From contig AP018182.1 in NCBI GenBank assembly GCA_002368155.1, positions 1 to 64,000 of the forward strand: a stretch of DNA of 64,000 nt, given 5' to 3'. Source of the DNA: Nostoc carneum NIES-2107. Its GTDB lineage: Bacteria > Cyanobacteriota > Cyanobacteriia > Cyanobacteriales > Nostocaceae. Shown here piece after piece: positions 1 to 64,000 of the stretch. How positions within the stretch are numbered: the stretch's first letter is position 1; each line of letters starts with the position of its first letter. The notes beneath the pieces are model-generated. The model made no database searches. It saw only the letters and a list, made by a program, of their open reading frames with translations, and was not told the DNA's origin. The position numbers and the translations under genes are program-made.

Positions 1-556
1 CCAATTTTGATGATGCAACGCCTTTAATTGATAAGACAATTGGTACTGAGTGCAGGTTATGATTATTTTCATCAACAAGTTGCAACAAATAAAACCTTCT
101 CAATACTGCGGCATCTTTGCCAAGTGCTTGGTACATTTCGTACCCATCAGGTGATTCGTACACTCCTACAATTTTGCCATCATCGCGTTGCTCAATATAT
201 CTGGGAGAAACATCAAGAATGTGCATCCTGGGCGATTGCAGCAATACTCCCATTTCTGGCGTGCCACTAGAGAAAGTGTGCTTGTGTGTAGGTTCTTGTC
301 CTTGCCAGTTAATTGCTGCTAAGTATTTATCTTTGATAAACAACCCAACTTTTTCTGCTTCCATGTGGTTAATGACTTGGCAGATGCAGATGTTACTAAT
401 CGGCGCATTGTACTCAGGATTTGCAAATTTAGAAATAGCTAATTTACGCTTTTGTATGTTTGTACTATTTTGAACTGTTTGTTCAGGGGGTTCAGACTGG
501 GATACTGTGCTTTCTTCAGTAGCAGAATTAGTAGGCTTTGTTTGATTTCTTGCCAT
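1..556 (-). CDS. Plasmid hypothetical protein, C-terminus beyond window
   Basis: The minus strand is open from an ATG at 554-556 to the left edge without a stop, giving at least 185 residues. The protein starts MARNQTKPTNSATEES, has a disordered Ser/Thr/Gln-rich N-terminus of about 40 residues, then an ordered part beginning KFANPEYNAPISNICICQV. It resembles a family of cyanobacterial plasmid proteins I associate with DUF5895, but that assignment is from memory and weak. Function unknown. Short plus-strand reading frames in the same place are shadows: this frame keeps coding-like composition along its whole length. It is the leftmost gene of a series transcribed leftward; the 3' end was not seen. 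Confidence 0.65.
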   Translation of the reverse strand, partial: MARNQTKPTNSATEESTVSQSEPPEQTVQNSTNIQKRKLAISKFANPEYNAPISNICICQVINHMEAEKVGLFIKDKYLAAINWQGQEPTHKHTFSSGTPEMGVLLQSPRMHILDVSPRYIEQRDDGKIVGVYESPDGYEMYQALGKDAAVLRRFYLLQLVDENNHNLHSVPIVLSIKGVASSKL

Positions 557-617
557 AATTTTAATTAATGGAAATCAATATTTAATGCGTAAAGCAAAAA
601 GTCGTTGTAAAAAATAA

Positions 618-642
618 AAGTCGTCTGTTATTAAGACGACTT
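618..642 (-). terminator. Rho-independent terminator (minus strand)
   Basis: Eight-base perfect stem AAGTCGTC (618-625) / GACGACTT (635-642) with a 9-nt loop. Read on the minus strand it is followed by a T-rich tract (CTTTTATTTTTTAC). It lies 19 nt after the stop codon of the gene remnant at 661-837 and about 60 nt upstream of the next minus-strand gene. Confidence 0.6.
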
Positions 643-660
643 GAAAGATTGATTGATATT

Positions 661-837
661 TTATTTTTTGACCAACTTTTCATCACACTCTTTCCTGAAG
701 TCTGTAAAGTTGTCAATGCAAGTATTTTCCTGAATAATTTCAGTTTTGGTGTTTAGAAGCGTCTGATATCTTTGCTGAAGATTGATGATAAGCTTAGAGT
801 GTCCAAAATATGAGAAAAAAAGGCGTATTAACTGAAT
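661..837 (-). pseudogene. Possible 3' remnant of a minus-strand gene
   Basis: A minus-strand frame of 58 codons runs from an in-frame stop at 838-840 to a TAA at 661-663, encoding a tail ending KECDEKLVKK. It has no ATG, GTG or TTG start. A good terminator (618-642) lies just downstream, so it looks like the surviving 3' end of a gene whose 5' part was lost. The stretch 838-1098 upstream holds nothing I can support. Weak call. Confidence 0.25.
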
Positions 838-1098
838 TTATTGGCAAGAACCTAGTGCAGCTTCAGACAACCTCTTTAGGGGCATCGCATTCTGGCACTG
901 CCCTATTGCGATCACAAGCGGACGGGTGCGTGACGATTAAAACGATTAAGGCTTATAGCAAGAATAGTCGCCAGGATATCGTTGTACTAGCTGGCAACGA
1001 TGCTGCTCACTCGGCTTCCGCTATTGTGATGGTTCACCAGCAAAATTTAATTGAAGTCCAATCACTCATACGGTATCGACAGTTTTCCAACTGCAAAG

Positions 1099-1605
1099 TT
1101 ATTCAACTATCGGCAAGGTACTACCCACAACATTAAAACTAAGAAGTTTAGCTATTAATTGATCAGGGTTTTGACTATTTTTACCACTAATATGAAACAG
1201 GAAATGGTCACTATCATATGCTGAACTATTATCAACATGGCGCAGAGTTCGGTATCTATTTGCTCGTCCAGTGGTTAACAGTACTCCATTTAAAGATCCA
1301 CCATTTCTAGCAATAATCTCTTTTAATTTACTAGTTACCTCACGACAGCGCCGTTGAGGGGTATAGCCAGATGCGCTGAACTCAGTTGTTCTCCAAATAA
1401 TAAAGTGAGTTGCTGTAGTAACACTGTTTCGATTTGTAGTAGCAATAGTAACATAGTTACGATTGATTCTTCTACACTCTAAGCTTTGAATTAAAGCTGG
1501 TTTAAACTCAGAATTAGCAGATTCATTCGCCAAGCTTAACCTGGGTACTAAAACATTTCCTAAACATATTAAGCTAGTTATTGATAAAGTCAAGAGGAGT
1601 TTCAT
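1099..1605 (-). CDS. Small exported protein
   Basis: 168 residues starting MKLLLTLSITSLICLGNV, a typical Sec signal peptide with a cleavage-like site near residues 26-27 (LSLANE). The mature part has several Cys/Arg-rich stretches (LECRRINRNY, TPQRRCREV) but no family I recognise. It is 21 nt downstream of another exported protein, with two more exported proteins upstream on the same strand, so the four probably form an envelope-directed operon. Function unknown. Confidence 0.65.
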   Translation of the reverse strand: MKLLLTLSITSLICLGNVLVPRLSLANESANSEFKPALIQSLECRRINRNYVTIATTNRNSVTTATHFIIWRTTEFSASGYTPQRRCREVTSKLKEIIARNGGSLNGVLLTTGRANRYRTLRHVDNSSAYDSDHFLFHISGKNSQNPDQLIAKLLSFNVVGSTLPIVE

Positions 1606-1626
1606 AAATCCATTTAAATTAGTTTA

Positions 1627-2268
1627 CTACCAGTTAGGAATTGGAAAAATCCAAGGTTTAAGAGAGGGCTTTGCTTCTGTAATTCTATAAGTAAATTCAG
1701 GCTTATTATCCATGATGACTTCTTTATATTCATACTTTGCACCATTATTCAAAGACTGAAATAACTGAGATTTAGGATTCCATATTTTTCCATCAGCAAC
1801 GACAACAATCATGAAGTTTTTGCCAGTTACTACATTTTTATCTTTTGTTACATCAGTAATAAGAATAGGAGAGTAGCTTTGTCCAGGTTGAACAACAGCA
1901 ATTTGCTCAACCCCCGGCAAACGTTGCCATTGCTTATCAATATGAAACTGAGTGTGAATTCTTAGTTTTCGATTAGTATCATTTCTAAGGATAATTTTGG
2001 TGTAATAGTGAAAGTTTTTTGAGGGGGGAGAAGGGGGAGAAAGCGGACTAGGAGTACCATTGGTAAAGCGAGTTGGCTGGCGGCAAAAAGGATTTAGCCC
2101 ACAAGGTAGAAAATCTTCAGTAAGATTCAAGCTGTAATTGCTATACTCCTCTGGTACTGGAAATTGCTCAACTTCAAAAGCCAGAGATTTACCAAAGGGA
2201 AGAGCCGTTAGCGTAGTAGACACTAAAGTTAATAGAAGAGATTTGCAAAGAGAAGGTGTTGCTCTCAT
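1627..2268 (-). CDS. Exported hypothetical protein with C-terminal WIFPIP motif
   Basis: 213 residues. The N-terminus (residues 1-30, hydrophobic LLLTLVSTTLTALPFG then SLAFEV) is a signal peptide. A Pro/Ser-rich linker (about 70-85) precedes a beta-rich part (FHYYTKIILRND, GKNFMIVVVADGKIW). The last residues are PWIFPIPNW. The start codon overlaps the stop of the upstream gene as ATGA (2265-2268), so translation is probably coupled. The upstream 71-residue protein carries the same WIFPIP string. No family recognised. Confidence 0.65.
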   Translation of the reverse strand: MRATPSLCKSLLLTLVSTTLTALPFGKSLAFEVEQFPVPEEYSNYSLNLTEDFLPCGLNPFCRQPTRFTNGTPSPLSPPSPPSKNFHYYTKIILRNDTNRKLRIHTQFHIDKQWQRLPGVEQIAVVQPGQSYSPILITDVTKDKNVVTGKNFMIVVVADGKIWNPKSQLFQSLNNGAKYEYKEVIMDNKPEFTYRITEAKPSLKPWIFPIPNW

Positions 2269-2480
2269 AGAGATCGCTCAATATTTAAAGATACGTTTTC
2301 AGAAGGAATTGGAAAAATCCAATTATTTTGGTTTTGGATCTGTGGTTGTTCTTTTACTGCTGAGATTACTTGTTGCTCATTATGTTCTTGAGAAAAGCTT
2401 ATCTTCGCTGAACACAAAGTTGCAATTAAAGCCAAAGCCATAATTAAGAAAAACTTCAAAGCTTGTTTTGTTGATCGCAT
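2265..2480 (-). CDS. Small exported protein, WIFPIP motif
   Basis: 71 residues: a signal peptide (FFLIMALALIATLCSA, residues 10-25) followed by a short Gln/Asn-rich mature part and the string NWIFPIPSEN. It overlaps the downstream gene by four bases (ATGA) and follows the 899-residue exported protein by 21 nt. The mature part is only about 40 residues, and its WIFPIP motif recurs in the next protein, so it may be an interaction partner or a diverged duplicate. Function unknown. Confidence 0.6.
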   Translation of the reverse strand: MRSTKQALKFFLIMALALIATLCSAKISFSQEHNEQQVISAVKEQPQIQNQNNWIFPIPSENVSLNIERSL

Positions 2481-2501
2481 TAGCTCACCTATTTATTAAT
2501 T

Positions 2502-5201
2502 TTAAGAACAGTTAGGAGAAGCATTAATTGTTCCATCGAACACTCGTTCAGAAACCATTTTATCCCTATCTGCCATGCGGTTATCGAAAGGACTGTAGTA
2601 CATCTCTGCTGTAATCGTGTGTTTTCCAGAAGGAAGAGTACAGGAATCTATCTGAATAGTTTGTCCAGGATTAGAAGAAGCAAAAGCTTTTCCGTCCTCT
2701 AGTTTCCATAACACTCTTGACTCATCAAATAAGCTACTAATCTTAAAAACGGGATTATTAAGAGGAATTTCAAGCTTTGGCGTATCTTGCCAACTTTTAA
2801 TATTCTTTCTAAGTGTCAAATACTTACGCAATAAGTTATTTAAGTCAACTCCATCTTCTGCAAAAAAATTCTCTATTTTGTCAGTAACTTTGCGAACTCT
2901 GGGATTTGTACAAATTTGGCTGAATAAGCCAGAACAAACTTTTTCAACTACTTCGTTAGAACCTTTCCCTGCTCTGGAATAGTATTTTTTGATACCTTCA
3001 TTTATTTTCTTGCTGACTTCATTAACTTCTTCATTAATGGTCATTATGGTTAATAGCGCATCTACACCAGCTTTAGTCGTCATAGGCATTGTCAAAGAAT
3101 TCTTAGCACGAGCCGTTAGCTGAATGATGTCTGCTTGGTTGAAGGCTGTCTTTACTGAATCAACCTCAAGGATTGGCTTAGGCGGGTCGAAATCAATTGA
3201 CGTATACCCCTCGATTCCTGTCTCTGGACCAAAAACACTCCAAAATAGAACCTGAACAGTGGGTTTAATTGCCGCTCTTACTACAGCGTCCATATTTGCT
3301 TTTCCACAAAAAACCGTAGCGTTAATAGAGTCGTTGTCAGACTCTAACTGAAAACGAGTTGAGCTTGACCGCTCAGGCGCATAGCTAGGCTTAATGTTGA
3401 AGTAACCAACTTGGATAAATCCCGCGACTAAATCCTGCACACTCATTTTTGCTTCTGCACTAATAGGAAGCTTCATGAGAATAGGAAAACTGATCCAGAC
3501 CGGAACATATCCAACAAAGAAAACAGGCGTTCTTGGGGCACTAGCTGTTTTATCCAGTCCTGTTGGAATAGGTATTACTCGATTTAGTTGCTTAGGTTTA
3601 ATCTCTTTTAGCGCGTTTCCTGTAAATCCACCTATCAAAACTTCTGTTGCTTTTAAGTCGAGAGTAAAGGAGAATCCATTGAGGGGATCACTCGTAAGAT
3701 ATTTAGGATTAAAGCCGATCTTAGAGGAATCTTTTAAGATTTCTGGCTCAAATTTAAACCCAAAGTAAGCCTGTAAATCAAAAATAGTTTGAGTAGATGA
3801 TTTAGCTTGAGGTTTAAACTTAGAAGTAGTATTGTTGTCGTAATTAGTGGAAATTTCTTTTGACTCATTCTCATCTTCTAAAAACTCTTTCAAATTCAAT
3901 TGATAGAATTGATTAGAGGGCGGCACTATATCCTTTGGCTCAGGTAAGAAGCTATTATATGGTTTATTTGGTTTTGAAATATTGGCTCCCTCATTCTCTT
4001 GAGTTTGCTGGTTATAGCTAGTGTTTAAAAAGCCATCTTGTCTAGCGTAATATCGCATTGAATAAGCATCTCTATTGCAGTTTTCTACAATTTTGGGTAC
4101 ACCGCGCTTTACCTTGGGATCGTTCGTTTCAAAATTAACCCATTGATTAGTTAATTTGCCTGGTTTTAAGTTTTCCTTGACGGGTGTTAGTAATGGTTTA
4201 CCATTACGTGCAATTTCCTCGCTCTCCATTGTTAGTTCTGAGAATGAGAAGGGACGTTTTGTTTCAGGAAAGAACTCATAAATAAAAGCAATGCGAGTAT
4301 CAACACAGTTACCATCGATGCTTAAAATTTTTCGAGGTGGGACATCATAAGGATGGATAATGATGTCACCTCGCTTAATCGTTGGAAGACCTTTCCAATC
4401 CGTCGGGTTTTGCTTAAAACAAATACGATTTGGATCTTGAGCATTAACGGTAATAATGGCTTCCCCTAACTGTGGCGAAAAGGGCTTAACATCAGGAACA
4501 TTACGCAATGCTCCGTCAGATGGATCAGCACTGAATGTCACTTTGGCGTAGCTATCACCATTGGGCGTAGGGACAGAAGCAATCAAATCGATTACTTCTG
4601 ATTTTGAAGGGGTATAAGTTAAAGCGCTTCCCTTACCTAATCGCTCTCCATTTTGGCTCCAAATGATGCTGTTATCAAGGCTTCTTCCCTGACCATCTCT
4701 AGCTCTCGCTTGAATTCTTAGGGGGGTTCCTACCTTGATAACTGTACCGTCAATCTCACTGAAATTAGTAATCTCAACCTTGATCTTGTTTTCTGTATGT
4801 CCTGTAGAAAGGCTTAAAGGAGTTCGAGGTTTGTTACCCGCAGCTACAACTACACCTACCAAACCTTTTTCTTGATCTATTTGACTAGTATAAAAGACAT
4901 TGATTAGACGACTCAAATCCACATCTTTTAAGCGGTTGGATTTCACACAGGAGGCAAGTTGATTACTTAAACTCCTAATATTTCGATCTTGAAAGTAGTT
5001 AGAGTTACTAACAAACCTTGATGCCGGAAAAAATTGAGCTTTCACACACAGAAAATCTTCGAGGTAGTGGCTCTCTAACAGAGCTGCATCATCATTACTT
5101 GCGAAAGCTGGTTGGCAATAAGTGAATAGTGATACAACCGCAAGTACTAAAGACAGGAACAAAGAAATAAACCTGGTTTGAGCCTTCTGTTTTGGATACA
5201 T
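2502..5201 (-). CDS. Large secreted protein with Ig-like domains
   Basis: 899 residues. Residues 1-35 form a signal peptide (ISLFLSLVLAVVSLFTYCQPAFA). A segment around residues 140-225 (GTPLRIQARARDGQGRSLD, later IIWSQNGERLG and YAKVTF) has the strand pattern of a bacterial Ig/PKD-like domain. The C-terminal approximately 80 residues (VLWKLEDGKAFASSNPG, LPSGKHTITAEMYY) look like a second one. The centre is large, contains paired Cys residues (VCSGLFSQICTN) and resembles no family I know. Probably periplasmic or surface-exposed, first gene of the exported-protein operon; no gene lies immediately upstream, so a promoter should sit in 5202-5300. A role in cell contact is conceivable but not shown. 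Confidence 0.65.
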   Translation of the reverse strand: MYPKQKAQTRFISLFLSLVLAVVSLFTYCQPAFASNDDAALLESHYLEDFLCVKAQFFPASRFVSNSNYFQDRNIRSLSNQLASCVKSNRLKDVDLSRLINVFYTSQIDQEKGLVGVVVAAGNKPRTPLSLSTGHTENKIKVEITNFSEIDGTVIKVGTPLRIQARARDGQGRSLDNSIIWSQNGERLGKGSALTYTPSKSEVIDLIASVPTPNGDSYAKVTFSADPSDGALRNVPDVKPFSPQLGEAIITVNAQDPNRICFKQNPTDWKGLPTIKRGDIIIHPYDVPPRKILSIDGNCVDTRIAFIYEFFPETKRPFSFSELTMESEEIARNGKPLLTPVKENLKPGKLTNQWVNFETNDPKVKRGVPKIVENCNRDAYSMRYYARQDGFLNTSYNQQTQENEGANISKPNKPYNSFLPEPKDIVPPSNQFYQLNLKEFLEDENESKEISTNYDNNTTSKFKPQAKSSTQTIFDLQAYFGFKFEPEILKDSSKIGFNPKYLTSDPLNGFSFTLDLKATEVLIGGFTGNALKEIKPKQLNRVIPIPTGLDKTASAPRTPVFFVGYVPVWISFPILMKLPISAEAKMSVQDLVAGFIQVGYFNIKPSYAPERSSSTRFQLESDNDSINATVFCGKANMDAVVRAAIKPTVQVLFWSVFGPETGIEGYTSIDFDPPKPILEVDSVKTAFNQADIIQLTARAKNSLTMPMTTKAGVDALLTIMTINEEVNEVSKKINEGIKKYYSRAGKGSNEVVEKVCSGLFSQICTNPRVRKVTDKIENFFAEDGVDLNNLLRKYLTLRKNIKSWQDTPKLEIPLNNPVFKISSLFDESRVLWKLEDGKAFASSNPGQTIQIDSCTLPSGKHTITAEMYYSPFDNRMADRDKMVSERVFDGTINASPNCS

Positions 5202-5784
5202 ACGTTTTGAAATCTGTTATCGAAGCAAAGTCTTCCAGCAAGATTGAACTAGTACCGAGTTATAGCAAAGACAAGAATTTTCTTATCCAACCATAAAAAT
5301 CATCGTAATGCTACAGAGATTAACGAATTTTCATGTACAACGATACATTTCAGCATTAAACTTCTAACTGCAACCACACAAGCAACTTCGCGCTCTAATG
5401 GTCAAACTTGAAGTAGTTCTGCGTTAGCAAAGCTTACCGAAGATATCGCAGCTTGCTGACGCTGGGTTATCATTGTTTCTTGTTTAACAAATAGACTTAT
5501 CCGTATTATCTCGTAGGCTTTTTCAGAAATCATTATGATTCCTATAGCCCTCCTAGTAACGTAAAGATGGGTTCTTTAGTTAAGTTATTACTTTTTAATG
5601 TATCAAATTTTCATAAATATTTCAGTAATACTATAGTAATACTATGGTTATTTAACAATTTAACTTGCGCTCAAAATTATACTATAGAAGTAGCTGGTAA
5701 ATTCAAGTCATTAGACAATTTTTACCGCGTCTACAACCGTAAACGCGGATTGTATTTAATTGTGATGTACCTTGTTGTCGGGCA
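5202..5784. other. Gene-poor stretch left of transposase remnant
   Basis: No supportable gene. A plus-strand frame of 128 codons starting at 5567 crosses this stretch but switches into the wrong frame over the transposase remnant and looks non-coding. The divergent boundary before the 899-residue gene may hold its promoter. Confidence 0.5.
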
Positions 5785-6066
5785 ATGGCGAATCCATCGT
5801 TTGGCTTACACCTTCTCGCTCAAGGTACTCTACTTGGGGTTTACCGTTGGCTCATACTTTCCCTCATCGCTTATATTTTGGCTCACTGGGCTTATTTATC
5901 AACTTATACCATTGCAATCCCTGACTGGGGACAAGCAGCAAAAACTACTCTGACATTTATCTTTCCCAAAATGCTTGTGTCTGTTTTTTTACTTCATCTT
6001 CAACAAATAATTCTTCTCGCACATAGTCATGATTTTTACATTCATATTTTTAGCTGCAAGATATGA
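5785..6066 (+). pseudogene. Transposase C-terminal remnant
   Basis: 93 codons ending in TGA. The peptide (FGLHLLAQGTLLGVYRWL, then SLIAYILAHWAYLS, PDWGQAA, ending CKI) matches, as I remember them, the C-termini of IS4/IS701-like transposases common in Nostoc. Intact proteins of that type are several hundred residues long, so only the last quarter survives. The frame upstream of 5785 does not continue as transposase and no catalytic DDE region is seen, so it cannot be active. It marks an old insertion between the exported-protein operon and the methyltransferase/PRTRC block. Family assignment is from memory. Confidence 0.5.
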
Positions 6067-6205
6067 GCCTCCGACTAGCGGCGATCGCCACTAGCAATAA
6101 TAAAAGAAGCACATTTTTCAGAAATTCTAGAACCTTTGCTACATCGGGATTCTAAAATGTGCATTTTAGGAAGTTTCAAGCATTTTATTACTAAGTTTGG
6201 TGATA

Positions 6206-6355
6206 TTACTGGCCTTCCTTCCAACAAGCAAGCTTGCACTTAGTAAGTGCTACTTCTAACTCTTGCTGTGTAAGGATTTCGTATCTCATATATTGTCCCC
6301 ATATAGGGAAGATATACGTGACATATTTAGTTTTATCAATTTGGCGGTATGCCAT
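6206..6355 (-). CDS. Small hypothetical ORF, possible truncated PCD-like fragment
   Basis: 49 residues from ATG 6353-6355 to TAA 6206-6208, beginning 14 nt after the stop of the methyltransferase on the same strand. A second possible start at 6287-6289 would give MRYEILTQQELEVALTKCK, whose spacing resembles the first helix of pterin-4a-carbinolamine dehydratases (EELEEAL..LPGW). The rest of such a domain is missing, so this may be a truncated relic. Low confidence in both coding status and identity. Confidence 0.3.
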   Translation of the reverse strand: MAYRQIDKTKYVTYIFPIWGQYMRYEILTQQELEVALTKCKLACWKEGQ

Positions 6356-6369
6356 ACGCTTGTAGTACA

Positions 6370-7425
6370 TTATGGTTTAATGAGTTTAATGATTCTGGTG
6401 GCTACGTTTGTAGGGTTATTTGAACTCAAAAAGGCATCTTTATCTACCATTTCTACATAGCTATTATTGGCTATTAGCCAGTTTTTGAAGGTTTTGTACC
6501 TACGATTGAAGAAAACTGATTCAGGTATAACTGAAACTAATACACCACCCGTTACGAGTAACTTCCAAGCCTGGTAGATATGTTGGACAAGTTCACAAAA
6601 TGGAGGATTCATGATACAGGCATTGTATAAATGACTGGGGTTAAACTCCAGAAAGTTTTTCCCTACGAGATTAAATCCTTTGAGTTCTAGAATTTGTCGT
6701 AAATCGTAATTAATCTCAACCACCTCTAGTTGAACATTAGGGTAGGTATTAGTGATATACTCAGCAATATTTCCACTACCTGCACTAGGCTCTAAAATTT
6801 GCCAATTTGGTTTAATATCTGCCAGTTGAACAAGCCGTTGACAGACTGGTTTAGGAGTAGGGAAGAAATCTCCATCTTTCATCCCAATGATTTCTAACTC
6901 AAGCTTATTGAGTAGTTGCTTGGTAGTATCAATTGCTTCAGGTTTTACTAACCGTTGAATTTCTGTTATTGCGGATATGATTTCGCTTGGTGTATGTAAT
7001 CCGGCGCGACTCAAAGACTTTACCCAGTCTTGGTAATATTCGCCTGCCAATTTTTCTTGGACTTTCTGAATTGTTTCTCCCATTTGGGAAATTCTAAATA
7101 GGGCTTCTACTTGCGATTTGTGAGATATACCACGTAGTATTGGTGGGATATTTCCTACTTCCCACATTTGTGCGATCGCAAATAACCAAGACTGGATAAT
7201 TTCAAGTTCAATTCCTTCTTGGATTATTCCTTGAGCTATAGTTTTACGACGCTTTGTTACCCTTTGATTTTCAATAGCAGGATTTTTCTTTTGGTCGATT
7301 GTTGGCTGCATGGAAGTAGCTAAATTACGGAGGAATTCTGCTTTTTCTAAGTTGGGAATATTGAAAATATCTGCTATGGGTGAATTATCATCGTTGTAGG
7401 GTAGATTGAGTAGAGATAGTTGCAT
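6370..7425 (-). CDS. N6-adenine-type DNA methyltransferase
   Basis: 351 residues. The C-terminal half is a class I SAM methyltransferase: FFPTPKPVCQRLVQLADI near residue 190, motif I as LEPSAGSGNIAEY, and the catalytic motif IV as NPPFCELVQHIY. NPPF with this order is typical of adenine N6 methyltransferases. The N-terminal about 180 residues are helical and could help target recognition. No restriction endonuclease of the usual kind is adjacent, so it is probably an orphan methylase protecting the element. It overlaps the upstream 115-residue gene by 38 nt, so the start may be internal. Substrate sequence unknown. Confidence 0.8.
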   Translation of the reverse strand: MQLSLLNLPYNDDNSPIADIFNIPNLEKAEFLRNLATSMQPTIDQKKNPAIENQRVTKRRKTIAQGIIQEGIELEIIQSWLFAIAQMWEVGNIPPILRGISHKSQVEALFRISQMGETIQKVQEKLAGEYYQDWVKSLSRAGLHTPSEIISAITEIQRLVKPEAIDTTKQLLNKLELEIIGMKDGDFFPTPKPVCQRLVQLADIKPNWQILEPSAGSGNIAEYITNTYPNVQLEVVEINYDLRQILELKGFNLVGKNFLEFNPSHLYNACIMNPPFCELVQHIYQAWKLLVTGGVLVSVIPESVFFNRRYKTFKNWLIANNSYVEMVDKDAFLSSNNPTNVATRIIKLIKP

Positions 7426-7735
7426 TGCTTGATTCCTTTAAATCTTTGACGGCGCATTCAAGAATTAGGGAGGTTGGTACATTCCAAGCTTTTACCTCCC
7501 ATTCAGTAACTAATCGTTCTGAGTGACGGATAACTGCACTACTACATTTGTTTTTTCTGACAAGCCAATCTCTAAACTTTTCGGCTTGTTTTTTGCTATC
7601 GAACCCGAAGTAGCTGGTTTTTCTATTTCCCAAGGGGTCAGTAATAGTCGCTACCCGACGCGAGAGAATATTGAGCGTCCAACCACTGTTAGGAGTGAGT
7701 TCGATTTTCGTGATATTTAATTCTGTTGGATTCAT
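7388..7735 (-). CDS. Small hypothetical protein (AE..W / ERLVTEW motif)
   Basis: 115 residues. The core reads FGFDSKKQAEKFRDWLV and then HSERLVTEWEVKAW. The same arrangement occurs in the 80-residue protein at 20251-20493 (FNTEQEAEQWFKDKC, then DTERYVTNWVS), so the two look like paralogues of one small, probably beta-hairpin/helix fold. Its stop region overlaps the methyltransferase start by 38 nt and its start overlaps the upstream nuclease-like gene by 4 nt, so it sits in a tightly coupled operon. Function unknown. Confidence 0.6.
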   Translation of the reverse strand: MNPTELNITKIELTPNSGWTLNILSRRVATITDPLGNRKTSYFGFDSKKQAEKFRDWLVRKNKCSSAVIRHSERLVTEWEVKAWNVPTSLILECAVKDLKESSNATISTQSTLQR

Positions 7736-8415
7736 ATTTCAACTTCAGGAATTGCTGCTAAATATTCCATAGTTGATATTTCTTTTGCTAACCATTTATC
7801 ATGTGCTTCTTGAGGGGTTAATTTGTGGGCTAAAAGTTTTTTATCCTTATCATCTTCTACAAAAGGAGCGAGTGTTTCTTCTAGCCGGGCTTGGAAATTC
7901 AAATGTTTATCTTCAGAATAAGTAAACTGGTAAATACTATCAGTATTAACGAACAAGTAAACCAGGCTAATTTGCTCCAATGGTATTCCAGTTTGTTCGT
8001 ATAGGAGAAATAACCTCAGTTGAGTTTGCCACTTGCTCTCAAGAATTTCAAATTTAGGAGGTTTTTGAATTGTCCAGTCAAACCCAACTACTTGATTTTC
8101 ACTGTAGATAATGAGGTCGCACTCGCTGTAGAGAAGAATATCGTGGTATAAATATTGAAGTTGGGCGTTCCATTGTTTGTTGCCAGGAATATTTAGAAAA
8201 GGTTTTACCTTATCGACCCAGTTATTAATTTGGGGGTATGCCTTCAATAAAGCTTCGACTGGTAGCCCTAACCCAATTTGTTGCATAATGAGGTGAAACT
8301 GACCGCCAGCAACTTCAGATTCACTTTTGATAGTTAAATTAGAATAATTTATCGTTGATAAACATTCTGGATTCTGTTCAACTAGTTCAAGTGTTTTGTG
8401 ATTAAAACGATTCAT
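7732..8415 (-). CDS. PD-(D/E)XK nuclease superfamily-like protein
   Basis: I choose ATG 8413-8415 (MNRFNHKTLE); an upstream in-frame ATG at 8430 would lie inside the hairpin at 8418-8452. The resulting 227-residue protein contains YSECDLIIYSENQVVGFDW followed by ESKWQTQLRLFLLYE, which matches the D-x(n)-DWK...W(Q)x(R)LYLF pattern of cyanobacterial PD-(D/E)XK proteins related to AddB/RecB nuclease domains. In that family the active-site Asp is normally followed by Trp-Lys-Thr; here the string is DWTIQK, so the Lys is displaced or missing and catalysis is doubtful. It lies directly downstream of the PRTRC cassette. Confidence 0.55.
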   Translation of the reverse strand: MNRFNHKTLELVEQNPECLSTINYSNLTIKSESEVAGGQFHLIMQQIGLGLPVEALLKAYPQINNWVDKVKPFLNIPGNKQWNAQLQYLYHDILLYSECDLIIYSENQVVGFDWTIQKPPKFEILESKWQTQLRLFLLYEQTGIPLEQISLVYLFVNTDSIYQFTYSEDKHLNFQARLEETLAPFVEDDKDKKLLAHKLTPQEAHDKWLAKEISTMEYLAAIPEVEI

Positions 8416-8417
8416 AA

Positions 8418-8452
8418 AAATATATCCCAAATTTAGTTTTTGGGATATATTT
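8418..8452 (-). terminator. Terminator/attenuator hairpin abutting the next start codon
   Basis: Perfect 14-bp stem (AAATATATCCCAAA, 8418-8431; partner 8439-8452) with a 7-nt loop. On the minus strand it is followed at once by TTTTT and then ATG of the nuclease-like gene. It ends the PRTRC transcript 8 nt after the ThiF stop, or acts as an attenuator for the next gene. The same hairpin-T5-ATG layout occurs at 18072. Confidence 0.7.
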
Positions 8453-8459
8453 GCGTAAG

Positions 8460-9317
8460 CTATTTGTGGTAATTTGTTTGCGGAATATAGTATTTTTTGA
8501 GATTGTCGATGCTTGTATATAAACTTCGGGTTGACATTGCTGTGAGGTCAAAATAACTGGCGAACTTTTTCAACCCCCCAGTGAGGGTTAATTCTAGTAG
8601 ATACTGGGCTGCGATCGCACTCGTCATTTTATTGACGAATAGTGATTGATAATTCCGTGCTTGAATTTCTGCACATGAAAGGTTGTTGTCGCTAAGTTCT
8701 TCTGGCTGAGGAACTAGCAGTTCTGGGTGAACCAGCACTGGGGAGGGAAGATGCAACCAGAATTGAGGTTTGTCTGGGTTATTGGAAGCTTGGACTATAT
8801 CAAAATTAGAGTGCGTTCCAATTACTACTTGTCCAGAGTGGTTGCTGTTTCCGCAATCCAGCCAAAATAGCGATGCTGGCTCATTTGCACTGTTGATTTT
8901 GAGAACAGAGTGAATTTTGCTCCTGGCGGCGCTGTTATCTACACAGCCAATGATTACCGTTAGGGTATTCCACCAACTGGCTGTGCGAATCAAGTCTTCT
9001 TCAAACCAGTCGCAAACGGCTGTAATCTCTATTCCATACTTGGCACTGCATCTTGCAGCCAGTGTTTCTGCCTTTGGTAGCCCAATTTCAGCTTGTTGAT
9101 AATTTTGGCGGCTGATATTTTTGAGTTCGACAGCATCGCCATCAACGATCGCAAAGTTAATTTCTTTCTTAGTGCGCTGGAGTTGCAGAATAATTCGACA
9201 TAAATCTTCTGCAAGAAACCCGCCTGTTCCTCCTACTCCTACTAAGACGAAGTTGATACGAGTATGATTGCGAGGTAAGACGGGTAAAGCTTGTTGGTAA
9301 GTAGTTAATTCAAGCAT
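8460..9317 (-). CDS. PRTRC system ThiF/E1-like adenylyltransferase
   Basis: 285 residues. E1/ThiF hallmarks are clear: nucleotide-binding loop VLVGVGGTGGFLAEDL near residue 26, DGDAVELKNISRQNY near 59 (acidic and RQ motifs), and GCVDNSAARSKI near 123. WLDCGNSNHSGQVVIG near 168 is characteristic of the PRTRC ThiF subgroup and offers a candidate catalytic Cys. E1-like enzymes adenylate the C-terminal Gly of a ubiquitin-like protein and often capture it on a Cys. The start overlaps the end of the protein A gene by 13 nt; proteins B, C and E-like follow in the same operon. The ThiF-like activity in PRTRC systems has no known biological role. Confidence 0.85.
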   Translation of the reverse strand: MLELTTYQQALPVLPRNHTRINFVLVGVGGTGGFLAEDLCRIILQLQRTKKEINFAIVDGDAVELKNISRQNYQQAEIGLPKAETLAARCSAKYGIEITAVCDWFEEDLIRTASWWNTLTVIIGCVDNSAARSKIHSVLKINSANEPASLFWLDCGNSNHSGQVVIGTHSNFDIVQASNNPDKPQFWLHLPSPVLVHPELLVPQPEELSDNNLSCAEIQARNYQSLFVNKMTSAIAAQYLLELTLTGGLKKFASYFDLTAMSTRSLYTSIDNLKKYYIPQTNYHK

Positions 9318-9901
9318 TTTACCTGTGGTGGCAGTTCAAATATTTGATTGGGGTTGATGTCGAAAAAATGATTGTATATCCCGATGCGGGTATAGATTGT
9401 GGGAATGGTATTCAGCGTGCCAACGATCGCAAACACTCGAAATTTGCCTTTTTCTTCCTCATTGTCCGTACTGGAAGGGTAAGCAGTTAGAATTCCATGA
9501 CTGTGCATTTCCACCAATCCATCTGTATAGCTTTTACTGAGTGAACTTTCTAGAGATAGGACGTGAGTAGAAGTCGCAGTTTGCAGTGGCGTGTGACACC
9601 ACCACTGGTTGTTTGTCACTCCCAAGTAAAATAGGATTTCCTGTTGGGGATTGATACTGGCAGCATTGATAATATCAGTGATTACTTGGCTAGGGACTTT
9701 TGGAACTTTCAGGTGAAAGTAGGGTTCAAGGTGTTGGAGTCCAGCAACTTGAGTTTGGGCAATTTGCAAACAAACCTCTAATTCGCGGCGGTGCGATCGC
9801 AAGAAAAGCCCATTTGCTGCCAGCCAGTATTCCTGGAGTTTTTGACTGTAAGGAGGAAAGTTATTACTTGTAGCGAGGTGATAACCGATAAAAGGATTCA
9901 T
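9305..9901 (-). CDS. PRTRC system protein A (JAB/MPN metalloprotease-like)
   Basis: 198 residues. The JAB1/MPN metal site is visible as EMHSHGILTAYPSSTDNEEE near residues 130-150, that is Glu...His-x-His...Ser-x2-Asp, the signature of a zinc isopeptidase. Such enzymes remove or mature ubiquitin-like tags. In PRTRC cassettes this is protein A. It lies between protein B (2-nt gap) and ThiF (13-nt overlap), so expression is surely coupled. A plausible substrate is the extended C-terminus of the ubiquitin-like protein at 11395-11817. Confidence 0.8.
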   Translation of the reverse strand: MNPFIGYHLATSNNFPPYSQKLQEYWLAANGLFLRSHRRELEVCLQIAQTQVAGLQHLEPYFHLKVPKVPSQVITDIINAASINPQQEILFYLGVTNNQWWCHTPLQTATSTHVLSLESSLSKSYTDGLVEMHSHGILTAYPSSTDNEEEKGKFRVFAIVGTLNTIPTIYTRIGIYNHFFDINPNQIFELPPQVKCLN

Positions 9902-9903
9902 TG

Positions 9904-10626
9904 TTAACTGAACAAATGATTGATAATGTCTTCTGGGGTTGTGACTTTCCAGCTATGAACGGGAACAAGGTCACTTGAAGGGTAGGATTTAGCTTTAGAT
10001 TCGTGCAATTTGATTAGTTGATTGCAGATATTATCAGGATGAGTTTTTGACTTGCCTTGAGATAAGTCCTTGTTAAAAGGTGATTTCCAGAACAGATCCC
10101 AAACTTGGCTTATGGTTGCAGCACTGCACATACTGAGAGAATTTCCCCCAAAGCAAATACTAGAGTCGTCCCAAATATTAGGTAAAGGAGGCTTGTACAG
10201 TTGTGCGTCTGGTTTAAATACCCTCCCTTTAACTGCCCACAGGTAATATCTACTACCGCATCCAGCAAATAAGAATGCAGGCATTGGTACAGTCATTACT
10301 TCAGGTTCCTGTCCTATAATTTGAATTTGATATTTTTGGGGAGAGTAAAACTGAATAATGGCCTCTCCCTCTGGATTTTTACCCCACCAAATCGTGTTGC
10401 TAGGAAGCCATCCAGACGCGGCAGTTTTACTTGTGAAGGCTTTTTCTACTGCTTCAGGAGACAAGAATTTATATTTAGACTCTTTGCCTTCGCGTTCGAC
10501 TAAAATAAACTGTCCTTTGAGGATAATTAACTGCCCTAGTAAATCATCTTGGGGAATATTGGCTAGCAGAATTTGGGAGATATTTTCTAAGTTAATTATT
10601 GGTAAGATATTTGTGTCTACATTCAT
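9904..10626 (-). CDS. PRTRC system protein B
   Basis: I choose ATG 10624-10626 (MNVDTNIL), because it overlaps the upstream stop as ATGA; an ATG 21 nt further upstream also exists. About 240 residues. The strings PAFLFAGCGSRYYLWAVKG and PPLPNIWDDSSICFGGN match PRTRC protein B, in which the order of a conserved Cys in a Gly-rich turn has been compared with E2-like folds. I rely on memory of the family and on position between proteins A and C. If E2-like, it would carry the activated ubiquitin-like protein. Confidence 0.7.
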   Translation of the reverse strand: MNVDTNILPIINLENISQILLANIPQDDLLGQLIILKGQFILVEREGKESKYKFLSPEAVEKAFTSKTAASGWLPSNTIWWGKNPEGEAIIQFYSPQKYQIQIIGQEPEVMTVPMPAFLFAGCGSRYYLWAVKGRVFKPDAQLYKPPLPNIWDDSSICFGGNSLSMCSAATISQVWDLFWKSPFNKDLSQGKSKTHPDNICNQLIKLHESKAKSYPSSDLVPVHSWKVTTPEDIINHLFS

Positions 10627-11351
10627 GCTTTTGATGCTTGGTTCCAAATTTTCACTGCTGCTTTTCGAGCAGAAAGAGATGTTTCTAACAAATGGCTAAC
10701 CTCATTTAATTTCTCCATCATCAAGACGGCTTCTTGCCACTTTTGAGCGAGAAATATGATATTCTCATAAGTCCATTCAAGCCAATCGCTTGTTTCACAC
10801 GTAATATCTAGCCAAATATTTTCAGTTGAGTAATCTATAATTCGTATGGCTATATCTAAATATTGCAGGGGACTTTTGTAACGACGACACAGCTTTACGA
10901 ATTTCCCGAAGTAAATTTCTTCTGCTGGAGCAATGTAGTCAGGAGTAAAACCAAAATTTAGTTTCCATTGGCTGATATTGTACCCTTGCCCCATCAATGA
11001 CAATAGAAATTTCTCTGAGTATACCAGTTCCTCAAAATCTTCATTCCACCACTCAAGTCTTTGTGGCGAAACTAGAATACTATCACGTTCGGGATTAAAC
11101 TCGATTTCATCAATATATTCTACTGGGAATAGATTTTCATTCACTAGGTTAATAAATTCAATTTCTCTATCTAGATAAGCACTAGTTGGATGTGATTGTT
11201 TATTAATAGGTATGGTTGATTCTAACCATTTTTCTGGAAATAATTTTTGATACAGACTTAAGATATTTACTCGTTCTGAAAGATTTTCTAGGTAATTAAT
11301 TGCTGTTATACAAGTAATAGGTATTTTGAATGAGTGGATATTGCAAAGCAT
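10623..11351 (-). CDS. Hypothetical protein inside the PRTRC cassette
   Basis: 242 residues, largely helical, with many aromatic residues (LEWWNEDFEELVYS, SDWLEWTYENIIFL). No motif recognised. It lies between protein B (4-nt ATGA overlap) and the ubiquitin-like protein C, a place where PRTRC cassettes often carry a variable gene; it could be a diverged protein F, but I cannot show this. It shares the short phrase MGQGYN with MGNGYN in the 21708 protein, which may be chance. Confidence 0.6.
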   Translation of the reverse strand: MLCNIHSFKIPITCITAINYLENLSERVNILSLYQKLFPEKWLESTIPINKQSHPTSAYLDREIEFINLVNENLFPVEYIDEIEFNPERDSILVSPQRLEWWNEDFEELVYSEKFLLSLMGQGYNISQWKLNFGFTPDYIAPAEEIYFGKFVKLCRRYKSPLQYLDIAIRIIDYSTENIWLDITCETSDWLEWTYENIIFLAQKWQEAVLMMEKLNEVSHLLETSLSARKAAVKIWNQASKA

Positions 11352-11359
11352 AACTAATC

Positions 11360-11382
11360 AGCCGCTACCAGTTATAGCGGCT
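11360..11382. repeat. Intercistronic hairpin
   Basis: Perfect 8-bp stem AGCCGCTA (11360-11367) / TAGCGGCT (11375-11382), 7-nt loop, between the protein C gene and the 242-residue gene. No T-tract follows on either strand, so it is more likely an mRNA processing or stability element than a terminator. Confidence 0.5.
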
Positions 11383-11394
11383 ATAGATTTGTGA

Positions 11395-11817
11395 TTACAG
11401 TACAGGATATTTACTCGTAATAGCAGGTTGCTGTTTAAGACTTTGAGCAACTTTTTCGCTGTAAGTCTCCCAAGATTGACCGAGCTTGATAGCTTTATCT
11501 ATCTTAGGTTGTAAGGTAATTAAATTTTCGAGGCTAATTTGACTGTTTATCTCTAGAAGCTTTATCTGCCATCCTAACTTTAGTGCAGGATTTATTTCTT
11601 CAAAACTGTTTTTCAATTCTCTAAATTGACTTCCTTTAGTACCTGCTTTTTTTACCAAACGAATTGAAACTGTATCATCAGTTGTTTGTCGTTCAATTTC
11701 GGCATTAGCATACTCTGGAAAGTAGACGCTAATAGCTGTTTTGAGTGTATTGTCATCCTGGGCGATCGCCTCATCAAGAGGAATTTCTTGCCCTTCGATA
11801 ATAGCAATGTACTTCAT
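11395..11817 (-). CDS. PRTRC system protein C (ubiquitin-like) with long C-terminal extension
   Basis: 140 residues. Residues 1-60 have the beta-grasp-like layout of PRTRC protein C (MKYIAIIEGQEIPLDEAI, VYFPEYANAEIE, VSIRLVKKAGTKG). As I remember the family, members are about 70 residues and end shortly after the GTKG-type segment. Here about 80 further residues follow (SQFRELKNSFEEINPALK..., helical). The glycine at residue 60 is therefore internal and would have to be exposed by cleavage before E1-type activation; the JAB-like protein A is a natural candidate. The gene is 5 nt from the upstream gene. Confidence 0.65.
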   Translation of the reverse strand: MKYIAIIEGQEIPLDEAIAQDDNTLKTAISVYFPEYANAEIERQTTDDTVSIRLVKKAGTKGSQFRELKNSFEEINPALKLGWQIKLLEINSQISLENLITLQPKIDKAIKLGQSWETYSEKVAQSLKQQPAITSKYPVL

Positions 11818-11822
11818 GGTAA

Positions 11823-12305
11823 TTAAAATAGTGACAGTTGGTTGTTAGGAGCAGGTTTTTTATCTTTATCTTCAGGTAGGTTACGCTTTTGTACTTGTTT
11901 TGATTGTTCCTGTCGATTCTGCTCTGTAGCCTGCTTTTCTATCCTTTGTTTGCAAAGATTTAGCATTTCTGGGAGAGATTTTTCTAAATCATTTAGCCAG
12001 TTATTTATGAAAGGCTGAGATGTTATCTCAGTTAAGTTAATTATCTTAATAATCGGAGGTGCATCTTGGATTCCAATTGTGACAATTGCTTTTTCAGAAT
12101 TTGGTGTTAATTGAATTGTTATTATGGCGGTTTTGCTTAAAGTTATCCCGCTAGATGAATCTTGACTTGTAACTTCAGTATTTACTGATTCATCTAATGT
12201 TTCTTCTAAATTTAGACTGTCCTGAATATCAGGATTAAAATCTTTACTGCTATAGCTATTTTCAAAGCCAGTTGCATTCTCGTCAGGTGATGTTTGATTA
12301 CTCAT
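11823..12305 (-). CDS. PRTRC protein E-like
   Basis: 160 residues. An acidic, disordered N-terminus (residues 1-55) is followed by a short beta-rich domain (AIITIQLTPNSEKAIVTIGIQ, then EMLNLCKQRIEKQ) and a charged tail ending NNQLSLF. This order of compact beta/alpha domain and low-complexity Lys/Pro tail is like PRTRC protein E. The assignment rests mainly on position next to protein C and on domain layout. The downstream gene starts 5 nt away; the primase upstream ends 2 nt away. Confidence 0.45.
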   Translation of the reverse strand: MSNQTSPDENATGFENSYSSKDFNPDIQDSLNLEETLDESVNTEVTSQDSSSGITLSKTAIITIQLTPNSEKAIVTIGIQDAPPIIKIINLTEITSQPFINNWLNDLEKSLPEMLNLCKQRIEKQATEQNRQEQSKQVQKRNLPEDKDKKPAPNNQLSLF

Positions 12306-12307
12306 GA

Positions 12308-13336
12308 TTAAGAGAGATTGGCTAATCTAAATAAGGTGCGGATAGTAATACCTGTCTTGTTAAAAGACTGCCATTTGTAGGCGCATTCGCCTGGTTTGTA
12401 CTTAGAAGAAAGTTGGCTCCAGGTGTCCCATGCCTTAAATAAAATGGGACTAACACTATGAAGTGCCATCCCGACTTGAATCCACGAATGGTAATCATCT
12501 GCAAACCGAGGGTGGATGACTTCGAGTAGTACAAGTGCAATCTGGATATTGGTTTCTATTGAGGGAATTAAATGAGCGTACCTGTCTACCCCATATCTGC
12601 GGTTATATTTTTCTTTGGGTAGGTTAAACTTTCTTGTTTTCTCCTGTTTGGCAAGCATTTGGGCAATTACCCAATCGGGAGCTATTTCTATTTGGCGTTC
12701 AGATGGACTACAGCCGGGAAGCCATTTGTAATTTCTACCTTCTGGATGAAAGGATGGGGGAAGGATTGAGGCTAGGTTTTTGCCTCGAAACTCCAGGTGT
12801 TCGTCCTTCCCAGTTTTGATTTTGCGAGATTTTACTTCCCAAGCTTTTGAATTAGGAATGAGGTATAAGCGTTGGCTGCGATATTTTCTCCCAGAGGTAA
12901 ATGCAATTGTGGGAGGAAGATATTTTTGAGCGCGATCGCATAACGACTCCGTAGAAGTTTCGCTGATGGGTGTTAGCTGGTTAAGTTCTTTTGGTTCTAG
13001 GTGTTCGTTAATTTGGATGATTTGTCGCCAGGATGTTTCCCCATCGCAGTCAATAGCTACTAAGTACCCTTGAGGATGATTGAAACCGCAAACCAAGGCT
13101 ACACCAGTGGGTGTGATAGATCTGTTATTTGTCCAAACTTTTAGCCGACGGCGGATGAGTTCAGTTTGTAGTTCTTTGGGAGAGTAAGTGTTTTTTTCCC
13201 ATTCTTTCCCTAAAGGACGTTTACCAAAGGTAGGAACGATTCGCCATTCTTCGGGTAAGTTGTCAAGCGAAGATACCAAATGACGGATTTGGGCGTGCAT
13301 GAGTTCATAAAACTCTTTATTAAATGACTCCTGCAC
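12308..13336 (-). CDS. Primase/polymerase-type protein with PriCT-2 domain
   Basis: 342 residues. The N-terminal half has prim-pol-like features (EWRIVPTFGKRPLGKEW, LVAIDCDGETSW with candidate catalytic acids, then a His-containing EHLEFRGK). The C-terminal segment HSWIQVGMALHSVSP followed by AWDTWSQLSSKY and CAYKWQSF is a PriCT-2 primase C-terminal domain. Such proteins initiate DNA synthesis on plasmids and phages. No helicase domain is fused, unlike many relatives. It is in the PRTRC operon, 15 nt downstream of the NADAR gene, suggesting plasmid replication or establishment. Confidence 0.75.
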   Translation of the reverse strand: MQESFNKEFYELMHAQIRHLVSSLDNLPEEWRIVPTFGKRPLGKEWEKNTYSPKELQTELIRRRLKVWTNNRSITPTGVALVCGFNHPQGYLVAIDCDGETSWRQIIQINEHLEPKELNQLTPISETSTESLCDRAQKYLPPTIAFTSGRKYRSQRLYLIPNSKAWEVKSRKIKTGKDEHLEFRGKNLASILPPSFHPEGRNYKWLPGCSPSERQIEIAPDWVIAQMLAKQEKTRKFNLPKEKYNRRYGVDRYAHLIPSIETNIQIALVLLEVIHPRFADDYHSWIQVGMALHSVSPILFKAWDTWSQLSSKYKPGECAYKWQSFNKTGITIRTLFRLANLS

Positions 13337-13351
13337 GCTTATTGCGTTAGT

Positions 13352-14371
13352 TTATGTCGTGGTTTTCATTTCTGTTGGCTCTGGTTCTACTTGAATGATA
13401 CGAACTCTACCCATCATTTGTTTTATATTTCTCTTGACGTAGAAATTATCCCCAATTGCCAGTCCGTAATGGCACATATCGCAAAGTTCTTTATCCATGT
13501 CAATGTAAGAGCCTTTAAACGATTTGGTTCTAAACCCCAAATTATTCTGAATTTTTGCCGTGTTTATGTGCCAAACTGTTACGCGCTCATAGCACTGTTG
13601 TTTGAGATATTCTTGCACTAATCTGTCTGTACCTCTGGCATCGCTGATGTGGATTTCTGCCCCCAGATTAATAATAGTGTTAAGGCGTGCGATCGCATCT
13701 GTTGGAAGTTTGGTAATGGATGTATCTCTGTCACCGAATATGTAAATTTGGATACGTTGTGATGGAAGAGTTTGGTTATTGATAACTCGGTTTTTGTATT
13801 TCTCCAGGTAAATTTTTGCCTTATAGTTAGCAGGAAAGTGATGGGATGATAGCAGCCACTTCTGAAGATTAGCAAGGAATTCTGGGCTGACTGGCTCGTT
13901 GATTGGTGAGACTAATGTTTCAGCCATTTTGTAGTGGTTGCGAACGAACATTAACAGCCTGCCTAAATAGTTTTCTCCAGTGTCTCCTGTGGGAATAGCT
14001 TTACCATCTTTGATAGCGACAGCCGGAGCACCCCAGAATAAATCTCCCCAGGAATTCCACTCAACAAGTGATTCACCGTGTGTTAGCATTAGTTCCCTAT
14101 ACCATGTGCCAGAAGAATGAAATTTTATGACTAGTCCTTTGAGCATTACGGCAATTTTGATATCTTCCCAGCCGCAACGCAGAGATATCTTTTTGCCAGC
14201 AAGTTTTGCTTGAGCTGGATTGAGGGATGCAATATATTTTTGTTCTTCTGGGTTGGTTGTCTTTTGGGCTTGAAAGAAATTTTCAACTGACCAATATTTG
14301 ATACCATCAACTGTGATAGGTTCTGCTAGCAACTCAAAATTTGAAAACCAGTTTTTAATTTTTGCTTGCAT
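13352..14371 (-). CDS. NADAR domain fused to SLOG-like Rossmann domain
   Basis: 339 residues. Residues 1-165 are a NADAR (YbiA/DUF1768) domain: NWFSNFELLAEPITVDG, SVENFFQAQKTT, LVEWNSWGDLFWG, NYLGRLLMFVR. NADAR proteins act on ADP-ribosyl derivatives, including removal of ADP-ribose from guanine. Residues about 205-325 (IYIFGDRDTSI, LGAEIHISDARGTDRLVQEYL, CHYGLAIGDNF) form a Rossmann-like domain of the SLOG/DprA kind, a nucleotide-ligand sensor. The combination suggests NAD or ADP-ribose processing coupled to ligand recognition, for example as an antitoxin or counter-defence factor. A second such arrangement, macro-like plus SLOG, is at 50643-51623. Confidence 0.75.
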   Translation of the reverse strand: MQAKIKNWFSNFELLAEPITVDGIKYWSVENFFQAQKTTNPEEQKYIASLNPAQAKLAGKKISLRCGWEDIKIAVMLKGLVIKFHSSGTWYRELMLTHGESLVEWNSWGDLFWGAPAVAIKDGKAIPTGDTGENYLGRLLMFVRNHYKMAETLVSPINEPVSPEFLANLQKWLLSSHHFPANYKAKIYLEKYKNRVINNQTLPSQRIQIYIFGDRDTSITKLPTDAIARLNTIINLGAEIHISDARGTDRLVQEYLKQQCYERVTVWHINTAKIQNNLGFRTKSFKGSYIDMDKELCDMCHYGLAIGDNFYVKRNIKQMMGRVRIIQVEPEPTEMKTTT

Positions 14372-14434
14372 TGGCTTTAATATTAAATATGATTAAAGAG
14401 ATATGCGTAGCATTAGTATATAAAGTGCTTTTTT

Positions 14435-14463
14435 ATTACTACCAGGAATATACTGGTAGTAAT
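14435..14463. repeat. 11-bp perfect inverted repeat upstream of NADAR gene
   Basis: ATTACTACCAG (14435-14445) / CTGGTAGTAAT (14453-14463), 7-nt spacer. It lies 63 nt upstream of the NADAR-SLOG start and 41 nt after the stop of the upstream gene. On the plus strand a T6 tract follows, on the minus strand an A6 tract, so it is not a good terminator for the minus-strand genes; an operator is an alternative. Confidence 0.5.
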
Positions 14464-14504
14464 TGATTTTTTATAATATAAATATTTCAGATGGTGATTA
14501 TGTT

Positions 14505-15251
14505 TTAAGCCAACCTTTGGTTAAGTGCATTTTCGACTTGATAAGTCCCAAGAGTACAGTTTGCATTGCAAGGAAAGGTAGGAAATTCAAGATAGTTATT
14601 CATAGTTTTTGTTACCTTGCACAGTATCATTATCCCTTCCCTACCCTTCTTTTTTTGGTTGTGATAGTAGCTGATAACCTCAAACTCATTATTGCCAGCC
14701 TCAAATCTACTTCCTCTATATTGAGAGATAGCCTTGTTCCAATCTGGTTGCCAGAGCATGAGTGTATCTATTGCCATTGCTCTCACAGTTGGGTTATCTA
14801 ATTTCATTAGGATATCTGGTAAGTAATGACATTGTTTGGCAATTACTTCTCGTGCGTAATTTATCAGCCAATACTCTGCTTCTCTTAAAAGAGCTTTTGA
14901 TTCAAGGTTTTGGCACACTTCATCGTAAACCTTAGACATTAAATATGCCCTTTGTTCAAAAACCATTCCATTAGTTCGCAGTGTTAAGTCTGATGGATAA
15001 TTAATTATCAAATCGGCTAGTTCATCACTGATTTGGGGAAGAGGATATTTATTATATTGTTGGGTTTCAGGATGGGATATTTTTACCTGACACCCTAAAT
15101 TTACAGCATGATTGATAATAAAATCAATATTGTTGGACTCGACAAAATCTCCTATTTGAAAATTGGTTTTTGTAAGTAAAAATGATGGTGCATGAATAAT
15201 TTGAAACCTTTTGGGGTTTGAATGTGAATCAGCTAATAGTTCGACGTACAT
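14505..15251 (-). CDS. Hypothetical protein
   Basis: 248 residues starting MYVELLADSHSNPKRFQII. No motif recognised; alpha/beta N-terminal part, helical middle (EAEYWLINYAREVIAKQC, NPTVRAMAIDTLMLW), and a C-terminal segment with NQKKKGREGIMILCKVTK. The start codon lies within the left arm of an 11-bp inverted repeat (15247-15296), so its expression may be self-limited by RNA structure or a bound repressor. A second frame overlapping its 3' end is spurious. Confidence 0.6.
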   Translation of the reverse strand: MYVELLADSHSNPKRFQIIHAPSFLLTKTNFQIGDFVESNNIDFIINHAVNLGCQVKISHPETQQYNKYPLPQISDELADLIINYPSDLTLRTNGMVFEQRAYLMSKVYDEVCQNLESKALLREAEYWLINYAREVIAKQCHYLPDILMKLDNPTVRAMAIDTLMLWQPDWNKAISQYRGSRFEAGNNEFEVISYYHNQKKKGREGIMILCKVTKTMNNYLEFPTFPCNANCTLGTYQVENALNQRLA

Positions 15252-15296
15252 CGCTTATTCTCAAAACTTTCATCAATTTTTTGCGTAAGCGATGTA
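15247..15296. promoter_or_regulatory. Inverted repeat spanning start codon and upstream region
   Basis: Perfect 11-bp arms TACATCGCTTA (15247-15257) and TAAGCGATGTA (15286-15296) separated by 28 nt. The left arm contains the ATG of the 248-residue gene. Could be a two-site operator or an RNA fold masking the start. Confidence 0.45.
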
Positions 15297-15314
15297 TGTG
15301 GTTGAATTACTAAA

Positions 15315-15349
15315 AAAATAATCCTACCCAAGCTGGATAGGATTATTTT
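15315..15349 (-). terminator. Rho-independent terminator after helicase gene
   Basis: Perfect 12-bp stem AAAATAATCCTA (15315-15326) / TAGGATTATTTT (15338-15349) with an 11-nt loop, 2 nt after the helicase stop on the minus strand, followed in that direction by a T-rich tract. Confidence 0.8.
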
Positions 15350-15351
15350 AA

Positions 15352-18072
15352 CTATTGATTAATAGTTCTTGTCTCTGTTGGATTGATTATTTCTTTTAGT
15401 AGAGATAACCCAACTGATTTAAACAGTGCTTCGTTATCATCAGGACAGCGTTGAATTGTTGTACAAGAAGAACAGCCGTATTTACAAGGACAATTATCGA
15501 CTAGAAACTTTGCCTTAATAAAGGCAGTCTCTAAATACTTGATGAGGGTATCGCACATACCTGTACCATGTTCACAAGTATCAAAGAAATAGCCAACTAT
15601 CTTAGTATTAGACGGCACTTCTACTAACATGAAATCTATATCTCGACTGTTTGCTCCATGTTCGACAAGTGGTAAACTGAGTATAAGGTGATGAGCGAGA
15701 GTATGAACGCAAATTTGGGTTTCATTGCTTTCAAATAGTTGTTTCTCCTCATTGGTAATATATTTCTGTTTATTAAGTATCTCTTTTCTGTGATTTTTGA
15801 CCACAACTGAAAAATATTTTCTTGCATCAGCGTTAATTTCAACCCTGACGCAGAATGTATTGTAGTTAAGAGCAAGTGATTCTTCGTATTTATTTTCCTC
15901 CAATAGTTCTACAGATTCTCGTTCAATCAGTTGGGTTTTACAAGCAGGACAAGTTTGTAAGTGTCCAGGTAATTTTAAATTGAAGTTGCGACATTTGTTA
16001 CTAGTGCAAGTCCATTTTTGTTCCAGCCTGTACAAGTTGTAGCCATAAATTTCTTCTTTGATTTTGGCTGAAACAGGTGTAAATCTAGCAGCCCCTTGGG
16101 GAAGATTGATAATTTTGGCTTCCCCGACAATTTTAATTTCCTCGAAATTTAGGCTTCCTTCAGGACGACTAAATAAATTGGTTGCTTCAATTGGCTTGAG
16201 AATTGCTTTCCCTTCGGTTAGATTTAGCTCTTGTGATTTATACTGTACGGGGTTGCCATCAAAGTCTTGAGCAAGATATATTGCACCAGGGTAAACTTCT
16301 CTTAGTGCGGAAGATGCCGAACTTTCCTCAAACTCTTCTGCGCTATCTTGATTGATATAACTGATGTTTTGGTCAGTGTTGCCTCTAACTTTAATTTTTG
16401 AGTGGACATAACCGAGGTTTCGATTAGTTGTCAGTCTTTGATTGTAGCTGAATATCAGTTGATTATCACCGATTAACTGTCGGGCGATCGCATTACCGGA
16501 ACTACCAAAATGTCGGGCAATTTGAGCTTGCGTCGGCTTACTTTCTTTGCAACAAGCGAGAATATGCTGCTCCAAAGTTGTTTCATAATTGTGGTTAAAG
16601 TTGATAATTTCTGGAGGATCGGATAAAAGGCGTTCTGGGTAATTGGCGTAGTAAGAATCCATAATCGACCTTTTCGACGGAATAAACACCAATAGTCCTG
16701 CTTCCTGCCTCCCCGCACGTCCTGCCCTTTGGCGAAAGGCAAGAATTGAGCCGGGGTAACTATGTACGATAGTTGCATCAATAGACCCGATATCTAGACC
16801 CGCCTCCAAAGCACTTGTAGATATAATCAACTTGACCTTCCCGCTTTGTATATCTGCAATAATTTTGTTACGCTGGTTTGCCTTCATGCTCCCATAAAAT
16901 GCTGAGATGGTTTCTCCCAGGTGGGGCAGTTGCATCTCGATTAAAGCTTTACGTATGGCATTAGTTAAAACCTTAACTAGTTCCCTACTATCGCAGAAAC
17001 AAATCCCGACGATGCCTTTACTTACGAGCATAGCTGCGACTTGGGCAGTTTGGTAAAATGTATTGTTTCGTGGTTTGAGACTAATAAAAGTAATCTCCGA
17101 GCGTTTTGCCCCACTTTGGTCAATAATAGCAAGGTTACTTTGTTCTTCTCGATTAGATATCTTCTGGGCAATTTCGCTGCTGTTACTAATTGTTGCAGAA
17201 GCGAAGATGTACTGTAATTTTGAAATATCATTGCCGACAGATTCTATCATGAGTTGAGTTCGCCGATTAAGTAGTGCAAAATGCGAACCAAATATGCCTT
17301 GATAAAAGTGCATTTCGTCACAGACAATGATTGAAAGTTTTCTGATTGTTTCTCTAAATCCCCAATTTGAATCGAATTGGTAGTTGTTAAGTTCGTGGTT
17401 CCATACATCAGGAGTCACGCATAAAATTGAGGGTTTATTGCTGTAAAGTTGTTTGCGCTCCTGGGGAGGAATATCTCCATTAATATTGAGAATTTGGGGG
17501 CGAATATTTTCATCTAAGTGGCTAACAAAGGAACGTATTTTCTCTACCTGGTCAAATGCCAGTGCTTTCAAGTTAAAAAATACTAAAGCTGATTTACCCT
17601 TTAGACACTCATGAATGATTGGAATGAGAAAAGAGATACTTTTACCACTGCTGGTAGGAGTTTGGAGAATTATATCTTCTCCTTTTTTGTAAGCTTGCCA
17701 TGCCTCGACTTGATGAGAATATAATTGACTGATTCCTGACTTACTTAAGGCCAGTTTAACTAGAGGGTGAATATCATCTGGGATGGGATAAAGTTTAGCT
17801 TCTTGAGCAGGAATTACTTCGCAGCTTTGTAATTTTCCTGAGCCATCAAGGATAGCAGCTATCTCTTGGTAGAGAATGCTTTTACCTGTTGGTGCTTGGT
17901 TTAGAGGTAATAAGTTACCGCTATTTACCTCATGCTCCCAGTCAAAAATAATTTGGTTTAAACTACCCTTTTTAAAGTAAAGGTTTTTCTCAATGATGGC
18001 GGCGATATGGATAACACCATGTTCTTTGGAATAAACCTGCTTGTTTGCTTCTAACCATTCAGGTTGGGTCAT
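15352..18072 (-). CDS. DEAD/DEAH-box helicase with DUF1998 C-terminus
   Basis: 906 residues. Helicase motifs appear in order: Walker A TPTSSGKSISFLIP (about residue 135), motif II CDEMHFYQG, motif III FASATISN, motif V/VI region STSALEAGLDIGSID and AFRQRAGRAGRQE. The C-terminus has a DUF1998-type Cys cluster (ENCPCKYGCSSCTTIQRCPDD in pattern C-x-C-x3-C-x2-C) and an internal CxxC pair (CTSNKC, CPACK) that may bind metal. Relatives include MrfA repair helicases and defence-linked helicases. The ATG directly follows hairpin 18082-18106 and a T5 tract, so expression may depend on read-through. A strong terminator follows the gene. Confidence 0.85.
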   Translation of the reverse strand: MTQPEWLEANKQVYSKEHGVIHIAAIIEKNLYFKKGSLNQIIFDWEHEVNSGNLLPLNQAPTGKSILYQEIAAILDGSGKLQSCEVIPAQEAKLYPIPDDIHPLVKLALSKSGISQLYSHQVEAWQAYKKGEDIILQTPTSSGKSISFLIPIIHECLKGKSALVFFNLKALAFDQVEKIRSFVSHLDENIRPQILNINGDIPPQERKQLYSNKPSILCVTPDVWNHELNNYQFDSNWGFRETIRKLSIIVCDEMHFYQGIFGSHFALLNRRTQLMIESVGNDISKLQYIFASATISNSSEIAQKISNREEQSNLAIIDQSGAKRSEITFISLKPRNNTFYQTAQVAAMLVSKGIVGICFCDSRELVKVLTNAIRKALIEMQLPHLGETISAFYGSMKANQRNKIIADIQSGKVKLIISTSALEAGLDIGSIDATIVHSYPGSILAFRQRAGRAGRQEAGLLVFIPSKRSIMDSYYANYPERLLSDPPEIINFNHNYETTLEQHILACCKESKPTQAQIARHFGSSGNAIARQLIGDNQLIFSYNQRLTTNRNLGYVHSKIKVRGNTDQNISYINQDSAEEFEESSASSALREVYPGAIYLAQDFDGNPVQYKSQELNLTEGKAILKPIEATNLFSRPEGSLNFEEIKIVGEAKIINLPQGAARFTPVSAKIKEEIYGYNLYRLEQKWTCTSNKCRNFNLKLPGHLQTCPACKTQLIERESVELLEENKYEESLALNYNTFCVRVEINADARKYFSVVVKNHRKEILNKQKYITNEEKQLFESNETQICVHTLAHHLILSLPLVEHGANSRDIDFMLVEVPSNTKIVGYFFDTCEHGTGMCDTLIKYLETAFIKAKFLVDNCPCKYGCSSCTTIQRCPDDNEALFKSVGLSLLKEIINPTETRTINQ

Positions 18073-18081
18073 AAAAAGTTA

Positions 18082-18106
18082 CCTACTTGCTGTTTTAGCA
18101 GGTAGG
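18082..18106 (-). terminator. Terminator/attenuator hairpin abutting the helicase ATG
   Basis: Ten-base stem with one wobble pair (CCTACTTGCT, 18082-18091; AGCAGGTAGG, 18097-18106), 5-nt loop. On the minus strand it is followed by TAACTTTTT and immediately the helicase ATG. It ends the glycosyltransferase transcript and probably limits entry into the helicase gene. Confidence 0.65.
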
Positions 18107-18166
18107 CGTTAGTCCAAAGTAGTGGTTTTGGTTATTGCTATATTATTGATGCTCTGCTTTATATTG

Positions 18167-19000
18167 TCAGAACGCAAATGCTTTTGGCGTTAATGAAATT
18201 TGTGCTTTAGTATTATAACTATCTACAAGCTGTTCTAAACGTTCAACAATACTGTCTTTAAGGATGGAATAGTTAGCTTGATTGGTGACAATGTGCGATA
18301 GCTCAGTTGCCCATTGCTCGTAATTAGAACTACCAATAATACCAATAGAAGACTGGATATAGTTAACAAGAATGCTGTCATTGAAACCAAAGCCACTTTC
18401 ACCCCAGATGCAAGCAGATTGCAGCAAATACTCGTAGTCTGCAAATACTTGAAACAAGGGGTTCCATCTAGGAGCATTGCTTCGGTAGTGGACGAAACCA
18501 TTGCTGTCGAATATCTCTTGTTGCCATAGAAGCTGCTGTAGGGAGCAGCAATTGCTAGGCGAAACAAACGGCTTTCCTTGGCGAACAACACGACCATTGC
18601 GGATGACATCGCGGCGGCGCTGCTGTCTTGCTATGCTATATCGAATATGGGAATGTTGTTTAAAGTACTGCCGCATTGAGGCAACAAATTCAGGAGCTAT
18701 GCTGTTGTCATCGTCCAGGTATGAAACAATGTCACCACCAGCTGCATCTAGTCCCAGGTTACGAGCGTAGCACAAGCCAAAGCCACTGCAAGGGTCAGGG
18801 TGTTCCATTTCAATGTAGATGATAGGGAAATCAGCTTTTGCCCTAATGCTGGTGATAATATCTCTGGTGTCAGTATTAGCGCCATCATTGATGACGAGCC
18901 ATTCAAAATTGCGGTCAGTTTGACTTTGAATGCTTGGCAGTGCAGTAGATGCAAGCTGCATAGGTCTATTGTATGTTGCAGTGATGATTGATAATTTCAA
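18167..19000 (-). CDS. Family 2 glycosyltransferase
   Basis: 277 residues with a GT-A fold: MKLSIITATYNRPMQLAST at the start, WLVINDGANTDT, ARNLGLDAAGGDIVSYLDDDN (the DDD is the metal/nucleotide-sugar DXD site near residue 95). No membrane anchor is visible, so it should be cytosolic. The acceptor is unknown. Its start overlaps the FolD-like stop by 4 nt (18997-19000), a tight coupling that is unusual for a cell-surface glycosyltransferase and makes modification of a small molecule, a protein or DNA worth considering. Ends before a terminator. Confidence 0.8.
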   Translation of the reverse strand: MKLSIITATYNRPMQLASTALPSIQSQTDRNFEWLVINDGANTDTRDIITSIRAKADFPIIYIEMEHPDPCSGFGLCYARNLGLDAAGGDIVSYLDDDNSIAPEFVASMRQYFKQHSHIRYSIARQQRRRDVIRNGRVVRQGKPFVSPSNCCSLQQLLWQQEIFDSNGFVHYRSNAPRWNPLFQVFADYEYLLQSACIWGESGFGFNDSILVNYIQSSIGIIGSSNYEQWATELSHIVTNQANYSILKDSIVERLEQLVDSYNTKAQISLTPKAFAF

Positions 19001-20187
19001 AGCTCCATACCTCTATCATTTGATTGCGTTGTTGTTGAATCGATCGCAGCTTGAATTTGTTGCCATCTTGTTACGTCCTCGTTTGTTATACCTCTAGCGG
19101 TTTCAATTTGATTACTTGCAAGAGATAGCCGAATTAACGTTAGCTTTTCATTGGTTCTGGCAACAATCAAACTTTGCGTGGTGCTATTGAAGCGGATCTG
19201 GTAGTTACTGCCTTCCAAGACAAATAGGTTTTCTCTCTCTGTGCGAATGGATTGAGGGTAGGCAGTTGCTTGTTGTGCGAAGAACACTCTAGCTATGGGG
19301 GCTATTATAGTAGCACGTTGCATTTGTTCTTGCTGTAATTGCTGGTAGTTCCATTTCTCAAGTTCTACGCCCAAATCCATTTTTACCAAACGTTCTGCTA
19401 AAATTGCCATTTCTATCGGGCCAACACCTCCAGGGACGGGCGTAATGTTCTGGGGGATTCTGTAAGCACTACGATCTACATCGCCAGCAGCACCAGAAGC
19501 AGTAGGTGTGAAGCCACCATCGACAACCAAGCGATGAGACGGGAGTACATAAGGAGTGAAAATTCCTTGTCTTCCGGTGACAGATACCACAATGTCAGCT
19601 GCTTGAGTTCTACTCAAGTCATCGCCGTCTTCCAAACAGAAACAGCTGATTCTACTTGCTTCTAAATATTTGATGACACCATTGCCCACAAAGCCACCTC
19701 CGCCGACAACTGCAACATTGGAATCCTTTTGTGCGTAGGATTCAACAATTCTGGCGATTCCTTCAGCAGTAGCACAACTTTCAAAGAAATTGTTGCTTTG
19801 TCTGCGGACGATATCTATATCTTTTTGTGGTTCTAATAGCCCAATTGAACTTGTAAACTTAGCTGGAATTGGGTATTGAACAATAGCAGCACTCACCTTA
19901 CTATTTTCATTAATGGATTGGATAATGTTGTCAAATTGCTCTACTGCGATATTGGGTGACAGCACAATATAATTGGGAGTAATGCCAATAGCGTTGAACG
20001 TTGCTACTTTTTGTTCTGCTGAGATTCTGGCTGCTTCATATCTAGCTCTTAGTCCGTTGCTGGCATTTTCTGAAGCCTCAAATCTGATGATTGCTACTTC
20101 TTTTTGAGATGCTTGAAAAATGGATTTGTATTTTTGACATTCTTGCTTTACGTGTTCTCGTATTAATTGTCCGTCTATGAGTGTCAT
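18997..20187 (-). CDS. FolD-like methylenetetrahydrofolate dehydrogenase/cyclohydrolase homologue, extended
   Basis: 396 residues; FolD is usually about 285. Family landmarks: catalytic Lys in ARISAEQKVATFNAIGI (about 61), AIVQYPIPAKF, LEPQKDIDI, dinucleotide fold VAVVGGGGFVGNGVIKYL, and C-terminal PVPGGVGPIEMAILAE. The Tyr that normally sits four residues before the catalytic Lys is Ser here, and the DGF after KDVD is lost, so activity may be altered. About 110 residues follow the FolD core, ending NDRGMEL. Coupled by overlap to a glycosyltransferase. Could supply one-carbon units to a modification pathway or be a repurposed NAD(P)-binding protein. Confidence 0.7.
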   Translation of the reverse strand: MTLIDGQLIREHVKQECQKYKSIFQASQKEVAIIRFEASENASNGLRARYEAARISAEQKVATFNAIGITPNYIVLSPNIAVEQFDNIIQSINENSKVSAAIVQYPIPAKFTSSIGLLEPQKDIDIVRRQSNNFFESCATAEGIARIVESYAQKDSNVAVVGGGGFVGNGVIKYLEASRISCFCLEDGDDLSRTQAADIVVSVTGRQGIFTPYVLPSHRLVVDGGFTPTASGAAGDVDRSAYRIPQNITPVPGGVGPIEMAILAERLVKMDLGVELEKWNYQQLQQEQMQRATIIAPIARVFFAQQATAYPQSIRTERENLFVLEGSNYQIRFNSTTQSLIVARTNEKLTLIRLSLASNQIETARGITNEDVTRWQQIQAAIDSTTTQSNDRGMEL

Positions 20188-20250
20188 TTAATATGGAGTT
20201 AAATTTGATGGAGAAAATTGCCTGGTACAAACAATTTTCTGAATTCCTAA

Positions 20251-20493
20251 TTAGAATTCATTGGAACTAGGGCGTTTAGTGATTTCACCAACTTCTTTAC
20301 CGTTGCAGGAAACCCAGTTGGTGACGTAGCGTTCAGTGTCATGGAAGCCACTAAATTCAATACTGTTACCAGAACACTTATCTTTGAACCATTGTTCTGC
20401 TTCTTGTTCTGTATTGAATGTTCTAGCAGTGACTTCTTCTATTGGAAGATTCCAGTTTGTATTGCCATATAAATCGCAAACATAATGTGTCAT
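20251..20493 (-). CDS. Small hypothetical protein, paralogue of 7388-7735
   Basis: 80 residues. FNTEQEAEQWFKDKC followed by DTERYVTNWVSCNGKEVG repeats the arrangement of the 115-residue protein at 7388-7735. No transmembrane segment. It is 63 nt upstream of the FolD-like gene on the same strand. Only 35 bp separate its start from the plus-strand EF-hand gene, so their promoters must overlap the coding regions or lie elsewhere. Function unknown. Confidence 0.6.
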   Translation of the reverse strand: MTHYVCDLYGNTNWNLPIEEVTARTFNTEQEAEQWFKDKCSGNSIEFSGFHDTERYVTNWVSCNGKEVGEITKRPSSNEF

Positions 20494-20528
20494 ATCTGTT
20501 ACTCTTTTAACAATATCTAAAAACCACT

Positions 20529-20942
20529 ATGACAATTTTAAATCAACAACAGCAGGCTGAATTAATTATCCAACAAGCTTGCAAGGAAAATTTTACTGAT
20601 AGCGAGAAAGCTATTTACGATGACTTTATTCTGGAAGCGGGGGTAAAAAATCCAGCTAAGATGACTGAGGCTACTGCTGATGCTTTGATTAGATACCTTA
20701 ATGGCTGCGAAGCATCTAACGAGTTTGTTGCTAATGTAGTAAATCGCCTCGCGCAAGTTGCCCCGGCTCATATCATGACCAAGATTCTTCTTAGTGACAA
20801 TGACGGTGATGGTGTGCCTTTATACGAGGAATTAAAACTTGGAACAAAGGTTACGGAATTTGATACCTCTTTTGAAATAGCGACTGCAAGACAAAGGCAA
20901 TATCAATTTTCTCCAACTCGGAATTGCGATATGGAGTTGTAA
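20529..20942 (+). CDS. Small protein with EF-hand-like calcium loop
   Basis: 137 residues. Two helical halves flank the loop DNDGDGVPLYEE (about residues 93-104), which fits the EF-hand/thrombospondin-3 calcium loop with acidic residues at positions 1, 3, 5 and 12 and Gly at 6. No signal peptide, so presumably cytosolic. The C-terminus is NCDMEL, similar to NDRGMEL of the FolD-like protein. It is the only plus-strand gene in this part apart from the SnoaL-like one, and diverges from the 80-residue gene with 35 bp between starts. Function unknown. Confidence 0.6.
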   Translation: MTILNQQQQAELIIQQACKENFTDSEKAIYDDFILEAGVKNPAKMTEATADALIRYLNGCEASNEFVANVVNRLAQVAPAHIMTKILLSDNDGDGVPLYEELKLGTKVTEFDTSFEIATARQRQYQFSPTRNCDMEL

Positions 20943-21174
20943 GTATAACCTGAACATTATTAGGAATTTTTATTGAAAATATAGATAATTCATTTTGAAG
21001 TGTTGGAATGTGGGTATAAAACAACCTTCCTTACAATAGAAGAATTAAAAACGGGAAATCCTCGAAATAAACCTGACATCAGGCATGATAGTGTCGATAA
21101 AAAAAGCTTCAGCTAAACTCTGTACAATAAATTATTAGATTAGTCCTTACTGCATCTGCTTCACCATACCGCTT

Positions 21175-21558
21175 ATGTCAGATCAAAGAGCACCAGAAAT
21201 CGAGCTGCTCCGTGCGGCGTATACAGCCTTCAACGCGCGAGATATTGACGCTGCCCTTGCCCTCATGACTCCGGACGTGGTTTGGCCCAGAGCGTTCAAA
21301 GGCGGTTTTGTCCGTGGGCCTGAAGAAGTTCGCGCTTACTGGACGGAGCAATGGAGCGAGATTGATCCGCACGTCGAGCCGCAAACCTTTTACTTGGAGG
21401 AGGGCGGGCGCATTTTGGTCTCGGTGCATCAGGTCGTGCGTGACAAGGCTTACGCAGTTCTTGCCGATGAGCACGTGGGCCATCGATTTACCCTTGAATA
21501 CGGCTTGATTCAAGCTATGGAAGTCTGTCCACCTCCATCGTCCACCCCAAAGACCTAA
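21175..21558 (+). CDS. SnoaL-like (NTF2 fold) protein, foreign composition
   Basis: 127 residues with the SnoaL-like pattern ELLRAAYTAFNARDIDAAL, LMTPDVVWP, GPEEVRAYWTEQWS and a C-terminal EYGLIQAMEV. NTF2-fold proteins of this size may be cyclases, isomerases or unknown binding proteins. The gene is visibly richer in GC than its neighbours (34 of 60 bases in 21241-21300), suggesting recent transfer from a GC-rich donor. The last residues (CPPPSSTPKT) depart from the usual ending, so the 3' end may be frameshifted. No cotranscribed neighbour. Confidence 0.7.
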   Translation: MSDQRAPEIELLRAAYTAFNARDIDAALALMTPDVVWPRAFKGGFVRGPEEVRAYWTEQWSEIDPHVEPQTFYLEEGGRILVSVHQVVRDKAYAVLADEHVGHRFTLEYGLIQAMEVCPPPSSTPKT

Positions 21559-21707
21559 CTACGCGCAAAGAGCGAACAGGCATTTCTAGGCGGCCTTCTT
21601 CATATTGAGTATAAAAAATGCGCTACTGTTAATCGTAAGCGCATTCCCGCTCGTGTAAAGCGATCGCAAGACTCCCAGCCCAATAATCAGGCGATTCCCC
21701 TGTAAGT

Positions 21708-22535
21708 TTAACTTTGGAAAATTACGCCAGTATCGTTATCTTCATCCCAAAACCACCAACCTTGAGATAATTCACAAAGAACGCGCATTAGTGCTAATTG
21801 TTGATGTGTGATTTCCCCACTACCGTAGCTGACGTTACTAGTGCCATTCCATGATTTAAGAATTGATTCTAAATTGTATCCATTGCCCATAATCCAACTG
21901 GCGTAGAAGCAGTCTTTGGATATTTCTTCCATGATGGCCAGTAATTCGAGTGCGGCATCAGGATTGGGTGATTTCATGGCTTCAAGTGCAAGGCGGAGGT
22001 TTTCTTCTCTGTCTGCAATAAACTCTGAAAAAGCTGCTCTATTTGATGGTAAATTGTCCTTTTCAAGTGTGATTAATTTTCCATTTACAATCTTGACTGG
22101 AGTTATATTTGAGTAGTCAGTTTGGTCATCTTCACTTGCCTTTACTTTTATAGCTAAAGGATGCCAATGGATGCGTTCAATTTTATTAGTCTGAGGATTT
22201 GTCCATGCCCAGAATAGTTTGTGAGATGCAGCACCCTTAACTGTAAGATAAGTTCTTTTATGTCGAATGGGATAGTCTACACCTTCCTCTTGTTTCGCTT
22301 GTAAAAATGCTTCTATTGACGGATATTCTTCATTGGGATAAACCATTATCCGTGGTGCTATCGCATATATGTAACCTGATATGCTGCTATCACCATTTTT
22401 ACATGGTAACAAATTCCATTTTTCGTTTATTGGATTCTGTGTCCAAAACTCAACTGATATTGTCTGTACAAACTGATCTAAAATCTGAATTGCACAAGGA
22501 TAGTAAAGTGTGAGTTGTTGGTTGCTATTATTCAT
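21708..22535 (-). CDS. Hypothetical protein
   Basis: About 275 residues if the start is ATG 22533-22535 (MNNSNQQL), which follows the upstream TAA by 2 nt; an in-frame ATG at 22550 would overlap the upstream gene by 13 nt. No family recognised. Features: KLFWAWTNPQTNKIERIHW, a helical section DAALELLAIMEEISKD, and a Trp-rich end GWWFWDEDNDTG. It forms a two-gene unit with the 153-residue gene. Possibly one of the plasmid's variable cargo genes. Confidence 0.55.
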   Translation of the reverse strand: MNNSNQQLTLYYPCAIQILDQFVQTISVEFWTQNPINEKWNLLPCKNGDSSISGYIYAIAPRIMVYPNEEYPSIEAFLQAKQEEGVDYPIRHKRTYLTVKGAASHKLFWAWTNPQTNKIERIHWHPLAIKVKASEDDQTDYSNITPVKIVNGKLITLEKDNLPSNRAAFSEFIADREENLRLALEAMKSPNPDAALELLAIMEEISKDCFYASWIMGNGYNLESILKSWNGTSNVSYGSGEITHQQLALMRVLCELSQGWWFWDEDNDTGVIFQS

Positions 22536-22537
22536 TA

Positions 22538-22999
22538 TTATTCCATCCATTCGATAGCGGATATGGTTTCCTTTTTGGCGGGAAGTATTTTAACTTCATA
22601 GCCATAAAGAATTAATTCGTGCAAAGTTGCTAGTAGTTGCTTGAGTGATATACTGTCCCATTGGCTGCACTCTAATATATGTTTCAATACCTGAGCGGGA
22701 GCATTAACCACCCAAAGACTATGAATTCTTTTGTTCCTAAATCCAGCACATAATTGAACAATTGGTTGTAACTCAACTGTTATTTTTGGTATATGAATAA
22801 TTGCTGAACTTATAGGGATTACTGGTTTATATTCTAAGTTTTTAGATTGTGAAAAATATGGGTCACTGTACCATTGTCCGTCGATTTGGTATGCAATCAT
22901 TAGGTATGGCAATGCTTTAATCGCATTTATAGTTCCCCATCTAGCAGTTTGTCCTGCATGAAACCAGATATAAGAGCCGTTGTGTATTATCATGTGCAA
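22538..22999 (-). CDS. Hypothetical protein
   Basis: 153 residues starting MHMIIHNGSYIWFHAGQTARWG. No known motif. Tightly coupled to the downstream 21708 gene. An 11-bp inverted repeat (23084-23113) lies about 85 nt upstream of its start and could be its operator. Confidence 0.55.
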   Translation of the reverse strand: MHMIIHNGSYIWFHAGQTARWGTINAIKALPYLMIAYQIDGQWYSDPYFSQSKNLEYKPVIPISSAIIHIPKITVELQPIVQLCAGFRNKRIHSLWVVNAPAQVLKHILECSQWDSISLKQLLATLHELILYGYEVKILPAKKETISAIEWME

Positions 23000-23083
23000 G
23001 TTTTATAATTTTGACTTGAGGCTTTGGTTGTTCAGCTAATTGATAACTTCGTCAAACTTTATACTCAGCTACAACACTTTAGA

Positions 23084-23113
23084 TATAAGTGATTATTTCC
23101 TAAATCACTTATA
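23084..23113. repeat. 11-bp inverted repeat, possible operator
   Basis: TATAAGTGATT (23084-23094) / AATCACTTATA (23103-23113) with an 8-nt spacer, upstream of the 153-residue gene. No T-tract follows, so an operator fits better than a terminator. Confidence 0.5.
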
Positions 23114-23206
23114 ATCAATGTCTACCTTGCTGATGTGTGTAACAATTGTGGTAATTAATCTACTAATTTGATGTGTGTTTTAAAACTAAATACTTGCTGT
23201 CAAATA

Positions 23207-23240
23207 AAAAGTGCGCCTTTTTAATTGATGACGCACTTTT
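23207..23240 (-). terminator. Rho-independent terminator
   Basis: Stem AAAAGTGCG (23207-23215) / CGCACTTTT (23232-23240), 16-nt loop, 19 nt after the stop of the zinc-ribbon/HNH-like gene; on the minus strand it ends in TTTTTATTT. Confidence 0.75.
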
Positions 23241-23259
23241 ATTAAAAATAAATTGATAG

Positions 23260-24102
23260 TTAAAGGTGGTGAAGGATAATATTTATTGCGTCTTGAGTGC
23301 TAATTTTATATTGTGTAGCAAGTTTATTCATGTTGGCTTCACCATTTGCATGATCTTTGATGATTGCTCGAACAATGTTTGGTGAAACATTAATCTCACT
23401 ATTGGTAACGACTGGTTTAGGTAAAGTTTGAGAAATAAAGAATTCTTTTCTTCTTAATACATGTATTTGACGATAATGTTCTTTTCTGGGTATCCATAAA
23501 CAATTTCCGGGGGCAAAGTCACTCTCTTGATCGATACGAGATATAACTGTTCCTTCGGGTGCTAATCCCATATCTTTTAGAAATTGGGTAAAGTTATCAC
23601 GCCAAGATGCATCAACTTCAATTCCGCACCCGCCATGATATTTGTACTGATGGTGGTTCTTGTTATAGCAGATGCGCTTGATGTGTAACCAGGAGTTATA
23701 CTCGTGGCTTTTGCAGTGACCGTGGATAGTTTTATCAGTCTTGAGGCTGTCCCGTTGCAAACATCCGCAACTTTGCGTAAGCCCTCTTTTTAAGCTATTT
23801 TTACTAACATATTTTTGGGTTCCGCATCTGCATAAGGTAAGGAGGAGTAGTTCACCCCTTTTCCCCTTAACTTCTACATCAGATATCACTGTTAGTCTCC
23901 CAAAATTTGCCCCAACTGGGATAGATTCTTTTCTTTTCTTACAACCGCAGTTAGTTGAGCGGCCATTGGTGAGAGTGTGACTGTAAACAAGTTTTTGAAT
24001 TCCACAATCACACTTACACAATACTTGCTTTCCTTGTTTTTCTAATACAGTCCAACTACCGAATTTTCCACTTATATTAATTACTCGCTTTGTAGTCTCC
24101 AT
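23260..24102 (-). CDS. Zinc-ribbon, homing-endonuclease-like DNA-binding protein
   Basis: 280 residues. Two N-terminal repeats have the form GxxGxxTV...CxCG...V...L..G....CGC (CKCDCGIQKLV with CGCKKR; LCRCGTQKYV with CGCLQRD), typical of phage zinc-ribbon modules. They precede HEYNSWLHIKRICYNKNH, HGGCGIEVDASWRDNF and ISRIDQESDFAPGNCLWI, a widespread phage HNH/AP2-type arrangement. The C-terminal part (IVRAIIKDHANGEANMNKL) looks like a small HTH. Likely a mobile nuclease or DNA-binding protein; no split host gene is visible. Followed by its own terminator. Confidence 0.65.
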   Translation of the reverse strand: METTKRVINISGKFGSWTVLEKQGKQVLCKCDCGIQKLVYSHTLTNGRSTNCGCKKRKESIPVGANFGRLTVISDVEVKGKRGELLLLTLCRCGTQKYVSKNSLKRGLTQSCGCLQRDSLKTDKTIHGHCKSHEYNSWLHIKRICYNKNHHQYKYHGGCGIEVDASWRDNFTQFLKDMGLAPEGTVISRIDQESDFAPGNCLWIPRKEHYRQIHVLRRKEFFISQTLPKPVVTNSEINVSPNIVRAIIKDHANGEANMNKLATQYKISTQDAINIILHHL

Positions 24103-24130
24103 AACTCATTTTGGTGTTATTACTGCTGGG

Positions 24131-25549
24131 TTAAATATTTAAAACAAGCTGTTTTTCTTGCTCCAGTTCCTTCTTTATCCAAGCAAGTTGTTGTCCAATG
24201 GCTAGGTGCTGCATGGGTACTTTTGTCTCGTATCCCTTCGCTTGTAAAATGGGTGTTACCTCCTGCCTGTAAAGCTTGCCCGTCAAGAATACAAACTCTA
24301 TTTCCAAAGACGCAACTTGTATGAGGTTTTCTGCTACTTGTTCCGCCCATAGTATACGTTCCTGATGAGATAAGGAATAGGGGGATTTATCGTAGGGCTT
24401 GATGATTGTTTCTGGGTTAAGAACTTGATGTAAAGGTGACAGGATATACCATCTTGATTCTTTTTCTTCTACGTAGCGACGGCAAGCTTGAAAGTGCTGC
24501 GAACAATATAAGTCTTTGGCGGCAGCAGAGTAAGGAAGCTGCTTGCCACATCCAGCAACCAGGTAGATTTTTTCCTTGGGAATGAATTTTCTGTAAGTGC
24601 CGATCGCCATATTGAGGTTGTGGGCGATTCTTCCCATAGTATGCGTCCGCCCTTTGTTTGTCAGCCGAGGGTCAATCCTATGTCGGTGGAGAACCCTGCA
24701 AACATGACAGTTGCACTTTGGCGTGCAGTAGGCTGGTATCCGAATTAGTTTTTCCTCATTGCTGACGAACATCCCACCGCCTAGTCCTTCTCGGATAAAA
24801 GTTGAACCATCAAAGGATAATCCCATCTGAATAAAAGCTTTGGCATACTGGGGCGAACATAGTCCAAAAACGTGTAGATGAACATTTGGCTCGTGCGATA
24901 CTCCTGTGGAGTCGCTGTGCGATGGCGAAACGCCCGCCTTGTCCTGTCGGACACGCTTCGCGAACGGCGATACTCGTTCCGAGTCACTTTGTGAACGCAC
25001 AACCTCAGTGAGTGTTTTGATAATGTGCAAGTTAGTTGAATACTCCCTCGCCTGGGAAACAAGCCCACCGATGCCAAGATGGCGGTATCCTAGTCCCAGA
25101 AGATATTTTGCTACTTCAAGGCGTTCACTGAGAGACTGCCCGTGGATGACTGCTAGGGGGATTCTATTAGGAAGATAACTTTTAGCAAGTTGGATAAATG
25201 TTTTTGCTTGTTGAAGGTTATATTCTTGCCGTTCTCTAATATTTTCTCCTACAAGTAAATGGTCAGGACAAACAATAATATCACCGACTTTTGAACGTTC
25301 TTGATATCTATGAATAGACCAGTGGGCATCAACATATTTACCGTTGATAGTAGGAATATCTTGGTCGCGGTAGTTAAACGACCCACAGTCATGAATAATC
25401 AGACTATCTGGAACAATTTCTGCTTTTGTAGCAAGTGAGTATAGCCAGCCCGCAGGCTGATATTCAAGCAAGTGCCAAATCGGGATTTTTTCACCCTCGC
25501 TTCTGACAAAATCGCTCTTACCTAATACTGGATAGAAACCTAATTTCAT
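24131..25549 (-). CDS. DpdA-like DNA/tRNA-guanine transglycosylase with DUF6884-like C-terminus
   Basis: 472 residues. The TGT barrel is recognisable by two catalytic aspartates, D54 in IIHDCGSFNY and D247 in SFDGSTFIREG, and the zinc site C279-x-C281-x2-C284 with H310, exactly 26 residues after the last Cys as in tRNA-guanine transglycosylases. DpdA proteins insert preQ0 into DNA, giving 7-deazaguanine modification that protects phages and plasmids from restriction. Residues about 327-460 (VAGCGKQLPYSAAAKDLYCS, ILSPLHQVL) are a DUF6884-like domain that often accompanies DpdA. No preQ0 synthesis genes are here, so the host's would be used. Residues about 185-219 come from an inserted palindromic repeat. 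Confidence 0.7.
   Translation of the reverse strand: MKLGFYPVLGKSDFVRSEGEKIPIWHLLEYQPAGWLYSLATKAEIVPDSLIIHDCGSFNYRDQDIPTINGKYVDAHWSIHRYQERSKVGDIIVCPDHLLVGENIRERQEYNLQQAKTFIQLAKSYLPNRIPLAVIHGQSLSERLEVAKYLLGLGYRHLGIGGLVSQAREYSTNLHIIKTLTEVVRSQSDSERVSPFAKRVRQDKAGVSPSHSDSTGVSHEPNVHLHVFGLCSPQYAKAFIQMGLSFDGSTFIREGLGGGMFVSNEEKLIRIPAYCTPKCNCHVCRVLHRHRIDPRLTNKGRTHTMGRIAHNLNMAIGTYRKFIPKEKIYLVAGCGKQLPYSAAAKDLYCSQHFQACRRYVEEKESRWYILSPLHQVLNPETIIKPYDKSPYSLSHQERILWAEQVAENLIQVASLEIEFVFLTGKLYRQEVTPILQAKGYETKVPMQHLAIGQQLAWIKKELEQEKQLVLNI
24892..24999. repeat. Nostoc-type palindromic repeat inserted in frame in dpdA-like gene
   Basis: About 108 bp with three small hairpins: GCGATACTCC-TGT-GGAGTCGC (24895-24915), TGTCC/GGACA (24940-24953) and ACTCG-TTC-CGAGT (24972-24984), rich in GCGATGGCGAAACGCC-like strings. 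The style is that of short dispersed repeats in Nostoc genomes. It has no in-frame stop and encodes residues rich in Ser/Arg in a loop before the second catalytic Asp. Confidence 0.65.
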
Positions 25550-25664
25550 ATTATTTAAACGAGTAAATTTTGAATTTTATTCGTTAAGTTAACCCTCTGC
25601 TTGGAGAGGGCTAATTAGTCGATTACTTTCTGTATTTATTTGCAATATTTATAAGATACTGCCG

Positions 25665-25823
25665 TCAACGATTAGAGACTTTAGTAGCAAGAGTGCTAAT
25701 ATCACTTGCTGTAATTTCTTTTGCTTCAGTTTCAAAAGCATCATCAAAGTCGATCTTGGCGTGATACTCCATACCATCAAAGTAAATATCAAAGCTAGGA
25801 TTAAGTTGAAAATCTTGAATCAT
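25665..25823 (-). CDS. Small acidic protein
   Basis: 52 residues from ATG 25821-25823 to TGA 25665-25667: MIQDFQLNPSFDIYFDGMEY, then an acidic middle (IDFDDAFETEAKE). It starts 4 nt after the stop of the 296-residue gene on the same strand, so it is probably translationally coupled. Acidic, no membrane segment; could be an inhibitor or partner of the PD-(D/E)XK-like protein upstream, but that is guesswork. Confidence 0.55.
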   Translation of the reverse strand: MIQDFQLNPSFDIYFDGMEYHAKIDFDDAFETEAKEITASDISTLATKVSNR

Positions 25824-25827
25824 ATTT

Positions 25828-26718
25828 TTAACCTTCCTGGGGAAGATATAAACACTTATTGTGTTCTGCTAGTCTATTTGTTTCATAATTATCAAGAATC
25901 ATTTTCTTGAATTCTTCCCTTGTTGCTCGCAAGTCGCGGAATATTTTGTTAGTGGGATAGAAGAATACCGACTGTTGACGGCTGTAAAACCAGACTAGTT
26001 GATTGATACGATAGGTGTCATTGCTATCAAGCAGAACATAACTAATTTGTTGGTAAAAATTTTCTAGGGAGAAGGGACGCTTCTTGGCAGTTGTTCGTAC
26101 ATCAATAAGAGTATTTCCGGCAATTATCTGGCAATCAGCACCTCCAAGATATTGACTTAAAGGGTATGAAGCATTGCAGGTGATATTTCCACTCACTTGA
26201 TTAGCTACAGTTTGCCAAGTACGGGGTAAAATACCGATAATTTGAGATGTATCTTGAATACTAGGAAGCCATTTTTTGAAATATTCTGGTTCAAGTTGAA
26301 GGGTTTTTTCTCCTTGTAGAAAAGGTTGAATAATTTCATGTATGTTACGGCTACGTGCATAATTTTCTAACGCACCCAGCAGCATACACTTTAGAGCTTC
26401 TTCTTCAAGGGAAGTTGAATTTGTAATGCAGTAATCAAAAGCATATTCTATTTTGAGGGCTTTGGCTCCAACCTGAGCAAGACAATTAGTAAACCATGTG
26501 TTATCTTCATAGATGTTTCCTAGATACTTAGCAAGTGCTTTAGCGATCGCATTTCCTACTAATGGAAAATCTACACCATCAACTGGTTTAACAATTTCTT
26601 GATTTTCTAATAGTTGGTTATGGCTAGTAATCATTTTAATAACTGTCTGGTTTAGTCTAGAGTCAAACCATCCCCTGATAGGTGAGTTTCTATTTTTTAA
26701 TTCAGATGTTAAGCTCAC
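25828..26718 (-). CDS. PD-(D/E)XK-like protein
   Basis: 296 residues. The segment LGGADCQIIAGNTLIDVRTT, followed by FYQQISYVLLDSNDTYRINQL and VWFYSRQQSVFFYP, follows the pattern GGADxxxxxxTLIDIKTT...QLxxYxLL...IxxxxIYxxR of a PD-(D/E)XK nuclease-like family. The catalytic Lys of IDIKTT is Arg here (IDVRTT), so activity is uncertain. N-terminal 150 residues are helical. Likely coupled to the 52-residue gene downstream. Confidence 0.55.
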   Translation of the reverse strand: MSLTSELKNRNSPIRGWFDSRLNQTVIKMITSHNQLLENQEIVKPVDGVDFPLVGNAIAKALAKYLGNIYEDNTWFTNCLAQVGAKALKIEYAFDYCITNSTSLEEEALKCMLLGALENYARSRNIHEIIQPFLQGEKTLQLEPEYFKKWLPSIQDTSQIIGILPRTWQTVANQVSGNITCNASYPLSQYLGGADCQIIAGNTLIDVRTTAKKRPFSLENFYQQISYVLLDSNDTYRINQLVWFYSRQQSVFFYPTNKIFRDLRATREEFKKMILDNYETNRLAEHNKCLYLPQEG

Positions 26719-26930
26719 TTTTTGATTTTTCGCTTGAAATACTACATTGAGTATCTGCGTGAGCTTTATGTAGTAATTTTTCCTTGGATTGTGTTATGTA
26801 AAATAATGAACTAATCATTAAAATAAATGAAAAGCTTGTTGAATTTGAAATTTGCAATTGATGTAAATTTACTTCTAAAACCAAGTTTTTATATTGCCAA
26901 TGCAACTTTGCAAACTTGGTAACGGGTAAT

Positions 26931-29438
26931 TTATAGTTCAACTTCTCTTGACTTGGTTTTAGGTGCAGCAGCGACAGTTTGCTTTTGAGGGGAGGGTATG
27001 TGTTCAGTAGGGGTATATTGCTGCCGAATTTCTTCTCCTCGCCATACTTGTAAGTCATTCATAATATCTTTAAGCGGAACAAAATCGACGACTGTTTCTC
27101 CTTGCTTTTGTGCTTCAGTTGCCTTGTAGGTCATAATCTTGAAGTACATCTCTCGCTGATCGGCAATTGGTAACTTGCCGTTGTTCTCATTTATCCGTTG
27201 TAGAATTTCTTCATTGCCTTGGTTCATTGCTCCTCCCCAGTCAGGGCCACCATGCTTGACCATATTTGCCCATTCCTCGGCGATGTAAGGGTGAACTGTG
27301 ACAGGCAAATTGCCAACTGCTTGTATTACTCCTTCTTTGGGTGCATCTGCGTTTGTGGAAGTAGATTGTTCGTTACCAAAGATGTGTTCCAAGTTGAGTT
27401 TGCTGGCGTTTTGGGCAATAAACTTAATTTGGTTGATATCGTACTCAGAGATATTCATCTTGCTGACTTCTTTGGTAATGCCAGCTTCGCTTTTAGTTAG
27501 GTCAAACCGGACAAGTTCCTGAGTACCTTTTTCTTCAGTAGTTTTAAATAACTGCAAGCTGGCTCGATTTTTTTCGGGGTTGCGCGATCGCTTGATGGTA
27601 AATTCACCTACTGTAAGTTCTTCCTTATCAGCCTGGATGAGGACATTATTCAGGGTGTGCAACATCTCATTTTGTTTAAATACTTCCAGCGTTTTAATCG
27701 TGCCGGCAGGTGCAAGACTCCCCAAGCTGTTTGCTACATCACGGATATCGGCATTATTGAGGTCAGGTAGCTTCCCATTGTCGCTCAAGTACTCTGCCAC
27801 AATGAGAAACTCCTGACGTTCAATAGGTAACATCTCTGTAGGCTTTTTCGTGATTTTGGGTTCCTCTTTTTTGTTGAGTTTAAAATCCATCAAAGAGTTC
27901 TCCCACTCAAATAGTTCATCACTGCGGCGATGAATGCTAACAGTGTCTCCCTCTTGGCGAATCACAAATGTATCGCTACGGTAAATACGTGACCTATCTT
28001 GTTCAAGAGTGCCGTATTTTTTTAACATTGCAATTGCAGTTTCAGCAATGTCTTTATTTTCCCCGTTGTAACGTTCTTCCCGCGCTTGTTTATTATTAAT
28101 TTGATAAATAGGTACTTCAACCTGACGCGCCCACTGTTGCGCGGCTGGCTCTACATCTTGAGAATTAGCTATTTCTTGATAGGTAAATTCAGGTGCATAT
28201 TTTTTTCGATTATTAGTTGCTTGTTCCTCTGGCTCTTGTGCAAAAAACTGATTGGAAGTTACATTTTTATTTACCTCCTCATCAGCTTGATTTTGAGATT
28301 GATGGTTACTAATAACTATCCGTTGAATTTGAATAGTTTCTTCGGACTGTGCGATTTCTTCTTGAAGATTATTGACGACATCATCTTCAAAGCTGTTATC
28401 TACCTCTATTTCAACAGATAAGTTGATTCCTTTATTTATAGACGAACTGTTTTCGCTGGTTTCATCTTGTAGTAATTGCTGTGAAGTATTTGATTCGACT
28501 GCTTGAATGTTAGTTTTAGATTGTTCGTTGAGTGTCTGCTCTCCTGATTCAGGATAGTTTTTGACTACAGGATACTGATAATAATCAACATCTGGTGGGT
28601 AGTCAAAGTCGGGTGGATTACTAATATCAATATCATCTAGAAAACCTACCGCAGCTTCCTCTTCTTCGTAATACAATTTAACTGGTGTGGTTACAGTTTC
28701 AGAATTTAATTGTTTATTATCTTCGTTCAGTATTACTGATAAATTACCTACTGGTGGAGTTACTTCTGTTACATCTGAGTTTCCATTATCAAATAATAAC
28801 TCTTTTGTACCTTTATGATTGTTAATAATATCAGCAGACGGAGGTAGTAGCTTAACTAGTGGTTCACTTGCCACATCTATTATTTCATCTGGAGTAAGTA
28901 TTTCAGTGACGAGATTAGTTGTACATTTACCTTCGCTATTTTGTTCGTAGATAACGATTTGTTTTTCTGAACCATCTGACTCTAGATAAGCTGTAATTTT
29001 CAGAGTATTATCACTTGTTTGCTGATAATCACTATTGAAATTAGGTACATCTTCTACTAATCTTGCAGCAATTGTTTGTGCTTGATAGTCAGTAAAAGGT
29101 TCAGTTTCTATTGTGTATTGACCTTCTACTAATAAATCGGGCATTAACACAATATTAGTTTCTTGATTGCTTTTTATACTTTGGCTGCTTAAATCTACCT
29201 TTTCCCATTTATATGCACCAGGGGTAGATTCATCAGGTACAAGATTGTAAATATCTTTGCCAACTTCAACGGCAATTTTACTTGCTTCTTGGGCTTCTTT
29301 GAGTTTTTCGAGAATTACTTTAGTTATCTTAGTAAGTGCATTAATTAGGCTTTTACTTAATTCTCGACTTGTTTGAATTGCAGTATCGGCTGCACCTAAA
29401 TATGATTCATTAATTTGAGTGTGTCTGGAATCAAACAT
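26931..29438 (-). CDS. Large plasmid accessory protein next to VirD4
   Basis: 835 residues, acidic. Residues 1-90 are helical (GAADTAIQTSRELSKSLINA), 190-430 are low-complexity and rich in Glu/Asn/Ser, 430-560 contain compact segments (FTYQEIANSQDVEPAAQQW, RIYRSDTFVIRQEGDTVSI), and the C-terminal 250 residues hold conserved-looking blocks (ERQEFLIVAEYLSDNGKLPDL, WANMVKHGGPDWGG). It ends KSREVEL. No relaxase motif (no HHH or catalytic Tyr pattern) is seen. Immediately downstream of the coupling protein gene, it may be a DNA-processing accessory factor or a transferred effector. Function unknown. Confidence 0.55.
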   Translation of the reverse strand: MFDSRHTQINESYLGAADTAIQTSRELSKSLINALTKITKVILEKLKEAQEASKIAVEVGKDIYNLVPDESTPGAYKWEKVDLSSQSIKSNQETNIVLMPDLLVEGQYTIETEPFTDYQAQTIAARLVEDVPNFNSDYQQTSDNTLKITAYLESDGSEKQIVIYEQNSEGKCTTNLVTEILTPDEIIDVASEPLVKLLPPSADIINNHKGTKELLFDNGNSDVTEVTPPVGNLSVILNEDNKQLNSETVTTPVKLYYEEEEAAVGFLDDIDISNPPDFDYPPDVDYYQYPVVKNYPESGEQTLNEQSKTNIQAVESNTSQQLLQDETSENSSSINKGINLSVEIEVDNSFEDDVVNNLQEEIAQSEETIQIQRIVISNHQSQNQADEEVNKNVTSNQFFAQEPEEQATNNRKKYAPEFTYQEIANSQDVEPAAQQWARQVEVPIYQINNKQAREERYNGENKDIAETAIAMLKKYGTLEQDRSRIYRSDTFVIRQEGDTVSIHRRSDELFEWENSLMDFKLNKKEEPKITKKPTEMLPIERQEFLIVAEYLSDNGKLPDLNNADIRDVANSLGSLAPAGTIKTLEVFKQNEMLHTLNNVLIQADKEELTVGEFTIKRSRNPEKNRASLQLFKTTEEKGTQELVRFDLTKSEAGITKEVSKMNISEYDINQIKFIAQNASKLNLEHIFGNEQSTSTNADAPKEGVIQAVGNLPVTVHPYIAEEWANMVKHGGPDWGGAMNQGNEEILQRINENNGKLPIADQREMYFKIMTYKATEAQKQGETVVDFVPLKDIMNDLQVWRGEEIRQQYTPTEHIPSPQKQTVAAAPKTKSREVEL

Positions 29439-29524
29439 ATATTAAATGTGGTAACAATAATCTATAAATTCAAACAGTCTGACTGTACTTTATAAAAACC
29501 AGTTGGTCATTAAATTTAAAGTTT

Positions 29525-31351
29525 TTAGAAAAAGCTCTTGTACGCATCAACAGGTAAAGGTGCATTGCCCGCTTGTACGGGTGCTTGTGGGATAGGGAAC
29601 TTCCGATCTACTTCCTTGACTCGTAAATCTAAATCTTCCTGTGTCGGTTTTTTCTGAGTACTTTTCCTAGCAAGCTCTTTGATGAGTTTATCCCAGTTCG
29701 CGTCATTTTCTTGTTCTAATCCAATGATATGTTTGGGAATTTTGATATTTTTTAATAGTGGTACTGAACCCTCATTTTTATTACTATAAGCTGGGTTGAT
29801 AAATAGACATTTACCAGGTGGTAATTTGAGGAATTGGGCTGTCTCGAATAGCTTGCGAGTCCGTTCTTGTTCGCTGATAGATGTGCTGGCTTTACCCCCT
29901 CCTGTTGAGCGGGATTTTTGTTTATATTTAATTTCCTCTTCACCTAAATATGCAGAAAATAATCGTGCTGATTCTTCTTCACCAGGATTAAAAACAAATT
30001 TTGTACCGCACGCACCAAGGATAGCTTTAGAGATTTCTTTACCATAAATCTTTTCAAGCTGACCCATATTTTGCCAACCCAGGATACCGCAGAATCCTTC
30101 GGAACGAGATTCGTTAAGCCATCTAAATAAATCTGGAAGGAAGATACTTGGCAACTCGTCAAGACACACTACTAATGGTCCGTCTTCCTTACGTTTTTTG
30201 GCAATACTACGGGAAACTACCATGTGAAGAATACTGGTCATCAGGGGGCTGACAGCATCGCGGCGTTCGCGGTCTAACCCGAAGATAATCATCTGTTTGC
30301 GTTTTACCTCCAGAGGCAAGGTTGTTTTACCGACAAAGCATCCCAATGTACCCCTTGCCATGAAGCGGGTGAACATCAATGAAGCACTACCAGCAATACC
30401 CGCTACAGTTTTCTCGGAGCCAGCCGAGCTAAATAATTGACCAAAAGCTATCCTAATCCAAGGGTTTAGTTCGGCTGCCATCAAGCGTTCGACCATCTTC
30501 TCGCTAGAAAGTATTGCCGCAGCCGTCATAATATCAGCGCGATCGCCGAACTCTTTAGTTAGCATTAAAATAGCCTGGGTCAACTGGTCGCCGGCGGGGC
30601 CAAAGAAAGCATCCTCAGACGCATTACCTAACAGGCGGAAGTTTTTGTTAATTACCGTAGCTAACTGCCGTGCGGTTTCAGCATCGCTACTGTCGCGCAA
30701 GAAATCGATTGGGTTACATACCTCTGATTCGGGAAATCCCGGTGCAAATATATGTACGTCATACCCCTTGGATTTGGCATAACTGGCGATTTTGGCTTGA
30801 CTGGCATACTTAAAGTCGTATAATAATATACCGAAGCCTTGGTCAATTGCTGAGTAAATCATCGGGTTGATAGCCGAGAATGATTTACCACTACCAGGTG
30901 CGCCAATTACAGCAGTTCCCCGTTGGACATCGGGTACATAAACTGGAACTCCCCCACTCCCTTGGGGTAATTTTTGACCCTTGTATTTGTGTACGCCAAT
31001 ATATAAACTGGCACTATCGCACTTAGGAGCGACGATTTGCTTGAGGGCTTTTTTCTTAGCTTGGGTGGTTTCCTTTGCTCCACCCCAATAGCTAGTAGCA
31101 AGCTTGCCTTTTTTACCATTACTAAAAAGCTGTAAAAGCAACAATAAGCCAATTCCCCCGGCAAGTGCCAAACCTTGAGGTGACATGAGCTTATTTGTAT
31201 ACTTACTAAAGTCAGTATTGCTATTTTTATTGTTTGCTTTTACTTCTCTAACTGTCTTAGTTTTAGCAGTTGCAAACAGATGATTATTCATATTAATCTG
31301 TGTTAATTGCATGAGGAAATTGAAGAAATATGCGGTGAAGTGAAGTTGCAC
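29525..31351 (-). CDS. VirD4/TraG-type conjugative coupling ATPase
   Basis: 608 residues. A transmembrane helix (LALAGGIGLLLLLQLF) near residue 80 precedes Walker A GAPGSGKSFSAINPM (about 153) and Walker B LVVCLDELPS followed by RSEGFCGILGWQNMGQLEKIYG, the TraG/TraD all-alpha-domain signature. Coupling proteins pump the relaxase-bound DNA strand into the secretion channel. Only one clear N-terminal membrane segment is seen. The true start may be Met14 or Met21. It closes the visible mating operon, downstream of the VirB10/VirB9 genes. Confidence 0.9.
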   Translation of the reverse strand: MQLHFTAYFFNFLMQLTQINMNNHLFATAKTKTVREVKANNKNSNTDFSKYTNKLMSPQGLALAGGIGLLLLLQLFSNGKKGKLATSYWGGAKETTQAKKKALKQIVAPKCDSASLYIGVHKYKGQKLPQGSGGVPVYVPDVQRGTAVIGAPGSGKSFSAINPMIYSAIDQGFGILLYDFKYASQAKIASYAKSKGYDVHIFAPGFPESEVCNPIDFLRDSSDAETARQLATVINKNFRLLGNASEDAFFGPAGDQLTQAILMLTKEFGDRADIMTAAAILSSEKMVERLMAAELNPWIRIAFGQLFSSAGSEKTVAGIAGSASLMFTRFMARGTLGCFVGKTTLPLEVKRKQMIIFGLDRERRDAVSPLMTSILHMVVSRSIAKKRKEDGPLVVCLDELPSIFLPDLFRWLNESRSEGFCGILGWQNMGQLEKIYGKEISKAILGACGTKFVFNPGEEESARLFSAYLGEEEIKYKQKSRSTGGGKASTSISEQERTRKLFETAQFLKLPPGKCLFINPAYSNKNEGSVPLLKNIKIPKHIIGLEQENDANWDKLIKELARKSTQKKPTQEDLDLRVKEVDRKFPIPQAPVQAGNAPLPVDAYKSFF

Positions 31352-31434
31352 ATTTCTTCATTAGTTATCTGGTGTGTCCTCTCCAAGTCAAAAGTTAAAG
31401 AGGATAAATTCTTCTATGATTGCCTTTTTACTTG

Positions 31435-32850
31435 TTAATTTTTAGGTACGGTGAGGGGCGTACCAAGGATAATTGGGTCTATCTCGCGGTAGGTGAAGAA
31501 GGGAACTGGGCCAATGAAGTAGGGCGAGCAGCCCAAGTCAACCCATCCCCGCTTGCAGATACGGAAGAACATCGCGGTGGTGATACTGCCGTCCGCTTCG
31601 TTAATGTCCCAGATGACTTGTTTAAATGATTTCCCAAAGGGGTGGCGACCTGTGGGTTCTTTGCCACCGTTGAGGCTGCCCAAGATGCCGAATCCGCCTT
31701 TAACTTTTTGGTCTTTACCAGACATCCATTGTGCGCCAGTCACAATATCGCTACCCGAAACTTCGATGTGACCACACGTTTTCTCGCATGGAACATTAAA
31801 CCCAGCTTGATAACTACCGCTAATTGACTTCCAACGTCCGCTTTCAAGGGAACCGAGGGGTAAGTCTACTTTGCCGATAAAGCTAACATCAGGGATGGGA
31901 ACACTGGGGAACCGATCGAACGGTACATCAGCTAATCCCGGAACCTTACCAATTGTTGTGTTTTGCCAGTTAGTAAAGTCTTTTAGCTGTGCATCCTCAA
32001 TACCAGGGATGCTGGTGAGTTTATATTTATCAAGTTTGACATACTCACCAAGTTCCACTTCTCCCAGTTGGGGATAATTGTCCAGCACTTCACCAACAGT
32101 TTGGTAGTTTGCGGTGCTGCCTGTAGCTTTGGTTACTAGTTCTTGAATTGGTGGGATGGCTCCGACTTCTGAATCTTCTAAATTAGGAATTGCTTCGGCG
32201 AGGTCTTCGAGTGTTTGCCAATCGAGTGTTTCAAAATCTGACAGTTTGAGATTTTTAAGTTGAATGCCCGTGATTTCGGCGATATCTTCAAGCGTGAAAT
32301 CTTCAATATTGAACTCAGTTGCTTCAAAATCACCCAGTTCCATGACTTCGGCAAGGCTTTGTCCGGCACTCCAGGTGCGTGTCTCCTTCATACCAGGGTT
32401 TTTGATATTAGGGAATTCGACACTGCCAGCACCGCCAAATTTCATGTTTTTGAAAGTGATACTGCTCCAATCGGGAGTAGGTGCGCCATTGACGTATTTA
32501 GTTGCAACGGGCTGTGGCTGTTTGGTTTGTTTTGTCTTATCTGTCGAAGTGTTCAAATTTGAATACTTCGATGAAACTGTTTGAGCTACCGCTTTTCCGC
32601 CGAATAAGAGACTGCCGATATTATAGCTACCTCCATATCGGATTAATCCGTGTAGGGCAAGCCCAGCAATAAGTCCTGCAACCATCAGATAGCGTAATTT
32701 ATTAAATTTTTCCATTCGGTACTCAAGCGCTCGGTTGCTTTTGTTGTGAGTGCTTTCCTGACTTGCAGTTCTCACTGGTACGATCGCAGTTACCTCTGCT
32801 GTAGTATCTACAATTTGGTTGTTAGAGGTGAGATTTTCGGTATACATCAC
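31435..32850 (-). CDS. Membrane protein of the conjugation operon
   Basis: 471 residues. One N-terminal transmembrane segment (LRYLMVAGLIAGLALHGLIRY, about 50-70), then an acidic section (130-320) rich in Leu/Glu/Asp/Phe with a loosely repeating pattern (ELGDFEATEFNIEDFTLEDI, DFETLDWQTLEDLAEAI), then a compact C-terminal domain with Cys pairs (VPCEKTCGHIEV, RICKRGW, LGCSPY). Likely exposed to the periplasm. Located between VirB9-like and VirD4 genes, so probably a cyanobacterial-specific mating channel component. No family recognised. Confidence 0.6.
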   Translation of the reverse strand: MMYTENLTSNNQIVDTTAEVTAIVPVRTASQESTHNKSNRALEYRMEKFNKLRYLMVAGLIAGLALHGLIRYGGSYNIGSLLFGGKAVAQTVSSKYSNLNTSTDKTKQTKQPQPVATKYVNGAPTPDWSSITFKNMKFGGAGSVEFPNIKNPGMKETRTWSAGQSLAEVMELGDFEATEFNIEDFTLEDIAEITGIQLKNLKLSDFETLDWQTLEDLAEAIPNLEDSEVGAIPPIQELVTKATGSTANYQTVGEVLDNYPQLGEVELGEYVKLDKYKLTSIPGIEDAQLKDFTNWQNTTIGKVPGLADVPFDRFPSVPIPDVSFIGKVDLPLGSLESGRWKSISGSYQAGFNVPCEKTCGHIEVSGSDIVTGAQWMSGKDQKVKGGFGILGSLNGGKEPTGRHPFGKSFKQVIWDINEADGSITTAMFFRICKRGWVDLGCSPYFIGPVPFFTYREIDPIILGTPLTVPKN

Positions 32851-32853
32851 TAT

Positions 32854-33678
32854 TTATTTAAAACTTGATTTACCTAGATTTGTTGTTGTGAGAGGGTTAT
32901 TGTGTTGTGGTGGTATTTCTAACAAGCGCTTTCCACCCAGTAGCATGAGTTTTTCAACCAATTGCATTGATACTCCGGCGGTGCTGGCGGCGACGACAAG
33001 TTCCTCTCCTTGCGATCGCAACTCCACAAGTTGGTTCAGACGCTTCCAAAGCTTGCTGTCTGTCGTAACCCACTGGTTTTTTAGAGCAACTTGCATTCCT
33101 TTAGCGATATGTCTGCTATCAGATAATGCGGTGTAACTAACCTTTGGTTTTACTTCTTCAGGTTTGCTGGGAGTGTCGCCAATAATTTCAATTTGGCTGT
33201 ACTCTGGTGTGCCACTGTCCGCTACAATCCGGAAGTGATAGCTTTTCCTTGTTGAGCCAGATTCGGTAATCACCGTCATGTGCGCCCCGTAAGGAGCTGG
33301 TGGTAAACCGGGGATTTTGACTGTCTCAATGCGGCGAATGTGAATTAGTCCAGCACCCGTGCTGCTTCCAGAACACTTACTCAAGCCCTCAAGACATCCG
33401 TCTACATCAAAAACAAACCTAGATGGGTCATCCAGCCAGATTTTCTTGATAATTTCTCTAGTGTTGTAGAACGATATTGATACCCCATGTCCAGGCCACA
33501 CCTTAACTGTCTGCAATTGGGCATTTTCCCCTGATACCTGGGACGCTGTAACTTGACGAATAGTACTTGCTAGTAGAAGTTGGTTTGGTGCAAGCACCGA
33601 GGTGATGGTGAGGCACCCACCAAAGGCGATCGCCCAAGGCATCCTTAAACTAAAATCGGCTATATCTCTTAGTTTCAC
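32854..33678 (-). CDS. VirB9/TraK-like outer-membrane-core protein
   Basis: 274 residues. Signal-like N-terminus, then VKVWPGHGVSISFYNTREIIKKIWLDDPSRF and a segment AHMTVITESGSTRKSYHFRI, which follow the strand pattern of VirB9/TraK N-terminal domains (structure 'TxLxVxTxxGxxYxFxL'). The assignment rests on this and on the 4-nt overlap with the VirB10-like gene. Predicted to be part of the outer membrane core complex. Gene order VirB10 before VirB9 is reversed compared with Agrobacterium virB. Confidence 0.6.
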   Translation of the reverse strand: MKLRDIADFSLRMPWAIAFGGCLTITSVLAPNQLLLASTIRQVTASQVSGENAQLQTVKVWPGHGVSISFYNTREIIKKIWLDDPSRFVFDVDGCLEGLSKCSGSSTGAGLIHIRRIETVKIPGLPPAPYGAHMTVITESGSTRKSYHFRIVADSGTPEYSQIEIIGDTPSKPEEVKPKVSYTALSDSRHIAKGMQVALKNQWVTTDSKLWKRLNQLVELRSQGEELVVAASTAGVSMQLVEKLMLLGGKRLLEIPPQHNNPLTTTNLGKSSFK

Positions 33679-35504
33679 AGTTTGATTGACCTATCGACTT
33701 TGATTGTGATTTTGGTGTCTTTAGGCACATACCAGACATTGGGACGGCGGTTGATTTCGTCAGTAGCACGTTCTGTACGCTTGCTGACTGTTTCGCCAAG
33801 TTTGCCAAAGGCACCTTCAAGGAAAGCAGCTCCCAGGTTCCGGTTGTTATTGCGGCTGCGGGTTCTTGTCCCACCTAAAGGTAAATCTTCTGTGACTTCT
33901 TCATCCGGCTGGTTAATAATTTCCCCTACCTTGGCAAGACCAGCTATTGTCCCTAATGTGGCATCATATTTGGCAATTTCAGATCCCTTGTCGTCGTAAG
34001 GTCTGGCGATTAGGGGTGAACCCGCCTCTCCCAAAACTGATATCGTTCCAGGTGATAGAGGATATTCGGTGCCGTCCTTGAGGATGGCCGTGACTTCGGC
34101 ACGTACACCTGATGTGCTATCAACCGAAATCATAGCGATAGTTACCTGCGTTCCTGCGGGAATGGCTATTTCCCCAGTATTGCTGTAAAGCGGCTCGTTC
34201 AACCGGGCGACAAACCGTAATGTATTTGTCTGTTCTTGGGAACGAGCGTTATTACTGGTTTGGGGCATAACGAGCGGAGTTACCAAGGTTGCACTTGCAA
34301 ACGAACCGACAACTAAATACTGCGGTTGTGTTTCTTGGAGTATCTGCGCTTCTTCTGGCAGGTAGTTATTTGCAACTTGTTCGATTTGCTGAGTAGAGTT
34401 GTTTTCTTTATTACTAGCAAAACTGGATTCTACGGTCTTTTCTTTGTCAAGTTCTAAGCTAATTTGTGGTTCTTTTACCGAGAAGCTATAAATAACTGGC
34501 ACGGCTTGATTGTTATCTTTGTCACTAGTATTGCCATACTCAGGAGTACTGTCATTTGTGGTTATAGGTTGCCAACGCGGGCGCAGTTCTTCAACTTGAT
34601 TAGGGGTATTGGTAATTGTTTCGGTATTCTCGCTGCGTCGGCTACGGCGACGACGGGAGCGATCGGTATTTTGTTCTGCTGGGCGTAATGTTTCTTCAGT
34701 TTTAGCTGTAACTTCTTGTACTGTTGTGTTTGTAGGTTCCCTGACAGTGGTACTGGCTAGCATATACTCAACTCGACCAACCGAACCCAGGTTACGCAGG
34801 CGTTCGAGTTCGGCTATTGGATCTTTGGCGACACTCTGGTTGCTGGCAACTGTTTGTTTGGCAAATTTTGGCAGAGGAGCGCTAGGACGCAGAGGTGGTA
34901 TTGGCTGTGAGGCCACTACTCTACGTGTTGGTCTAACAGGTTCGGGTGTTTCTTCTCGGTATACACGTCCTCTGGAAGTAGGCGGAGTTTCTTGAGCAAC
35001 TACCCTTCGTTGTCGAATAGAACGGGTTCTCTCTTGGTTTTTGGCTTGTTCTTCTTCAGTAGCTTCTTTTTTCTCCTCTTTGTCTCCCGTGTTAGCTTGA
35101 CCATTTAGGGCATCCAGTTCTTCCTGTTGTTTGGCGAGAGCAAGCTTGGCATAAACATCGCCTTCCTTTTTCTCAGATGCGGCAACCGTGGGAGTTGGAG
35201 TAGTAGTTAATTCTGGTTTTTTGGCATTTTTACCACTCCCATTCATCATACCGTTGAGGACAACAAATATAACTAGAAACCCAGCACCGAATGCACCACC
35301 AATAATTCCTAACCTTGACCAGGGAGATGTAACAAAGTCGTGTTTAGTTTGGATTAACGCGGGGTCTTCTACTTCAGTTTCATCTTCTTCAACCACCTCA
35401 AATTGTGAATTTTCAACTTCATCTTCTTCTGCACTATCGATTGGTAAAAGACTATTTACGGAAGATATATGTTTATTGGTAGCCTCATTCTCTAGCTGTA
35501 ACAT
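33675..35504 (-). CDS. VirB10/TrbI-like channel protein
   Basis: 609 residues. Cytosolic acidic N-terminus, one transmembrane helix (LGIIGGAFGAGFLVIFVVLNG, about 67-87), a long Pro/Arg/Thr-rich periplasmic linker (130-330), then a beta-rich C-terminal domain (TLRFVARLNEPLYSNTGEI, AIPAGTQVTIAMISVDSTSG, VRAEVTAIL) with the VirB10/TrbI layout. Spans the inner and outer membranes as the central scaffold of the channel. Overlaps the VirB9-like gene by 4 nt. Confidence 0.75.
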   Translation of the reverse strand: MLQLENEATNKHISSVNSLLPIDSAEEDEVENSQFEVVEEDETEVEDPALIQTKHDFVTSPWSRLGIIGGAFGAGFLVIFVVLNGMMNGSGKNAKKPELTTTPTPTVAASEKKEGDVYAKLALAKQQEELDALNGQANTGDKEEKKEATEEEQAKNQERTRSIRQRRVVAQETPPTSRGRVYREETPEPVRPTRRVVASQPIPPLRPSAPLPKFAKQTVASNQSVAKDPIAELERLRNLGSVGRVEYMLASTTVREPTNTTVQEVTAKTEETLRPAEQNTDRSRRRRSRRSENTETITNTPNQVEELRPRWQPITTNDSTPEYGNTSDKDNNQAVPVIYSFSVKEPQISLELDKEKTVESSFASNKENNSTQQIEQVANNYLPEEAQILQETQPQYLVVGSFASATLVTPLVMPQTSNNARSQEQTNTLRFVARLNEPLYSNTGEIAIPAGTQVTIAMISVDSTSGVRAEVTAILKDGTEYPLSPGTISVLGEAGSPLIARPYDDKGSEIAKYDATLGTIAGLAKVGEIINQPDEEVTEDLPLGGTRTRSRNNNRNLGAAFLEGAFGKLGETVSKRTERATDEINRRPNVWYVPKDTKITIKVDRSIKL

Positions 35505-35528
35505 AGTTCTATGCTTGATTAATGATTT

Positions 35529-36305
35529 TTATTTCTTGCCGAGGTTATAATCAACAATTTGAGTAATTTCTAAACCTGGTTCTCGTACTAAATAAATTTT
35601 CTTATCGAGTTCAGTTGGCTTATTTGGTAACTTGGGAGTATCGACAGCCTCGACAGTAATTGTTTTGTTAAAGGCGATTCCTTTGCCCTGGTTTTCATTT
35701 CTATTAAAGCTGACGAGTGTAGCTATATAATCGACTTCCCACTGTCCATCCTTAATTTTTCTGGGTTCAGAGATATGGCGAGTTACAAGTGAAACTTGAA
35801 CTTCACCGTTAAATACACCACTTGGAACGATTTCTGCTAATTTCTTGAGAAAATTTGCCCGAAAATCTTGATTTTCAGATAGTGCAAATGCAGCTTCCCA
35901 GGCTCTAGTAGGAATTTTTTTCCTACTATTTTTTGTTGTTTGAATATCTATTCCCTTATCAGGTTTAGTAACATTCTCGCCATTCTCTGTTGCTTCGATT
36001 ATTCCGTTCCAGCCGAACATTTTAATCATGCTATCTGAGATAAAGCGTTTGATAGTTTCGGCTTCGCGTTCATTAGGAGCAGCAAATTTACCAGGTGAAA
36101 TAGACCCATCTTGGAGTTGAACAATCGTCATGCCTTTGACATGATGATTTGTACTAGCACTCATGCCAATATTTATTATTTGCAATAGGGTAGATAAGAT
36201 AGTTCCTCCTGCTGTTACGGCGATCGCCATTGCAATAGGTGTGGAGGTAGATTGACCATAACTGAGGAGCCGAGCTGGTTGAGATTTAGACTTAGGTTTA
36301 AGCAT
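35529..36305 (-). CDS. VirB8-like assembly protein
   Basis: 258 residues. Short cytosolic N-terminus, one transmembrane segment (IAMAIAVTAGGTILSTLLQI, about 24-43), then a periplasmic alpha/beta domain (FISDSMIKMFGWNG, ENQDFRANFLKKLAEI, KIKDGQWEVDYIATLVSF) with the layout of VirB8/TraE NTF2-like domains. Position between VirB6-like and VirB10-like genes agrees. Sequence similarity itself is weak. Confidence 0.6.
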   Translation of the reverse strand: MLKPKSKSQPARLLSYGQSTSTPIAMAIAVTAGGTILSTLLQIINIGMSASTNHHVKGMTIVQLQDGSISPGKFAAPNEREAETIKRFISDSMIKMFGWNGIIEATENGENVTKPDKGIDIQTTKNSRKKIPTRAWEAAFALSENQDFRANFLKKLAEIVPSGVFNGEVQVSLVTRHISEPRKIKDGQWEVDYIATLVSFNRNENQGKGIAFNKTITVEAVDTPKLPNKPTELDKKIYLVREPGLEITQIVDYNLGKK

Positions 36306-36318
36306 AATTATTTGTTAA

Positions 36319-37470
36319 TTACTTTTTAACTTTGATTTTGGAACTAACAAATTTGGTGGCATTGACAGCAACCGTAGCAGTTGTACTTGCTCCACCTGTA
36401 GCGATTCCTGCTGCAATTTCAGAGCCAAATGCTACTGTTTTACCTAATCCTGTCCAAACAGCTATTCCACCACCTGCGGCTAATGCAGATGCAAGGATCG
36501 GAGAAACTAACCCAACAAAAAGCAGAAATATCATCGGTTGATTTTGTTCGGAATTAGCGATAAGTTGTCCGCACAAACCAATAATCATGTTGAAGCAGAG
36601 TTTCGCCATTCCAACGGTGAAATAACCAGTTAGCCAAGCGAAAATAGGTTTTGCGCCAAAGGGGAGTAGCGAACCGCCTATTGCCAATGGGCCAAGTAGG
36701 GCAGTTAAAAGCATCGTGAATTCTATACCCCACTGGTAAGCGTTATTGAGGGCGAGGAGGATAACTGCGATAAATCCGGTGATCATCGAACCGATTGTAC
36801 TGGTGATAGTATTACCAATCTTTTCGGCGATTTGACCAGGGGAGAGATTTTCGAGCGCGTCTTTAGCATCAGATAAAGCCTGAAGTGGGTTAAATTCCCA
36901 ACTACCGCTATCGGGGGCTTCTCCTTTAAATAGATCGGGCGCAGAGGTTTTGAGTTCTGCTTCTGCTTGTTGCAAGCAGGTGATTGAATCTTGCGTGTTA
37001 CCAGGGATGGAACGGCATCTTTCCATTGCCGCTCCTACTTGCTGCTGGAGGGCAATATTGCCGACTGCGCGGTTGAATGCTACTTCTAGGTTGGCTCCGG
37101 CAGCAGTAAATTCCAGGATGTCATTATTAACAGTATTAATGTATCCCCGGATGGCGAGTGTTCCACTTCTGAGTAAAGTGCCATTGTTAGCTAGTAGTCC
37201 GATAACCAGAATGGGCCATATCCAACTGGAGAGGGCTTTCATATCTTCTTGATTTATCCAGTTTTTGCCTAACTCAACCATAAAAAGGGTGAGTGTGGCG
37301 ATCGCAAAAAACTGACCAACTTTGCACATCGAGCCGTACAAGTTACCGTTGAGGGTTTCCTGCCAAAGTTCATTAAAACCTTCTGCTACTAGTTGCGCTC
37401 CAGCTGACGCATTTTCTAAAATGTCTTGCCCGAAGAATGGGTCGGTTGCAATTACAAGATGTTCTAACAT
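36319..37470 (-). CDS. VirB6/TrbL-like polytopic inner-membrane protein
   Basis: 383 residues with several hydrophobic segments (FFAIATLTLFMVELG, ITGFIAVILLALNNAYQW, FTMLLTALLGPLAIGGSLLPF, MAKLCFNMIIGLCGQLI, IFLLFVGLVSPILASALAA). Pattern and size fit VirB6/TrbL, the inner-membrane channel subunit. A long periplasmic loop (about 150-210) carries paired Cys (RCRSIPGNTQDSITCLQQ). A 13-bp hairpin precedes the gene. Confidence 0.7.
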   Translation of the reverse strand: MLEHLVIATDPFFGQDILENASAGAQLVAEGFNELWQETLNGNLYGSMCKVGQFFAIATLTLFMVELGKNWINQEDMKALSSWIWPILVIGLLANNGTLLRSGTLAIRGYINTVNNDILEFTAAGANLEVAFNRAVGNIALQQQVGAAMERCRSIPGNTQDSITCLQQAEAELKTSAPDLFKGEAPDSGSWEFNPLQALSDAKDALENLSPGQIAEKIGNTITSTIGSMITGFIAVILLALNNAYQWGIEFTMLLTALLGPLAIGGSLLPFGAKPIFAWLTGYFTVGMAKLCFNMIIGLCGQLIANSEQNQPMIFLLFVGLVSPILASALAAGGGIAVWTGLGKTVAFGSEIAAGIATGGASTTATVAVNATKFVSSKIKVKK

Positions 37471-37495
37471 GGTCTGTATTATGTACCTGATAGAG

Positions 37496-37528
37496 AGTTG
37501 GTCATCTCAATTGCAGAGATGACCAACT
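37496..37528. repeat. Intercistronic hairpin between VirB5- and VirB6-like genes
   Basis: Perfect 13-bp stem AGTTGGTCATCTC (37496-37508) / GAGATGACCAACT (37516-37528), 7-nt loop. No T-tract on the minus strand, so it probably tunes mRNA stability or expression within the operon rather than terminating it. Confidence 0.65.
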
Positions 37529-37540
37529 AATTAGGGTGAA

Positions 37541-38272
37541 TTATTCACCTGCGGTAGTTTTGAGACTGCTAAACCCACTGATTTCGATATACTGGGCGCT
37601 GATACCGTCCATCATCAGGTTTTGACGACGGCGATCGCTTGCCCCTTGTTCGGCAAGTTGACTTAGCATCAGGTTAGTTTGCTGGGCATCGTGCCGTGTT
37701 TGCAGTCCGTCAACGCGAGATTGACCCAACATTGAGACAATTTGCGAGTTTTGTGCAGCAATGACCTTGAGGATGTTTTGTGAAGCATCCATTGGTTGTG
37801 CAGATTCTGCGAGTTCTTTGGCCTCAGCTACAGTTTGTTCAGTTGCTTCTATCTCATTTTTGGTACGTTCCTGACCGACTTCCCCTAAGACGCTGGCGAT
37901 CGTAGCGCGGGTGGTTTCTCTCTCCAGTTCGTTAGCTGCACTGACCGCAGCTTCAACTGTGTTGCTTTCATTCCAGTTACCCTTGCTCTTGAGTTGCTCT
38001 TTGAGCTTTTCGGCTGAGTTTACTGGGTCTGGCATATCCATACTGCCAGTCTGAATAGCAGTTTTAGCTTCGCCTTTCATCCCACCCCATTTATTAGTTC
38101 CTGAAGTGAGTTCCTTTTTGGTTTCCTCAAAATAGTTATTGAATTTCCCTAAAACCTTGAAGAAATCGTCAATTGAAAAGGCATAACTGGGTGCTGTACC
38201 GAGTAAAGTAACCAGACCAATTATTGACCCGATTATTACTCCTTTCTTAGTAAACTTGAATTTTGGTTTCAT
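37541..38272 (-). CDS. VirB5/TrbJ-like exported coiled-coil protein
   Basis: I choose the internal ATG (MKPKFKFTKKG); an ATG 24 nt upstream also exists. About 243 residues: a signal peptide (VIIGSIIGLVTLLGTAPSYAFS) and a long helical, Glu/Gln/Ala-rich body with a repeat-like section (ERETTRATIASVLGEVGQER, RHDAQQTNLMLSQLAEQG). Size, export and position between VirB4 and VirB6 homologues fit the minor pilus-tip protein VirB5/TrbJ. Sequence alone does not prove it. Confidence 0.55.
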   Translation of the reverse strand: MKPKFKFTKKGVIIGSIIGLVTLLGTAPSYAFSIDDFFKVLGKFNNYFEETKKELTSGTNKWGGMKGEAKTAIQTGSMDMPDPVNSAEKLKEQLKSKGNWNESNTVEAAVSAANELERETTRATIASVLGEVGQERTKNEIEATEQTVAEAKELAESAQPMDASQNILKVIAAQNSQIVSMLGQSRVDGLQTRHDAQQTNLMLSQLAEQGASDRRRQNLMMDGISAQYIEISGFSSLKTTAGE

Positions 38273-38384
38273 ACTTTTTGTGGATAAAATAATCAATGTG
38301 GCAATTAAAGTTAAGCCACTTGTTTATGAGTTATTGATTTTTCTTGTTATCAATCCAGATTATTCTTAGTTTTACTTCTATAAT

Positions 38385-41213
38385 TTATGCTGACTTTAAT
38401 TGCTGATTGTTATTGTTATCCAGTAATTGTTGTGCTTCTTGACTTAACTCATCTCCCCGAAGCATTTGTATGTAGCTTTCTGAAAATTTCACCATACCCA
38501 GCATTGGATTATCGGCATATTTATTGAGAAATAAAGTGCGTAATTCTTGCTCATTCGGGTTATTTGCTACTGCTGCAAGTAAGCAATAAGCAGGATAATA
38601 CCTACAGAAAGTAAGTTTGCCATTGTCATCAAGTAACCACTGTGAATAAATACTTTCACGTTTTGGAAAGAATGCTTCGGTACTATTGCGTGAGATAATT
38701 TCATAAGGGTATTTAAACCTGTTCACAAATGGGTCAACTGCTGATGTTTGAATCCGACCAATCAGGCGGGTTGTGATGTTAGCAAATATTTTGGAAGCAG
38801 ACTTACTTTGGAAAATACTTTCTGGTTCTTGGGCAGATAAAATTACACGTATACCTGCTTTTGCACCGTTAGCGCAGAGTCTACCAATTAGCTCGGCTAT
38901 GCTCTCAAAATTGAATAAAATTGGTGCTTCATCTAAGAAAAATATTGATACTTTAGATGATAAAGCTCTACGTAAGGCTGCGGAATATGCACTAAGGGCA
39001 AGGACTGCGGCATCGGCTTCACTCCCAAGCGATCGCAGTGCGAATACAAGCAATCGAGCATCAGTTTTAAAGCTAGATGGATTAGCAATTGATTGCCCAA
39101 CTCGTGAATTTAGCCAAAACTTTAATCGCAATCTGATTTGGTCAAGAGCATCGAGAATTTCTTTACTATTATTGGTGATGGAATCGAGCTTGATAAATCC
39201 AGGCGAACAATAATTATAGAAATCTTTAAGTGTGGGAATATCTGCCCATTCAGGTGTTCCTAATCCATTTTCTAATGCTAGCTTGTACCGAAGTTTGATA
39301 TCTTCATCGTTGTAAAAAGTTTCAATTGTGATTGTAATGATACTTTCAATATTTGATACCGTTGTCGGACTTACCCCTACAGGATTTGTCCCTAGTACCA
39401 TTATCATTAATGTGGATTTCAAGAATTCCTTGAAATCGGTCATTCTCTCTTTAATAACTTCAGGTTCATATCCCCTTAAATCAGGTAATTCAAATAGATT
39501 GTTAGACTCTTTACTAATATCGAAATATGCCCCTTCCTCTCCCATAAATTTGGTATAGTCGGTAAACGTACTAGTACCATCGGGTTTGGGATAATCAAGT
39601 GCAATTACGGGAATGTTTTGAGCCAAGGCAGGTGTTAATAAACCTGCTACTAACACAGATTTACCGGCACGGGTAGTACCAAAAATGGCGAGATTCTTGT
39701 GCTGCTTGTACAAATCAAGATGTACTGGGGTTCCTCCCTCTTCAGCAATTAGCTCAAACCCGGATTTATCTCCTGTAGCCGTTCTGACTATCGGCATGAG
39801 TCCGGGAACTTCTGATGAGAAATAAGGCAGGCGACGGTTAAAGGGTCTTGTAAGTAAGTTTTCCCAAACAACAGGCACACATTGTAACCATGTTTTCCAG
39901 GCATACTCGATTTCTCGATCGACTACAGCAGGCCGTAAGAAGCAGCTAGAAAGGTATTGGCAAGCTTCATCAAGTTTTTGACGACTGTGACGATGAACAC
40001 AAAAAACAACAGCAGTATGGATGGGGAGACTGCCTCTGAGGATAGTTTCTTGTGCCTTAACTGCCTCCTCGATGTTCATATTGGCTTTTACGTCAATTGA
40101 CCCCTTCTCTGAAGACATGGCACTGGAGGTAATTGACTGTTTGGTAATTCGTTGCAGAGCAGTTTTGGCAAGTCCCTGGTTCGCTTTAGATAGCTGGCAG
40201 ATAATCTCAGTGTCGGAGATTTTTTCTTTGGATATTACCTCCCAGAGATATCGAAGCTGGGCGTATTCGTCTACCCAGCCTTGGGGCTTTTCGCTGAACT
40301 GAAGAACGCCGATATACTTGTCTTGCAGTCTTACCCAGCTGCGATCAAGAAACGGGACAGATTTTTCGTTCTCCAGCATCAGGTGGCGAATGTGAAAATC
40401 GCTGGTTTGAACTTCTCGAAGTCCCTCTTCATCTAATATCAGGGGATTGGGAACTTTGGGTGCGTCGCTACGGTTAAATTGACTCCAAAGAATTGACCAT
40501 ACTTCCTCACTTGTGACTGCTCGCACTGAAAGCCCCATCGAGTTTGTAAAAAGTTGTTCCCACCGTTGAAACCCAGAGGTAAAACTATCCCGTAAAATTG
40601 TTTCGATTCTTTCTTGCCGAACACTGTGAATTTGTCCAGTAAATTGGAACCAGGCATTTTGCAATTGTTTGATAGTTTTTTCAATTGCATCATTTGAGCG
40701 ACTGTCTTCAGAAGCCAGCACACTATAGGTACACCAGAAACGTAAAAACTTATTTTTACGAGTTCCTGCTTTAGTGAGTTCTCTTGCTCGCAGACGTTCC
40801 GATCGCACTAGCAGAGTTAGTTGCTCTAGGTCGCATTTATCCTCTATCTTTTTTAGTTCCTGCTGCCGAAGAAAATCATCAGTGAACGAACCAAGGTGAA
40901 TTGTTAAGGTTTCGCGTTCGGGAAGTTCTTTGAGTCCACCCTCAATATTTTCAAAAATTGGGAGAATCTGTTCTTCTGGTAAAGATGGGTGGACTCCTTG
41001 TACGTCGAAGCAGAACTTAATTTGAATATCTTCTTTTTTCTGGAGGATGAGTGCGCCGATATCTCTACGACCAGCAAGCGAGATACTTGCAATCCCGGCT
41101 AAATGAGTAATATCCTCGAACGGTGTTAGGTTTTTGACAACACCTAATTGTTCGGTATCGAGGGATTTTTTACCAATTTTGTCCTTTATTTTCGTTGAGG
41201 CGGTCGAACTCAT
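38385..41213 (-). CDS. VirB4/TraC-like conjugation ATPase
   Basis: 942 residues. The C-terminal half has Walker A FGTTRAGKSVLVAGLL (about 507), Walker B VSIFFLDEAPILFNFES (about 757) and the following ILSAQEPESIFQ region, the VirB4/TraC signature. The N-terminal half (1-480) is the VirB4 adaptor-like domain. VirB4 energises pilus assembly and substrate transfer. It is between the VirB3-like and VirB5-like genes, the canonical position. No VirB11 homologue was seen, so VirB4 may be the only assembly ATPase besides VirD4. Confidence 0.85.
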   Translation of the reverse strand: MSSTASTKIKDKIGKKSLDTEQLGVVKNLTPFEDITHLAGIASISLAGRRDIGALILQKKEDIQIKFCFDVQGVHPSLPEEQILPIFENIEGGLKELPERETLTIHLGSFTDDFLRQQELKKIEDKCDLEQLTLLVRSERLRARELTKAGTRKNKFLRFWCTYSVLASEDSRSNDAIEKTIKQLQNAWFQFTGQIHSVRQERIETILRDSFTSGFQRWEQLFTNSMGLSVRAVTSEEVWSILWSQFNRSDAPKVPNPLILDEEGLREVQTSDFHIRHLMLENEKSVPFLDRSWVRLQDKYIGVLQFSEKPQGWVDEYAQLRYLWEVISKEKISDTEIICQLSKANQGLAKTALQRITKQSITSSAMSSEKGSIDVKANMNIEEAVKAQETILRGSLPIHTAVVFCVHRHSRQKLDEACQYLSSCFLRPAVVDREIEYAWKTWLQCVPVVWENLLTRPFNRRLPYFSSEVPGLMPIVRTATGDKSGFELIAEEGGTPVHLDLYKQHKNLAIFGTTRAGKSVLVAGLLTPALAQNIPVIALDYPKPDGTSTFTDYTKFMGEEGAYFDISKESNNLFELPDLRGYEPEVIKERMTDFKEFLKSTLMIMVLGTNPVGVSPTTVSNIESIITITIETFYNDEDIKLRYKLALENGLGTPEWADIPTLKDFYNYCSPGFIKLDSITNNSKEILDALDQIRLRLKFWLNSRVGQSIANPSSFKTDARLLVFALRSLGSEADAAVLALSAYSAALRRALSSKVSIFFLDEAPILFNFESIAELIGRLCANGAKAGIRVILSAQEPESIFQSKSASKIFANITTRLIGRIQTSAVDPFVNRFKYPYEIISRNSTEAFFPKRESIYSQWLLDDNGKLTFCRYYPAYCLLAAVANNPNEQELRTLFLNKYADNPMLGMVKFSESYIQMLRGDELSQEAQQLLDNNNNQQLKSA

Positions 41214-41255
41214 AGCCTGTAGTTTCGTTCGGTGATATTTTTTACTTGAGCAGCT

Positions 41256-41606
41256 TTATCTGCGTTTTTTCAGCTGGTGCTTTTTCTGGGATTGAGGTTG
41301 TAAAGGATTCACGAGAGAAACAAAAGGTTTATAGCCACGGGTGATGCGCGGCGTGCCGACAAACTTACCGAAGAAGGCTTTGTTGGAACTTACCGTCCAC
41401 CAGGTTGCCCATCCCCAAGCAGTTACAATTCCGGTTGCTAGCCAGGAAGCTTGCATAAAACCCTTGACTACCATGTAGGAGATGAGAGCGATCGCACTCC
41501 AGGGAACAATTTGGTCGGCGGGGAATGGCCCAAGGCGTGGCTGGTCTCCTAAGACGCGGTTGACAGTACGAAATTCCCGTTCTCTGCCCATTATTACGAA
41601 AGACAA
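41256..41606 (-). CDS. VirB3-like small membrane protein
   Basis: 116 residues: two adjacent hydrophobic stretches (IVPWSAIALISYMVVKGF, ASWLATGIVTAWGWATWW) and a basic tail (QSQKKHQLKKRR). Small size, membrane topology and its place directly upstream of VirB4 fit VirB3. No specific motif exists to confirm. A frame read in the other register (41365-41769) is a shadow. Confidence 0.55.
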   Translation of the reverse strand: MSFVIMGREREFRTVNRVLGDQPRLGPFPADQIVPWSAIALISYMVVKGFMQASWLATGIVTAWGWATWWTVSSNKAFFGKFVGTPRITRGYKPFVSLVNPLQPQSQKKHQLKKRR

Positions 41607-41629
41607 AAGTCAGTTTTTGAAATTTTGAT

Positions 41630-41657
41630 GAGTGGCACTTGTGGAATTGTGCCACTC
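41630..41657. repeat. Hairpin downstream of the VirB2-like pilin gene
   Basis: GAGTGGCAC (41630-41638) / GTGCCACTC (41649-41657), perfect 9-bp stem, 10-nt loop, between the VirB2- and VirB3-like genes. No clear minus-strand T-tract. Such hairpins commonly protect pilin mRNA ends and let pilin be made in excess. Confidence 0.6.
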
Positions 41658-41684
41658 GTGGTGGCTTTTTTGACGAGTGACGTA

Positions 41685-42311
41685 TCAGCCTGTTACCAGT
41701 CCTGCAAGCAAGTCTCCGACTACAACTGTGAGGGCAACGATAATTGGTGTACGGGCGATCGTTTGCCAATCTTCGTCGTTTCTGGCTGCTTGAACAACCC
41801 TAATAAGACCAATACCCAGGTAAATTAGGAACAAACCGCGCAGTACCGCAAATACGTACCTAATAATATCTTCATTGACACCAGTAAAGTATTCTGTGAA
41901 GAAGTCCTCTGCGTTTTGCATAAACTGGGCGTTTGCGGGTGCAGTGGCAATGTCCAACATAAATACTACACCTACCAAGCAAAACAGAACAGTATAAATA
42001 TTGATGCCATACTTGCGCTGCCATTTCTCAAAGTTGGAAAGTAGCAAGTTTGCTTCCTTGGGTAGTAACGCTACGATGCCAGTTCCAAACGCGAGTGATG
42101 CCATCACCATGTGGTGGAGCGAGATATCTGCAATCATCAAACCAGTACCAACTGCCATCAGTCCGGCGATGCTGGCGTTTTCTTTCCAGTTGCGCTTTTT
42201 GCGACGGCTGGAAGCGGGGTATCCGTATTCTTCGTGGGAAGGAACGCGATCTGCGCTTCGCAGCAGCGCTTCGCTATCGCTGCCAAAATCAGATTCGTTG
42301 TCTGTTCTCAT
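41685..42311 (-). CDS. VirB2/TrbC-like pilin precursor
   Basis: 208 residues, long for a pilin. Residues 50-90 are hydrophobic (GLMIADISLHHMVMASLAFGTGIVALL). The segment YTVLFCLVGVVFMLDIATAPANAQF ends in a signal-peptidase-like AxA site (ANAQ), after which the mature part has two further membrane helices (DIIRYVFAVLRGLFLIYLGIGL and IIVALTVVVGDLLAGLV). That two-helix mature layout is pilin-like. The extended N-terminus (about 120 residues) is unusual. First mating-channel gene of the operon and followed by a hairpin. Confidence 0.6.
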   Translation of the reverse strand: MRTDNESDFGSDSEALLRSADRVPSHEEYGYPASSRRKKRNWKENASIAGLMAVGTGLMIADISLHHMVMASLAFGTGIVALLPKEANLLLSNFEKWQRKYGINIYTVLFCLVGVVFMLDIATAPANAQFMQNAEDFFTEYFTGVNEDIIRYVFAVLRGLFLIYLGIGLIRVVQAARNDEDWQTIARTPIIVALTVVVGDLLAGLVTG

Positions 42312-42431
42312 AAAAAGATTATTTCAGAAATTAGTGGATGAAACTTTGTAGGGGTAATTAAGGCTGAATCACTGCTTTTTACCAAAGTTTTGATTGGAGT
42401 AAATATCTGCTCCAACTTCTCACTTGTGGAA

Positions 42432-42572
42432 TTATTTTATGAGATTAATAACCGTAAAATCATCTAAAAATTTTCTATTTTTAGTCACTATGTTTTTCAG
42501 TAAATCATTCAGTAAAAACTCAGACAAATTTGCTTGACAACTTCCAAGAATTAAATCAGTGGTTGATTTCAT
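42432..42572 (-). CDS. Possible small ORF after a long hairpin
   Basis: 46 residues (MKSTTDLILGSCQANLSEFL...), ATG 42570-42572, which immediately follows the palindrome 42573-42615. No Shine-Dalgarno. It may be a leader peptide upstream of the VirB2-like gene, or non-coding. The rest of 42312-42683 holds only the hairpin. Confidence 0.25.
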   Translation of the reverse strand: MKSTTDLILGSCQANLSEFLLNDLLKNIVTKNRKFLDDFTVINLIK

Positions 42573-42615
42573 AATGTTTGACCCCCGATATAAGCTATAT
42601 CGGGGGTCAAACATT
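42573..42615. repeat. 20-bp perfect palindrome with 3-nt loop
   Basis: Arms 42573-42592 (AATGTTTGACCCCCGATATA) and 42596-42615 are perfectly complementary with loop AGC. It lies between the DUF192 and VirB2-like genes. The long GC-rich core makes a very stable hairpin. No T-tract on the minus strand; plausible roles are RNA attenuator, replication or transfer origin element, or the trace of an inserted repeat. Confidence 0.8.
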
Positions 42616-42683
42616 GATATATGAGGTAGCGTAATTACGGTTGTTTACCGCTAGGTTGTTGTGATGGATCAACTCTCCGCCAA

Positions 42684-43292
42684 CTAATTCTGCGTTTTAT
42701 TTGTGTTGAAATCGAGTTGGAGTTTCTTGCCTACTTTGAGATTGAGGGTTTTGGTACTGTTAGCAGGTAGTTCAATAACCTGGTTAACAGGATAGACTGA
42801 ATCGTACTTAGGACAGGTTTTGGTTTTGCAAGGGGGAGCTGCTTCTACGATTGATTTTATAACTCCATCTTGGAGGAATATCATATCTAAAGGAATATAC
42901 GTATCCTTCATCCAAAGTTTAACTTTTTCAGGTTTATTGAGGACAAATAACATTCCGTGATTTTCAGGAATCGAATTACGAAATTTGAGTCCGTGGGCAT
43001 ATTCCTTTCTATCGTCTGCTAATTCGAGTTGAACTGTTTGATTGTTACTGGTAAAGGTTGCACCAATAGGTAAATACTGGGGCTGGCGAGTCCAAAAGTA
43101 TAGCGGTAGGGGTGATAGGGCAGCAGTAAAACCAGCAATTGGCCCAACAAATTTGATAAAGTTGATGAATTTGAAAAATAGGCTTTTTTCTGGATTTTGT
43201 GCTTGTTTAGTTTGAATGTTGGTTTGAGCAGTTTGTCTTGTGACTTCCATAGTTTTAGCTAAATAAAGTAATAGAGTGGTTAAAAATGGCAA
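42684..43292 (-). CDS. DUF192 family membrane-anchored protein
   Basis: 202 residues; the start may be Met15 (MEVTRQTAQ). A hydrophobic segment (IKFVGPIAGFTAALSPLPLYFW) anchors the N-terminus. The DUF192 domain follows: GATFTSNNQTVQLELADD, AHGLKFRNSIPENHGMLFVL, VKLWMKDTYIPLDMIFL, DSVYPVNQVIEL. DUF192 proteins are small periplasmic/extracytoplasmic beta-barrel-like proteins of unknown function. Here it sits next to the mating operon and downstream of the AAA+ gene, so it may stabilise the envelope complex. Confidence 0.8.
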   Translation of the reverse strand: MPFLTTLLLYLAKTMEVTRQTAQTNIQTKQAQNPEKSLFFKFINFIKFVGPIAGFTAALSPLPLYFWTRQPQYLPIGATFTSNNQTVQLELADDRKEYAHGLKFRNSIPENHGMLFVLNKPEKVKLWMKDTYIPLDMIFLQDGVIKSIVEAAPPCKTKTCPKYDSVYPVNQVIELPANSTKTLNLKVGKKLQLDFNTNKTQN

Positions 43293-43374
43293 GCATTATG
43301 AACAGTTGAAATGTTTTGGTTACATTTGCTTTTGTCCAAACATGATGAAACTTTGAATTGATTGATGAGGCGTG

Positions 43375-45012
43375 CTAGCTGAAAATATCAATGTTGCCAA
43401 CAGCAAACTTGCTTTCGTCGAGGGGACTACTAGGTAAAGCTTGTTGGTCAGCTTTGTTACGCATCGATTCGACTCTATCGGCTTCGCGGATGGCAAGCGG
43501 GTTAATCTGACGGCGTTCTTCTAGTAATGCCTCGATTGTTAGTTCAAGTGTGGAGAGTTGGCTTTCTGAGTAGGTATCTTCTGTTATGGTTTCGCAGAAT
43601 ATTGTACTAGCGGCGCGTTCTACAATTGTCTGGATTTCTGCACCTACACAGCGATTGGTGGCTTTTAGAATTCTGCGCCACTGTTCCTCGCTCCAGGGGT
43701 CGCCGCCATTGCGAAAGCGTTCGTCAAATCGAGCAGCGTGCAGTTTGAAGATACTATATCTTTCCCCATTATTGGGCAGGTCTACTTTAAATAAATAGTC
43801 AAACCGTCCAGCACGGGTGAGTTCGGGTGGCAGCCACTCCATGCGGTTAACTGACGCAATGACCAGTACATCTGACGTGCGCTCTTGCATCCACGTCAAC
43901 AGCTGACCAGCCAGCCGTTTGGCGAGGTCATCATCCCCGGCGAACCCTTTATCAAAGTCGTCGAAATACAAAATTACTTGGTTGAGCCTATCTGCCAGTC
44001 GCAACAAGTGTTTGAGTTTCATTTCTGCTTGGTTGCCAAAACTTCTAAAGTTGCCCCAATCGACCATAATCAGGGGAATACCCATATTCTGAGAACAGGC
44101 TTTTGCTGAGTGTGATTTTCCTGTCCCCGGTGGCCCCACAAGCATAATCCCTTTGGGTACGCGCAGATTGTATTGTTTGGCACGCGGCGTAAGCAATCGC
44201 TTGAACTTTTTGAATGACTGCTGCATGAGTTCTAACCCACCAAGTTCGACTTTTGGTGGAGGTAAGAATTCGATGTCATACAAGCGGTTGAGCAGTTGAA
44301 TTTTTTTTGATAGCAGAAGCTTGGCTATCTCACTGGAATTTCCTAAGTCATGATTTTTTCTGATATCGGTTAAGCAATAAATAATATCAGAAATATACAT
44401 ACCAGCACTAGCATTAGCAATTTCTAAATAGTCTTGTTCAGTATAAATTAAAGGAAATAAATTACTGCTAATTAAACTAGTAATTATTTCTTGTGTATCT
44501 GGTAATTCTTGGCTCCAAAGGGGGATTTCTGCTGCTATTTCGCTTGCTATCTCGGCATTGGCTCCTAGTAATATGGTAGTCTTATCGCTATTGTTTGTAT
44601 GAAATTTGAGATTAACTAGCGACGACTTAATCCATTCTGATAGAAGAATAAATTCAGTATCTTTAGTTATGTTTTCTTTTAACCAAGGAAAAATATTCTC
44701 AACGATTAGTACTCCACTGCCAGAATAAACCCTCCAAAAATTGAGTACTTGAAAATATTCTTCTGTATTTTGTTTTATGGAAGATTTATAGCCGTCAAAC
44801 TCTTGAAGAATAAGATTATTTTCGGTGCTAACGACTAATTCTTTAATACTGTCCTCGCTTAAATTCCATATATAGACTTTTTTACCTACTTGCTGACAGG
44901 AAGTAGTAATACGAATGAGGAAGCGGTGACGTTCTTGGAGGGGAGATTCACAGGCGATGATTGGATAATTGTCCGCAAGCAGGTCTTCTAGATACTCAAA
45001 GCTAGACTTCAT
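43375..45012 (-). CDS. Ycf46-like AAA+ ATPase
   Basis: I choose MKSSFEYLED (ATG at 45012); a longer start at 45042 exists. About 545 residues. The N-terminal 250 residues are Ycf46-like (ALQERHRFLIRI, LLSEWIKSSL). The AAA+ core has Walker A LVGPPGTGKSHSAKA, Walker B VILYFDDFDKGFAG, sensor VIASVNRMEWLPPELTRAGRFD. It probably remodels a protein complex. Relatives are widespread in cyanobacteria with poorly defined function. It is the most upstream gene of the leftward mating-region transcript, so it may be co-regulated with conjugation. Confidence 0.8.
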   Translation of the reverse strand: MKSSFEYLEDLLADNYPIIACESPLQERHRFLIRITTSCQQVGKKVYIWNLSEDSIKELVVSTENNLILQEFDGYKSSIKQNTEEYFQVLNFWRVYSGSGVLIVENIFPWLKENITKDTEFILLSEWIKSSLVNLKFHTNNSDKTTILLGANAEIASEIAAEIPLWSQELPDTQEIITSLISSNLFPLIYTEQDYLEIANASAGMYISDIIYCLTDIRKNHDLGNSSEIAKLLLSKKIQLLNRLYDIEFLPPPKVELGGLELMQQSFKKFKRLLTPRAKQYNLRVPKGIMLVGPPGTGKSHSAKACSQNMGIPLIMVDWGNFRSFGNQAEMKLKHLLRLADRLNQVILYFDDFDKGFAGDDDLAKRLAGQLLTWMQERTSDVLVIASVNRMEWLPPELTRAGRFDYLFKVDLPNNGERYSIFKLHAARFDERFRNGGDPWSEEQWRRILKATNRCVGAEIQTIVERAASTIFCETITEDTYSESQLSTLELTIEALLEERRQINPLAIREADRVESMRNKADQQALPSSPLDESKFAVGNIDIFS

Positions 45013-45211
45013 CTTAATTGCTTGTAGCGTAATCAGAAGCAATCTTATCTAGAAGAGATGCTGTACGATAACTGATAATTTTCTAATTTCTAAATCCAAA
45101 AAATTAGAAAAAAGTTGGTTTCTTTTCAGTATTTTGTTGATTGTGTAATGGTGTTGTGAATTTAGATAATTCCCAAGAGTTCTGATTTTCCAAGTTTTTC
45201 GATTTTCAGTT

Positions 45212-45790
45212 ATGGCCAAAACACCGGAATATCCAATCGTTGTTATTCCAGAGTTAGTTAAAGACAAAAAACAGTTTACCCCTTTAGTTTTTCCGTCTGG
45301 ACAAGGAGATGCACCAATTGGGGCAAGTGAGGGGCTGTTTGAAAATGTTCTCAAACATTATTTTGGTGAAATTGTTTCTCCTCAGCAGGTGATGTTTCCA
45401 CCAGGGCATCGACTACCGTTTACGGCTGATTTTCTTATGGTTGAACCAAATACTGGCTTACACATAGACTTGGAGGTTGATGAGCCTATCTCATTTGCGA
45501 CTGGCAAGCCCACTCACTGTATCGGCGAGGATGACTATAGAAATAAGTGTTTTGTCGATGCAAATTGGCTGGTTATCCGGTTTGCAGAAGAACAAGTTTC
45601 GTCTCAACCAGAACGCTGCGCTCGATTTATTGCTGGTGCGATCGCCCAACTGACAGATAATAATACTTATCGCCAGAAGCTACTTCATGTAGAGAAAGTT
45701 ACTCCTCTGCGCCAGTGGTCTGCACGTCAAGCTTCCAAATTAAAGAAAAGTGATTACCGTCAAGGCTATCTTGCCCAAAGGAAGAACTAA
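45212..45790 (+). CDS. Vsr/DUF559-like endonuclease-fold protein
   Basis: 192 residues. FTADFLMVEPNTGLHIDLEVDEP, then EDDYRNKCFVDANWLVIRFAEEQV, follows the ExD...R...GWxVIRFxxxQV pattern of DUF559/Vsr-like PD-(D/E)XK proteins. The Lys usually in the ExK position is not obvious, so catalysis is uncertain. It is on the plus strand, divergent from the AAA+ gene with about 200 bp between, so a divergent promoter region is likely there. Confidence 0.6.
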   Translation: MAKTPEYPIVVIPELVKDKKQFTPLVFPSGQGDAPIGASEGLFENVLKHYFGEIVSPQQVMFPPGHRLPFTADFLMVEPNTGLHIDLEVDEPISFATGKPTHCIGEDDYRNKCFVDANWLVIRFAEEQVSSQPERCARFIAGAIAQLTDNNTYRQKLLHVEKVTPLRQWSARQASKLKKSDYRQGYLAQRKN

Positions 45791-45968
45791 GGATGTGAAA
45801 AAGTATTTCGAGACAATTTGATGAGAGCCATTAGCATTCTTCAGCTTTGAAATTTATCAGCGAGGGTTTTGTATTGAGATAGTTGGTGGGGCGATCGCCA
45901 AGATCGTCGAATTGAGTTGTTATGCTGCGTTGCTGCTGAACATCAGATAACTTTTAGCATTTGAGAAC

Positions 45969-48900
45969 CTATAAATCAATGCCCTGTCCCATACCAAGCG
46001 GACGAGCAGGCATTGCTTCAATTGCGCCAAGTAATTCTAGAACTCGAGCGCGTACTAATGCAGCGTATTGTGGATTATTTCCAGCTATTCTAGTCGCCAA
46101 AAATACTATTGAACCCTTCCCATTGCCACGTAAGGTTGCTGGGTCAGTTGAGAGCGGCAAATATCCTCCCGATATTCGATTATGCTCACGAATTGAAGCA
46201 ATATGGATAACCATATCGGATTCCCCAAAAAGACGATCCCAATCTTGATTAGTAGATGCAGTTGCTGCATCTGTATTACTCAAATTTGTCCATCGTTGTT
46301 TATATTCAAGCACAACAGATTGTGTTCCATTGTAAGACTTAATGAAGCTAACCAAAGCCTCGTACGCAGAACGCCAAGTTAATTGGATTGGTCCCCGACC
46401 ACGGAACTTATAAAAATCGGCTTGTTGAATGAATTGTGTCTGAGTACTAAGTTCCGTAGTGATTAGATCGCGTGGGTAAACAACTCCTCCCCAACGTCGA
46501 TCATTACGAATGGTATTATCTGTAGGAGCAAGCTGACCGTGCTGTTGCAAGAAAATGGGATCTTGAAAATTTTGAAGTGCAGTACGGTTAGGTGAGCGAT
46601 TGTACGAAGCTTTAGGAATTCGAGTTCCATCTTGCCTGATGATTTCAAAAGCTTCAAAAGGGTAAGATAATCCAGGATGCGCGGTATTTCCTACCCTCTC
46701 AGCCAAGCGAAAAGCAAGGTTGCCTCCAGTTTCGTTGAGGAAGATTGCCATCAATGAAGCAAATTCCACTAACGTCGCATATCCAGAATCAAACAAGCTA
46801 GGAACAGCATTCCAAATTCCAGTGAAGCGAGATAACGTATCTGTGTCGTCAGCGATTGTAAGCCCCCTCCAGTTACCCCTTCCACCGACATAAGTTCTAA
46901 ACCATTGCACAAAGTTCAATCCTGTTACATCCATGAAATAATTCTGAATGTCGAAAGCATCGTAGAGAGCAACACTTGCTGCCTCACGTAGATACTTCTC
47001 GCTGGTAGGACGAGGTGAAAAGAGTTGTATGTTGTTGGGACGATCAGTGACTTGCTGGAAAAATGCTTCAGGTGTGAACCTTTCACGAGCAGCAGTTTCA
47101 TAGATATTTTGAGCTACTTCTGGTTTCATTAGACCGCGCTCTTGAGCACGCTCAAGAATGGGCTGCATATCATGCATGTCTTGTGCTGCATTTGATCGCT
47201 GGTCAGGGCGTAATCGTGGAGCTTCACCACTATTAATACTTGCATTGCTACTGCCCTTGCTTAATTCCCCACCATATTTTGACTGAATTTCTCTCGCTTT
47301 ATTAGCTGCTTCTGCAATGCTTATCGTATTATCAGAAAGCTTTTTGAGCAGATCGGCAACTTCTTGCTGTCCTGACATATCTCGGAAAATATTTGGAGTA
47401 CCCAACACTGTCAGAGCGGCAGCTAAACCAGTTGGATCAGGGGCAGCAGATGGATTAACGATGTTAACCAGTGACGATGGGAAAGCTGTAGGGGTTGCAT
47501 CTGTTTGTTGAGGCTGAGGTGTAATAGGCGTAGCAGGATTAATGCCTGGTGCCTCAAACGGAATTGGATGTTCTTCCCACTTCCAAAAGCGCGTATTATC
47601 GATTTCCTCAGAAATGTTACAATGACCCAGTTTTCCTTCAGCAAATACTCCGCGAGTAGGCAAGGTAGCCAGTTTTTCAGAATACTTTTTCAAACCTTCC
47701 AAATTAAGTGAAGGCAGTTCATTATTTGGAATTACAAATGGATAAGCAATATAACTACCGAAAGCCTCCAGTGGATAAGGCTCAACATGATCAATCAGTT
47801 TACTCGTAGCATCCCAATTAGCAGACTCAAATTTAGTATAAATTTCGCTTGGATCACGATTAAGTGCAATCAATCTGTGATAGTAAGATTTAAACTGATT
47901 TGTATGATTCCGTAGGAGTTCAATTGCAGCATTCTCATCTACTGAAAGACGTTGAGCAGGAGTAGGAGGAGCGGGGAGGGTAGGCAAGTCTGGACCAGGG
48001 AGATTTACTGTTACAGTCTGTCTCTTATCTCGGTCAACAAAGGTTAAAGCAGGACCTTCAAACTTACGAAGCTCCACGATGCTGCCAAACGTTCCAGTCC
48101 CCCTAAAACCAACTTGATTTAGTTGAAGATTATCATCACCACCAACCCAAATATCGAATCCAACAAGTTTTCCCCACTCAATACTTGTGGTTGGAAGGAG
48201 AGCAATTTCATAAGTGCCGTCATTATTAAAAAGTTCATCACTTTCGTTTAGGTTAGTATTATTCTTATACTTAAGCTCAATTGAAGTACCATCAGCCAAT
48301 CGAGCACTGACGAATACAGGATCTGATGTTTCTTCTTCGTCTACTTCAAATCTGAAGAGAAATGTTGTGAACGCATATTTGCGCGGATGTAAAGGTTCTA
48401 TCGGCTTAGCCTTTGGATTTACCAAATCATCCGTTTGCATAGCGCGGAGTTTGTCAAGTGCAGAAAATCCCAGCTTTAGTCGCGGATCAAGGAGATTATC
48501 TTCTAAAAATGGACGATATATTTGCAGGGTTTTATCATCAAACTCAGGCTGATCATACTTTACAAGTATTGCGGGACGTCTCCGCACCCATTCCACAACA
48601 ACCTTGAAGTGTCGCAATACCTCATAATAAAGAATAGTTAATGTATGGCTGTGATTATAGTTGGTGAAAGTTCGGGTTTGAATGCTTTCCTTTTCTTCCT
48701 GTCGAGATTGAATAACGACTGTACTGCTGAGTTCTCGTTGTGAGGAACTTGCTTGCGAGAAACTATCATTTAATCGCTGCACATTTTCAGCAATTAGATC
48801 ACGACTACCCTCACTCGTAGCAGTTGATCCACCTAAACTCCAAGCATTTCCAATAGCTACACCGATAGCTCCTGTACTACCCGAACCGCCAGCCGAAGTT

Positions 48901-49985
48901 GCTACTCCACCCATAAATGAGCTACCTCGCTGCAATTCTCGTAATCCTGCCTTGACAGTTTCAGAAATAGTGCGATCTCGATGAGTCTGGTGCAATATTT
49001 CTTCTGTCAATACAGTTTGTTCTGTTCTTTGAGTAGTACTTTCCCAAGACCAATCAATTACAGCTAACTTCACCGATTCACCTGGTGCTAGGGGTAGGCT
49101 GTAGAGAATCTCGCCTAGAGAATGCCCCAAAGAGTGCCATGTAACTCTATAGTCATCAATATATGCAAATTTGTAATCTGCTGGCAGCGAAACAGGTGAA
49201 GCACCTACTACACGAACAACTTGACGGATATTGAATTCTTGTAATGCTATTTGGGCTGGAAGTAAACGTTCACAGCCATTTTCGCCTACTAAAACTTCAG
49301 GATGAGCAGTAAAAGAACCTGGAGAGAAATACCAATCAATTAAGCTTGGCTTCTGCATTGATGGTAGATTCAGTATTCTCAGATCGTGAACTAGTGCAGG
49401 TTTCTCAATTGATAACTTGGCAAAAATTGCCTCTTCAGTAAATCGCCCCTGCTCAAGTACATCAAATCGCTCCCCTTCCTTGCCCATTGGGTAAACAAAA
49501 ATTGCATAGCTTCTTCGCACCCCATTTCCTTCTGAAGCTATCAAATTGCTATTTCTAGACCGAATTAGGCTAGAGACCTGTGTTAAGTCAAATGAAGCAT
49601 AGCCAACATGGTCTGTTGCTAAATAGCCTAAAGGATAGGAATAAATAGCTTTTCTTTCAGATGAGCGTACAGCCGCCGCACCAACTACAGAACTACTATC
49701 TTGGTAGAGTTGTATTAGCCCTTCTTGAGGATCATCTTGTCCTTCGCTAGTGTTTCCATCAACCAGATCAACTGTTGCACTGACTGAAGAACTGCTTTCG
49801 CCGCTTTCTTCTTGTTCTTCATTAGTACTCCCATCAACCAAGTAGATTCCGCCGCTTCCTGTAATCGTTTCCTCTACAATGCTAAGTTCCGCATAGATCG
49901 GCATACGCACTACAGGGCTGTGCGAATTTTTATCTAACACCAACACAGAAAGATGACTTTGTGTAACCTGGGTGACGGTCTGCAT
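45969..49985 (-). CDS. Very large protein with C-terminal GH19/lysozyme-like domain
   Basis: The start is ATG 49983-49985 (MQTVTQVTQS), 5 nt after a perfect AGGAGG; an ATG 24 nt upstream lacks this. 1,338 residues. N-terminal half: repeated DGSTNEEQ/DGNTSEGQ patches, and a block HSLGHSLGEILYSLPLAPGE followed by QRTEQTVLTEEILHQTHRD I cannot name. The C-terminal 280 residues contain FLNETGGNLAFRLAERVG and YKFRGRGPIQLTWRSAYEAL, the catalytic-Glu and RGRGPIQLTW motifs of family 19 chitinase/lysozyme-like hydrolases. No signal peptide, so export would need a non-Sec route. It may be a cell-wall-opening protein for conjugation or an effector. Confidence 0.65.
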   Translation of the reverse strand: MQTVTQVTQSHLSVLVLDKNSHSPVVRMPIYAELSIVEETITGSGGIYLVDGSTNEEQEESGESSSSVSATVDLVDGNTSEGQDDPQEGLIQLYQDSSSVVGAAAVRSSERKAIYSYPLGYLATDHVGYASFDLTQVSSLIRSRNSNLIASEGNGVRRSYAIFVYPMGKEGERFDVLEQGRFTEEAIFAKLSIEKPALVHDLRILNLPSMQKPSLIDWYFSPGSFTAHPEVLVGENGCERLLPAQIALQEFNIRQVVRVVGASPVSLPADYKFAYIDDYRVTWHSLGHSLGEILYSLPLAPGESVKLAVIDWSWESTTQRTEQTVLTEEILHQTHRDRTISETVKAGLRELQRGSSFMGGVATSAGGSGSTGAIGVAIGNAWSLGGSTATSEGSRDLIAENVQRLNDSFSQASSSQRELSSTVVIQSRQEEKESIQTRTFTNYNHSHTLTILYYEVLRHFKVVVEWVRRRPAILVKYDQPEFDDKTLQIYRPFLEDNLLDPRLKLGFSALDKLRAMQTDDLVNPKAKPIEPLHPRKYAFTTFLFRFEVDEEETSDPVFVSARLADGTSIELKYKNNTNLNESDELFNNDGTYEIALLPTTSIEWGKLVGFDIWVGGDDNLQLNQVGFRGTGTFGSIVELRKFEGPALTFVDRDKRQTVTVNLPGPDLPTLPAPPTPAQRLSVDENAAIELLRNHTNQFKSYYHRLIALNRDPSEIYTKFESANWDATSKLIDHVEPYPLEAFGSYIAYPFVIPNNELPSLNLEGLKKYSEKLATLPTRGVFAEGKLGHCNISEEIDNTRFWKWEEHPIPFEAPGINPATPITPQPQQTDATPTAFPSSLVNIVNPSAAPDPTGLAAALTVLGTPNIFRDMSGQQEVADLLKKLSDNTISIAEAANKAREIQSKYGGELSKGSSNASINSGEAPRLRPDQRSNAAQDMHDMQPILERAQERGLMKPEVAQNIYETAARERFTPEAFFQQVTDRPNNIQLFSPRPTSEKYLREAASVALYDAFDIQNYFMDVTGLNFVQWFRTYVGGRGNWRGLTIADDTDTLSRFTGIWNAVPSLFDSGYATLVEFASLMAIFLNETGGNLAFRLAERVGNTAHPGLSYPFEAFEIIRQDGTRIPKASYNRSPNRTALQNFQDPIFLQQHGQLAPTDNTIRNDRRWGGVVYPRDLITTELSTQTQFIQQADFYKFRGRGPIQLTWRSAYEALVSFIKSYNGTQSVVLEYKQRWTNLSNTDAATASTNQDWDRLFGESDMVIHIASIREHNRISGGYLPLSTDPATLRGNGKGSIVFLATRIAGNNPQYAALVRARVLELLGAIEAMPARPLGMGQGIDL

Positions 49986-50063
49986 AATCCTCCTGGGTTG
50001 AGTAGTCAATTTTTAGAAGGAGCTTTATACATAAATCATTGCAGCTACCTTCTTTCTGGATAA

Positions 50064-50614
50064 ATGGAAAACTTGTTTTTTAAACCTCTATTTTGGAATT
50101 ATACAAAATTTTTCCGTATATCCACCCTTTCCGGGATGATTATATGGAATTTTTCCGTCTATCCATTGATAGAAATTTATCGCCATCCTAAAGATATGAG
50201 GAGTAAGGAAATTGAAGAATTTTTAACATATCTTGCTGTAAATATAAAGTGTGGCTGCATCAACGCAGAACCGAGCACTTCATGCTGTTTTTTTTCCTCT
50301 ACAAAGAGGTATTAAAACAAGATTTAGATTTGAAAGTTGATGCGGTTCGTGCAAAGAAATGTAAATATTTATCAACCGTTTTGATAAAAGATGAAGGTTT
50401 AGCAATTATTGAAAAATTATCCGCCATACATCAACTTTTAATTAAGTTACTTTATGGCACAAGATTACGCATCGTCCCGATTGGAGTGCTATTGACATTG
50501 ATGGCAGATCCTACCTCATGGGGTGGTAAACGGAGCTTACACTATGTTGTAATTTATCATCTGTTATTTTTTACTAAACAAAGCATTTTAGAAAAAGTCA
50601 GACGTAAAGCTTAA
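50064..50614 (+). pseudogene. Broken integron-type tyrosine integrase
   Basis: Two overlapping plus-strand frames together give a degraded integrase. Frame one contains YRHPKDMRSKEIEEFLTYLAV; frame two contains FFLYKEVLKQDLDLKVDAV and EKLSAIHQLLIKLLYGTRLRI. These match, as I remember it, the N-terminal SAM-like part and the start of the catalytic domain of IntI/XerC-like recombinases (YRHPKDM..EIEAFLTHLAV, FLYKEVL, LLYGSGLR). At least one frameshift near 50250 and loss of the C-terminal HxxR...Y region make it inactive. Its presence hints at past integron-like cassette activity. Confidence 0.55.
50107..50165. repeat. Pair of 18-bp direct repeats near the integrase remnant
   Basis: AATTTTTCCGTATATCCA (50107-50124) and AATTTTTCCGTCTATCCA (50148-50165) match at 17 of 18 positions, 41 bp apart start to start, inside the 5' part of the integrase remnant. 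Could be a duplicated recombination site or a duplication in decayed DNA. Confidence 0.45.
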
Positions 50615-50642
50615 CCAGCAGTCAATAAGACTGCTGATTAAT

Positions 50643-51623
50643 TTACCAACTCCCCAACTTTTGATAAGTGTTAGTAACCCAGTTATAAATTATGACTCTG
50701 CGGTTTAATTTTGCTCCATCAGCGATGAAATTAGCTGTTCCTCCAGATTGCCCATCCCAGATAGCAATTATCATATCGTGGGCATTTTTTATTTGATTAA
50801 CTATCCATCGGTTACGAGCATTTAAACATTTAATTCCTCCAGCTTCTTGGTAAGGTAAGTTGGAAATAAATTTGATAGCGTCGCATTGGGATAACAGCCA
50901 ATGATACTTCTGCTTATCGAGATTACTCCATTTGGCATCTTGGTTAATGCAGTGTACGGCAGCAGTGAGGTTTATCTCAATAGGGTACTTATCTTTTAAG
51001 CCTAAGATTATCTCTACTGCTGCGGTATCAACCCCCAAAGCCATACCTGAATAGAACTGGATGCGTTTGTAACCCCACTCAAGGGCGCGATCGCAAGCAC
51101 GAACAATCATAGCTTCAAGTCGGTTACGCACCTGCTTCCATCCTTTCTCATCAAATTTTTTGTGACTGTTTCCTGTAAATGCTACTTTTAGAGTTGGTTT
51201 ATCTTCTATGAGGCAATCAACAAACTCCTGGGGCAACCAAATATTAGGAGGAAGATTGAAATTGCTAATCAGGGAAGCTATCTCTAGGTCGGTGTATCCT
51301 GCAAGGTTGCATCCAATCCTAGTTGTTAGGAATTCCAGTTCAGGATGAGTCTTTGCATATTCGACTAGTTTCTCAATTTGGGATTTGATTTGGGGAAGGG
51401 GGATTGACCGCATACCCTTATTTAGGTCTTTGGTCACGATCGCCCAGGATTGTCCTTGTCGTCCTTGGGGATTACCGTATTCTGCATTGCAGTACTGTCG
51501 CGCAAATAAAGCACTTCCAGCACCATGTCTTCCTTGTGTGTTGCTGCCAAATACAAAAATCTGGTTTTCTGCTAGTTTGGTAATTCTGTCAGGAATAATT
51601 TTGTAGGGATGATTATTTGACAT
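50643..51623 (-). CDS. Macro-like domain fused to SLOG/YpsA-like domain
   Basis: 326 residues. Residues 1-140 (NQIFVFGSNTQGRHGAGSALFA, GSWAIV-like GQSWAIVTKDL, GCNLAGYTDLEIASL) resemble phage-type macro-domain proteins, which bind ADP-ribose. Residues 145-320 (LKVAFTGNSHKKFDE, FYSGMALGVDTAAVEIIL, YQEAGGIKCLNARNRWIVNQ, DMIIAIWDGQSGGTANFI) form a DUF1273/YpsA-type SLOG Rossmann domain. Together they suggest sensing or processing of NAD/ADP-ribose derivatives. It parallels the NADAR-SLOG protein at 13352. Upstream (51624-51882) has no supportable gene. Confidence 0.7.
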   Translation of the reverse strand: MSNNHPYKIIPDRITKLAENQIFVFGSNTQGRHGAGSALFARQYCNAEYGNPQGRQGQSWAIVTKDLNKGMRSIPLPQIKSQIEKLVEYAKTHPELEFLTTRIGCNLAGYTDLEIASLISNFNLPPNIWLPQEFVDCLIEDKPTLKVAFTGNSHKKFDEKGWKQVRNRLEAMIVRACDRALEWGYKRIQFYSGMALGVDTAAVEIILGLKDKYPIEINLTAAVHCINQDAKWSNLDKQKYHWLLSQCDAIKFISNLPYQEAGGIKCLNARNRWIVNQIKNAHDMIIAIWDGQSGGTANFIADGAKLNRRVIIYNWVTNTYQKLGSW

Positions 51624-51882
51624 TTGGTTCTTTTACCCAAAAGAAAAGATTGGGATATCTGTGATTAAATTTTTTTACTTCTGCTTGAGCAGCAGTTAGG
51701 TTATCCCATAATTACATCTCTCCATAATCACCTCTTATCATTGCTTCTTGTCTAGAATTTGGATGATTGAAAATTAGAGGTGATGCGTCTTTACTAGAAT
51801 TTTTTCTTCGCCAACAAATACAATACTTGTCCATTTTATATAAACTGATAATAAAAGTAATTACTATCAGTTTATATTTTTA

Positions 51883-52251
51883 TTATGCTGACTGTTTCAT
51901 CTGGCTTAGAGCTATTAACATTTCTTCTCGATTGAGATGTCGTTTCTTGCCTGTATTAGATACTTGGATAGCGTAACTCCATTTTATTCCAGCTTGCGAG
52001 CATCTTTTTCTTAACTGTTGAACAGTGATATGTTTGTTTGTATATACTTGATTTTTGTTGGATATCTGAAGTTTGGATTTATCAGTTAAGTTTTCAATTT
52101 TACTTACAGTGGGTTTTATCGATGTAGTGCAATTGCAGTGCTTTTCAAAAGCGACAGATATCTCTAGTAAGAAGTGGAAAATGAAGAAAGTAGAAAATCC
52201 GTAAATAAGAATGTAGAGAAGCCCTGTTAGCATATTATGTGCTAATTCCAT
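51883..52251 (-). CDS. Small membrane-anchored protein
   Basis: 122 residues: an N-terminal hydrophobic helix (LLYILIYGFSTFFIFHFLLEISV), then a basic soluble tail (KNQVYTNKHITVQQLRKRCS, NTGKKRHLNREEMLIAL) that resembles a small helical DNA- or protein-binding segment. No family recognised. 183 nt separate it from the next minus-strand gene. Confidence 0.5.
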   Translation of the reverse strand: MELAHNMLTGLLYILIYGFSTFFIFHFLLEISVAFEKHCNCTTSIKPTVSKIENLTDKSKLQISNKNQVYTNKHITVQQLRKRCSQAGIKWSYAIQVSNTGKKRHLNREEMLIALSQMKQSA

Positions 52252-52434
52252 TGTTTTAACTCCTGTTGATATAATTAGTAACTGGCTATTTAATGAAGCG
52301 GTATACCAGCTTTCTATTTATATCAAAGCGTTAGCTTGTGTGAATTTACTCTGAATAAAAGAATCGATAATAAATTAATGGTGTAATAGTGATGAAATAT
52401 CTTGGGCTTGGTTTACTTGGATAAAAATTTCACT

Positions 52435-52884
52435 CTACATATATTTAACAACTGTTCTAATATTATCAACTAACTGTAGTATCATTCCCAAAATAGCTTT
52501 CCAGCCAAGTATTATTCCCCAACATCCACTAATAAATAGACCAAGTACTGATTTAAGGAAGATAACTCCCCTGTAATTTATCTCGACATTTGATTCGGCT
52601 TTGGCATAGATAAAACCATCCCCAATTTGATTTTTCAAATTTCTCACTTTTTGTTCTTCTTCTCTAATCCTTCTTTCTTCTTGTACCTTCCAGCCCCAAG
52701 GAACAAATCCCAAAATAATCGAAATGGGAAGATAGAATGGCCAGTTATATATGTAGCCAAGAGAAGCATATATGATGAAAAAGGTTAGCCCCAAACCAGT
52801 ACGCCAAACCAAACACCAAATAATAAACAAACTGTTGATAATAGCGTTACGGATAACTATACTTCGATTTTGATGATATGACAT
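52435..52884 (-). CDS. Multi-pass membrane protein, unknown
   Basis: 149 residues with hydrophobic stretches (IINSLFIIWCLVWRTGLGLTFFIIYA, LPISIILGFVPWGW, VIFLKSVLGLFISGCWGIIL) and a charged central section (EERRIREEEQKVRNLKNQ). Predicted three or four transmembrane helices. Function unknown. Lies alone, flanked by 180- and 430-nt gene-poor gaps. Confidence 0.5.
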   Translation of the reverse strand: MSYHQNRSIVIRNAIINSLFIIWCLVWRTGLGLTFFIIYASLGYIYNWPFYLPISIILGFVPWGWKVQEERRIREEEQKVRNLKNQIGDGFIYAKAESNVEINYRGVIFLKSVLGLFISGCWGIILGWKAILGMILQLVDNIRTVVKYM

Positions 52885-53314
52885 TTGAAGGTGGCTCCCG
52901 ATAGCTAATATTTAATTTTTACTTATGGTGGTTGCATACCTTAAGATTCAACCTAATGCTAGTTTGAATTATCATCTTGATAGTTGAAAGTTTGAAAATA
53001 CATAATCAATTGCAATTACCTACTGAAGCACATCACAGAAGGTTAAATATACCAACCTATCGTAACGATGTTTGTACCTAGTCCGGCACATAATTACTGC
53101 TGCTAAAATTAATATTTACTATTTTACCGATTATATGTTCACTGATTTTAAAACTAAGCAAAGTTTTGATGATTTTTTTAATAAGCTTAAAATTGAAGTA
53201 GAGTTGTTAGAAAAAATAAAAATGATTAAGATTTGACTCTTAACCATTTGATGATATATTTGTAAAATGATGGGAGATACCTGTGTTTGATTTACATGGT
53301 TGAGGCGTATGCCA
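52885..53314. other. Gene-poor gap with a marginal small ORF
   Basis: Nothing well supported. A plus-strand frame of 33 codons at 53135-53236 (MFTDFKTKQSFDDFFNKLKI...) has coding-like charge distribution but no ribosome binding site. The minus-strand frame over 53131-53382 overlaps the Gp157-like gene and looks spurious. Confidence 0.4.
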
Positions 53315-53917
53315 TTAGTTGTGGTTTTTCTTGTTGCGCCCCTTAGTAGCTGATTGCACCTTAAACCGTACCTGTTTCCCAATAGTTATCTCAGCAACAT
53401 CGCTAATATCTTTACCAGATTTATAGGCTTCAAGAATTGCCTTATTATTAGCTTGGTACTTAATAACTCTAAATTCATCAGGAAAATCTTGATCGTCTAC
53501 CTCTACTAGTAAGTTAGTGACTTTGGGCGGATTATCCCTGATTTCAATTACTCTTTCCTTACCAATATTTTTGTCACTGATTAATCCAATCTCGTGTAGA
53601 TGGATCAGGGTACGCTTGATTTGTTCAAGTTGAGTTTTACGACGTGAAATTACCCGGTCGTGGAGTTCGGCTACTCGCACTTTTCTTTCTTCCCAGGTTT
53701 CAAGGTCAAGATTTAACTGGTCAACTACCCAGGCGATCGCATCAATTTTGGTTTCGATACCATCTTGAACACCCATAAGTTCTTGTACGAGTTGTTCTAC
53801 TTTACCTTCTTCGCCTAACTCGCTTGCTTCTTCTATCTGTGACCAGAGTTTAGCAGCATCTAAGCTTAACTCTTTGAGCGTGAGTTGATTGATTTCGCGT
53901 TCAATTGCTTGAGCCAT
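53315..53917 (-). CDS. Gp157-like phage/plasmid protein
   Basis: 200 residues. Long helical, Glu-rich N-terminal part with a coiled-coil pattern (ELSLDAAKLWSQIEEASELGEEGK, WEERKVRVAELHDRVISRRKTQ), then a beta-rich tail with RDNPPKVTNLLVEV and FRVIKYQANNKAILEAYKSG. This layout is that of siphovirus Gp157 family proteins, small DNA-metabolism proteins found on phages and plasmids. Their exact role is unclear. It precedes a very small Tyr-rich gene upstream on the same strand. Confidence 0.6.
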   Translation of the reverse strand: MAQAIEREINQLTLKELSLDAAKLWSQIEEASELGEEGKVEQLVQELMGVQDGIETKIDAIAWVVDQLNLDLETWEERKVRVAELHDRVISRRKTQLEQIKRTLIHLHEIGLISDKNIGKERVIEIRDNPPKVTNLLVEVDDQDFPDEFRVIKYQANNKAILEAYKSGKDISDVAEITIGKQVRFKVQSATKGRNKKNHN

Positions 53918-54013
53918 AATTTACTTTTTGATATGAAAAGCCAGTAGCAGTTACCTATTTACCTGCTACTGCTTGTTGACTAGGAAGAGTTGATGCTTGA
54001 AGGGAGATTGAAT

Positions 54014-54181
54014 CTAGTAACCGTACCGCAAGTGATAGTAATCTGACTTTTCTCGTGCTAATTCTGCTTCGTAGTCGTAGTAATCCGCCTCGCTTAGTAA
54101 AGTGCTTATTTGTTGAATTTGCTGGGCAGAAGTTACTAATTTTTTGTTAGCTTTTAGATTAGAATTAGTAGTAGTTTTCAT
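54014..54181 (-). CDS. Very small Tyr-rich hypothetical protein
   Basis: 55 residues from ATG 54179-54181 to TAG 54014-54016. Basic N-terminus (NSNLKANKKLVTSAQ), then YYDYEAELAREKSDYYHLRYGY with seven Tyr among the last 22 residues. It precedes the Gp157-like gene by 96 nt on the same strand. The clean frame and amphipathic middle suggest it is real; function unknown. Confidence 0.5.
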   Translation of the reverse strand: MKTTTNSNLKANKKLVTSAQQIQQISTLLSEADYYDYEAELAREKSDYYHLRYGY

Positions 54182-54315
54182 GTCTATACAACTTCAATTT
54201 TTCAATGAAGTTATTGCGTCAGCAAATGTTGCAATCTTGACTTAGAAAGATAATATTTCTTTTTTACCTTTCTCATAACTATCTACTACTGATTTGTCTT
54301 TAACTACTGGCTTTT

Positions 54316-54615
54316 CTACCACAAAGATAGTTGTCCTGGTGATATGTTTCCCCGTCGTCGCGTATGGAACAGCAGATGACAAGCCGTGCATAAAGCCGCG
54401 AGATTCTCGTCTCGATTATCTTCGGGCAGATAATTCCAGTGGTGAACCACTAAAGTTTTAATACTGCGTTCTATACGATTTAACCCATCTCTTTTATCAG
54501 TTGGGCGTAAGCATTGTATACCACAGCGCGTGCATTTCCAGTCGGATTTTGATTTGACCTCAAGTGCGATAGTATCCCAGTTTGAAGAATAGCGACTGCG
54601 GGTTTGACTAGTCAT
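54316..54615 (-). CDS. HNH endonuclease
   Basis: 99 residues: CTRCGIQC (CxxC), LVVHHWNYLPEDNRDENLAALC (HH...N) and CTACHLLFH (CxxCH). This is the compact HNH fold with a structural zinc site, common on phages and plasmids. It is isolated, so it is probably a stand-alone nicking or double-strand endonuclease gene. Ends SPGQLSLW. Confidence 0.85.
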   Translation of the reverse strand: MTSQTRSRYSSNWDTIALEVKSKSDWKCTRCGIQCLRPTDKRDGLNRIERSIKTLVVHHWNYLPEDNRDENLAALCTACHLLFHTRRRGNISPGQLSLW

Positions 54616-54967
54616 TAATCAGTCCTTTTGGGTTACACAAAACTAATTTTGATTATAGAGATTTGAGAGCTTCCCGGAAAGATGCCAATCGTTTAGGTTG
54701 GGAGTATAACTCAGACGATAGACTGTATCATCTAGTACAATAAATGTGTTTAATGCTCTGAAATTAATAGTAATAAAAGAAGTTTCAGCATCTAACTTTC
54801 ATTTTTCAGCAAAATTACTCACAATCTAATTTTTTCCGATCAACCTCAAAACCTTATCCAGCAACGAAATTAAGGCTTATTCCAAGCTAACCCTAGCCTA
54901 AAAGCTCCTATGTAGAAACTCAGCAACTATACGATGCAGTCATAGCTGAACTGAGTAGGAGAAATTC
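54616..54967. other. Upstream region of the peptide-repeat gene
   Basis: No gene with a start codon. A plus-strand frame reading LHKTNFDYRDLRASRKDANR (about 54632-54743) ends in TAA without a start and may be a relic. A Shine-Dalgarno (AGGAG, 54957-54961) for the peptide-repeat gene is visible. No convincing -35/-10 pair was found. Confidence 0.45.
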
Positions 54968-55141
54968 ATGATGAATCAAGAAGCTTTTAACGGACTGAAG
55001 ACTGGTGTTCGCCCTGACGGACTGAAGACTGGTGTTCGCCCTGACGGACTGAAGACTGGTGTTCGCCCTGACGGACTGAAGACTGGTGTTCGCCCTGACG
55101 GACTGAAAAACTGGTGTTCGCCCCGCCGCGTAAAGATTTAA
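54968..55141 (+). CDS. Tandem-repeat precursor peptide, candidate multi-core RiPP
   Basis: 57 residues from ATG 54968 (AGGAG 6 nt upstream; a second ATG at 54971) to TAA 55139-55141. A short leader MMNQEAFN is followed by four perfect copies of GLKTGVRPD, then GLKNWCSPRRVKI. The underlying 27-bp DNA repeat is perfect four times; the fifth has one extra A (GAAAAAC), which shifts the frame. Without it the peptide would end in GLKTGVRPAA. Proteolysis of several repeats, each then modified, is the multi-core RiPP pattern. Next to it are an HDO, a JmjC/cupin-like protein and a reductase-bearing NRPS-like enzyme. Previously unannotated because an antisense frame masks it. Confidence 0.7.
   Translation: MMNQEAFNGLKTGVRPDGLKTGVRPDGLKTGVRPDGLKTGVRPDGLKNWCSPRRVKI
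54992..55127 (+). repeat. 27-bp tandem repeat array (4 perfect + 1 shifted)
   Basis: Unit GGACTGAAGACTGGTGTTCG plus CCCTGAC, starting 54992, 55019, 55046, 55073; a fifth copy at 55100 has one inserted A and diverges after position 55124. The unit length is a multiple of three and matches the encoded nonapeptide, so it is selected at protein level or arises from slippage within a coding sequence. It is not a CRISPR: there are no spacers. Confidence 0.9.
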
Positions 55142-55144
55142 TAA

Positions 55145-55169
55145 CCAAGGGCAGTTAGCCTGCCCTTGG
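55145..55169 (+). terminator. Hairpin between precursor gene and JmjC-like gene
   Basis: Perfect 10-bp stem CCAAGGGCAG (55145-55154) / CTGCCCTTGG (55160-55169), 5-nt loop, beginning 4 nt after the precursor stop. The T-tract is poor, so it is probably a leaky terminator or RNA processing site giving more precursor than enzyme, typical of RiPP operons. Confidence 0.65.
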
Positions 55170-55206
55170 GTACTTAACACGAATCAATTAGGTATAGGTT
55201 GTCATA

Positions 55207-56487
55207 GTGAACGATCAAGTAGAACAAGTCTTTCAGCAGAATACAGCACTGACATGGCCTTTATCCCCTGAGTGGTGGGCGAGGGAGTTTTTAGAAGTGA
55301 CACGAGGTGGGGTCGAGCCATATCTATTTAAGAAGATACTTCCCAGCGAATTCCCAGTACCAGAAGAACTAACCAACGCATTCCGTTTAATGCAAAAGAT
55401 GCGTGATGTTAAGAAAGCTCGTGTTCGTGTCTATCTTGGTGAAGAAAGGCGCGATGACCTTGTAGGAAAAGCACTTGAATCACAGTTTTTTATAAACGAG
55501 TCGTTACCAGACTTTATGGTACGTATAACTGGGGAAAAAAGATTTTCTCTTGTACTAAATAGACTTCAAGATTGGAGTGAGCCTCTTACAGCAAGTGTTG
55601 GTACGTTTCTCCAATCTATGTTTGTTCAGCGGGGTGTACCTCTTGGCGGCTCCGAGATGGTTGTTTTTGCTGGCAATTATGCTGGTACAGCTTTCGGTGT
55701 ACATCGCGGTTTTGAGCATGCCTTTTTAATTCACTTGGGTCCAGGAACAAAGGAATTTCACTGTTGGCCGGAACAATTGTACAAAAAGTTGACTGGCTCA
55801 TTAGAACCAACATTTGGCGACTACGAGTATCTACTTTCTAGCTCCGAAAAATATGTACTTGAGCCGGGAGATGTGTTGTATCTTCCTGCCTTGGTGTTTC
55901 ATGTGGGGAGGCAAGATGAATTTTCGGTTAGTGTCGCGTGTCCTTTATATACTTATCCGATCAAACGACTGCTTAAACAAGTTGTTTCCAATTTAGTCGA
56001 ACAAATACCATTTGATGAAACAGGGATTTCATCTCATCAAACTTTCGCATTCAATACTAATCCTTTAGAGAAGTTGGCAAGCAGTGTTGCACAAGAAATT
56101 TTCGATGATTGGATGCAAACACAGATACCTATAGTATTAGATGACTATTGGTTTAGGCTAATTAGCAATGGCGGCTTTGATATATCGGAAAGTCTTATTG
56201 ATGAAGCCAGACAAGAGATTGATCTGATATCACCACTGCATTTAGAGGCTAAGAGCACACTACGCTTAAAAAGACCTTATAAGATCTGTTGGTCAAGTCG
56301 TAATTGTAACGCAAAAGATGTGCAAGTGTTTCTACGAGGTCGCAGCGTTACCGTATCGTATTCTGAAGAGATGATTGCGCTCTTTGAGCTTCTAAATGAT
56401 GGGCATGAAATCACCTTAGATAGTTCTAGCAGAATTATTGAAACTCTAAGGCGAATCTCAAGAACGAATGGTTTTGAGATTGTTTAG
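55207..56487 (+). CDS. JmjC/cupin-like putative oxygenase
   Basis: 426 residues from a GTG start. The cupin core has FGVHRGFEHAFLIHLGPGTKEFHCW (His166) and LEPGDVLYLPALVFHVGR (His232), the pattern of RoxA/JmjC 2-oxoglutarate dioxygenases. The usual HxD iron ligand is HRG here, with Glu four residues after His166, so the metal set may be altered or the enzyme may use another ligand. The C-terminal 90 residues (VQVFLRGRSVTVSYSEE, ALFELLNDGHEITLD) look like a winged-helix. JmjC-like enzymes hydroxylate amino-acid side chains in peptides. First enzyme after the precursor gene. Confidence 0.65.
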   Translation: MNDQVEQVFQQNTALTWPLSPEWWAREFLEVTRGGVEPYLFKKILPSEFPVPEELTNAFRLMQKMRDVKKARVRVYLGEERRDDLVGKALESQFFINESLPDFMVRITGEKRFSLVLNRLQDWSEPLTASVGTFLQSMFVQRGVPLGGSEMVVFAGNYAGTAFGVHRGFEHAFLIHLGPGTKEFHCWPEQLYKKLTGSLEPTFGDYEYLLSSSEKYVLEPGDVLYLPALVFHVGRQDEFSVSVACPLYTYPIKRLLKQVVSNLVEQIPFDETGISSHQTFAFNTNPLEKLASSVAQEIFDDWMQTQIPIVLDDYWFRLISNGGFDISESLIDEARQEIDLISPLHLEAKSTLRLKRPYKICWSSRNCNAKDVQVFLRGRSVTVSYSEEMIALFELLNDGHEITLDSSSRIIETLRRISRTNGFEIV

Positions 56488-56524
56488 TGCTACTTTTCAA
56501 CAATTGTAAGGAGAGATAGAAGGA

Positions 56525-57364
56525 ATGTTCGCCGATAAAATAGAAAAGTTCTTTATTGAGAATCATGATTCATCGGAGATATTTAAAGGAATTTTCACCG
56601 GACATCTTCAGAGTTTCAATGGTAAAGAACTAGTCCATCATATGGCTAGAATGATCGAATACATATTCGACATGATCGAGAAAGAAGTTTCCCCTTCAAG
56701 CCTGTCTGCCCCAGTTCTGCTTCACTACATAAACGAACTCGGTGTATTTGCACGACACAATTCTCAGTTCTTGAAGTCTGCTGCTGCACATTCAATGGAT
56801 GCCGTACCTGAGATGGCAGCGGAGTTCATCCGTAACTTTTTAGAAGAAGGTGGAAACGTTGAAATCCTAGCCCACTATGAACTTTACTCATCTGCATTGT
56901 TGAAAGATTTAGATGTCAACATTATCGGACACTACCCAATTGCTTGCACGAGTGAACTTGTGCAGATTGTTGATTTATTATCTCGTTCTCACTCTCCAAG
57001 CATCATATGCGGAGCTTTCTACGCTACAGAAGGCGTAGCCATTAGGGAGACAAAGCTTCTGCGGGACATTACCAATGCATACGCAGCCCTCACAGGTAAA
57101 ACGGAGGCAAGCCTACCAAACCTGAACTTCTATTATGATTTGCATCTAGATTATGGTGTCGAGCAAGGACACATAAGTGGAATAGCTCGATTCATTTGTG
57201 AGTATGAGAGATTTGGTCTTAAACTACCTCAAATTTGTGACGGTTTTTTACAGGGTATGCAGGCCATGACAATGTGGTGGACTATTTTGCATACTGTTGA
57301 GAACAATATTGAGAAACTTCAAACACCAGAAATTAAAATCCTTGCGGCAAGCAGCGTTGTGTAA
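56525..57364 (+). CDS. Heme-oxygenase-like diiron oxidase (HDO)
   Basis: 279 residues with an AAGGAG ribosome binding site. All-helical, with ligand-like motifs in the usual order: an acidic helix near 106-118 (NFLEEGGNVEILAHYEL), AFYATEGVAIRETKLLRDI near 165-182, and NFYYDLHLDYGVEQGHISG near 202-220 (D...H...E..H). This fits the HDO superfamily (BesC, UndA, SznF central domain), which uses a transient diiron centre for C-C cleavage, desaturation or N-oxidation. Its substrate could be the peptide repeat or the reductase-bound amino acid. 1 nt before the next gene's ATG. Confidence 0.65.
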   Translation: MFADKIEKFFIENHDSSEIFKGIFTGHLQSFNGKELVHHMARMIEYIFDMIEKEVSPSSLSAPVLLHYINELGVFARHNSQFLKSAAAHSMDAVPEMAAEFIRNFLEEGGNVEILAHYELYSSALLKDLDVNIIGHYPIACTSELVQIVDLLSRSHSPSIICGAFYATEGVAIRETKLLRDITNAYAALTGKTEASLPNLNFYYDLHLDYGVEQGHISGIARFICEYERFGLKLPQICDGFLQGMQAMTMWWTILHTVENNIEKLQTPEIKILAASSVV

Positions 57365-57365
57365 A

Positions 57366-58079
57366 ATGAGAACTATTCTAGTAATCATTCATCACCCGAC
57401 TTCCAAAACGGGGCTAGTTGGACAACTTTTACATAGGAAAGGTTACATACTAGACATTCGCTGTCCAAGTTTGCAGGAGGAACTGCCAGCTACTCTAGAA
57501 AGGTATGATGCAGTTGTTATGTTTGGTGGTTACATGAGTGTAAATGACGATGAAACCTTCCCATTTATCCGAACTGAACTAGATTGGCTACCAACAGTTC
57601 TCGATGCTAAAAAACCTTTTCTTGGTATTTGTTTAGGTGCTCAAATGTTAGCACGAGTGTTGGGTGCAAAAGTTGCGCCCCATCGCGATCATTTAACTGA
57701 AATTGGCTACTGTCCGGTGATGCCAACTTTAGCAGGTCAAATTTGCTTTGAAAAAACAATGTATTTTTATAATTGGCATCAGGAAGGGTTTGACCTTCCT
57801 TCCAGTGCTGTTTTGCTAGCATCTGGAGACCAATTTCCTAATCAGGCATTTCGTTATGGCGAAAGCGCTTATGGATTCCAGTTTCATCCTGAAACTACAC
57901 AACAACTCATTCGCCGATGGACAACTTTAGGTGCTGACTATCTTACTCTTCCAGGAGTTCAATCTTACACTATGCAGTTGAAGCTTCATGCTCAGTATAA
58001 AGCTTCAAATCGTCATTGGCTTCAAGGGTTTCTTAACAAGTGGCTCGAACCAGCAACGAGCATTGCAGCAGCTGCGTGA
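57366..58079 (+). CDS. Class I glutamine amidotransferase-like protein
   Basis: I choose ATG 57366-57368 (MRTILVIIHHPTS), 1 nt after the HDO stop; a 69-nt longer frame overlaps it. 237 residues. The nucleophile elbow FLGICLGAQMLARVLGAK, plus the catalytic HxE as FQFHPETTQQ, and FGGYMSVNDDETFPFI (GMP-synthase-like), identify a class I GATase. It may deliver ammonia to a synthetase, or act on glutamine-like side chains; no partner synthetase is adjacent, so it probably supplies nitrogen to the A-T-R product or modifies the peptide. Confidence 0.8.
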   Translation: MRTILVIIHHPTSKTGLVGQLLHRKGYILDIRCPSLQEELPATLERYDAVVMFGGYMSVNDDETFPFIRTELDWLPTVLDAKKPFLGICLGAQMLARVLGAKVAPHRDHLTEIGYCPVMPTLAGQICFEKTMYFYNWHQEGFDLPSSAVLLASGDQFPNQAFRYGESAYGFQFHPETTQQLIRRWTTLGADYLTLPGVQSYTMQLKLHAQYKASNRHWLQGFLNKWLEPATSIAAAA

Positions 58080-58393
58080 AAAAAAGATGTCTTTATCAAG
58101 CTGGTTAATGAAGAAGTACTGATTGTAACTATTATGTCTTGATTTTATCATGCTATTAGCTCATTTCTTGCTAACTCTGCATTAGTAAAATGTGAGATGA
58201 ATTGGGATAGAAAAATACCTGCTCAAATATGAAGATGTTAACCAATTAATGCTGACAAAGAAACTAATGTTTGAAACCAATTATCATATGCTTCATATGC
58301 TTCTAGAGCTTGTTGATCTCCATTAAAAGATTGACATTATCGATATAGCAGCATATGCAATTTGTTGATTTAAAATTTTAGACTTCAAGAGGT
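58080..58393. other. Gap within the biosynthetic island
   Basis: No intact gene. A minus-strand frame (QALEAYEAYDNWFQTLVSLS..., near 58253-58330) lacks a start and is probably a relic. An AAGAGG-type Shine-Dalgarno precedes the GFA gene. Confidence 0.4.
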
Positions 58394-58783
58394 ATGACGA
58401 TGAGAGAATATACAGGTGGATGCCACTGCGGATACATTCGATATAGTTTAACAGGAGAACCTACCTCCCCTCATTTCTGCCACTGTCGTATGTGTCAACG
58501 TATTATAGGAGCGCCAGTAGTAGCTTGGGTAGATTTTCCAATTTCTTCTCTCAAGTATGAAGGTGCAGAACCATCATTATATAGGTCTTCAAAAAATACT
58601 CAGAGAGGCTTTTGTCCAAAATGTGGTAGTTCAATATTTGCTCTGGATGATGGGAGCGAGTCTATTTGCATAACAATTGCAACTTTAGATCATTCAGAAT
58701 TGATAGCTCCAGAATATGAGACTTACAAAGAAAGCTCCCCTCCATGGATGAATATGGGCAAAATAGGTAGCCTAGCAGAGTAA
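58394..58783 (+). CDS. GFA/DUF636-family zinc protein
   Basis: 129 residues (a second ATG at 58400 is equally placed). CHCGYIRYSLTG, FCHCRMCQRI and FCPKCGSSIF supply the CxC...CxxC...CxxC cysteine set of the glutathione-dependent formaldehyde-activating (GFA) family, with the WVDFP and CITIATLD blocks. GFA enzymes add aldehydes to thiols. In a pathway with an aldehyde-forming reductase and perhaps an N-demethylating or oxidising HDO, it could detoxify formaldehyde or bind an aldehyde intermediate. Immediately followed by the A-T-R gene with a 101-nt gap. Confidence 0.8.
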   Translation: MTMREYTGGCHCGYIRYSLTGEPTSPHFCHCRMCQRIIGAPVVAWVDFPISSLKYEGAEPSLYRSSKNTQRGFCPKCGSSIFALDDGSESICITIATLDHSELIAPEYETYKESSPPWMNMGKIGSLAE

Positions 58784-58884
58784 ATCAATTGATCTCATAA
58801 AAAATGATGGCAGTACTAATATATTTAAGTTTTATTTACTGCCATTAACCTAGCAATTTAAGCCATAAACTAGATAGTTGTGTA

Positions 58885-61800
58885 ATGAAGATGAATTTCT
58901 TAAATTTACCTCAGTTATTGAGAAAACAGGCAGAAGAAACACCGAATAGCATTGCTATAGTAGATGGTGATACTTCAATTACTTATAAAGAATTGAATAT
59001 TTTGACAGATTCGTTAGCAGGCTACTTGCAACAGCAAGGCGTTAGTTTCAATAAACTAACAGGCATCTTTATGGAAAAATCCGCTGAATATATCATTGCG
59101 TGTTTTGCAGCACTAAAAGCAGGAGGGGCCTACATGCCCTTAGATTTAGCATATCCAGATGCAATACTTTCCAAAATTGTAAGTCAGGATAAACCAATTG
59201 TAATAATCACAAAAAGCTTCTACTCAAGCAGATTAGAAGCTAATACTTCTACCATAATTTTAGATATAGACACCAATACAGCTTGGAGGAACTATGTTTG
59301 CAATCGTGATGCAGTTTCATTAATGTCTCCAGATAATCTGGCTATGGTCATATACACCTCTGGGTCAACCGGAGAACCTAAGGGTGTATTGCTTTCGCAT
59401 CGAGCAATAATTCATAGTTATTATACTCACTTATATAATATTAGCTTCTACATAGCAGGAGATCGTTCTGCATTCAATGCATTTTTTCCTCTAGAAATGC
59501 TAAAACCTTTTTTCAGAGGTGCAGCTTGCCACATTATTCCCAATGAAGTTGCATATGACCCTAAACTATTACTAGATTTTATTGCTACTTATCAAATTAC
59601 TGAAACAGTTTTAACGCCATCATTTCTGCAATTACTGATTAATCGAGTTGAACCAGCTGTCATTCAAACTCTGCTTTCCTCTCTGAAAGTTTTGTGGATA
59701 TGTGGAGAAGTTTTGACAACAGAGCTGAAAAACAAAATTTTAAAGATATTTCCTCATAATCTTTGCTTATTCAATTGGTATGGTATGAGTGAATTTCCTA
59801 GTGTTTCACTTTACCGATTAGAGGAAAGTGAAGATTTCATATCAGAATTCTGTCCAGTAGGATTTCCTTTAGAGGAAGTGAAGGTATGTCTGCTAGATGA
59901 AAATCAAAAAGCAGTTTCACCAGGATTCCCTGGTGAATTATATGTTAGTGGTTCTTGTTTAGCTAGTGGATATCTAAACAGACCAGAACTAATTGCAGAA
60001 CGATTTGTAGTGTTTAAGAAAAATAAATTTTATAAAACTGGAGATATAGCAACCATTCTCCCAAATGGAATGCTGGAAATTAGGGGACGCTGTGATTCCA
60101 CAGTAAAGATACGCGGTTATAGCATTAATTTGAAAGCGATTGAAAATGCTTTACAGAAAACTGGACTAGTAAAGTTCTGTCTTGTTATTACTGTAGGTAA
60201 AGAAGGTGAGAATAAGCAGATCATAGCTTATATCCTTAAGCAAGAAAATCTTGATTTTAAAATAGACCCGAGTAATGGAAATTGTGTAGAAATTCAGGAA
60301 AAAATCAAATCATACTTGCCCAAGTATATGATTCCTAGTAAATATATTGAATTAGCAGAAATTCCTCTTAATTCCAATGGTAAAGTTGATCAAAAGGCAC
60401 TTCCTTTGCCCATACCAAATTATGAATACGATTTAAGTAATATTCAAGCTAAGGAGACGGTATCTCCAGAAGACAAGGAAGCAATTCTGAAAAAGTTATT
60501 AGAGAGAGTTCTATTTTCGGGGCGAGGACAGATAGAGAAGGATGCAAATTTTTTTGATTTTGGGTTAAATTCCCTACTGTCTGTAGAACTGGCTGCTTTA
60601 ATTGGAAAAATGTTTCAGATAGAGCTTAGTGTGAGAGATATCTATGATTATCCTACAATCAACAAATTATTGGAATATTTTAACAAAGGAGAAAAAAATT
60701 TTTCCACTGTGATTTTAATGCGGAAAGATTCTCATCTGGACTCTGGTATTACACCAATAACGCGTACAAAGCCATTGTCTATAAGAGATGCAAAATCTAT
60801 CCTTGTAACCGGAGCAACAGGATTCTTAGGAGCATTTTTATTAGATGAATTACTTAGGTTGACCAATGACGATGTTAAGCTTTACTGCTTAGTTCGCACT
60901 CAAAGTGGGATAGAAGATGTCGGCAAGCAAAAAATTATTAACAATCTAAAGCGATATTACTTGTGGAATCAAGAAATAGAAAAGCGAATCATACCTATAG
61001 TTGGAGATTTAAGTCAAGAGTATTTGGGCTTATCAATTGAACGCTTTGAAGAATATACGGAAACAATAGATTATATTTTTCACTGTGCAGCACCAGTGAA
61101 TTTCTTGTATTCCTATGATATTTTGAGAGCGCCCATAGTAAATGGAACTCGTGAAATAATTCGACTGGCATCTACTTATGTAACCAAACCTTTACAATAC
61201 ATATCAACAGTTGGCATATTTCCATTTAAATCTCATCAAGAGCTTTTTCTAGAAAACAACGAGATTGATTCATTTGCCAATAAACTTACCGGAGGATATG
61301 CTCGTGCAAAATGGGTAGCAGAGAAGTTAGTTTGGGAAGCTATAGCTAGAGGGTTACCTGCTTGTATATATCGTCCTGGTTATATTGGGCATCACAGTAT
61401 AACAGGGATGTATAACTTCAGTGATTTTCAGTTTCTGGTAATCGATGCTTGCAAGAAAATTCAGTGTGCACCAGAAACCAGCCAGGTTTTTTTTGAAATG
61501 ATTCCAGTTAACTTCTTAGTGAAATCAATTGCCGAGTTTGCAAATAACGATTGTAATTATTTCAAAGTATATAATGTAACTCAGCGACAACCAATACCAG
61601 CTAGATTCGTCTTTGACTTACTCAAAGAGCAAAATTATATTTCCAAGTATGTATCTGTCGAAGAATGGAAAGCGAAATTAATTGCAAAGGCAGACAAAGA
61701 TGGGGATACTATTCTCAATATTATAGCCCAATCTTTTGAGGAGAATATGGGGCTTTACCCACGCGGCGAAAGTGTATATGACTGCTCTCTTTTTGAAAAA

Positions 61801-61890
61801 GCTCTTTCAAATCACAAGATACAGCCTCCTGTTATAGACACTGACTACATCAAAAAGGCAATGTTTTTAAATGAAGGCATTAATTGCTAA
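58885..61890 (+). CDS. Stand-alone adenylation-thiolation-reductase (NRPS-like)
   Basis: 1001 residues, three domains: adenylation (1-520; IYTSGSTGEPKGVLLS, GKVDQKAL), carrier (545-615; DFGLNSLLSVELAAL with phosphopantetheine Ser near 563) and thioester reductase (640-1000; ILVTGATGFLGAFLLDELL, GGYARAKWVAEKLVWEA with catalytic YxxxK, GYIGHHSITG). No condensation domain. Such proteins activate a carboxylic acid and release it as aldehyde or alcohol. In the acid-binding region the usual Asp235 is Asn (FNAFFPLEM), which suggests a non-standard substrate. Follows the GFA gene; an aldehyde product would give the GFA protein a reason to be here. Confidence 0.85.
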   Translation: MKMNFLNLPQLLRKQAEETPNSIAIVDGDTSITYKELNILTDSLAGYLQQQGVSFNKLTGIFMEKSAEYIIACFAALKAGGAYMPLDLAYPDAILSKIVSQDKPIVIITKSFYSSRLEANTSTIILDIDTNTAWRNYVCNRDAVSLMSPDNLAMVIYTSGSTGEPKGVLLSHRAIIHSYYTHLYNISFYIAGDRSAFNAFFPLEMLKPFFRGAACHIIPNEVAYDPKLLLDFIATYQITETVLTPSFLQLLINRVEPAVIQTLLSSLKVLWICGEVLTTELKNKILKIFPHNLCLFNWYGMSEFPSVSLYRLEESEDFISEFCPVGFPLEEVKVCLLDENQKAVSPGFPGELYVSGSCLASGYLNRPELIAERFVVFKKNKFYKTGDIATILPNGMLEIRGRCDSTVKIRGYSINLKAIENALQKTGLVKFCLVITVGKEGENKQIIAYILKQENLDFKIDPSNGNCVEIQEKIKSYLPKYMIPSKYIELAEIPLNSNGKVDQKALPLPIPNYEYDLSNIQAKETVSPEDKEAILKKLLERVLFSGRGQIEKDANFFDFGLNSLLSVELAALIGKMFQIELSVRDIYDYPTINKLLEYFNKGEKNFSTVILMRKDSHLDSGITPITRTKPLSIRDAKSILVTGATGFLGAFLLDELLRLTNDDVKLYCLVRTQSGIEDVGKQKIINNLKRYYLWNQEIEKRIIPIVGDLSQEYLGLSIERFEEYTETIDYIFHCAAPVNFLYSYDILRAPIVNGTREIIRLASTYVTKPLQYISTVGIFPFKSHQELFLENNEIDSFANKLTGGYARAKWVAEKLVWEAIARGLPACIYRPGYIGHHSITGMYNFSDFQFLVIDACKKIQCAPETSQVFFEMIPVNFLVKSIAEFANNDCNYFKVYNVTQRQPIPARFVFDLLKEQNYISKYVSVEEWKAKLIAKADKDGDTILNIIAQSFEENMGLYPRGESVYDCSLFEKALSNHKIQPPVIDTDYIKKAMFLNEGINC

Positions 61891-61938
61891 GGAATTAAAG
61901 GATTTCAAATTTTGAGATGAAATTATTATGTAACTAGT

Positions 61939-62526
61939 ATGGTGATTGACAAAATTGTAACTCGTTGCGACTGGGCAAATTCTACAGAACTTGAAATGGA
62001 GTACCACGACAAAGAATGGGGTGTTCCCATACATGATGATAGGCTTCTTTTTGAGTTTTTAATCCTTGAAATTTCTCAAGCAGGACTAAACTGGTTGACA
62101 ATTCTCAAGAAGAGAGAAGGTTATCGAGAAGCTTTCGATAATTTTGATGCCAATAAAATTTCTAAATATTCAAATGACAAAATAGAAGAGTTATTTTTGA
62201 ATCCAAATATTGTCAGAAATAAGTCAAAAATCATTGCCTCCATTGAGAATGCTAAGAAATTTCTAGAAATACAAAAAGGGTACGGTAGCTTTGACACATA
62301 TATCTGGTCTTTTGTTGGTGGTTCAACAATTGAAACTTCATGGGAGGACGTTTCAGAAATTCCGACAAGGACACCTGGATCAGATTTTATGAGTAGAACT
62401 TTAAAGAAAAAGGGGTTTAAATTCCTTGGCAGCACCACATGTTATGCTTATATGCAAGCTGTAGGCATGATTAACGGTCACATTAAAAATTGTTTTAGAT
62501 ACTCTGAAATTAAGAATAATTATTAA
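61939..62526 (+). CDS. tag: DNA-3-methyladenine glycosylase I
   Basis: 195 residues. The family landmarks are complete: N-terminal VTRCDWAN, YHDKEWGVPIHDD, FEFLILEISQAGLNWLTIL, FVGGS region and the C-terminal CYAYMQAVGMINGHIKNCF, which completes a zinc site with the N-terminal Cys/His. Tag excises N3-methyladenine. It is at the end of the biosynthetic island on the same strand, 48 nt after the A-T-R gene; resident repair glycosylases near biosynthetic genes often give self-resistance to alkylating products. It could also be an unrelated rescue gene. Confidence 0.9.
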   Translation: MVIDKIVTRCDWANSTELEMEYHDKEWGVPIHDDRLLFEFLILEISQAGLNWLTILKKREGYREAFDNFDANKISKYSNDKIEELFLNPNIVRNKSKIIASIENAKKFLEIQKGYGSFDTYIWSFVGGSTIETSWEDVSEIPTRTPGSDFMSRTLKKKGFKFLGSTTCYAYMQAVGMINGHIKNCFRYSEIKNNY

Positions 62527-62672
62527 CTGAATTTATATCTATTCCTCTTTTTTGACTCTGGTAGAGATAGTGTTACGCCGTTGAGTAGCAATTGAACTAA
62601 AACATACTGTGATTTTACCCCCTGCGTGACCAAATTTTGTGACTTAAAGGAATTGTTTGCTGTTTTTTAAAG

Positions 62673-62774
62673 AATAAAGTTGCCGTGACAGAGGCTGAAA
62701 GCATTATTCTCTCGATTCTTTCGGATCTTTCTGAATTAGTTGTCGAGTTCCATTAAATAATAAAGTTGCCGTGA
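62673..62774 (+). repeat. Pair of 16-bp direct repeats
   Basis: AATAAAGTTGCCGTGA at 62673-62688 and 62759-62774 (start-to-start 86 bp), inside the inverted-repeat element. Each is followed nearby by a GACAGA-type string. Could be protein-binding sites of an end-recognising transposase. Confidence 0.6.
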
Positions 62775-62804
62775 GTCCATGACAGAATAAGAGTTTTGGG
62801 CTTT

Positions 62805-62837
62805 GCGATAAGCGAAGCTTAAGCCTTCGGCTATCGC
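62805..62837. repeat. Nostoc-type palindrome
   Basis: GCGATAAGCGAAGCTT followed by AAGCCTTCGGCTATCGC forms an imperfect hairpin in the style of short dispersed Nostoc repeats, like the one inserted in the dpdA-like gene. Confidence 0.55.
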
Positions 62838-63127
62838 GCCATGACAAAGACAGAAGCTAGTTAGTCTCTGGGTTCGGCAAGCTTATCCTTTAATTTTCGG
62901 CAAACAATTCCTTTAAGTCACAATCACAGTTTTGATGCCAAAAATTCATCAATTTCTCGCGAGTTATGGGAGAAATGTTCCGACACTGGTAGAAATAGTT
63001 ACTGTGTAAAGGAAAATTACGGTGATCGCATCTGTAATTTAGAAGAGAAGGATTAATGGCTAAACGCTAATTATATCAATACTTTTGACCAAGTTGGCAC
63101 TTCCTGCTAGCTTCCCTAGCATTACGC

Positions 63128-64000
63128 CTACTCCAACTCTTCGTCAACGATTTCTGTACCTGGCGTTAATTTATACCCTTTGCGGGCAAGCACTTGAAAC
63201 AAGTCATCTGCGATGAAACTAGAAACTTTCCCTTTCATGTAGCGTTTAAAGTCGCTGATGCCTCGGTTAGCTCCCCACTGAATCTTCTGCTGAAGTTCAT
63301 GACGCTTCTCAAAAGGTAATTGTGAACCCCGAATATTGACAAAATCCGGGTAGTAAATGGCGCAAACTTCTTGCTTGCTAAGAATCTTTCCTTCATAATG
63401 GGCATCAACCAGCGCCATAACTAGCTGAGCATGTACTCCTTTTAGTTGCACTGGGGCAGCTTTCGTTCCGCGCTTCTTGATTGAAATATCAGGGCTTTCA
63501 GATTGTGAATCGTATATTTGAATTTTGTACCCCCAGCTTGGGCTAGCACATAAATTCAGTAATTTCTTCTGAGGTAATTGGGCTTTAAAAACTTCAATAC
63601 AGTCACTAATTGTTAAGTTGCCCAGACGTGGTTTTGTAAGGTGAAGGTTATTTCCAAAAAAATCATCTAGGTAACAGGACAAAGTTGCAACTAGCTTATC
63701 GCGTTCAATCGGTGTAATAAACTCCAATGTTTCGTCGTATGGCAGTCCCGTAATCACAATCACCGCGCTACATGCACGTAGCTCATAAGCATTTCTCAAA
63801 ACTGTTCTGCCATCGGCATATACTTCTGAGCTAGATGTGCAGGTTGACTGTAAGTTAATATCAAGCGATAGAAGATCAAATTTTGTTCCTCCTTTAAGGA
63901 GCCTGACAGCTTCTTCTCCACTTCCTAAGGAGAGAATGTAAGAGTCTTTAGGTAGGATGTCGCTATACATTTGCTCAATAGGAAGCCGCCACTGAGGGTC
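63128..64000 (-). CDS. Response-regulator-like protein, N-terminus beyond window
   Basis: The frame is open to the right edge: the 10 codons upstream of the internal Met read DPQWRLPIEQ, which fits the first acidic loop of a receiver domain (DDPQW...IEQ), so the gene starts beyond 64000. At least 290 residues are visible. FDLLSLDINLQ holds a candidate phosphoacceptor Asp and AVIVITGL the Thr-like region. The C-terminal part (LKGVHAQLVMALVDAHYEGK, LSKQEVCAIYYPD) looks like a winged-helix with an extra helical tail. A possible regulator of the neighbouring island, but its orientation is opposite. Confidence 0.6.
   Translation of the reverse strand, partial: DPQWRLPIEQMYSDILPKDSYILSLGSGEEAVRLLKGGTKFDLLSLDINLQSTCTSSSEVYADGRTVLRNAYELRACSAVIVITGLPYDETLEFITPIERDKLVATLSCYLDDFFGNNLHLTKPRLGNLTISDCIEVFKAQLPQKKLLNLCASPSWGYKIQIYDSQSESPDISIKKRGTKAAPVQLKGVHAQLVMALVDAHYEGKILSKQEVCAIYYPDFVNIRGSQLPFEKRHELQQKIQWGANRGISDFKRYMKGKVSSFIADDLFQVLARKGYKLTPGTEIVDEELE

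Follow-up and report, generated by a model that had tools for sequence, protein, structure and literature searches.

A repeat-peptide gene of Nostoc carneum NIES-2107 points to a RiPP-like gene family with a probable DNA-alkylating product

Genes for tandemly repeated peptides, lying beside a shared set of modifying enzymes in Nostoc carneum NIES-2107 and in bacteria of other phyla, appear to form an undescribed RiPP-like family; its product probably alkylates DNA, and a DNA glycosylase encoded in the cluster would protect the producer. The RiPP part of this reading is strong, and the DNA-alkylating part is one that we infer from sequence. A search of the open-access literature found no description of this repeat-peptide family, in agreement with an earlier note on this DNA, which knew of no described RiPP class with such a set of genes.

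The window, that is, the whole stretch of DNA analysed, comprises 64,000 nucleotides (contig AP018182.1, positions 1 to 64,000). The features considered here are the following:

54957..54961, + strand: Shine-Dalgarno-like AGGAG 5' of the precursor gene, six bases before its ATG (from the sequence)
54968..55141, + strand: precursor gene, 57 codons (57 aa), ATG start; eight residues, four GLKTGVRPD units and an out-of-frame remnant of a fifth unit
54992..55099, + strand: four identical 27-bp units (54992-55018, 55019-55045, 55046-55072 and 55073-55099; Tandem Repeats Finder and sequence)
55145..55169, + strand: hairpin between the precursor and JmjC genes, stem of 10 bp and loop of 5 nt (folding)
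55207..56487, + strand: JmjC_2 / ribosomal-oxygenase-like Fe(II) enzyme, GTG start, 426 aa (Pfam)
56525..57364, + strand: heme-oxygenase-like diiron oxidase (HDO, DUF3865), 279 aa (Pfam)
57366..58079, + strand: class-I glutamine amidotransferase (Pfam GATase 59.6), cluster membership unproven
58394..58783, + strand: GFA-fold protein (Pfam GFA 84.3)
58885..61890, + strand: adenylation-thiolation-reductase (A-T-R) NRPS-like protein, 1001 aa (Pfam, TIGR01746), cluster membership unproven
61939..62526, + strand: Tag, DNA-3-methyladenine glycosylase I (PF03352, 3.2e-76), proposed self-resistance

The precursor peptide reads MMNQEAFN, four times GLKTGVRPD and then GLKNWCSPRRVKI, its "leader" being only eight residues long. 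An overlooked gene with a Shine-Dalgarno sequence, an ATG, a short leader and tandem GLKTGVRPD units had been described in the earlier note and is confirmed here. Tandem Repeats Finder scores the repeat at 252 over the 64 kb (period 27, 4.9 copies, 98% matches); the single further array listed is weak (score 56). The DNA of all four units is identical, and the fifth unit has lost its frame through a one-base length difference, on which the earlier note is silent. The nonapeptide pattern occurs four times in its own genome, the only one with it among 388 genomes drawn from the order; the pattern read backwards, used as a control, matched once in the same 388 genomes, in one other genome.

The hairpin reported directly after the precursor gene is real by folding: a 71-nt stretch gives -23.5 kcal/mol (z -3.66), and among 200 dinucleotide shuffles 1 reaches a fold as stable. 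It is absent from the terminator-like sites found in the window. Across loci, the 80 nt 3' of the precursor stop reach z <= -2.5 in 13 of 19 folded loci, these z-scores being taken against mononucleotide shuffles. Owing to the hairpin, the enzymes may be expressed at a lower level than the precursor. Downstream of it follow JmjC, HDO (DUF3865), glutamine amidotransferase, GFA, A-T-R and Tag; both the gene order and the domain names given before hold by Pfam (JmjC_2 27.4 bits against a cut-off of 22, DUF3865 44.8 against 31.6). The open frames of JmjC, HDO and GFA are full-length, and their products are 76%, 84% and 59% identical, respectively, to the Nostoc commune counterparts.

A short ORF with two to nine LKxG[VM]RP[DG]-like units is present in 26 of 27 loci selected by their HDO (the window and 25 of the 26 others), among them those of N. 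commune, Streptomyces, Nocardia, Amycolatopsis and Xenorhabdus; none of 135 mononucleotide shuffles gave such an ORF. Each of the 26 repeat-bearing loci carries the JmjC gene. In the family of Streptomyces violens, repeat and HDO are confined to the same 6 of 249 genomes (a set of unstated completeness, with one positive genome chosen for having the cluster), where they lie 3.8-4.0 kb apart on one strand. Distances among HDO proteins correlate with those among JmjC proteins (0.95) and ligases (0.96). As expected for a RiPP, the genes of the modifying enzymes are accompanied by a conserved gene dedicated to the precursor, and this co-conservation across phyla strongly supports the main proposal of the earlier note, a multi-core RiPP precursor that JmjC and HDO would mature. 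The expectation that the repeat should not occur without these enzymes largely survived as well, the exception being a truncated plasmid cluster (L074) with the repeat and without HDO. The conserved core consists of precursor, YcfD-like JmjC, HDO, GFA (25 of 27 loci, the entries of L014 and L022 being partial) and an EpmA-like ligase. This ligase is found in 26 of 27 loci and is missing from the window, so that the gene list of the earlier note was not the whole set.

Within arrays, codon differences are mostly silent, both at the D/G position (39 silent, 7 not) and at the K position (19 silent, 4 not); in these unit statistics, which include L070 and leave out L028, the preselected pattern [KQ]x[GN]xRP means that the invariance of R and P is not independent. 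The silent excess speaks for translation of the repeat peptide alone. Across loci the N-terminal stretch before the first unit is short, and a purine-rich stretch of the GGAG/GGGAG/AGGA type lies in the 30 bases 5' of the precursor start in each of 10 loci. Precursors appear only as hypothetical proteins in five annotated records (L005-L008 and L074).

The cluster cannot be called specifically cyanobacterial: actinobacteria account for 22 of the 27 loci, and one close cyanobacterial relative was found, N. commune HK-02. The HDO search of 217 genomes of the family returned the genome itself, a plasmid of N. commune HK-02 and four remote matches, and the window JmjC was found in its own genome alone among 388 genomes drawn from the class, a draw evidently without an N. 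commune genome. Likewise, HDO occurs in Nocardia asiatica alone among 126 genomes of its family. An Acidobacteriota MAG (L028) has HDO and ligase without JmjC, and a dedicated search found no repeat in it. Four of 12 matches of a plasmid search were examined, and one of the 12, Streptomyces clavuligerus, is remote (31%, 58% covered). Among plasmid relatives, one (L073) has JmjC and no repeat, that of Vibrio lentus (L075) an EpmA-like gene and no repeat, and that of Klebsiella michiganensis (L076) an arginase and two cupins without an LKxGxRPD-type repeat. A viral origin of the HDO was also considered and rejected, since ten pattern matches in the viral_contigs collection included no confirmed relative and the phages collection gave no match.

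The HDO exceeds the Pfam gathering score for DUF3865 and has the heme-oxygenase-like fold. E71, E107, H117, E169, H207, D209, E213 and H216 are invariant in 23 of 23 members and would allow a diiron ligand set of three histidines and three to four carboxylates. The JmjC protein has the ROX fold including its C-terminal domain. JmjC oxygenases of the YcfD/ROX type bind iron by an HxD...H triad; this triad is not found in the 22 family members aligned, all of which have H166-x-G168 and H232 at the metal site. E170 might substitute for the missing acidic ligand.

The ligase ORFs are 292-345 aa long and consist of the class-II core alone, about 300 aa. PF00152, the class-II LysRS core, is found in 19 of 19 members, and the ligase profile matches LysRS (1.1e-32) and the structure 3g1z (6.3e-22). 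The one member scanned against NCBIfam, from L006, has the EpmA model TIGR00462 as its best, at 85.7 bits and so below the cut-off of 286.9, and the residues aligned to the lysine pocket of LysRS differ from those of LysRS. The ligase of L021, split in two pieces, was counted as present. In the window genome the best match is only 27% identical and lies inside a 565-aa open frame. Amidinotransferase and desaturase genes also belong to the actinobacterial clusters, most of which encode an arginine-deiminase-type protein too, and both Xenorhabdus clusters are followed by a gene for a LysE-type exporter with a fused solute-binding domain.

These genes bear on an alternative that has a real, though minor, share of the probability, namely that the repeat peptide, rather than being the product itself, serves as a scaffold or carrier: the ligase would load an amino acid at each Lys, and a small metabolite would be built there and cut off later. 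PEARL-type scaffold peptides are a precedent for a metabolite built on a peptide. The compact ligase core in nearly every locus, the Xenorhabdus exporter with its solute-binding domain and the almost complete lack of a leader speak for such a role, and the window, itself without a ligase, speaks against it. A carrier would be compatible with a DNA-alkylating product.

The clusters often encode a DNA glycosylase as well. AlkC is encoded in 19 of 22 actinobacterial loci (all except L012, L014 and L021; that of L010, split in two pieces, was counted as present). The profile of 12 cluster members matches the solved AlkC structure 5vi0 over its full length (7.1e-81, profile positions 6-372), and Pfam DNA_alkylation is matched by 11 of the 12. 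In the window the glycosylase is Tag, of a family unrelated to AlkC, with 255.6 bits for Adenine_glyco (PF03352; cut-off 25) and 214.6 bits for TIGR00624, below the cut-off of 232.5. It is the sole match in its genome. The earlier note counted Tag in and gave no reason; the AlkC of the actinobacterial clusters now supplies one, and we infer that both confer self-resistance against the cluster product.

The product may also be that of a multi-core RiPP which does not damage DNA, with AlkC and Tag as passengers or as repair enzymes for damage by oxidase side products, for example formaldehyde or reactive oxygen; we regard this as rather unlikely. Queries with AlkC and Tag gave no match in the N. 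commune, Xenorhabdus and L028 loci (tblastn table), and Pfam found no DNA glycosylase among nine proteins neighbouring the N. commune and Xenorhabdus clusters. AlkC occurs in 40 of the 249 genomes, 34 of them among the 243 without the cluster, and the Pfam entry for GFA links the family to formaldehyde. Against these points, glycosylases for alkylated bases from two unrelated families accompany this kind of cluster in two phyla, and PF03352 hardly occurs in Nostocaceae otherwise (2 of 118 genomes). Moreover, all six cluster genomes have AlkC at most 2.5 kb from the repeat, of a high-scoring subtype (E <= 4.9e-177) followed by 1.3e-109 (a split copy) and then 4.0e-77; the profile was built from such cluster AlkC proteins, so that only this score gap is informative.

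The window cluster differs from its relatives in further genes. Its A-T-R protein combines AMP-binding (228.7), PP-binding (51.6) and NAD_binding_4 (200.2) domains and exceeds the cut-off of TIGR01746. Neither it nor the glutamine amidotransferase had a tblastn match in the other 26 loci, and the suggestion of a RiPP/NRPS hybrid is not supported. Among the plasmid matches listed, relatives of these two proteins stay below 60% identity, and no repeat-cluster gene is annotated near the best plasmid match of the amidotransferase (Planktothrix). Both genes would be specific to the window, their membership in the family unproven.

We regard the window copy as a diverged version of the cluster, without the ligase, with the two extra genes and with four intact units. 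It could be decaying, given its out-of-frame fifth unit. That it is already a dead remnant among unrelated neighbours, with a broken frame in the last unit and the ligase lost from the genome, is unlikely; its four intact units, its full-length JmjC, HDO and GFA frames and the identity of JmjC and HDO to those of N. commune argue against it. A chance repeat or a selfish minisatellite read as an ORF, for which the identical DNA of the window units would speak, as in a young duplication, is refuted by the relatives. In 25 other HDO-selected loci, all of them with JmjC, similar peptides are encoded by diverged codons, and the Streptomyces-type pattern turned up in just 6 of the 249 genomes, all of which have HDO.

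For a RiPP with a DNA-alkylating product, the following pathway is proposed. The nearly leaderless precursor would consist of tandem cores LK-x-G-[VM]-R-P-[DG]-A, and HDO, the YcfD-like JmjC and GFA from the same operon would modify, in each unit, the invariant Lys, the invariant Arg or both. The EpmA-like ligase of the relatives would add an amino acid to the core Lys, by analogy to the action of EpmA on EF-P, and in actinobacteria the amidinotransferase, the desaturase and mostly the arginine-deiminase-type protein would join the pathway. Units would be excised individually, and a small modified peptide or amino acid would leave the cell. In its mature form this product would probably alkylate DNA, perhaps by transfer of a small group such as methyl, while a glycosylase for alkylated bases would protect the producer, AlkC in actinobacteria and Tag in the window. 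A more specific version is put forward tentatively: in a new RiPP class making a DNA-alkylating small peptide, the ligase and the HxG JmjC, both akin to enzymes that modify the translation machinery, and HDO might turn the Lys/Arg of each LKxGxRPDA unit into an electrophilic warhead (for example an N-nitroso group or a haloalkyl amine), the two glycosylase families having been recruited independently for self-resistance. The HxG JmjC is possibly a halogenase, or alternatively an oxygenase with other ligands.

To our knowledge, a characterised ribosomal peptide that alkylates DNA would be the first of its kind. Our literature search found none, and uncharacterised AlkZ-like clusters related to RiPPs or depsipeptides are mentioned in the accessible text of one report (PMC9040887). 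If the reading is true, the RiPP class extends across cyanobacteria, actinobacteria and gammaproteobacteria, with several clusters on plasmids. DUF3865 HDOs, free-standing EpmA-like ligases and a JmjC family whose metal motif is unusual would then each have a native peptide as substrate. Should the product alkylate DNA, AlkC and Tag could be used as markers for such compounds.

Several known systems resemble parts of the cluster. The family JmjC is only 12-14% identical to YcfD, the arginyl hydroxylase of ribosomal protein L16, whose acidic HxD ligand is Gly in all 22 members. The ligase shares with EpmA/PoxA, the EF-P lysine aminoacylase, a LysRS-type catalytic core and its size, and differs in its low EpmA score and pocket residues; the actinobacterial glycosylase corresponds to AlkC along its entire length. 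Streptozotocin methylates DNA. SznF of its pathway likewise combines an HDO with a cupin iron domain, uses a guanidine substrate and yields a product with an N-nitroso group, according to the accessible part of PMC13108848, whereas the window has separate genes (55207-56487 and 56525-57364) in place of such a fusion. In mangotoxin biosynthesis an HDO (MboA) also acts on a peptide side chain and an amidinotransferase-like enzyme (MboE) converts peptidyl Arg to citrulline, but the peptide comes from ATP-grasp family ligases and not from a ribosomal precursor (accessible text of PMC13185094). AlkD- and AlkZ-type glycosylases serve as self-resistance in gene clusters; in the available portions of these reports AlkC is just a comparison enzyme, Tag appears in the reference list only, and the products tested are non-RiPP (PMC8934636, PMC9040887). 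Thiovarsolins, encoded by the var cluster of Streptomyces varsoviensis, have the core APR instead of LKxGxRPDA and depend on YcaO and TfuA, which are neither annotated in the L005-L008 stretches nor matched in the scanned proteins of the window and reference clusters; JmjC, EpmA-like ligase, GFA and DNA glycosylase are not mentioned for var in the accessible text (PMC6511847). The same text nevertheless describes shared features: the precursor is repetitive and every core has an Arg, short peptides are released from the repeats, the cluster has an amidinotransferase gene, and the HDO-like VarO apparently forms a double bond in the Arg of this repeat-core RiPP (PMC6511847).

A conserved repeat-peptide gene is tied to genes for a heme-oxygenase-like diiron oxidase (HDO), a YcfD-like JmjC protein, a GFA-fold protein and, outside the window, an EpmA-like ligase. 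The repeat open reading frame, hairpin and enzyme genes, described in the earlier note as a candidate multi-core RiPP cluster, were borne out at their positions by ORF reading, repeat finding and Pfam:

54968-55141, precursor ORF: four identical 27-bp units, with a fifth unit out of frame

A stable hairpin lies directly 3' of this ORF and is followed by genes for JmjC, HDO, glutamine amidotransferase, GFA, an adenylation-thiolation-reductase (A-T-R) enzyme and the DNA glycosylase Tag, all on the forward strand.

In tblastn against plasmid records, the window HDO matched 12 records: Nostoc commune HK-02 at 86% identity, ten Streptomyces plasmids at 41-48%, and an eleventh, from S. clavuligerus, that is a remote match. 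The N. commune relative and the ten close Streptomyces relatives are plasmid-borne, as presumed for the window cluster, and the short repeat gene precedes the same enzymes in all four records examined of the 12 matched. One scan of bacterial genomes with an HDO alignment yielded 22 further loci in Streptomyces, Kitasatospora, Peterkaempfera, Amycolatopsis, Nocardia, Xenorhabdus and one Acidobacteriota MAG; the window, the four plasmid records and these 22 make up a set of 27 loci. In 26 of the 27, all but the Acidobacteriota MAG, a short ORF contains the motif K-x-[GNA]-x-RP two or more times (2 to 9 copies per ORF); none of 135 mononucleotide-shuffled versions of these loci had such an ORF. 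The N. commune precursor reads MNQESLN(ALKxGVRPD)x4A; those of Nocardia, Xenorhabdus and Streptomyces begin MSPMLKSGVRPDALKAGVRPDA, MNSSIKSGVRPDALKSGVRPYALKTGVRPDA and MTATAAMTPDTGLKAGMRPDAPDLK, respectively. Two unit types, LKxGMRPDA and [LM]KLGMRPDA, alternate in some Streptomyces precursors (L013 4895-5164, L022 4894-5172, L024 4892-5170) and might give two products. At 13 of 19 loci, among them those of the window, N. commune and both Xenorhabdus, folding of the 80 nt 3' of the precursor stop reaches z <= -2.5; the remaining six loci are from Streptomyces or Amycolatopsis.

Gene content of the 27 loci, from the tblastn table and ORFs
JmjC: 26/27 (exception L028, the Acidobacteriota MAG)
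EpmA-like ligase: 26/27 (exception the window)
GFA: 25/27 (exceptions L012 and L028; two partial)
Amidinotransferase: 22/27, all 22 actinobacterial loci and no others
Desaturase: 22/27, all 22 actinobacterial loci and no others
TauD: 20/27, all actinobacterial
AlkC: 19/27, all actinobacterial
Arginine-deiminase-type: 18/27, all actinobacterial

The minimal set, that of Xenorhabdus, consists of repeat, JmjC, HDO, GFA and ligase, and 3' of it lies a fusion of a LysE-type exporter with a solute-binding domain. The extra genes of N. commune are one that resembles ornithine decarboxylase and one that matches a dioxygenase weakly, below cut-off. Directly 5' of its cluster lie TniQ, AAA ATPase and integrase genes (L005 8318-10887), which look like Tn7-type transposition genes and are a possible route of cluster mobility. 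In the MAG (L028 6322-10394), where neither JmjC nor repeat peptide was found, the related HDO and EpmA-like ligase adjoin a PhyH oxygenase and a decarboxylase-like gene. A Klebsiella michiganensis plasmid operon (L076 4781-10163) comprises an arginase family gene, two cupin proteins, GNAT and an MFS transporter. One of the cupins matches the window JmjC at 29% across half its length, and no LKxGxRPDA repeat was found there.

Of the 150 units taken from non-duplicate arrays, 148 have K and 2 have Q at position 0; position 6 is D in 123, G in 26 and Y in 1, and position 7 is A in 124. Within-array codon differences are mostly silent at the D/G position (39 silent vs 7 non-silent) and at K (19 vs 4); at G, R and P they are exclusively so (148, 173 and 181 vs 0), which is partly fixed by the unit-finding motif. 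Freely varying positions are those after K (216 non-silent differences) and after D/G (98). Linkage was tested independently by looking for tandem copies of the Streptomyces-type repeat in 249 genomes from the family of the Streptomyces violens genome; six had the pattern, and the backwards control pattern occurred in none. Repeat without these enzymes, which the earlier note had named as evidence against its proposal, was not encountered in this sample, as the HDO profile (E <= 1e-20) hit exactly the same six genomes, 3.8-4.0 kb from the repeat on the same strand. Because one genome (G860) was selected for having the cluster, the fair count is five of five in 248. An exception is the plasmid L074, which retains repeat, EpmA-like ligase, TauD, an AlkC-type gene (Pfam DNA_alkylation 18.0 bits, below cut-off), desaturase, amidinotransferase and JmjC; tblastn of plasmid records gave no HDO match in it, and the genes 3' of the cluster differ. 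Pairwise protein distances, uncorrected for shared ancestry, rise together for HDO-JmjC (r 0.95, 325 pairs), HDO-ligase (0.96, 325) and HDO-AlkC (0.79, 171).

The window copy is an atypical member. The EpmA-like ligase was not found in its genome (best match 27%, within a 565-aa open frame), its amidotransferase and A-T-R enzyme have no tblastn match across the other 26 loci, and one of its units is out of frame. It may be a remodelled variant in which A-T-R provides a further activated acyl group, or else a remnant at an early stage. The genome (9.36 Mb) is in four contigs. The window covers the opening 64 kb of one with 221,468 b, on which this gene also lies:

29525-31351, minus strand, type IV coupling protein (TrwB/TraG-type)

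With this gene, the contig looks like a plasmid carrying conjugation genes. Directly 5' of the cluster are a siphovirus Gp157-like gene (53315-53917, minus strand), which scores above the PF05565 cut-off, and an ORF whose HNH-like match is weak and below threshold (54316-54615, minus strand). Immediately 3' of Tag are an inverted repeat (62637-62923; two 49-nt arms, 84% complementary, spacing 189 nt) and a direct repeat of 22 nt, perhaps a small mobile element or what is left of one. Elsewhere on the presumed plasmid are a protein of 835 aa that matches MACPF D2 below threshold (26931-29438, minus strand) and a folate dehydrogenase/cyclohydrolase-type gene (18997-20187, minus strand).

The "HEAT" gene ending actinobacterial clusters is full-length AlkC (5vi0, 7.1e-81), and the Pfam family DNA_alkylation was recognised in 11 of the 12 members scanned; it is present in 19 of the 22 actinobacterial loci and was not seen at L012, L014 and L021. 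At E <= 1e-20, AlkC occurs in 40 of the 249 genomes, including all six with the cluster, where it lies at most 2.5 kb from the repeat; a high-scoring subtype (E <= 4.9e-177) is confined to seven, these six and G1039. Cluster-type copies in G1039 (L068 7885-8988) and G898 (L069 7159-8260, split in two pieces) are 84-87% identical to that of S. avidinii. The surrounding 19-kb stretches hold no other cluster gene, save one hit of the A-T-R query at 25% in that of G898, and these copies may be orphan immunity genes. No AlkC match was obtained in the window, whose cluster ends in Tag, with no second Tag match in the genome; two of the 118 Nostocaceae genomes have this family, the window's own and G411 (two partial hits). 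That two unrelated glycosylases for alkylated bases occur at related clusters in two phyla suggests a DNA-alkylating product. Against this counts the finding of no glycosylase at the N. commune and Xenorhabdus loci, where AlkC and Tag queries had no match and nine further proteins, part of the ORFs there, match no glycosylase family in Pfam.

Among the matches listed in the open-access literature, a scope outside most subscription journals, the repeat-peptide family is described nowhere. No open-access paper was found with unit motif strings or RiPP combined with multicore, JmjC or HDO. The matches listed for AlkC self-resistance, RiPP with DNA glycosylase, nitrosourea with HDO and precursor peptide, HDO/RiPP/amidinotransferase, RiPP with EpmA or precursor peptide, and EF-P/LysRS/JmjC/HDO with RiPP likewise leave it undescribed. 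For DUF3865, the HDO family, the one open-access paper listed is on the physiology of Pseudomonas putida.

We infer that Lys and Arg of each unit would be converted, and that the unit would be released as a small reactive compound, which would then alkylate DNA while the glycosylase shields the producer. YcfD is an L16 arginyl hydroxylase according to PDB titles, and HDOs modify amino-acid and peptide side chains. VarO of the thiovarsolins is an HDO-like protein that seems to act on Arg of a repeat-core RiPP (PMC6511847), in the mangotoxin pathway an HDO modifies the side chain of a peptide (PMC13185094), and the HDO and cupin domains of SznF convert guanidine to an N-nitroso group (PMC13108848). 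Self-resistance by glycosylases has published precedent in the AlkD and AlkZ types (PMC8934636, PMC9040887, PMC8626424).
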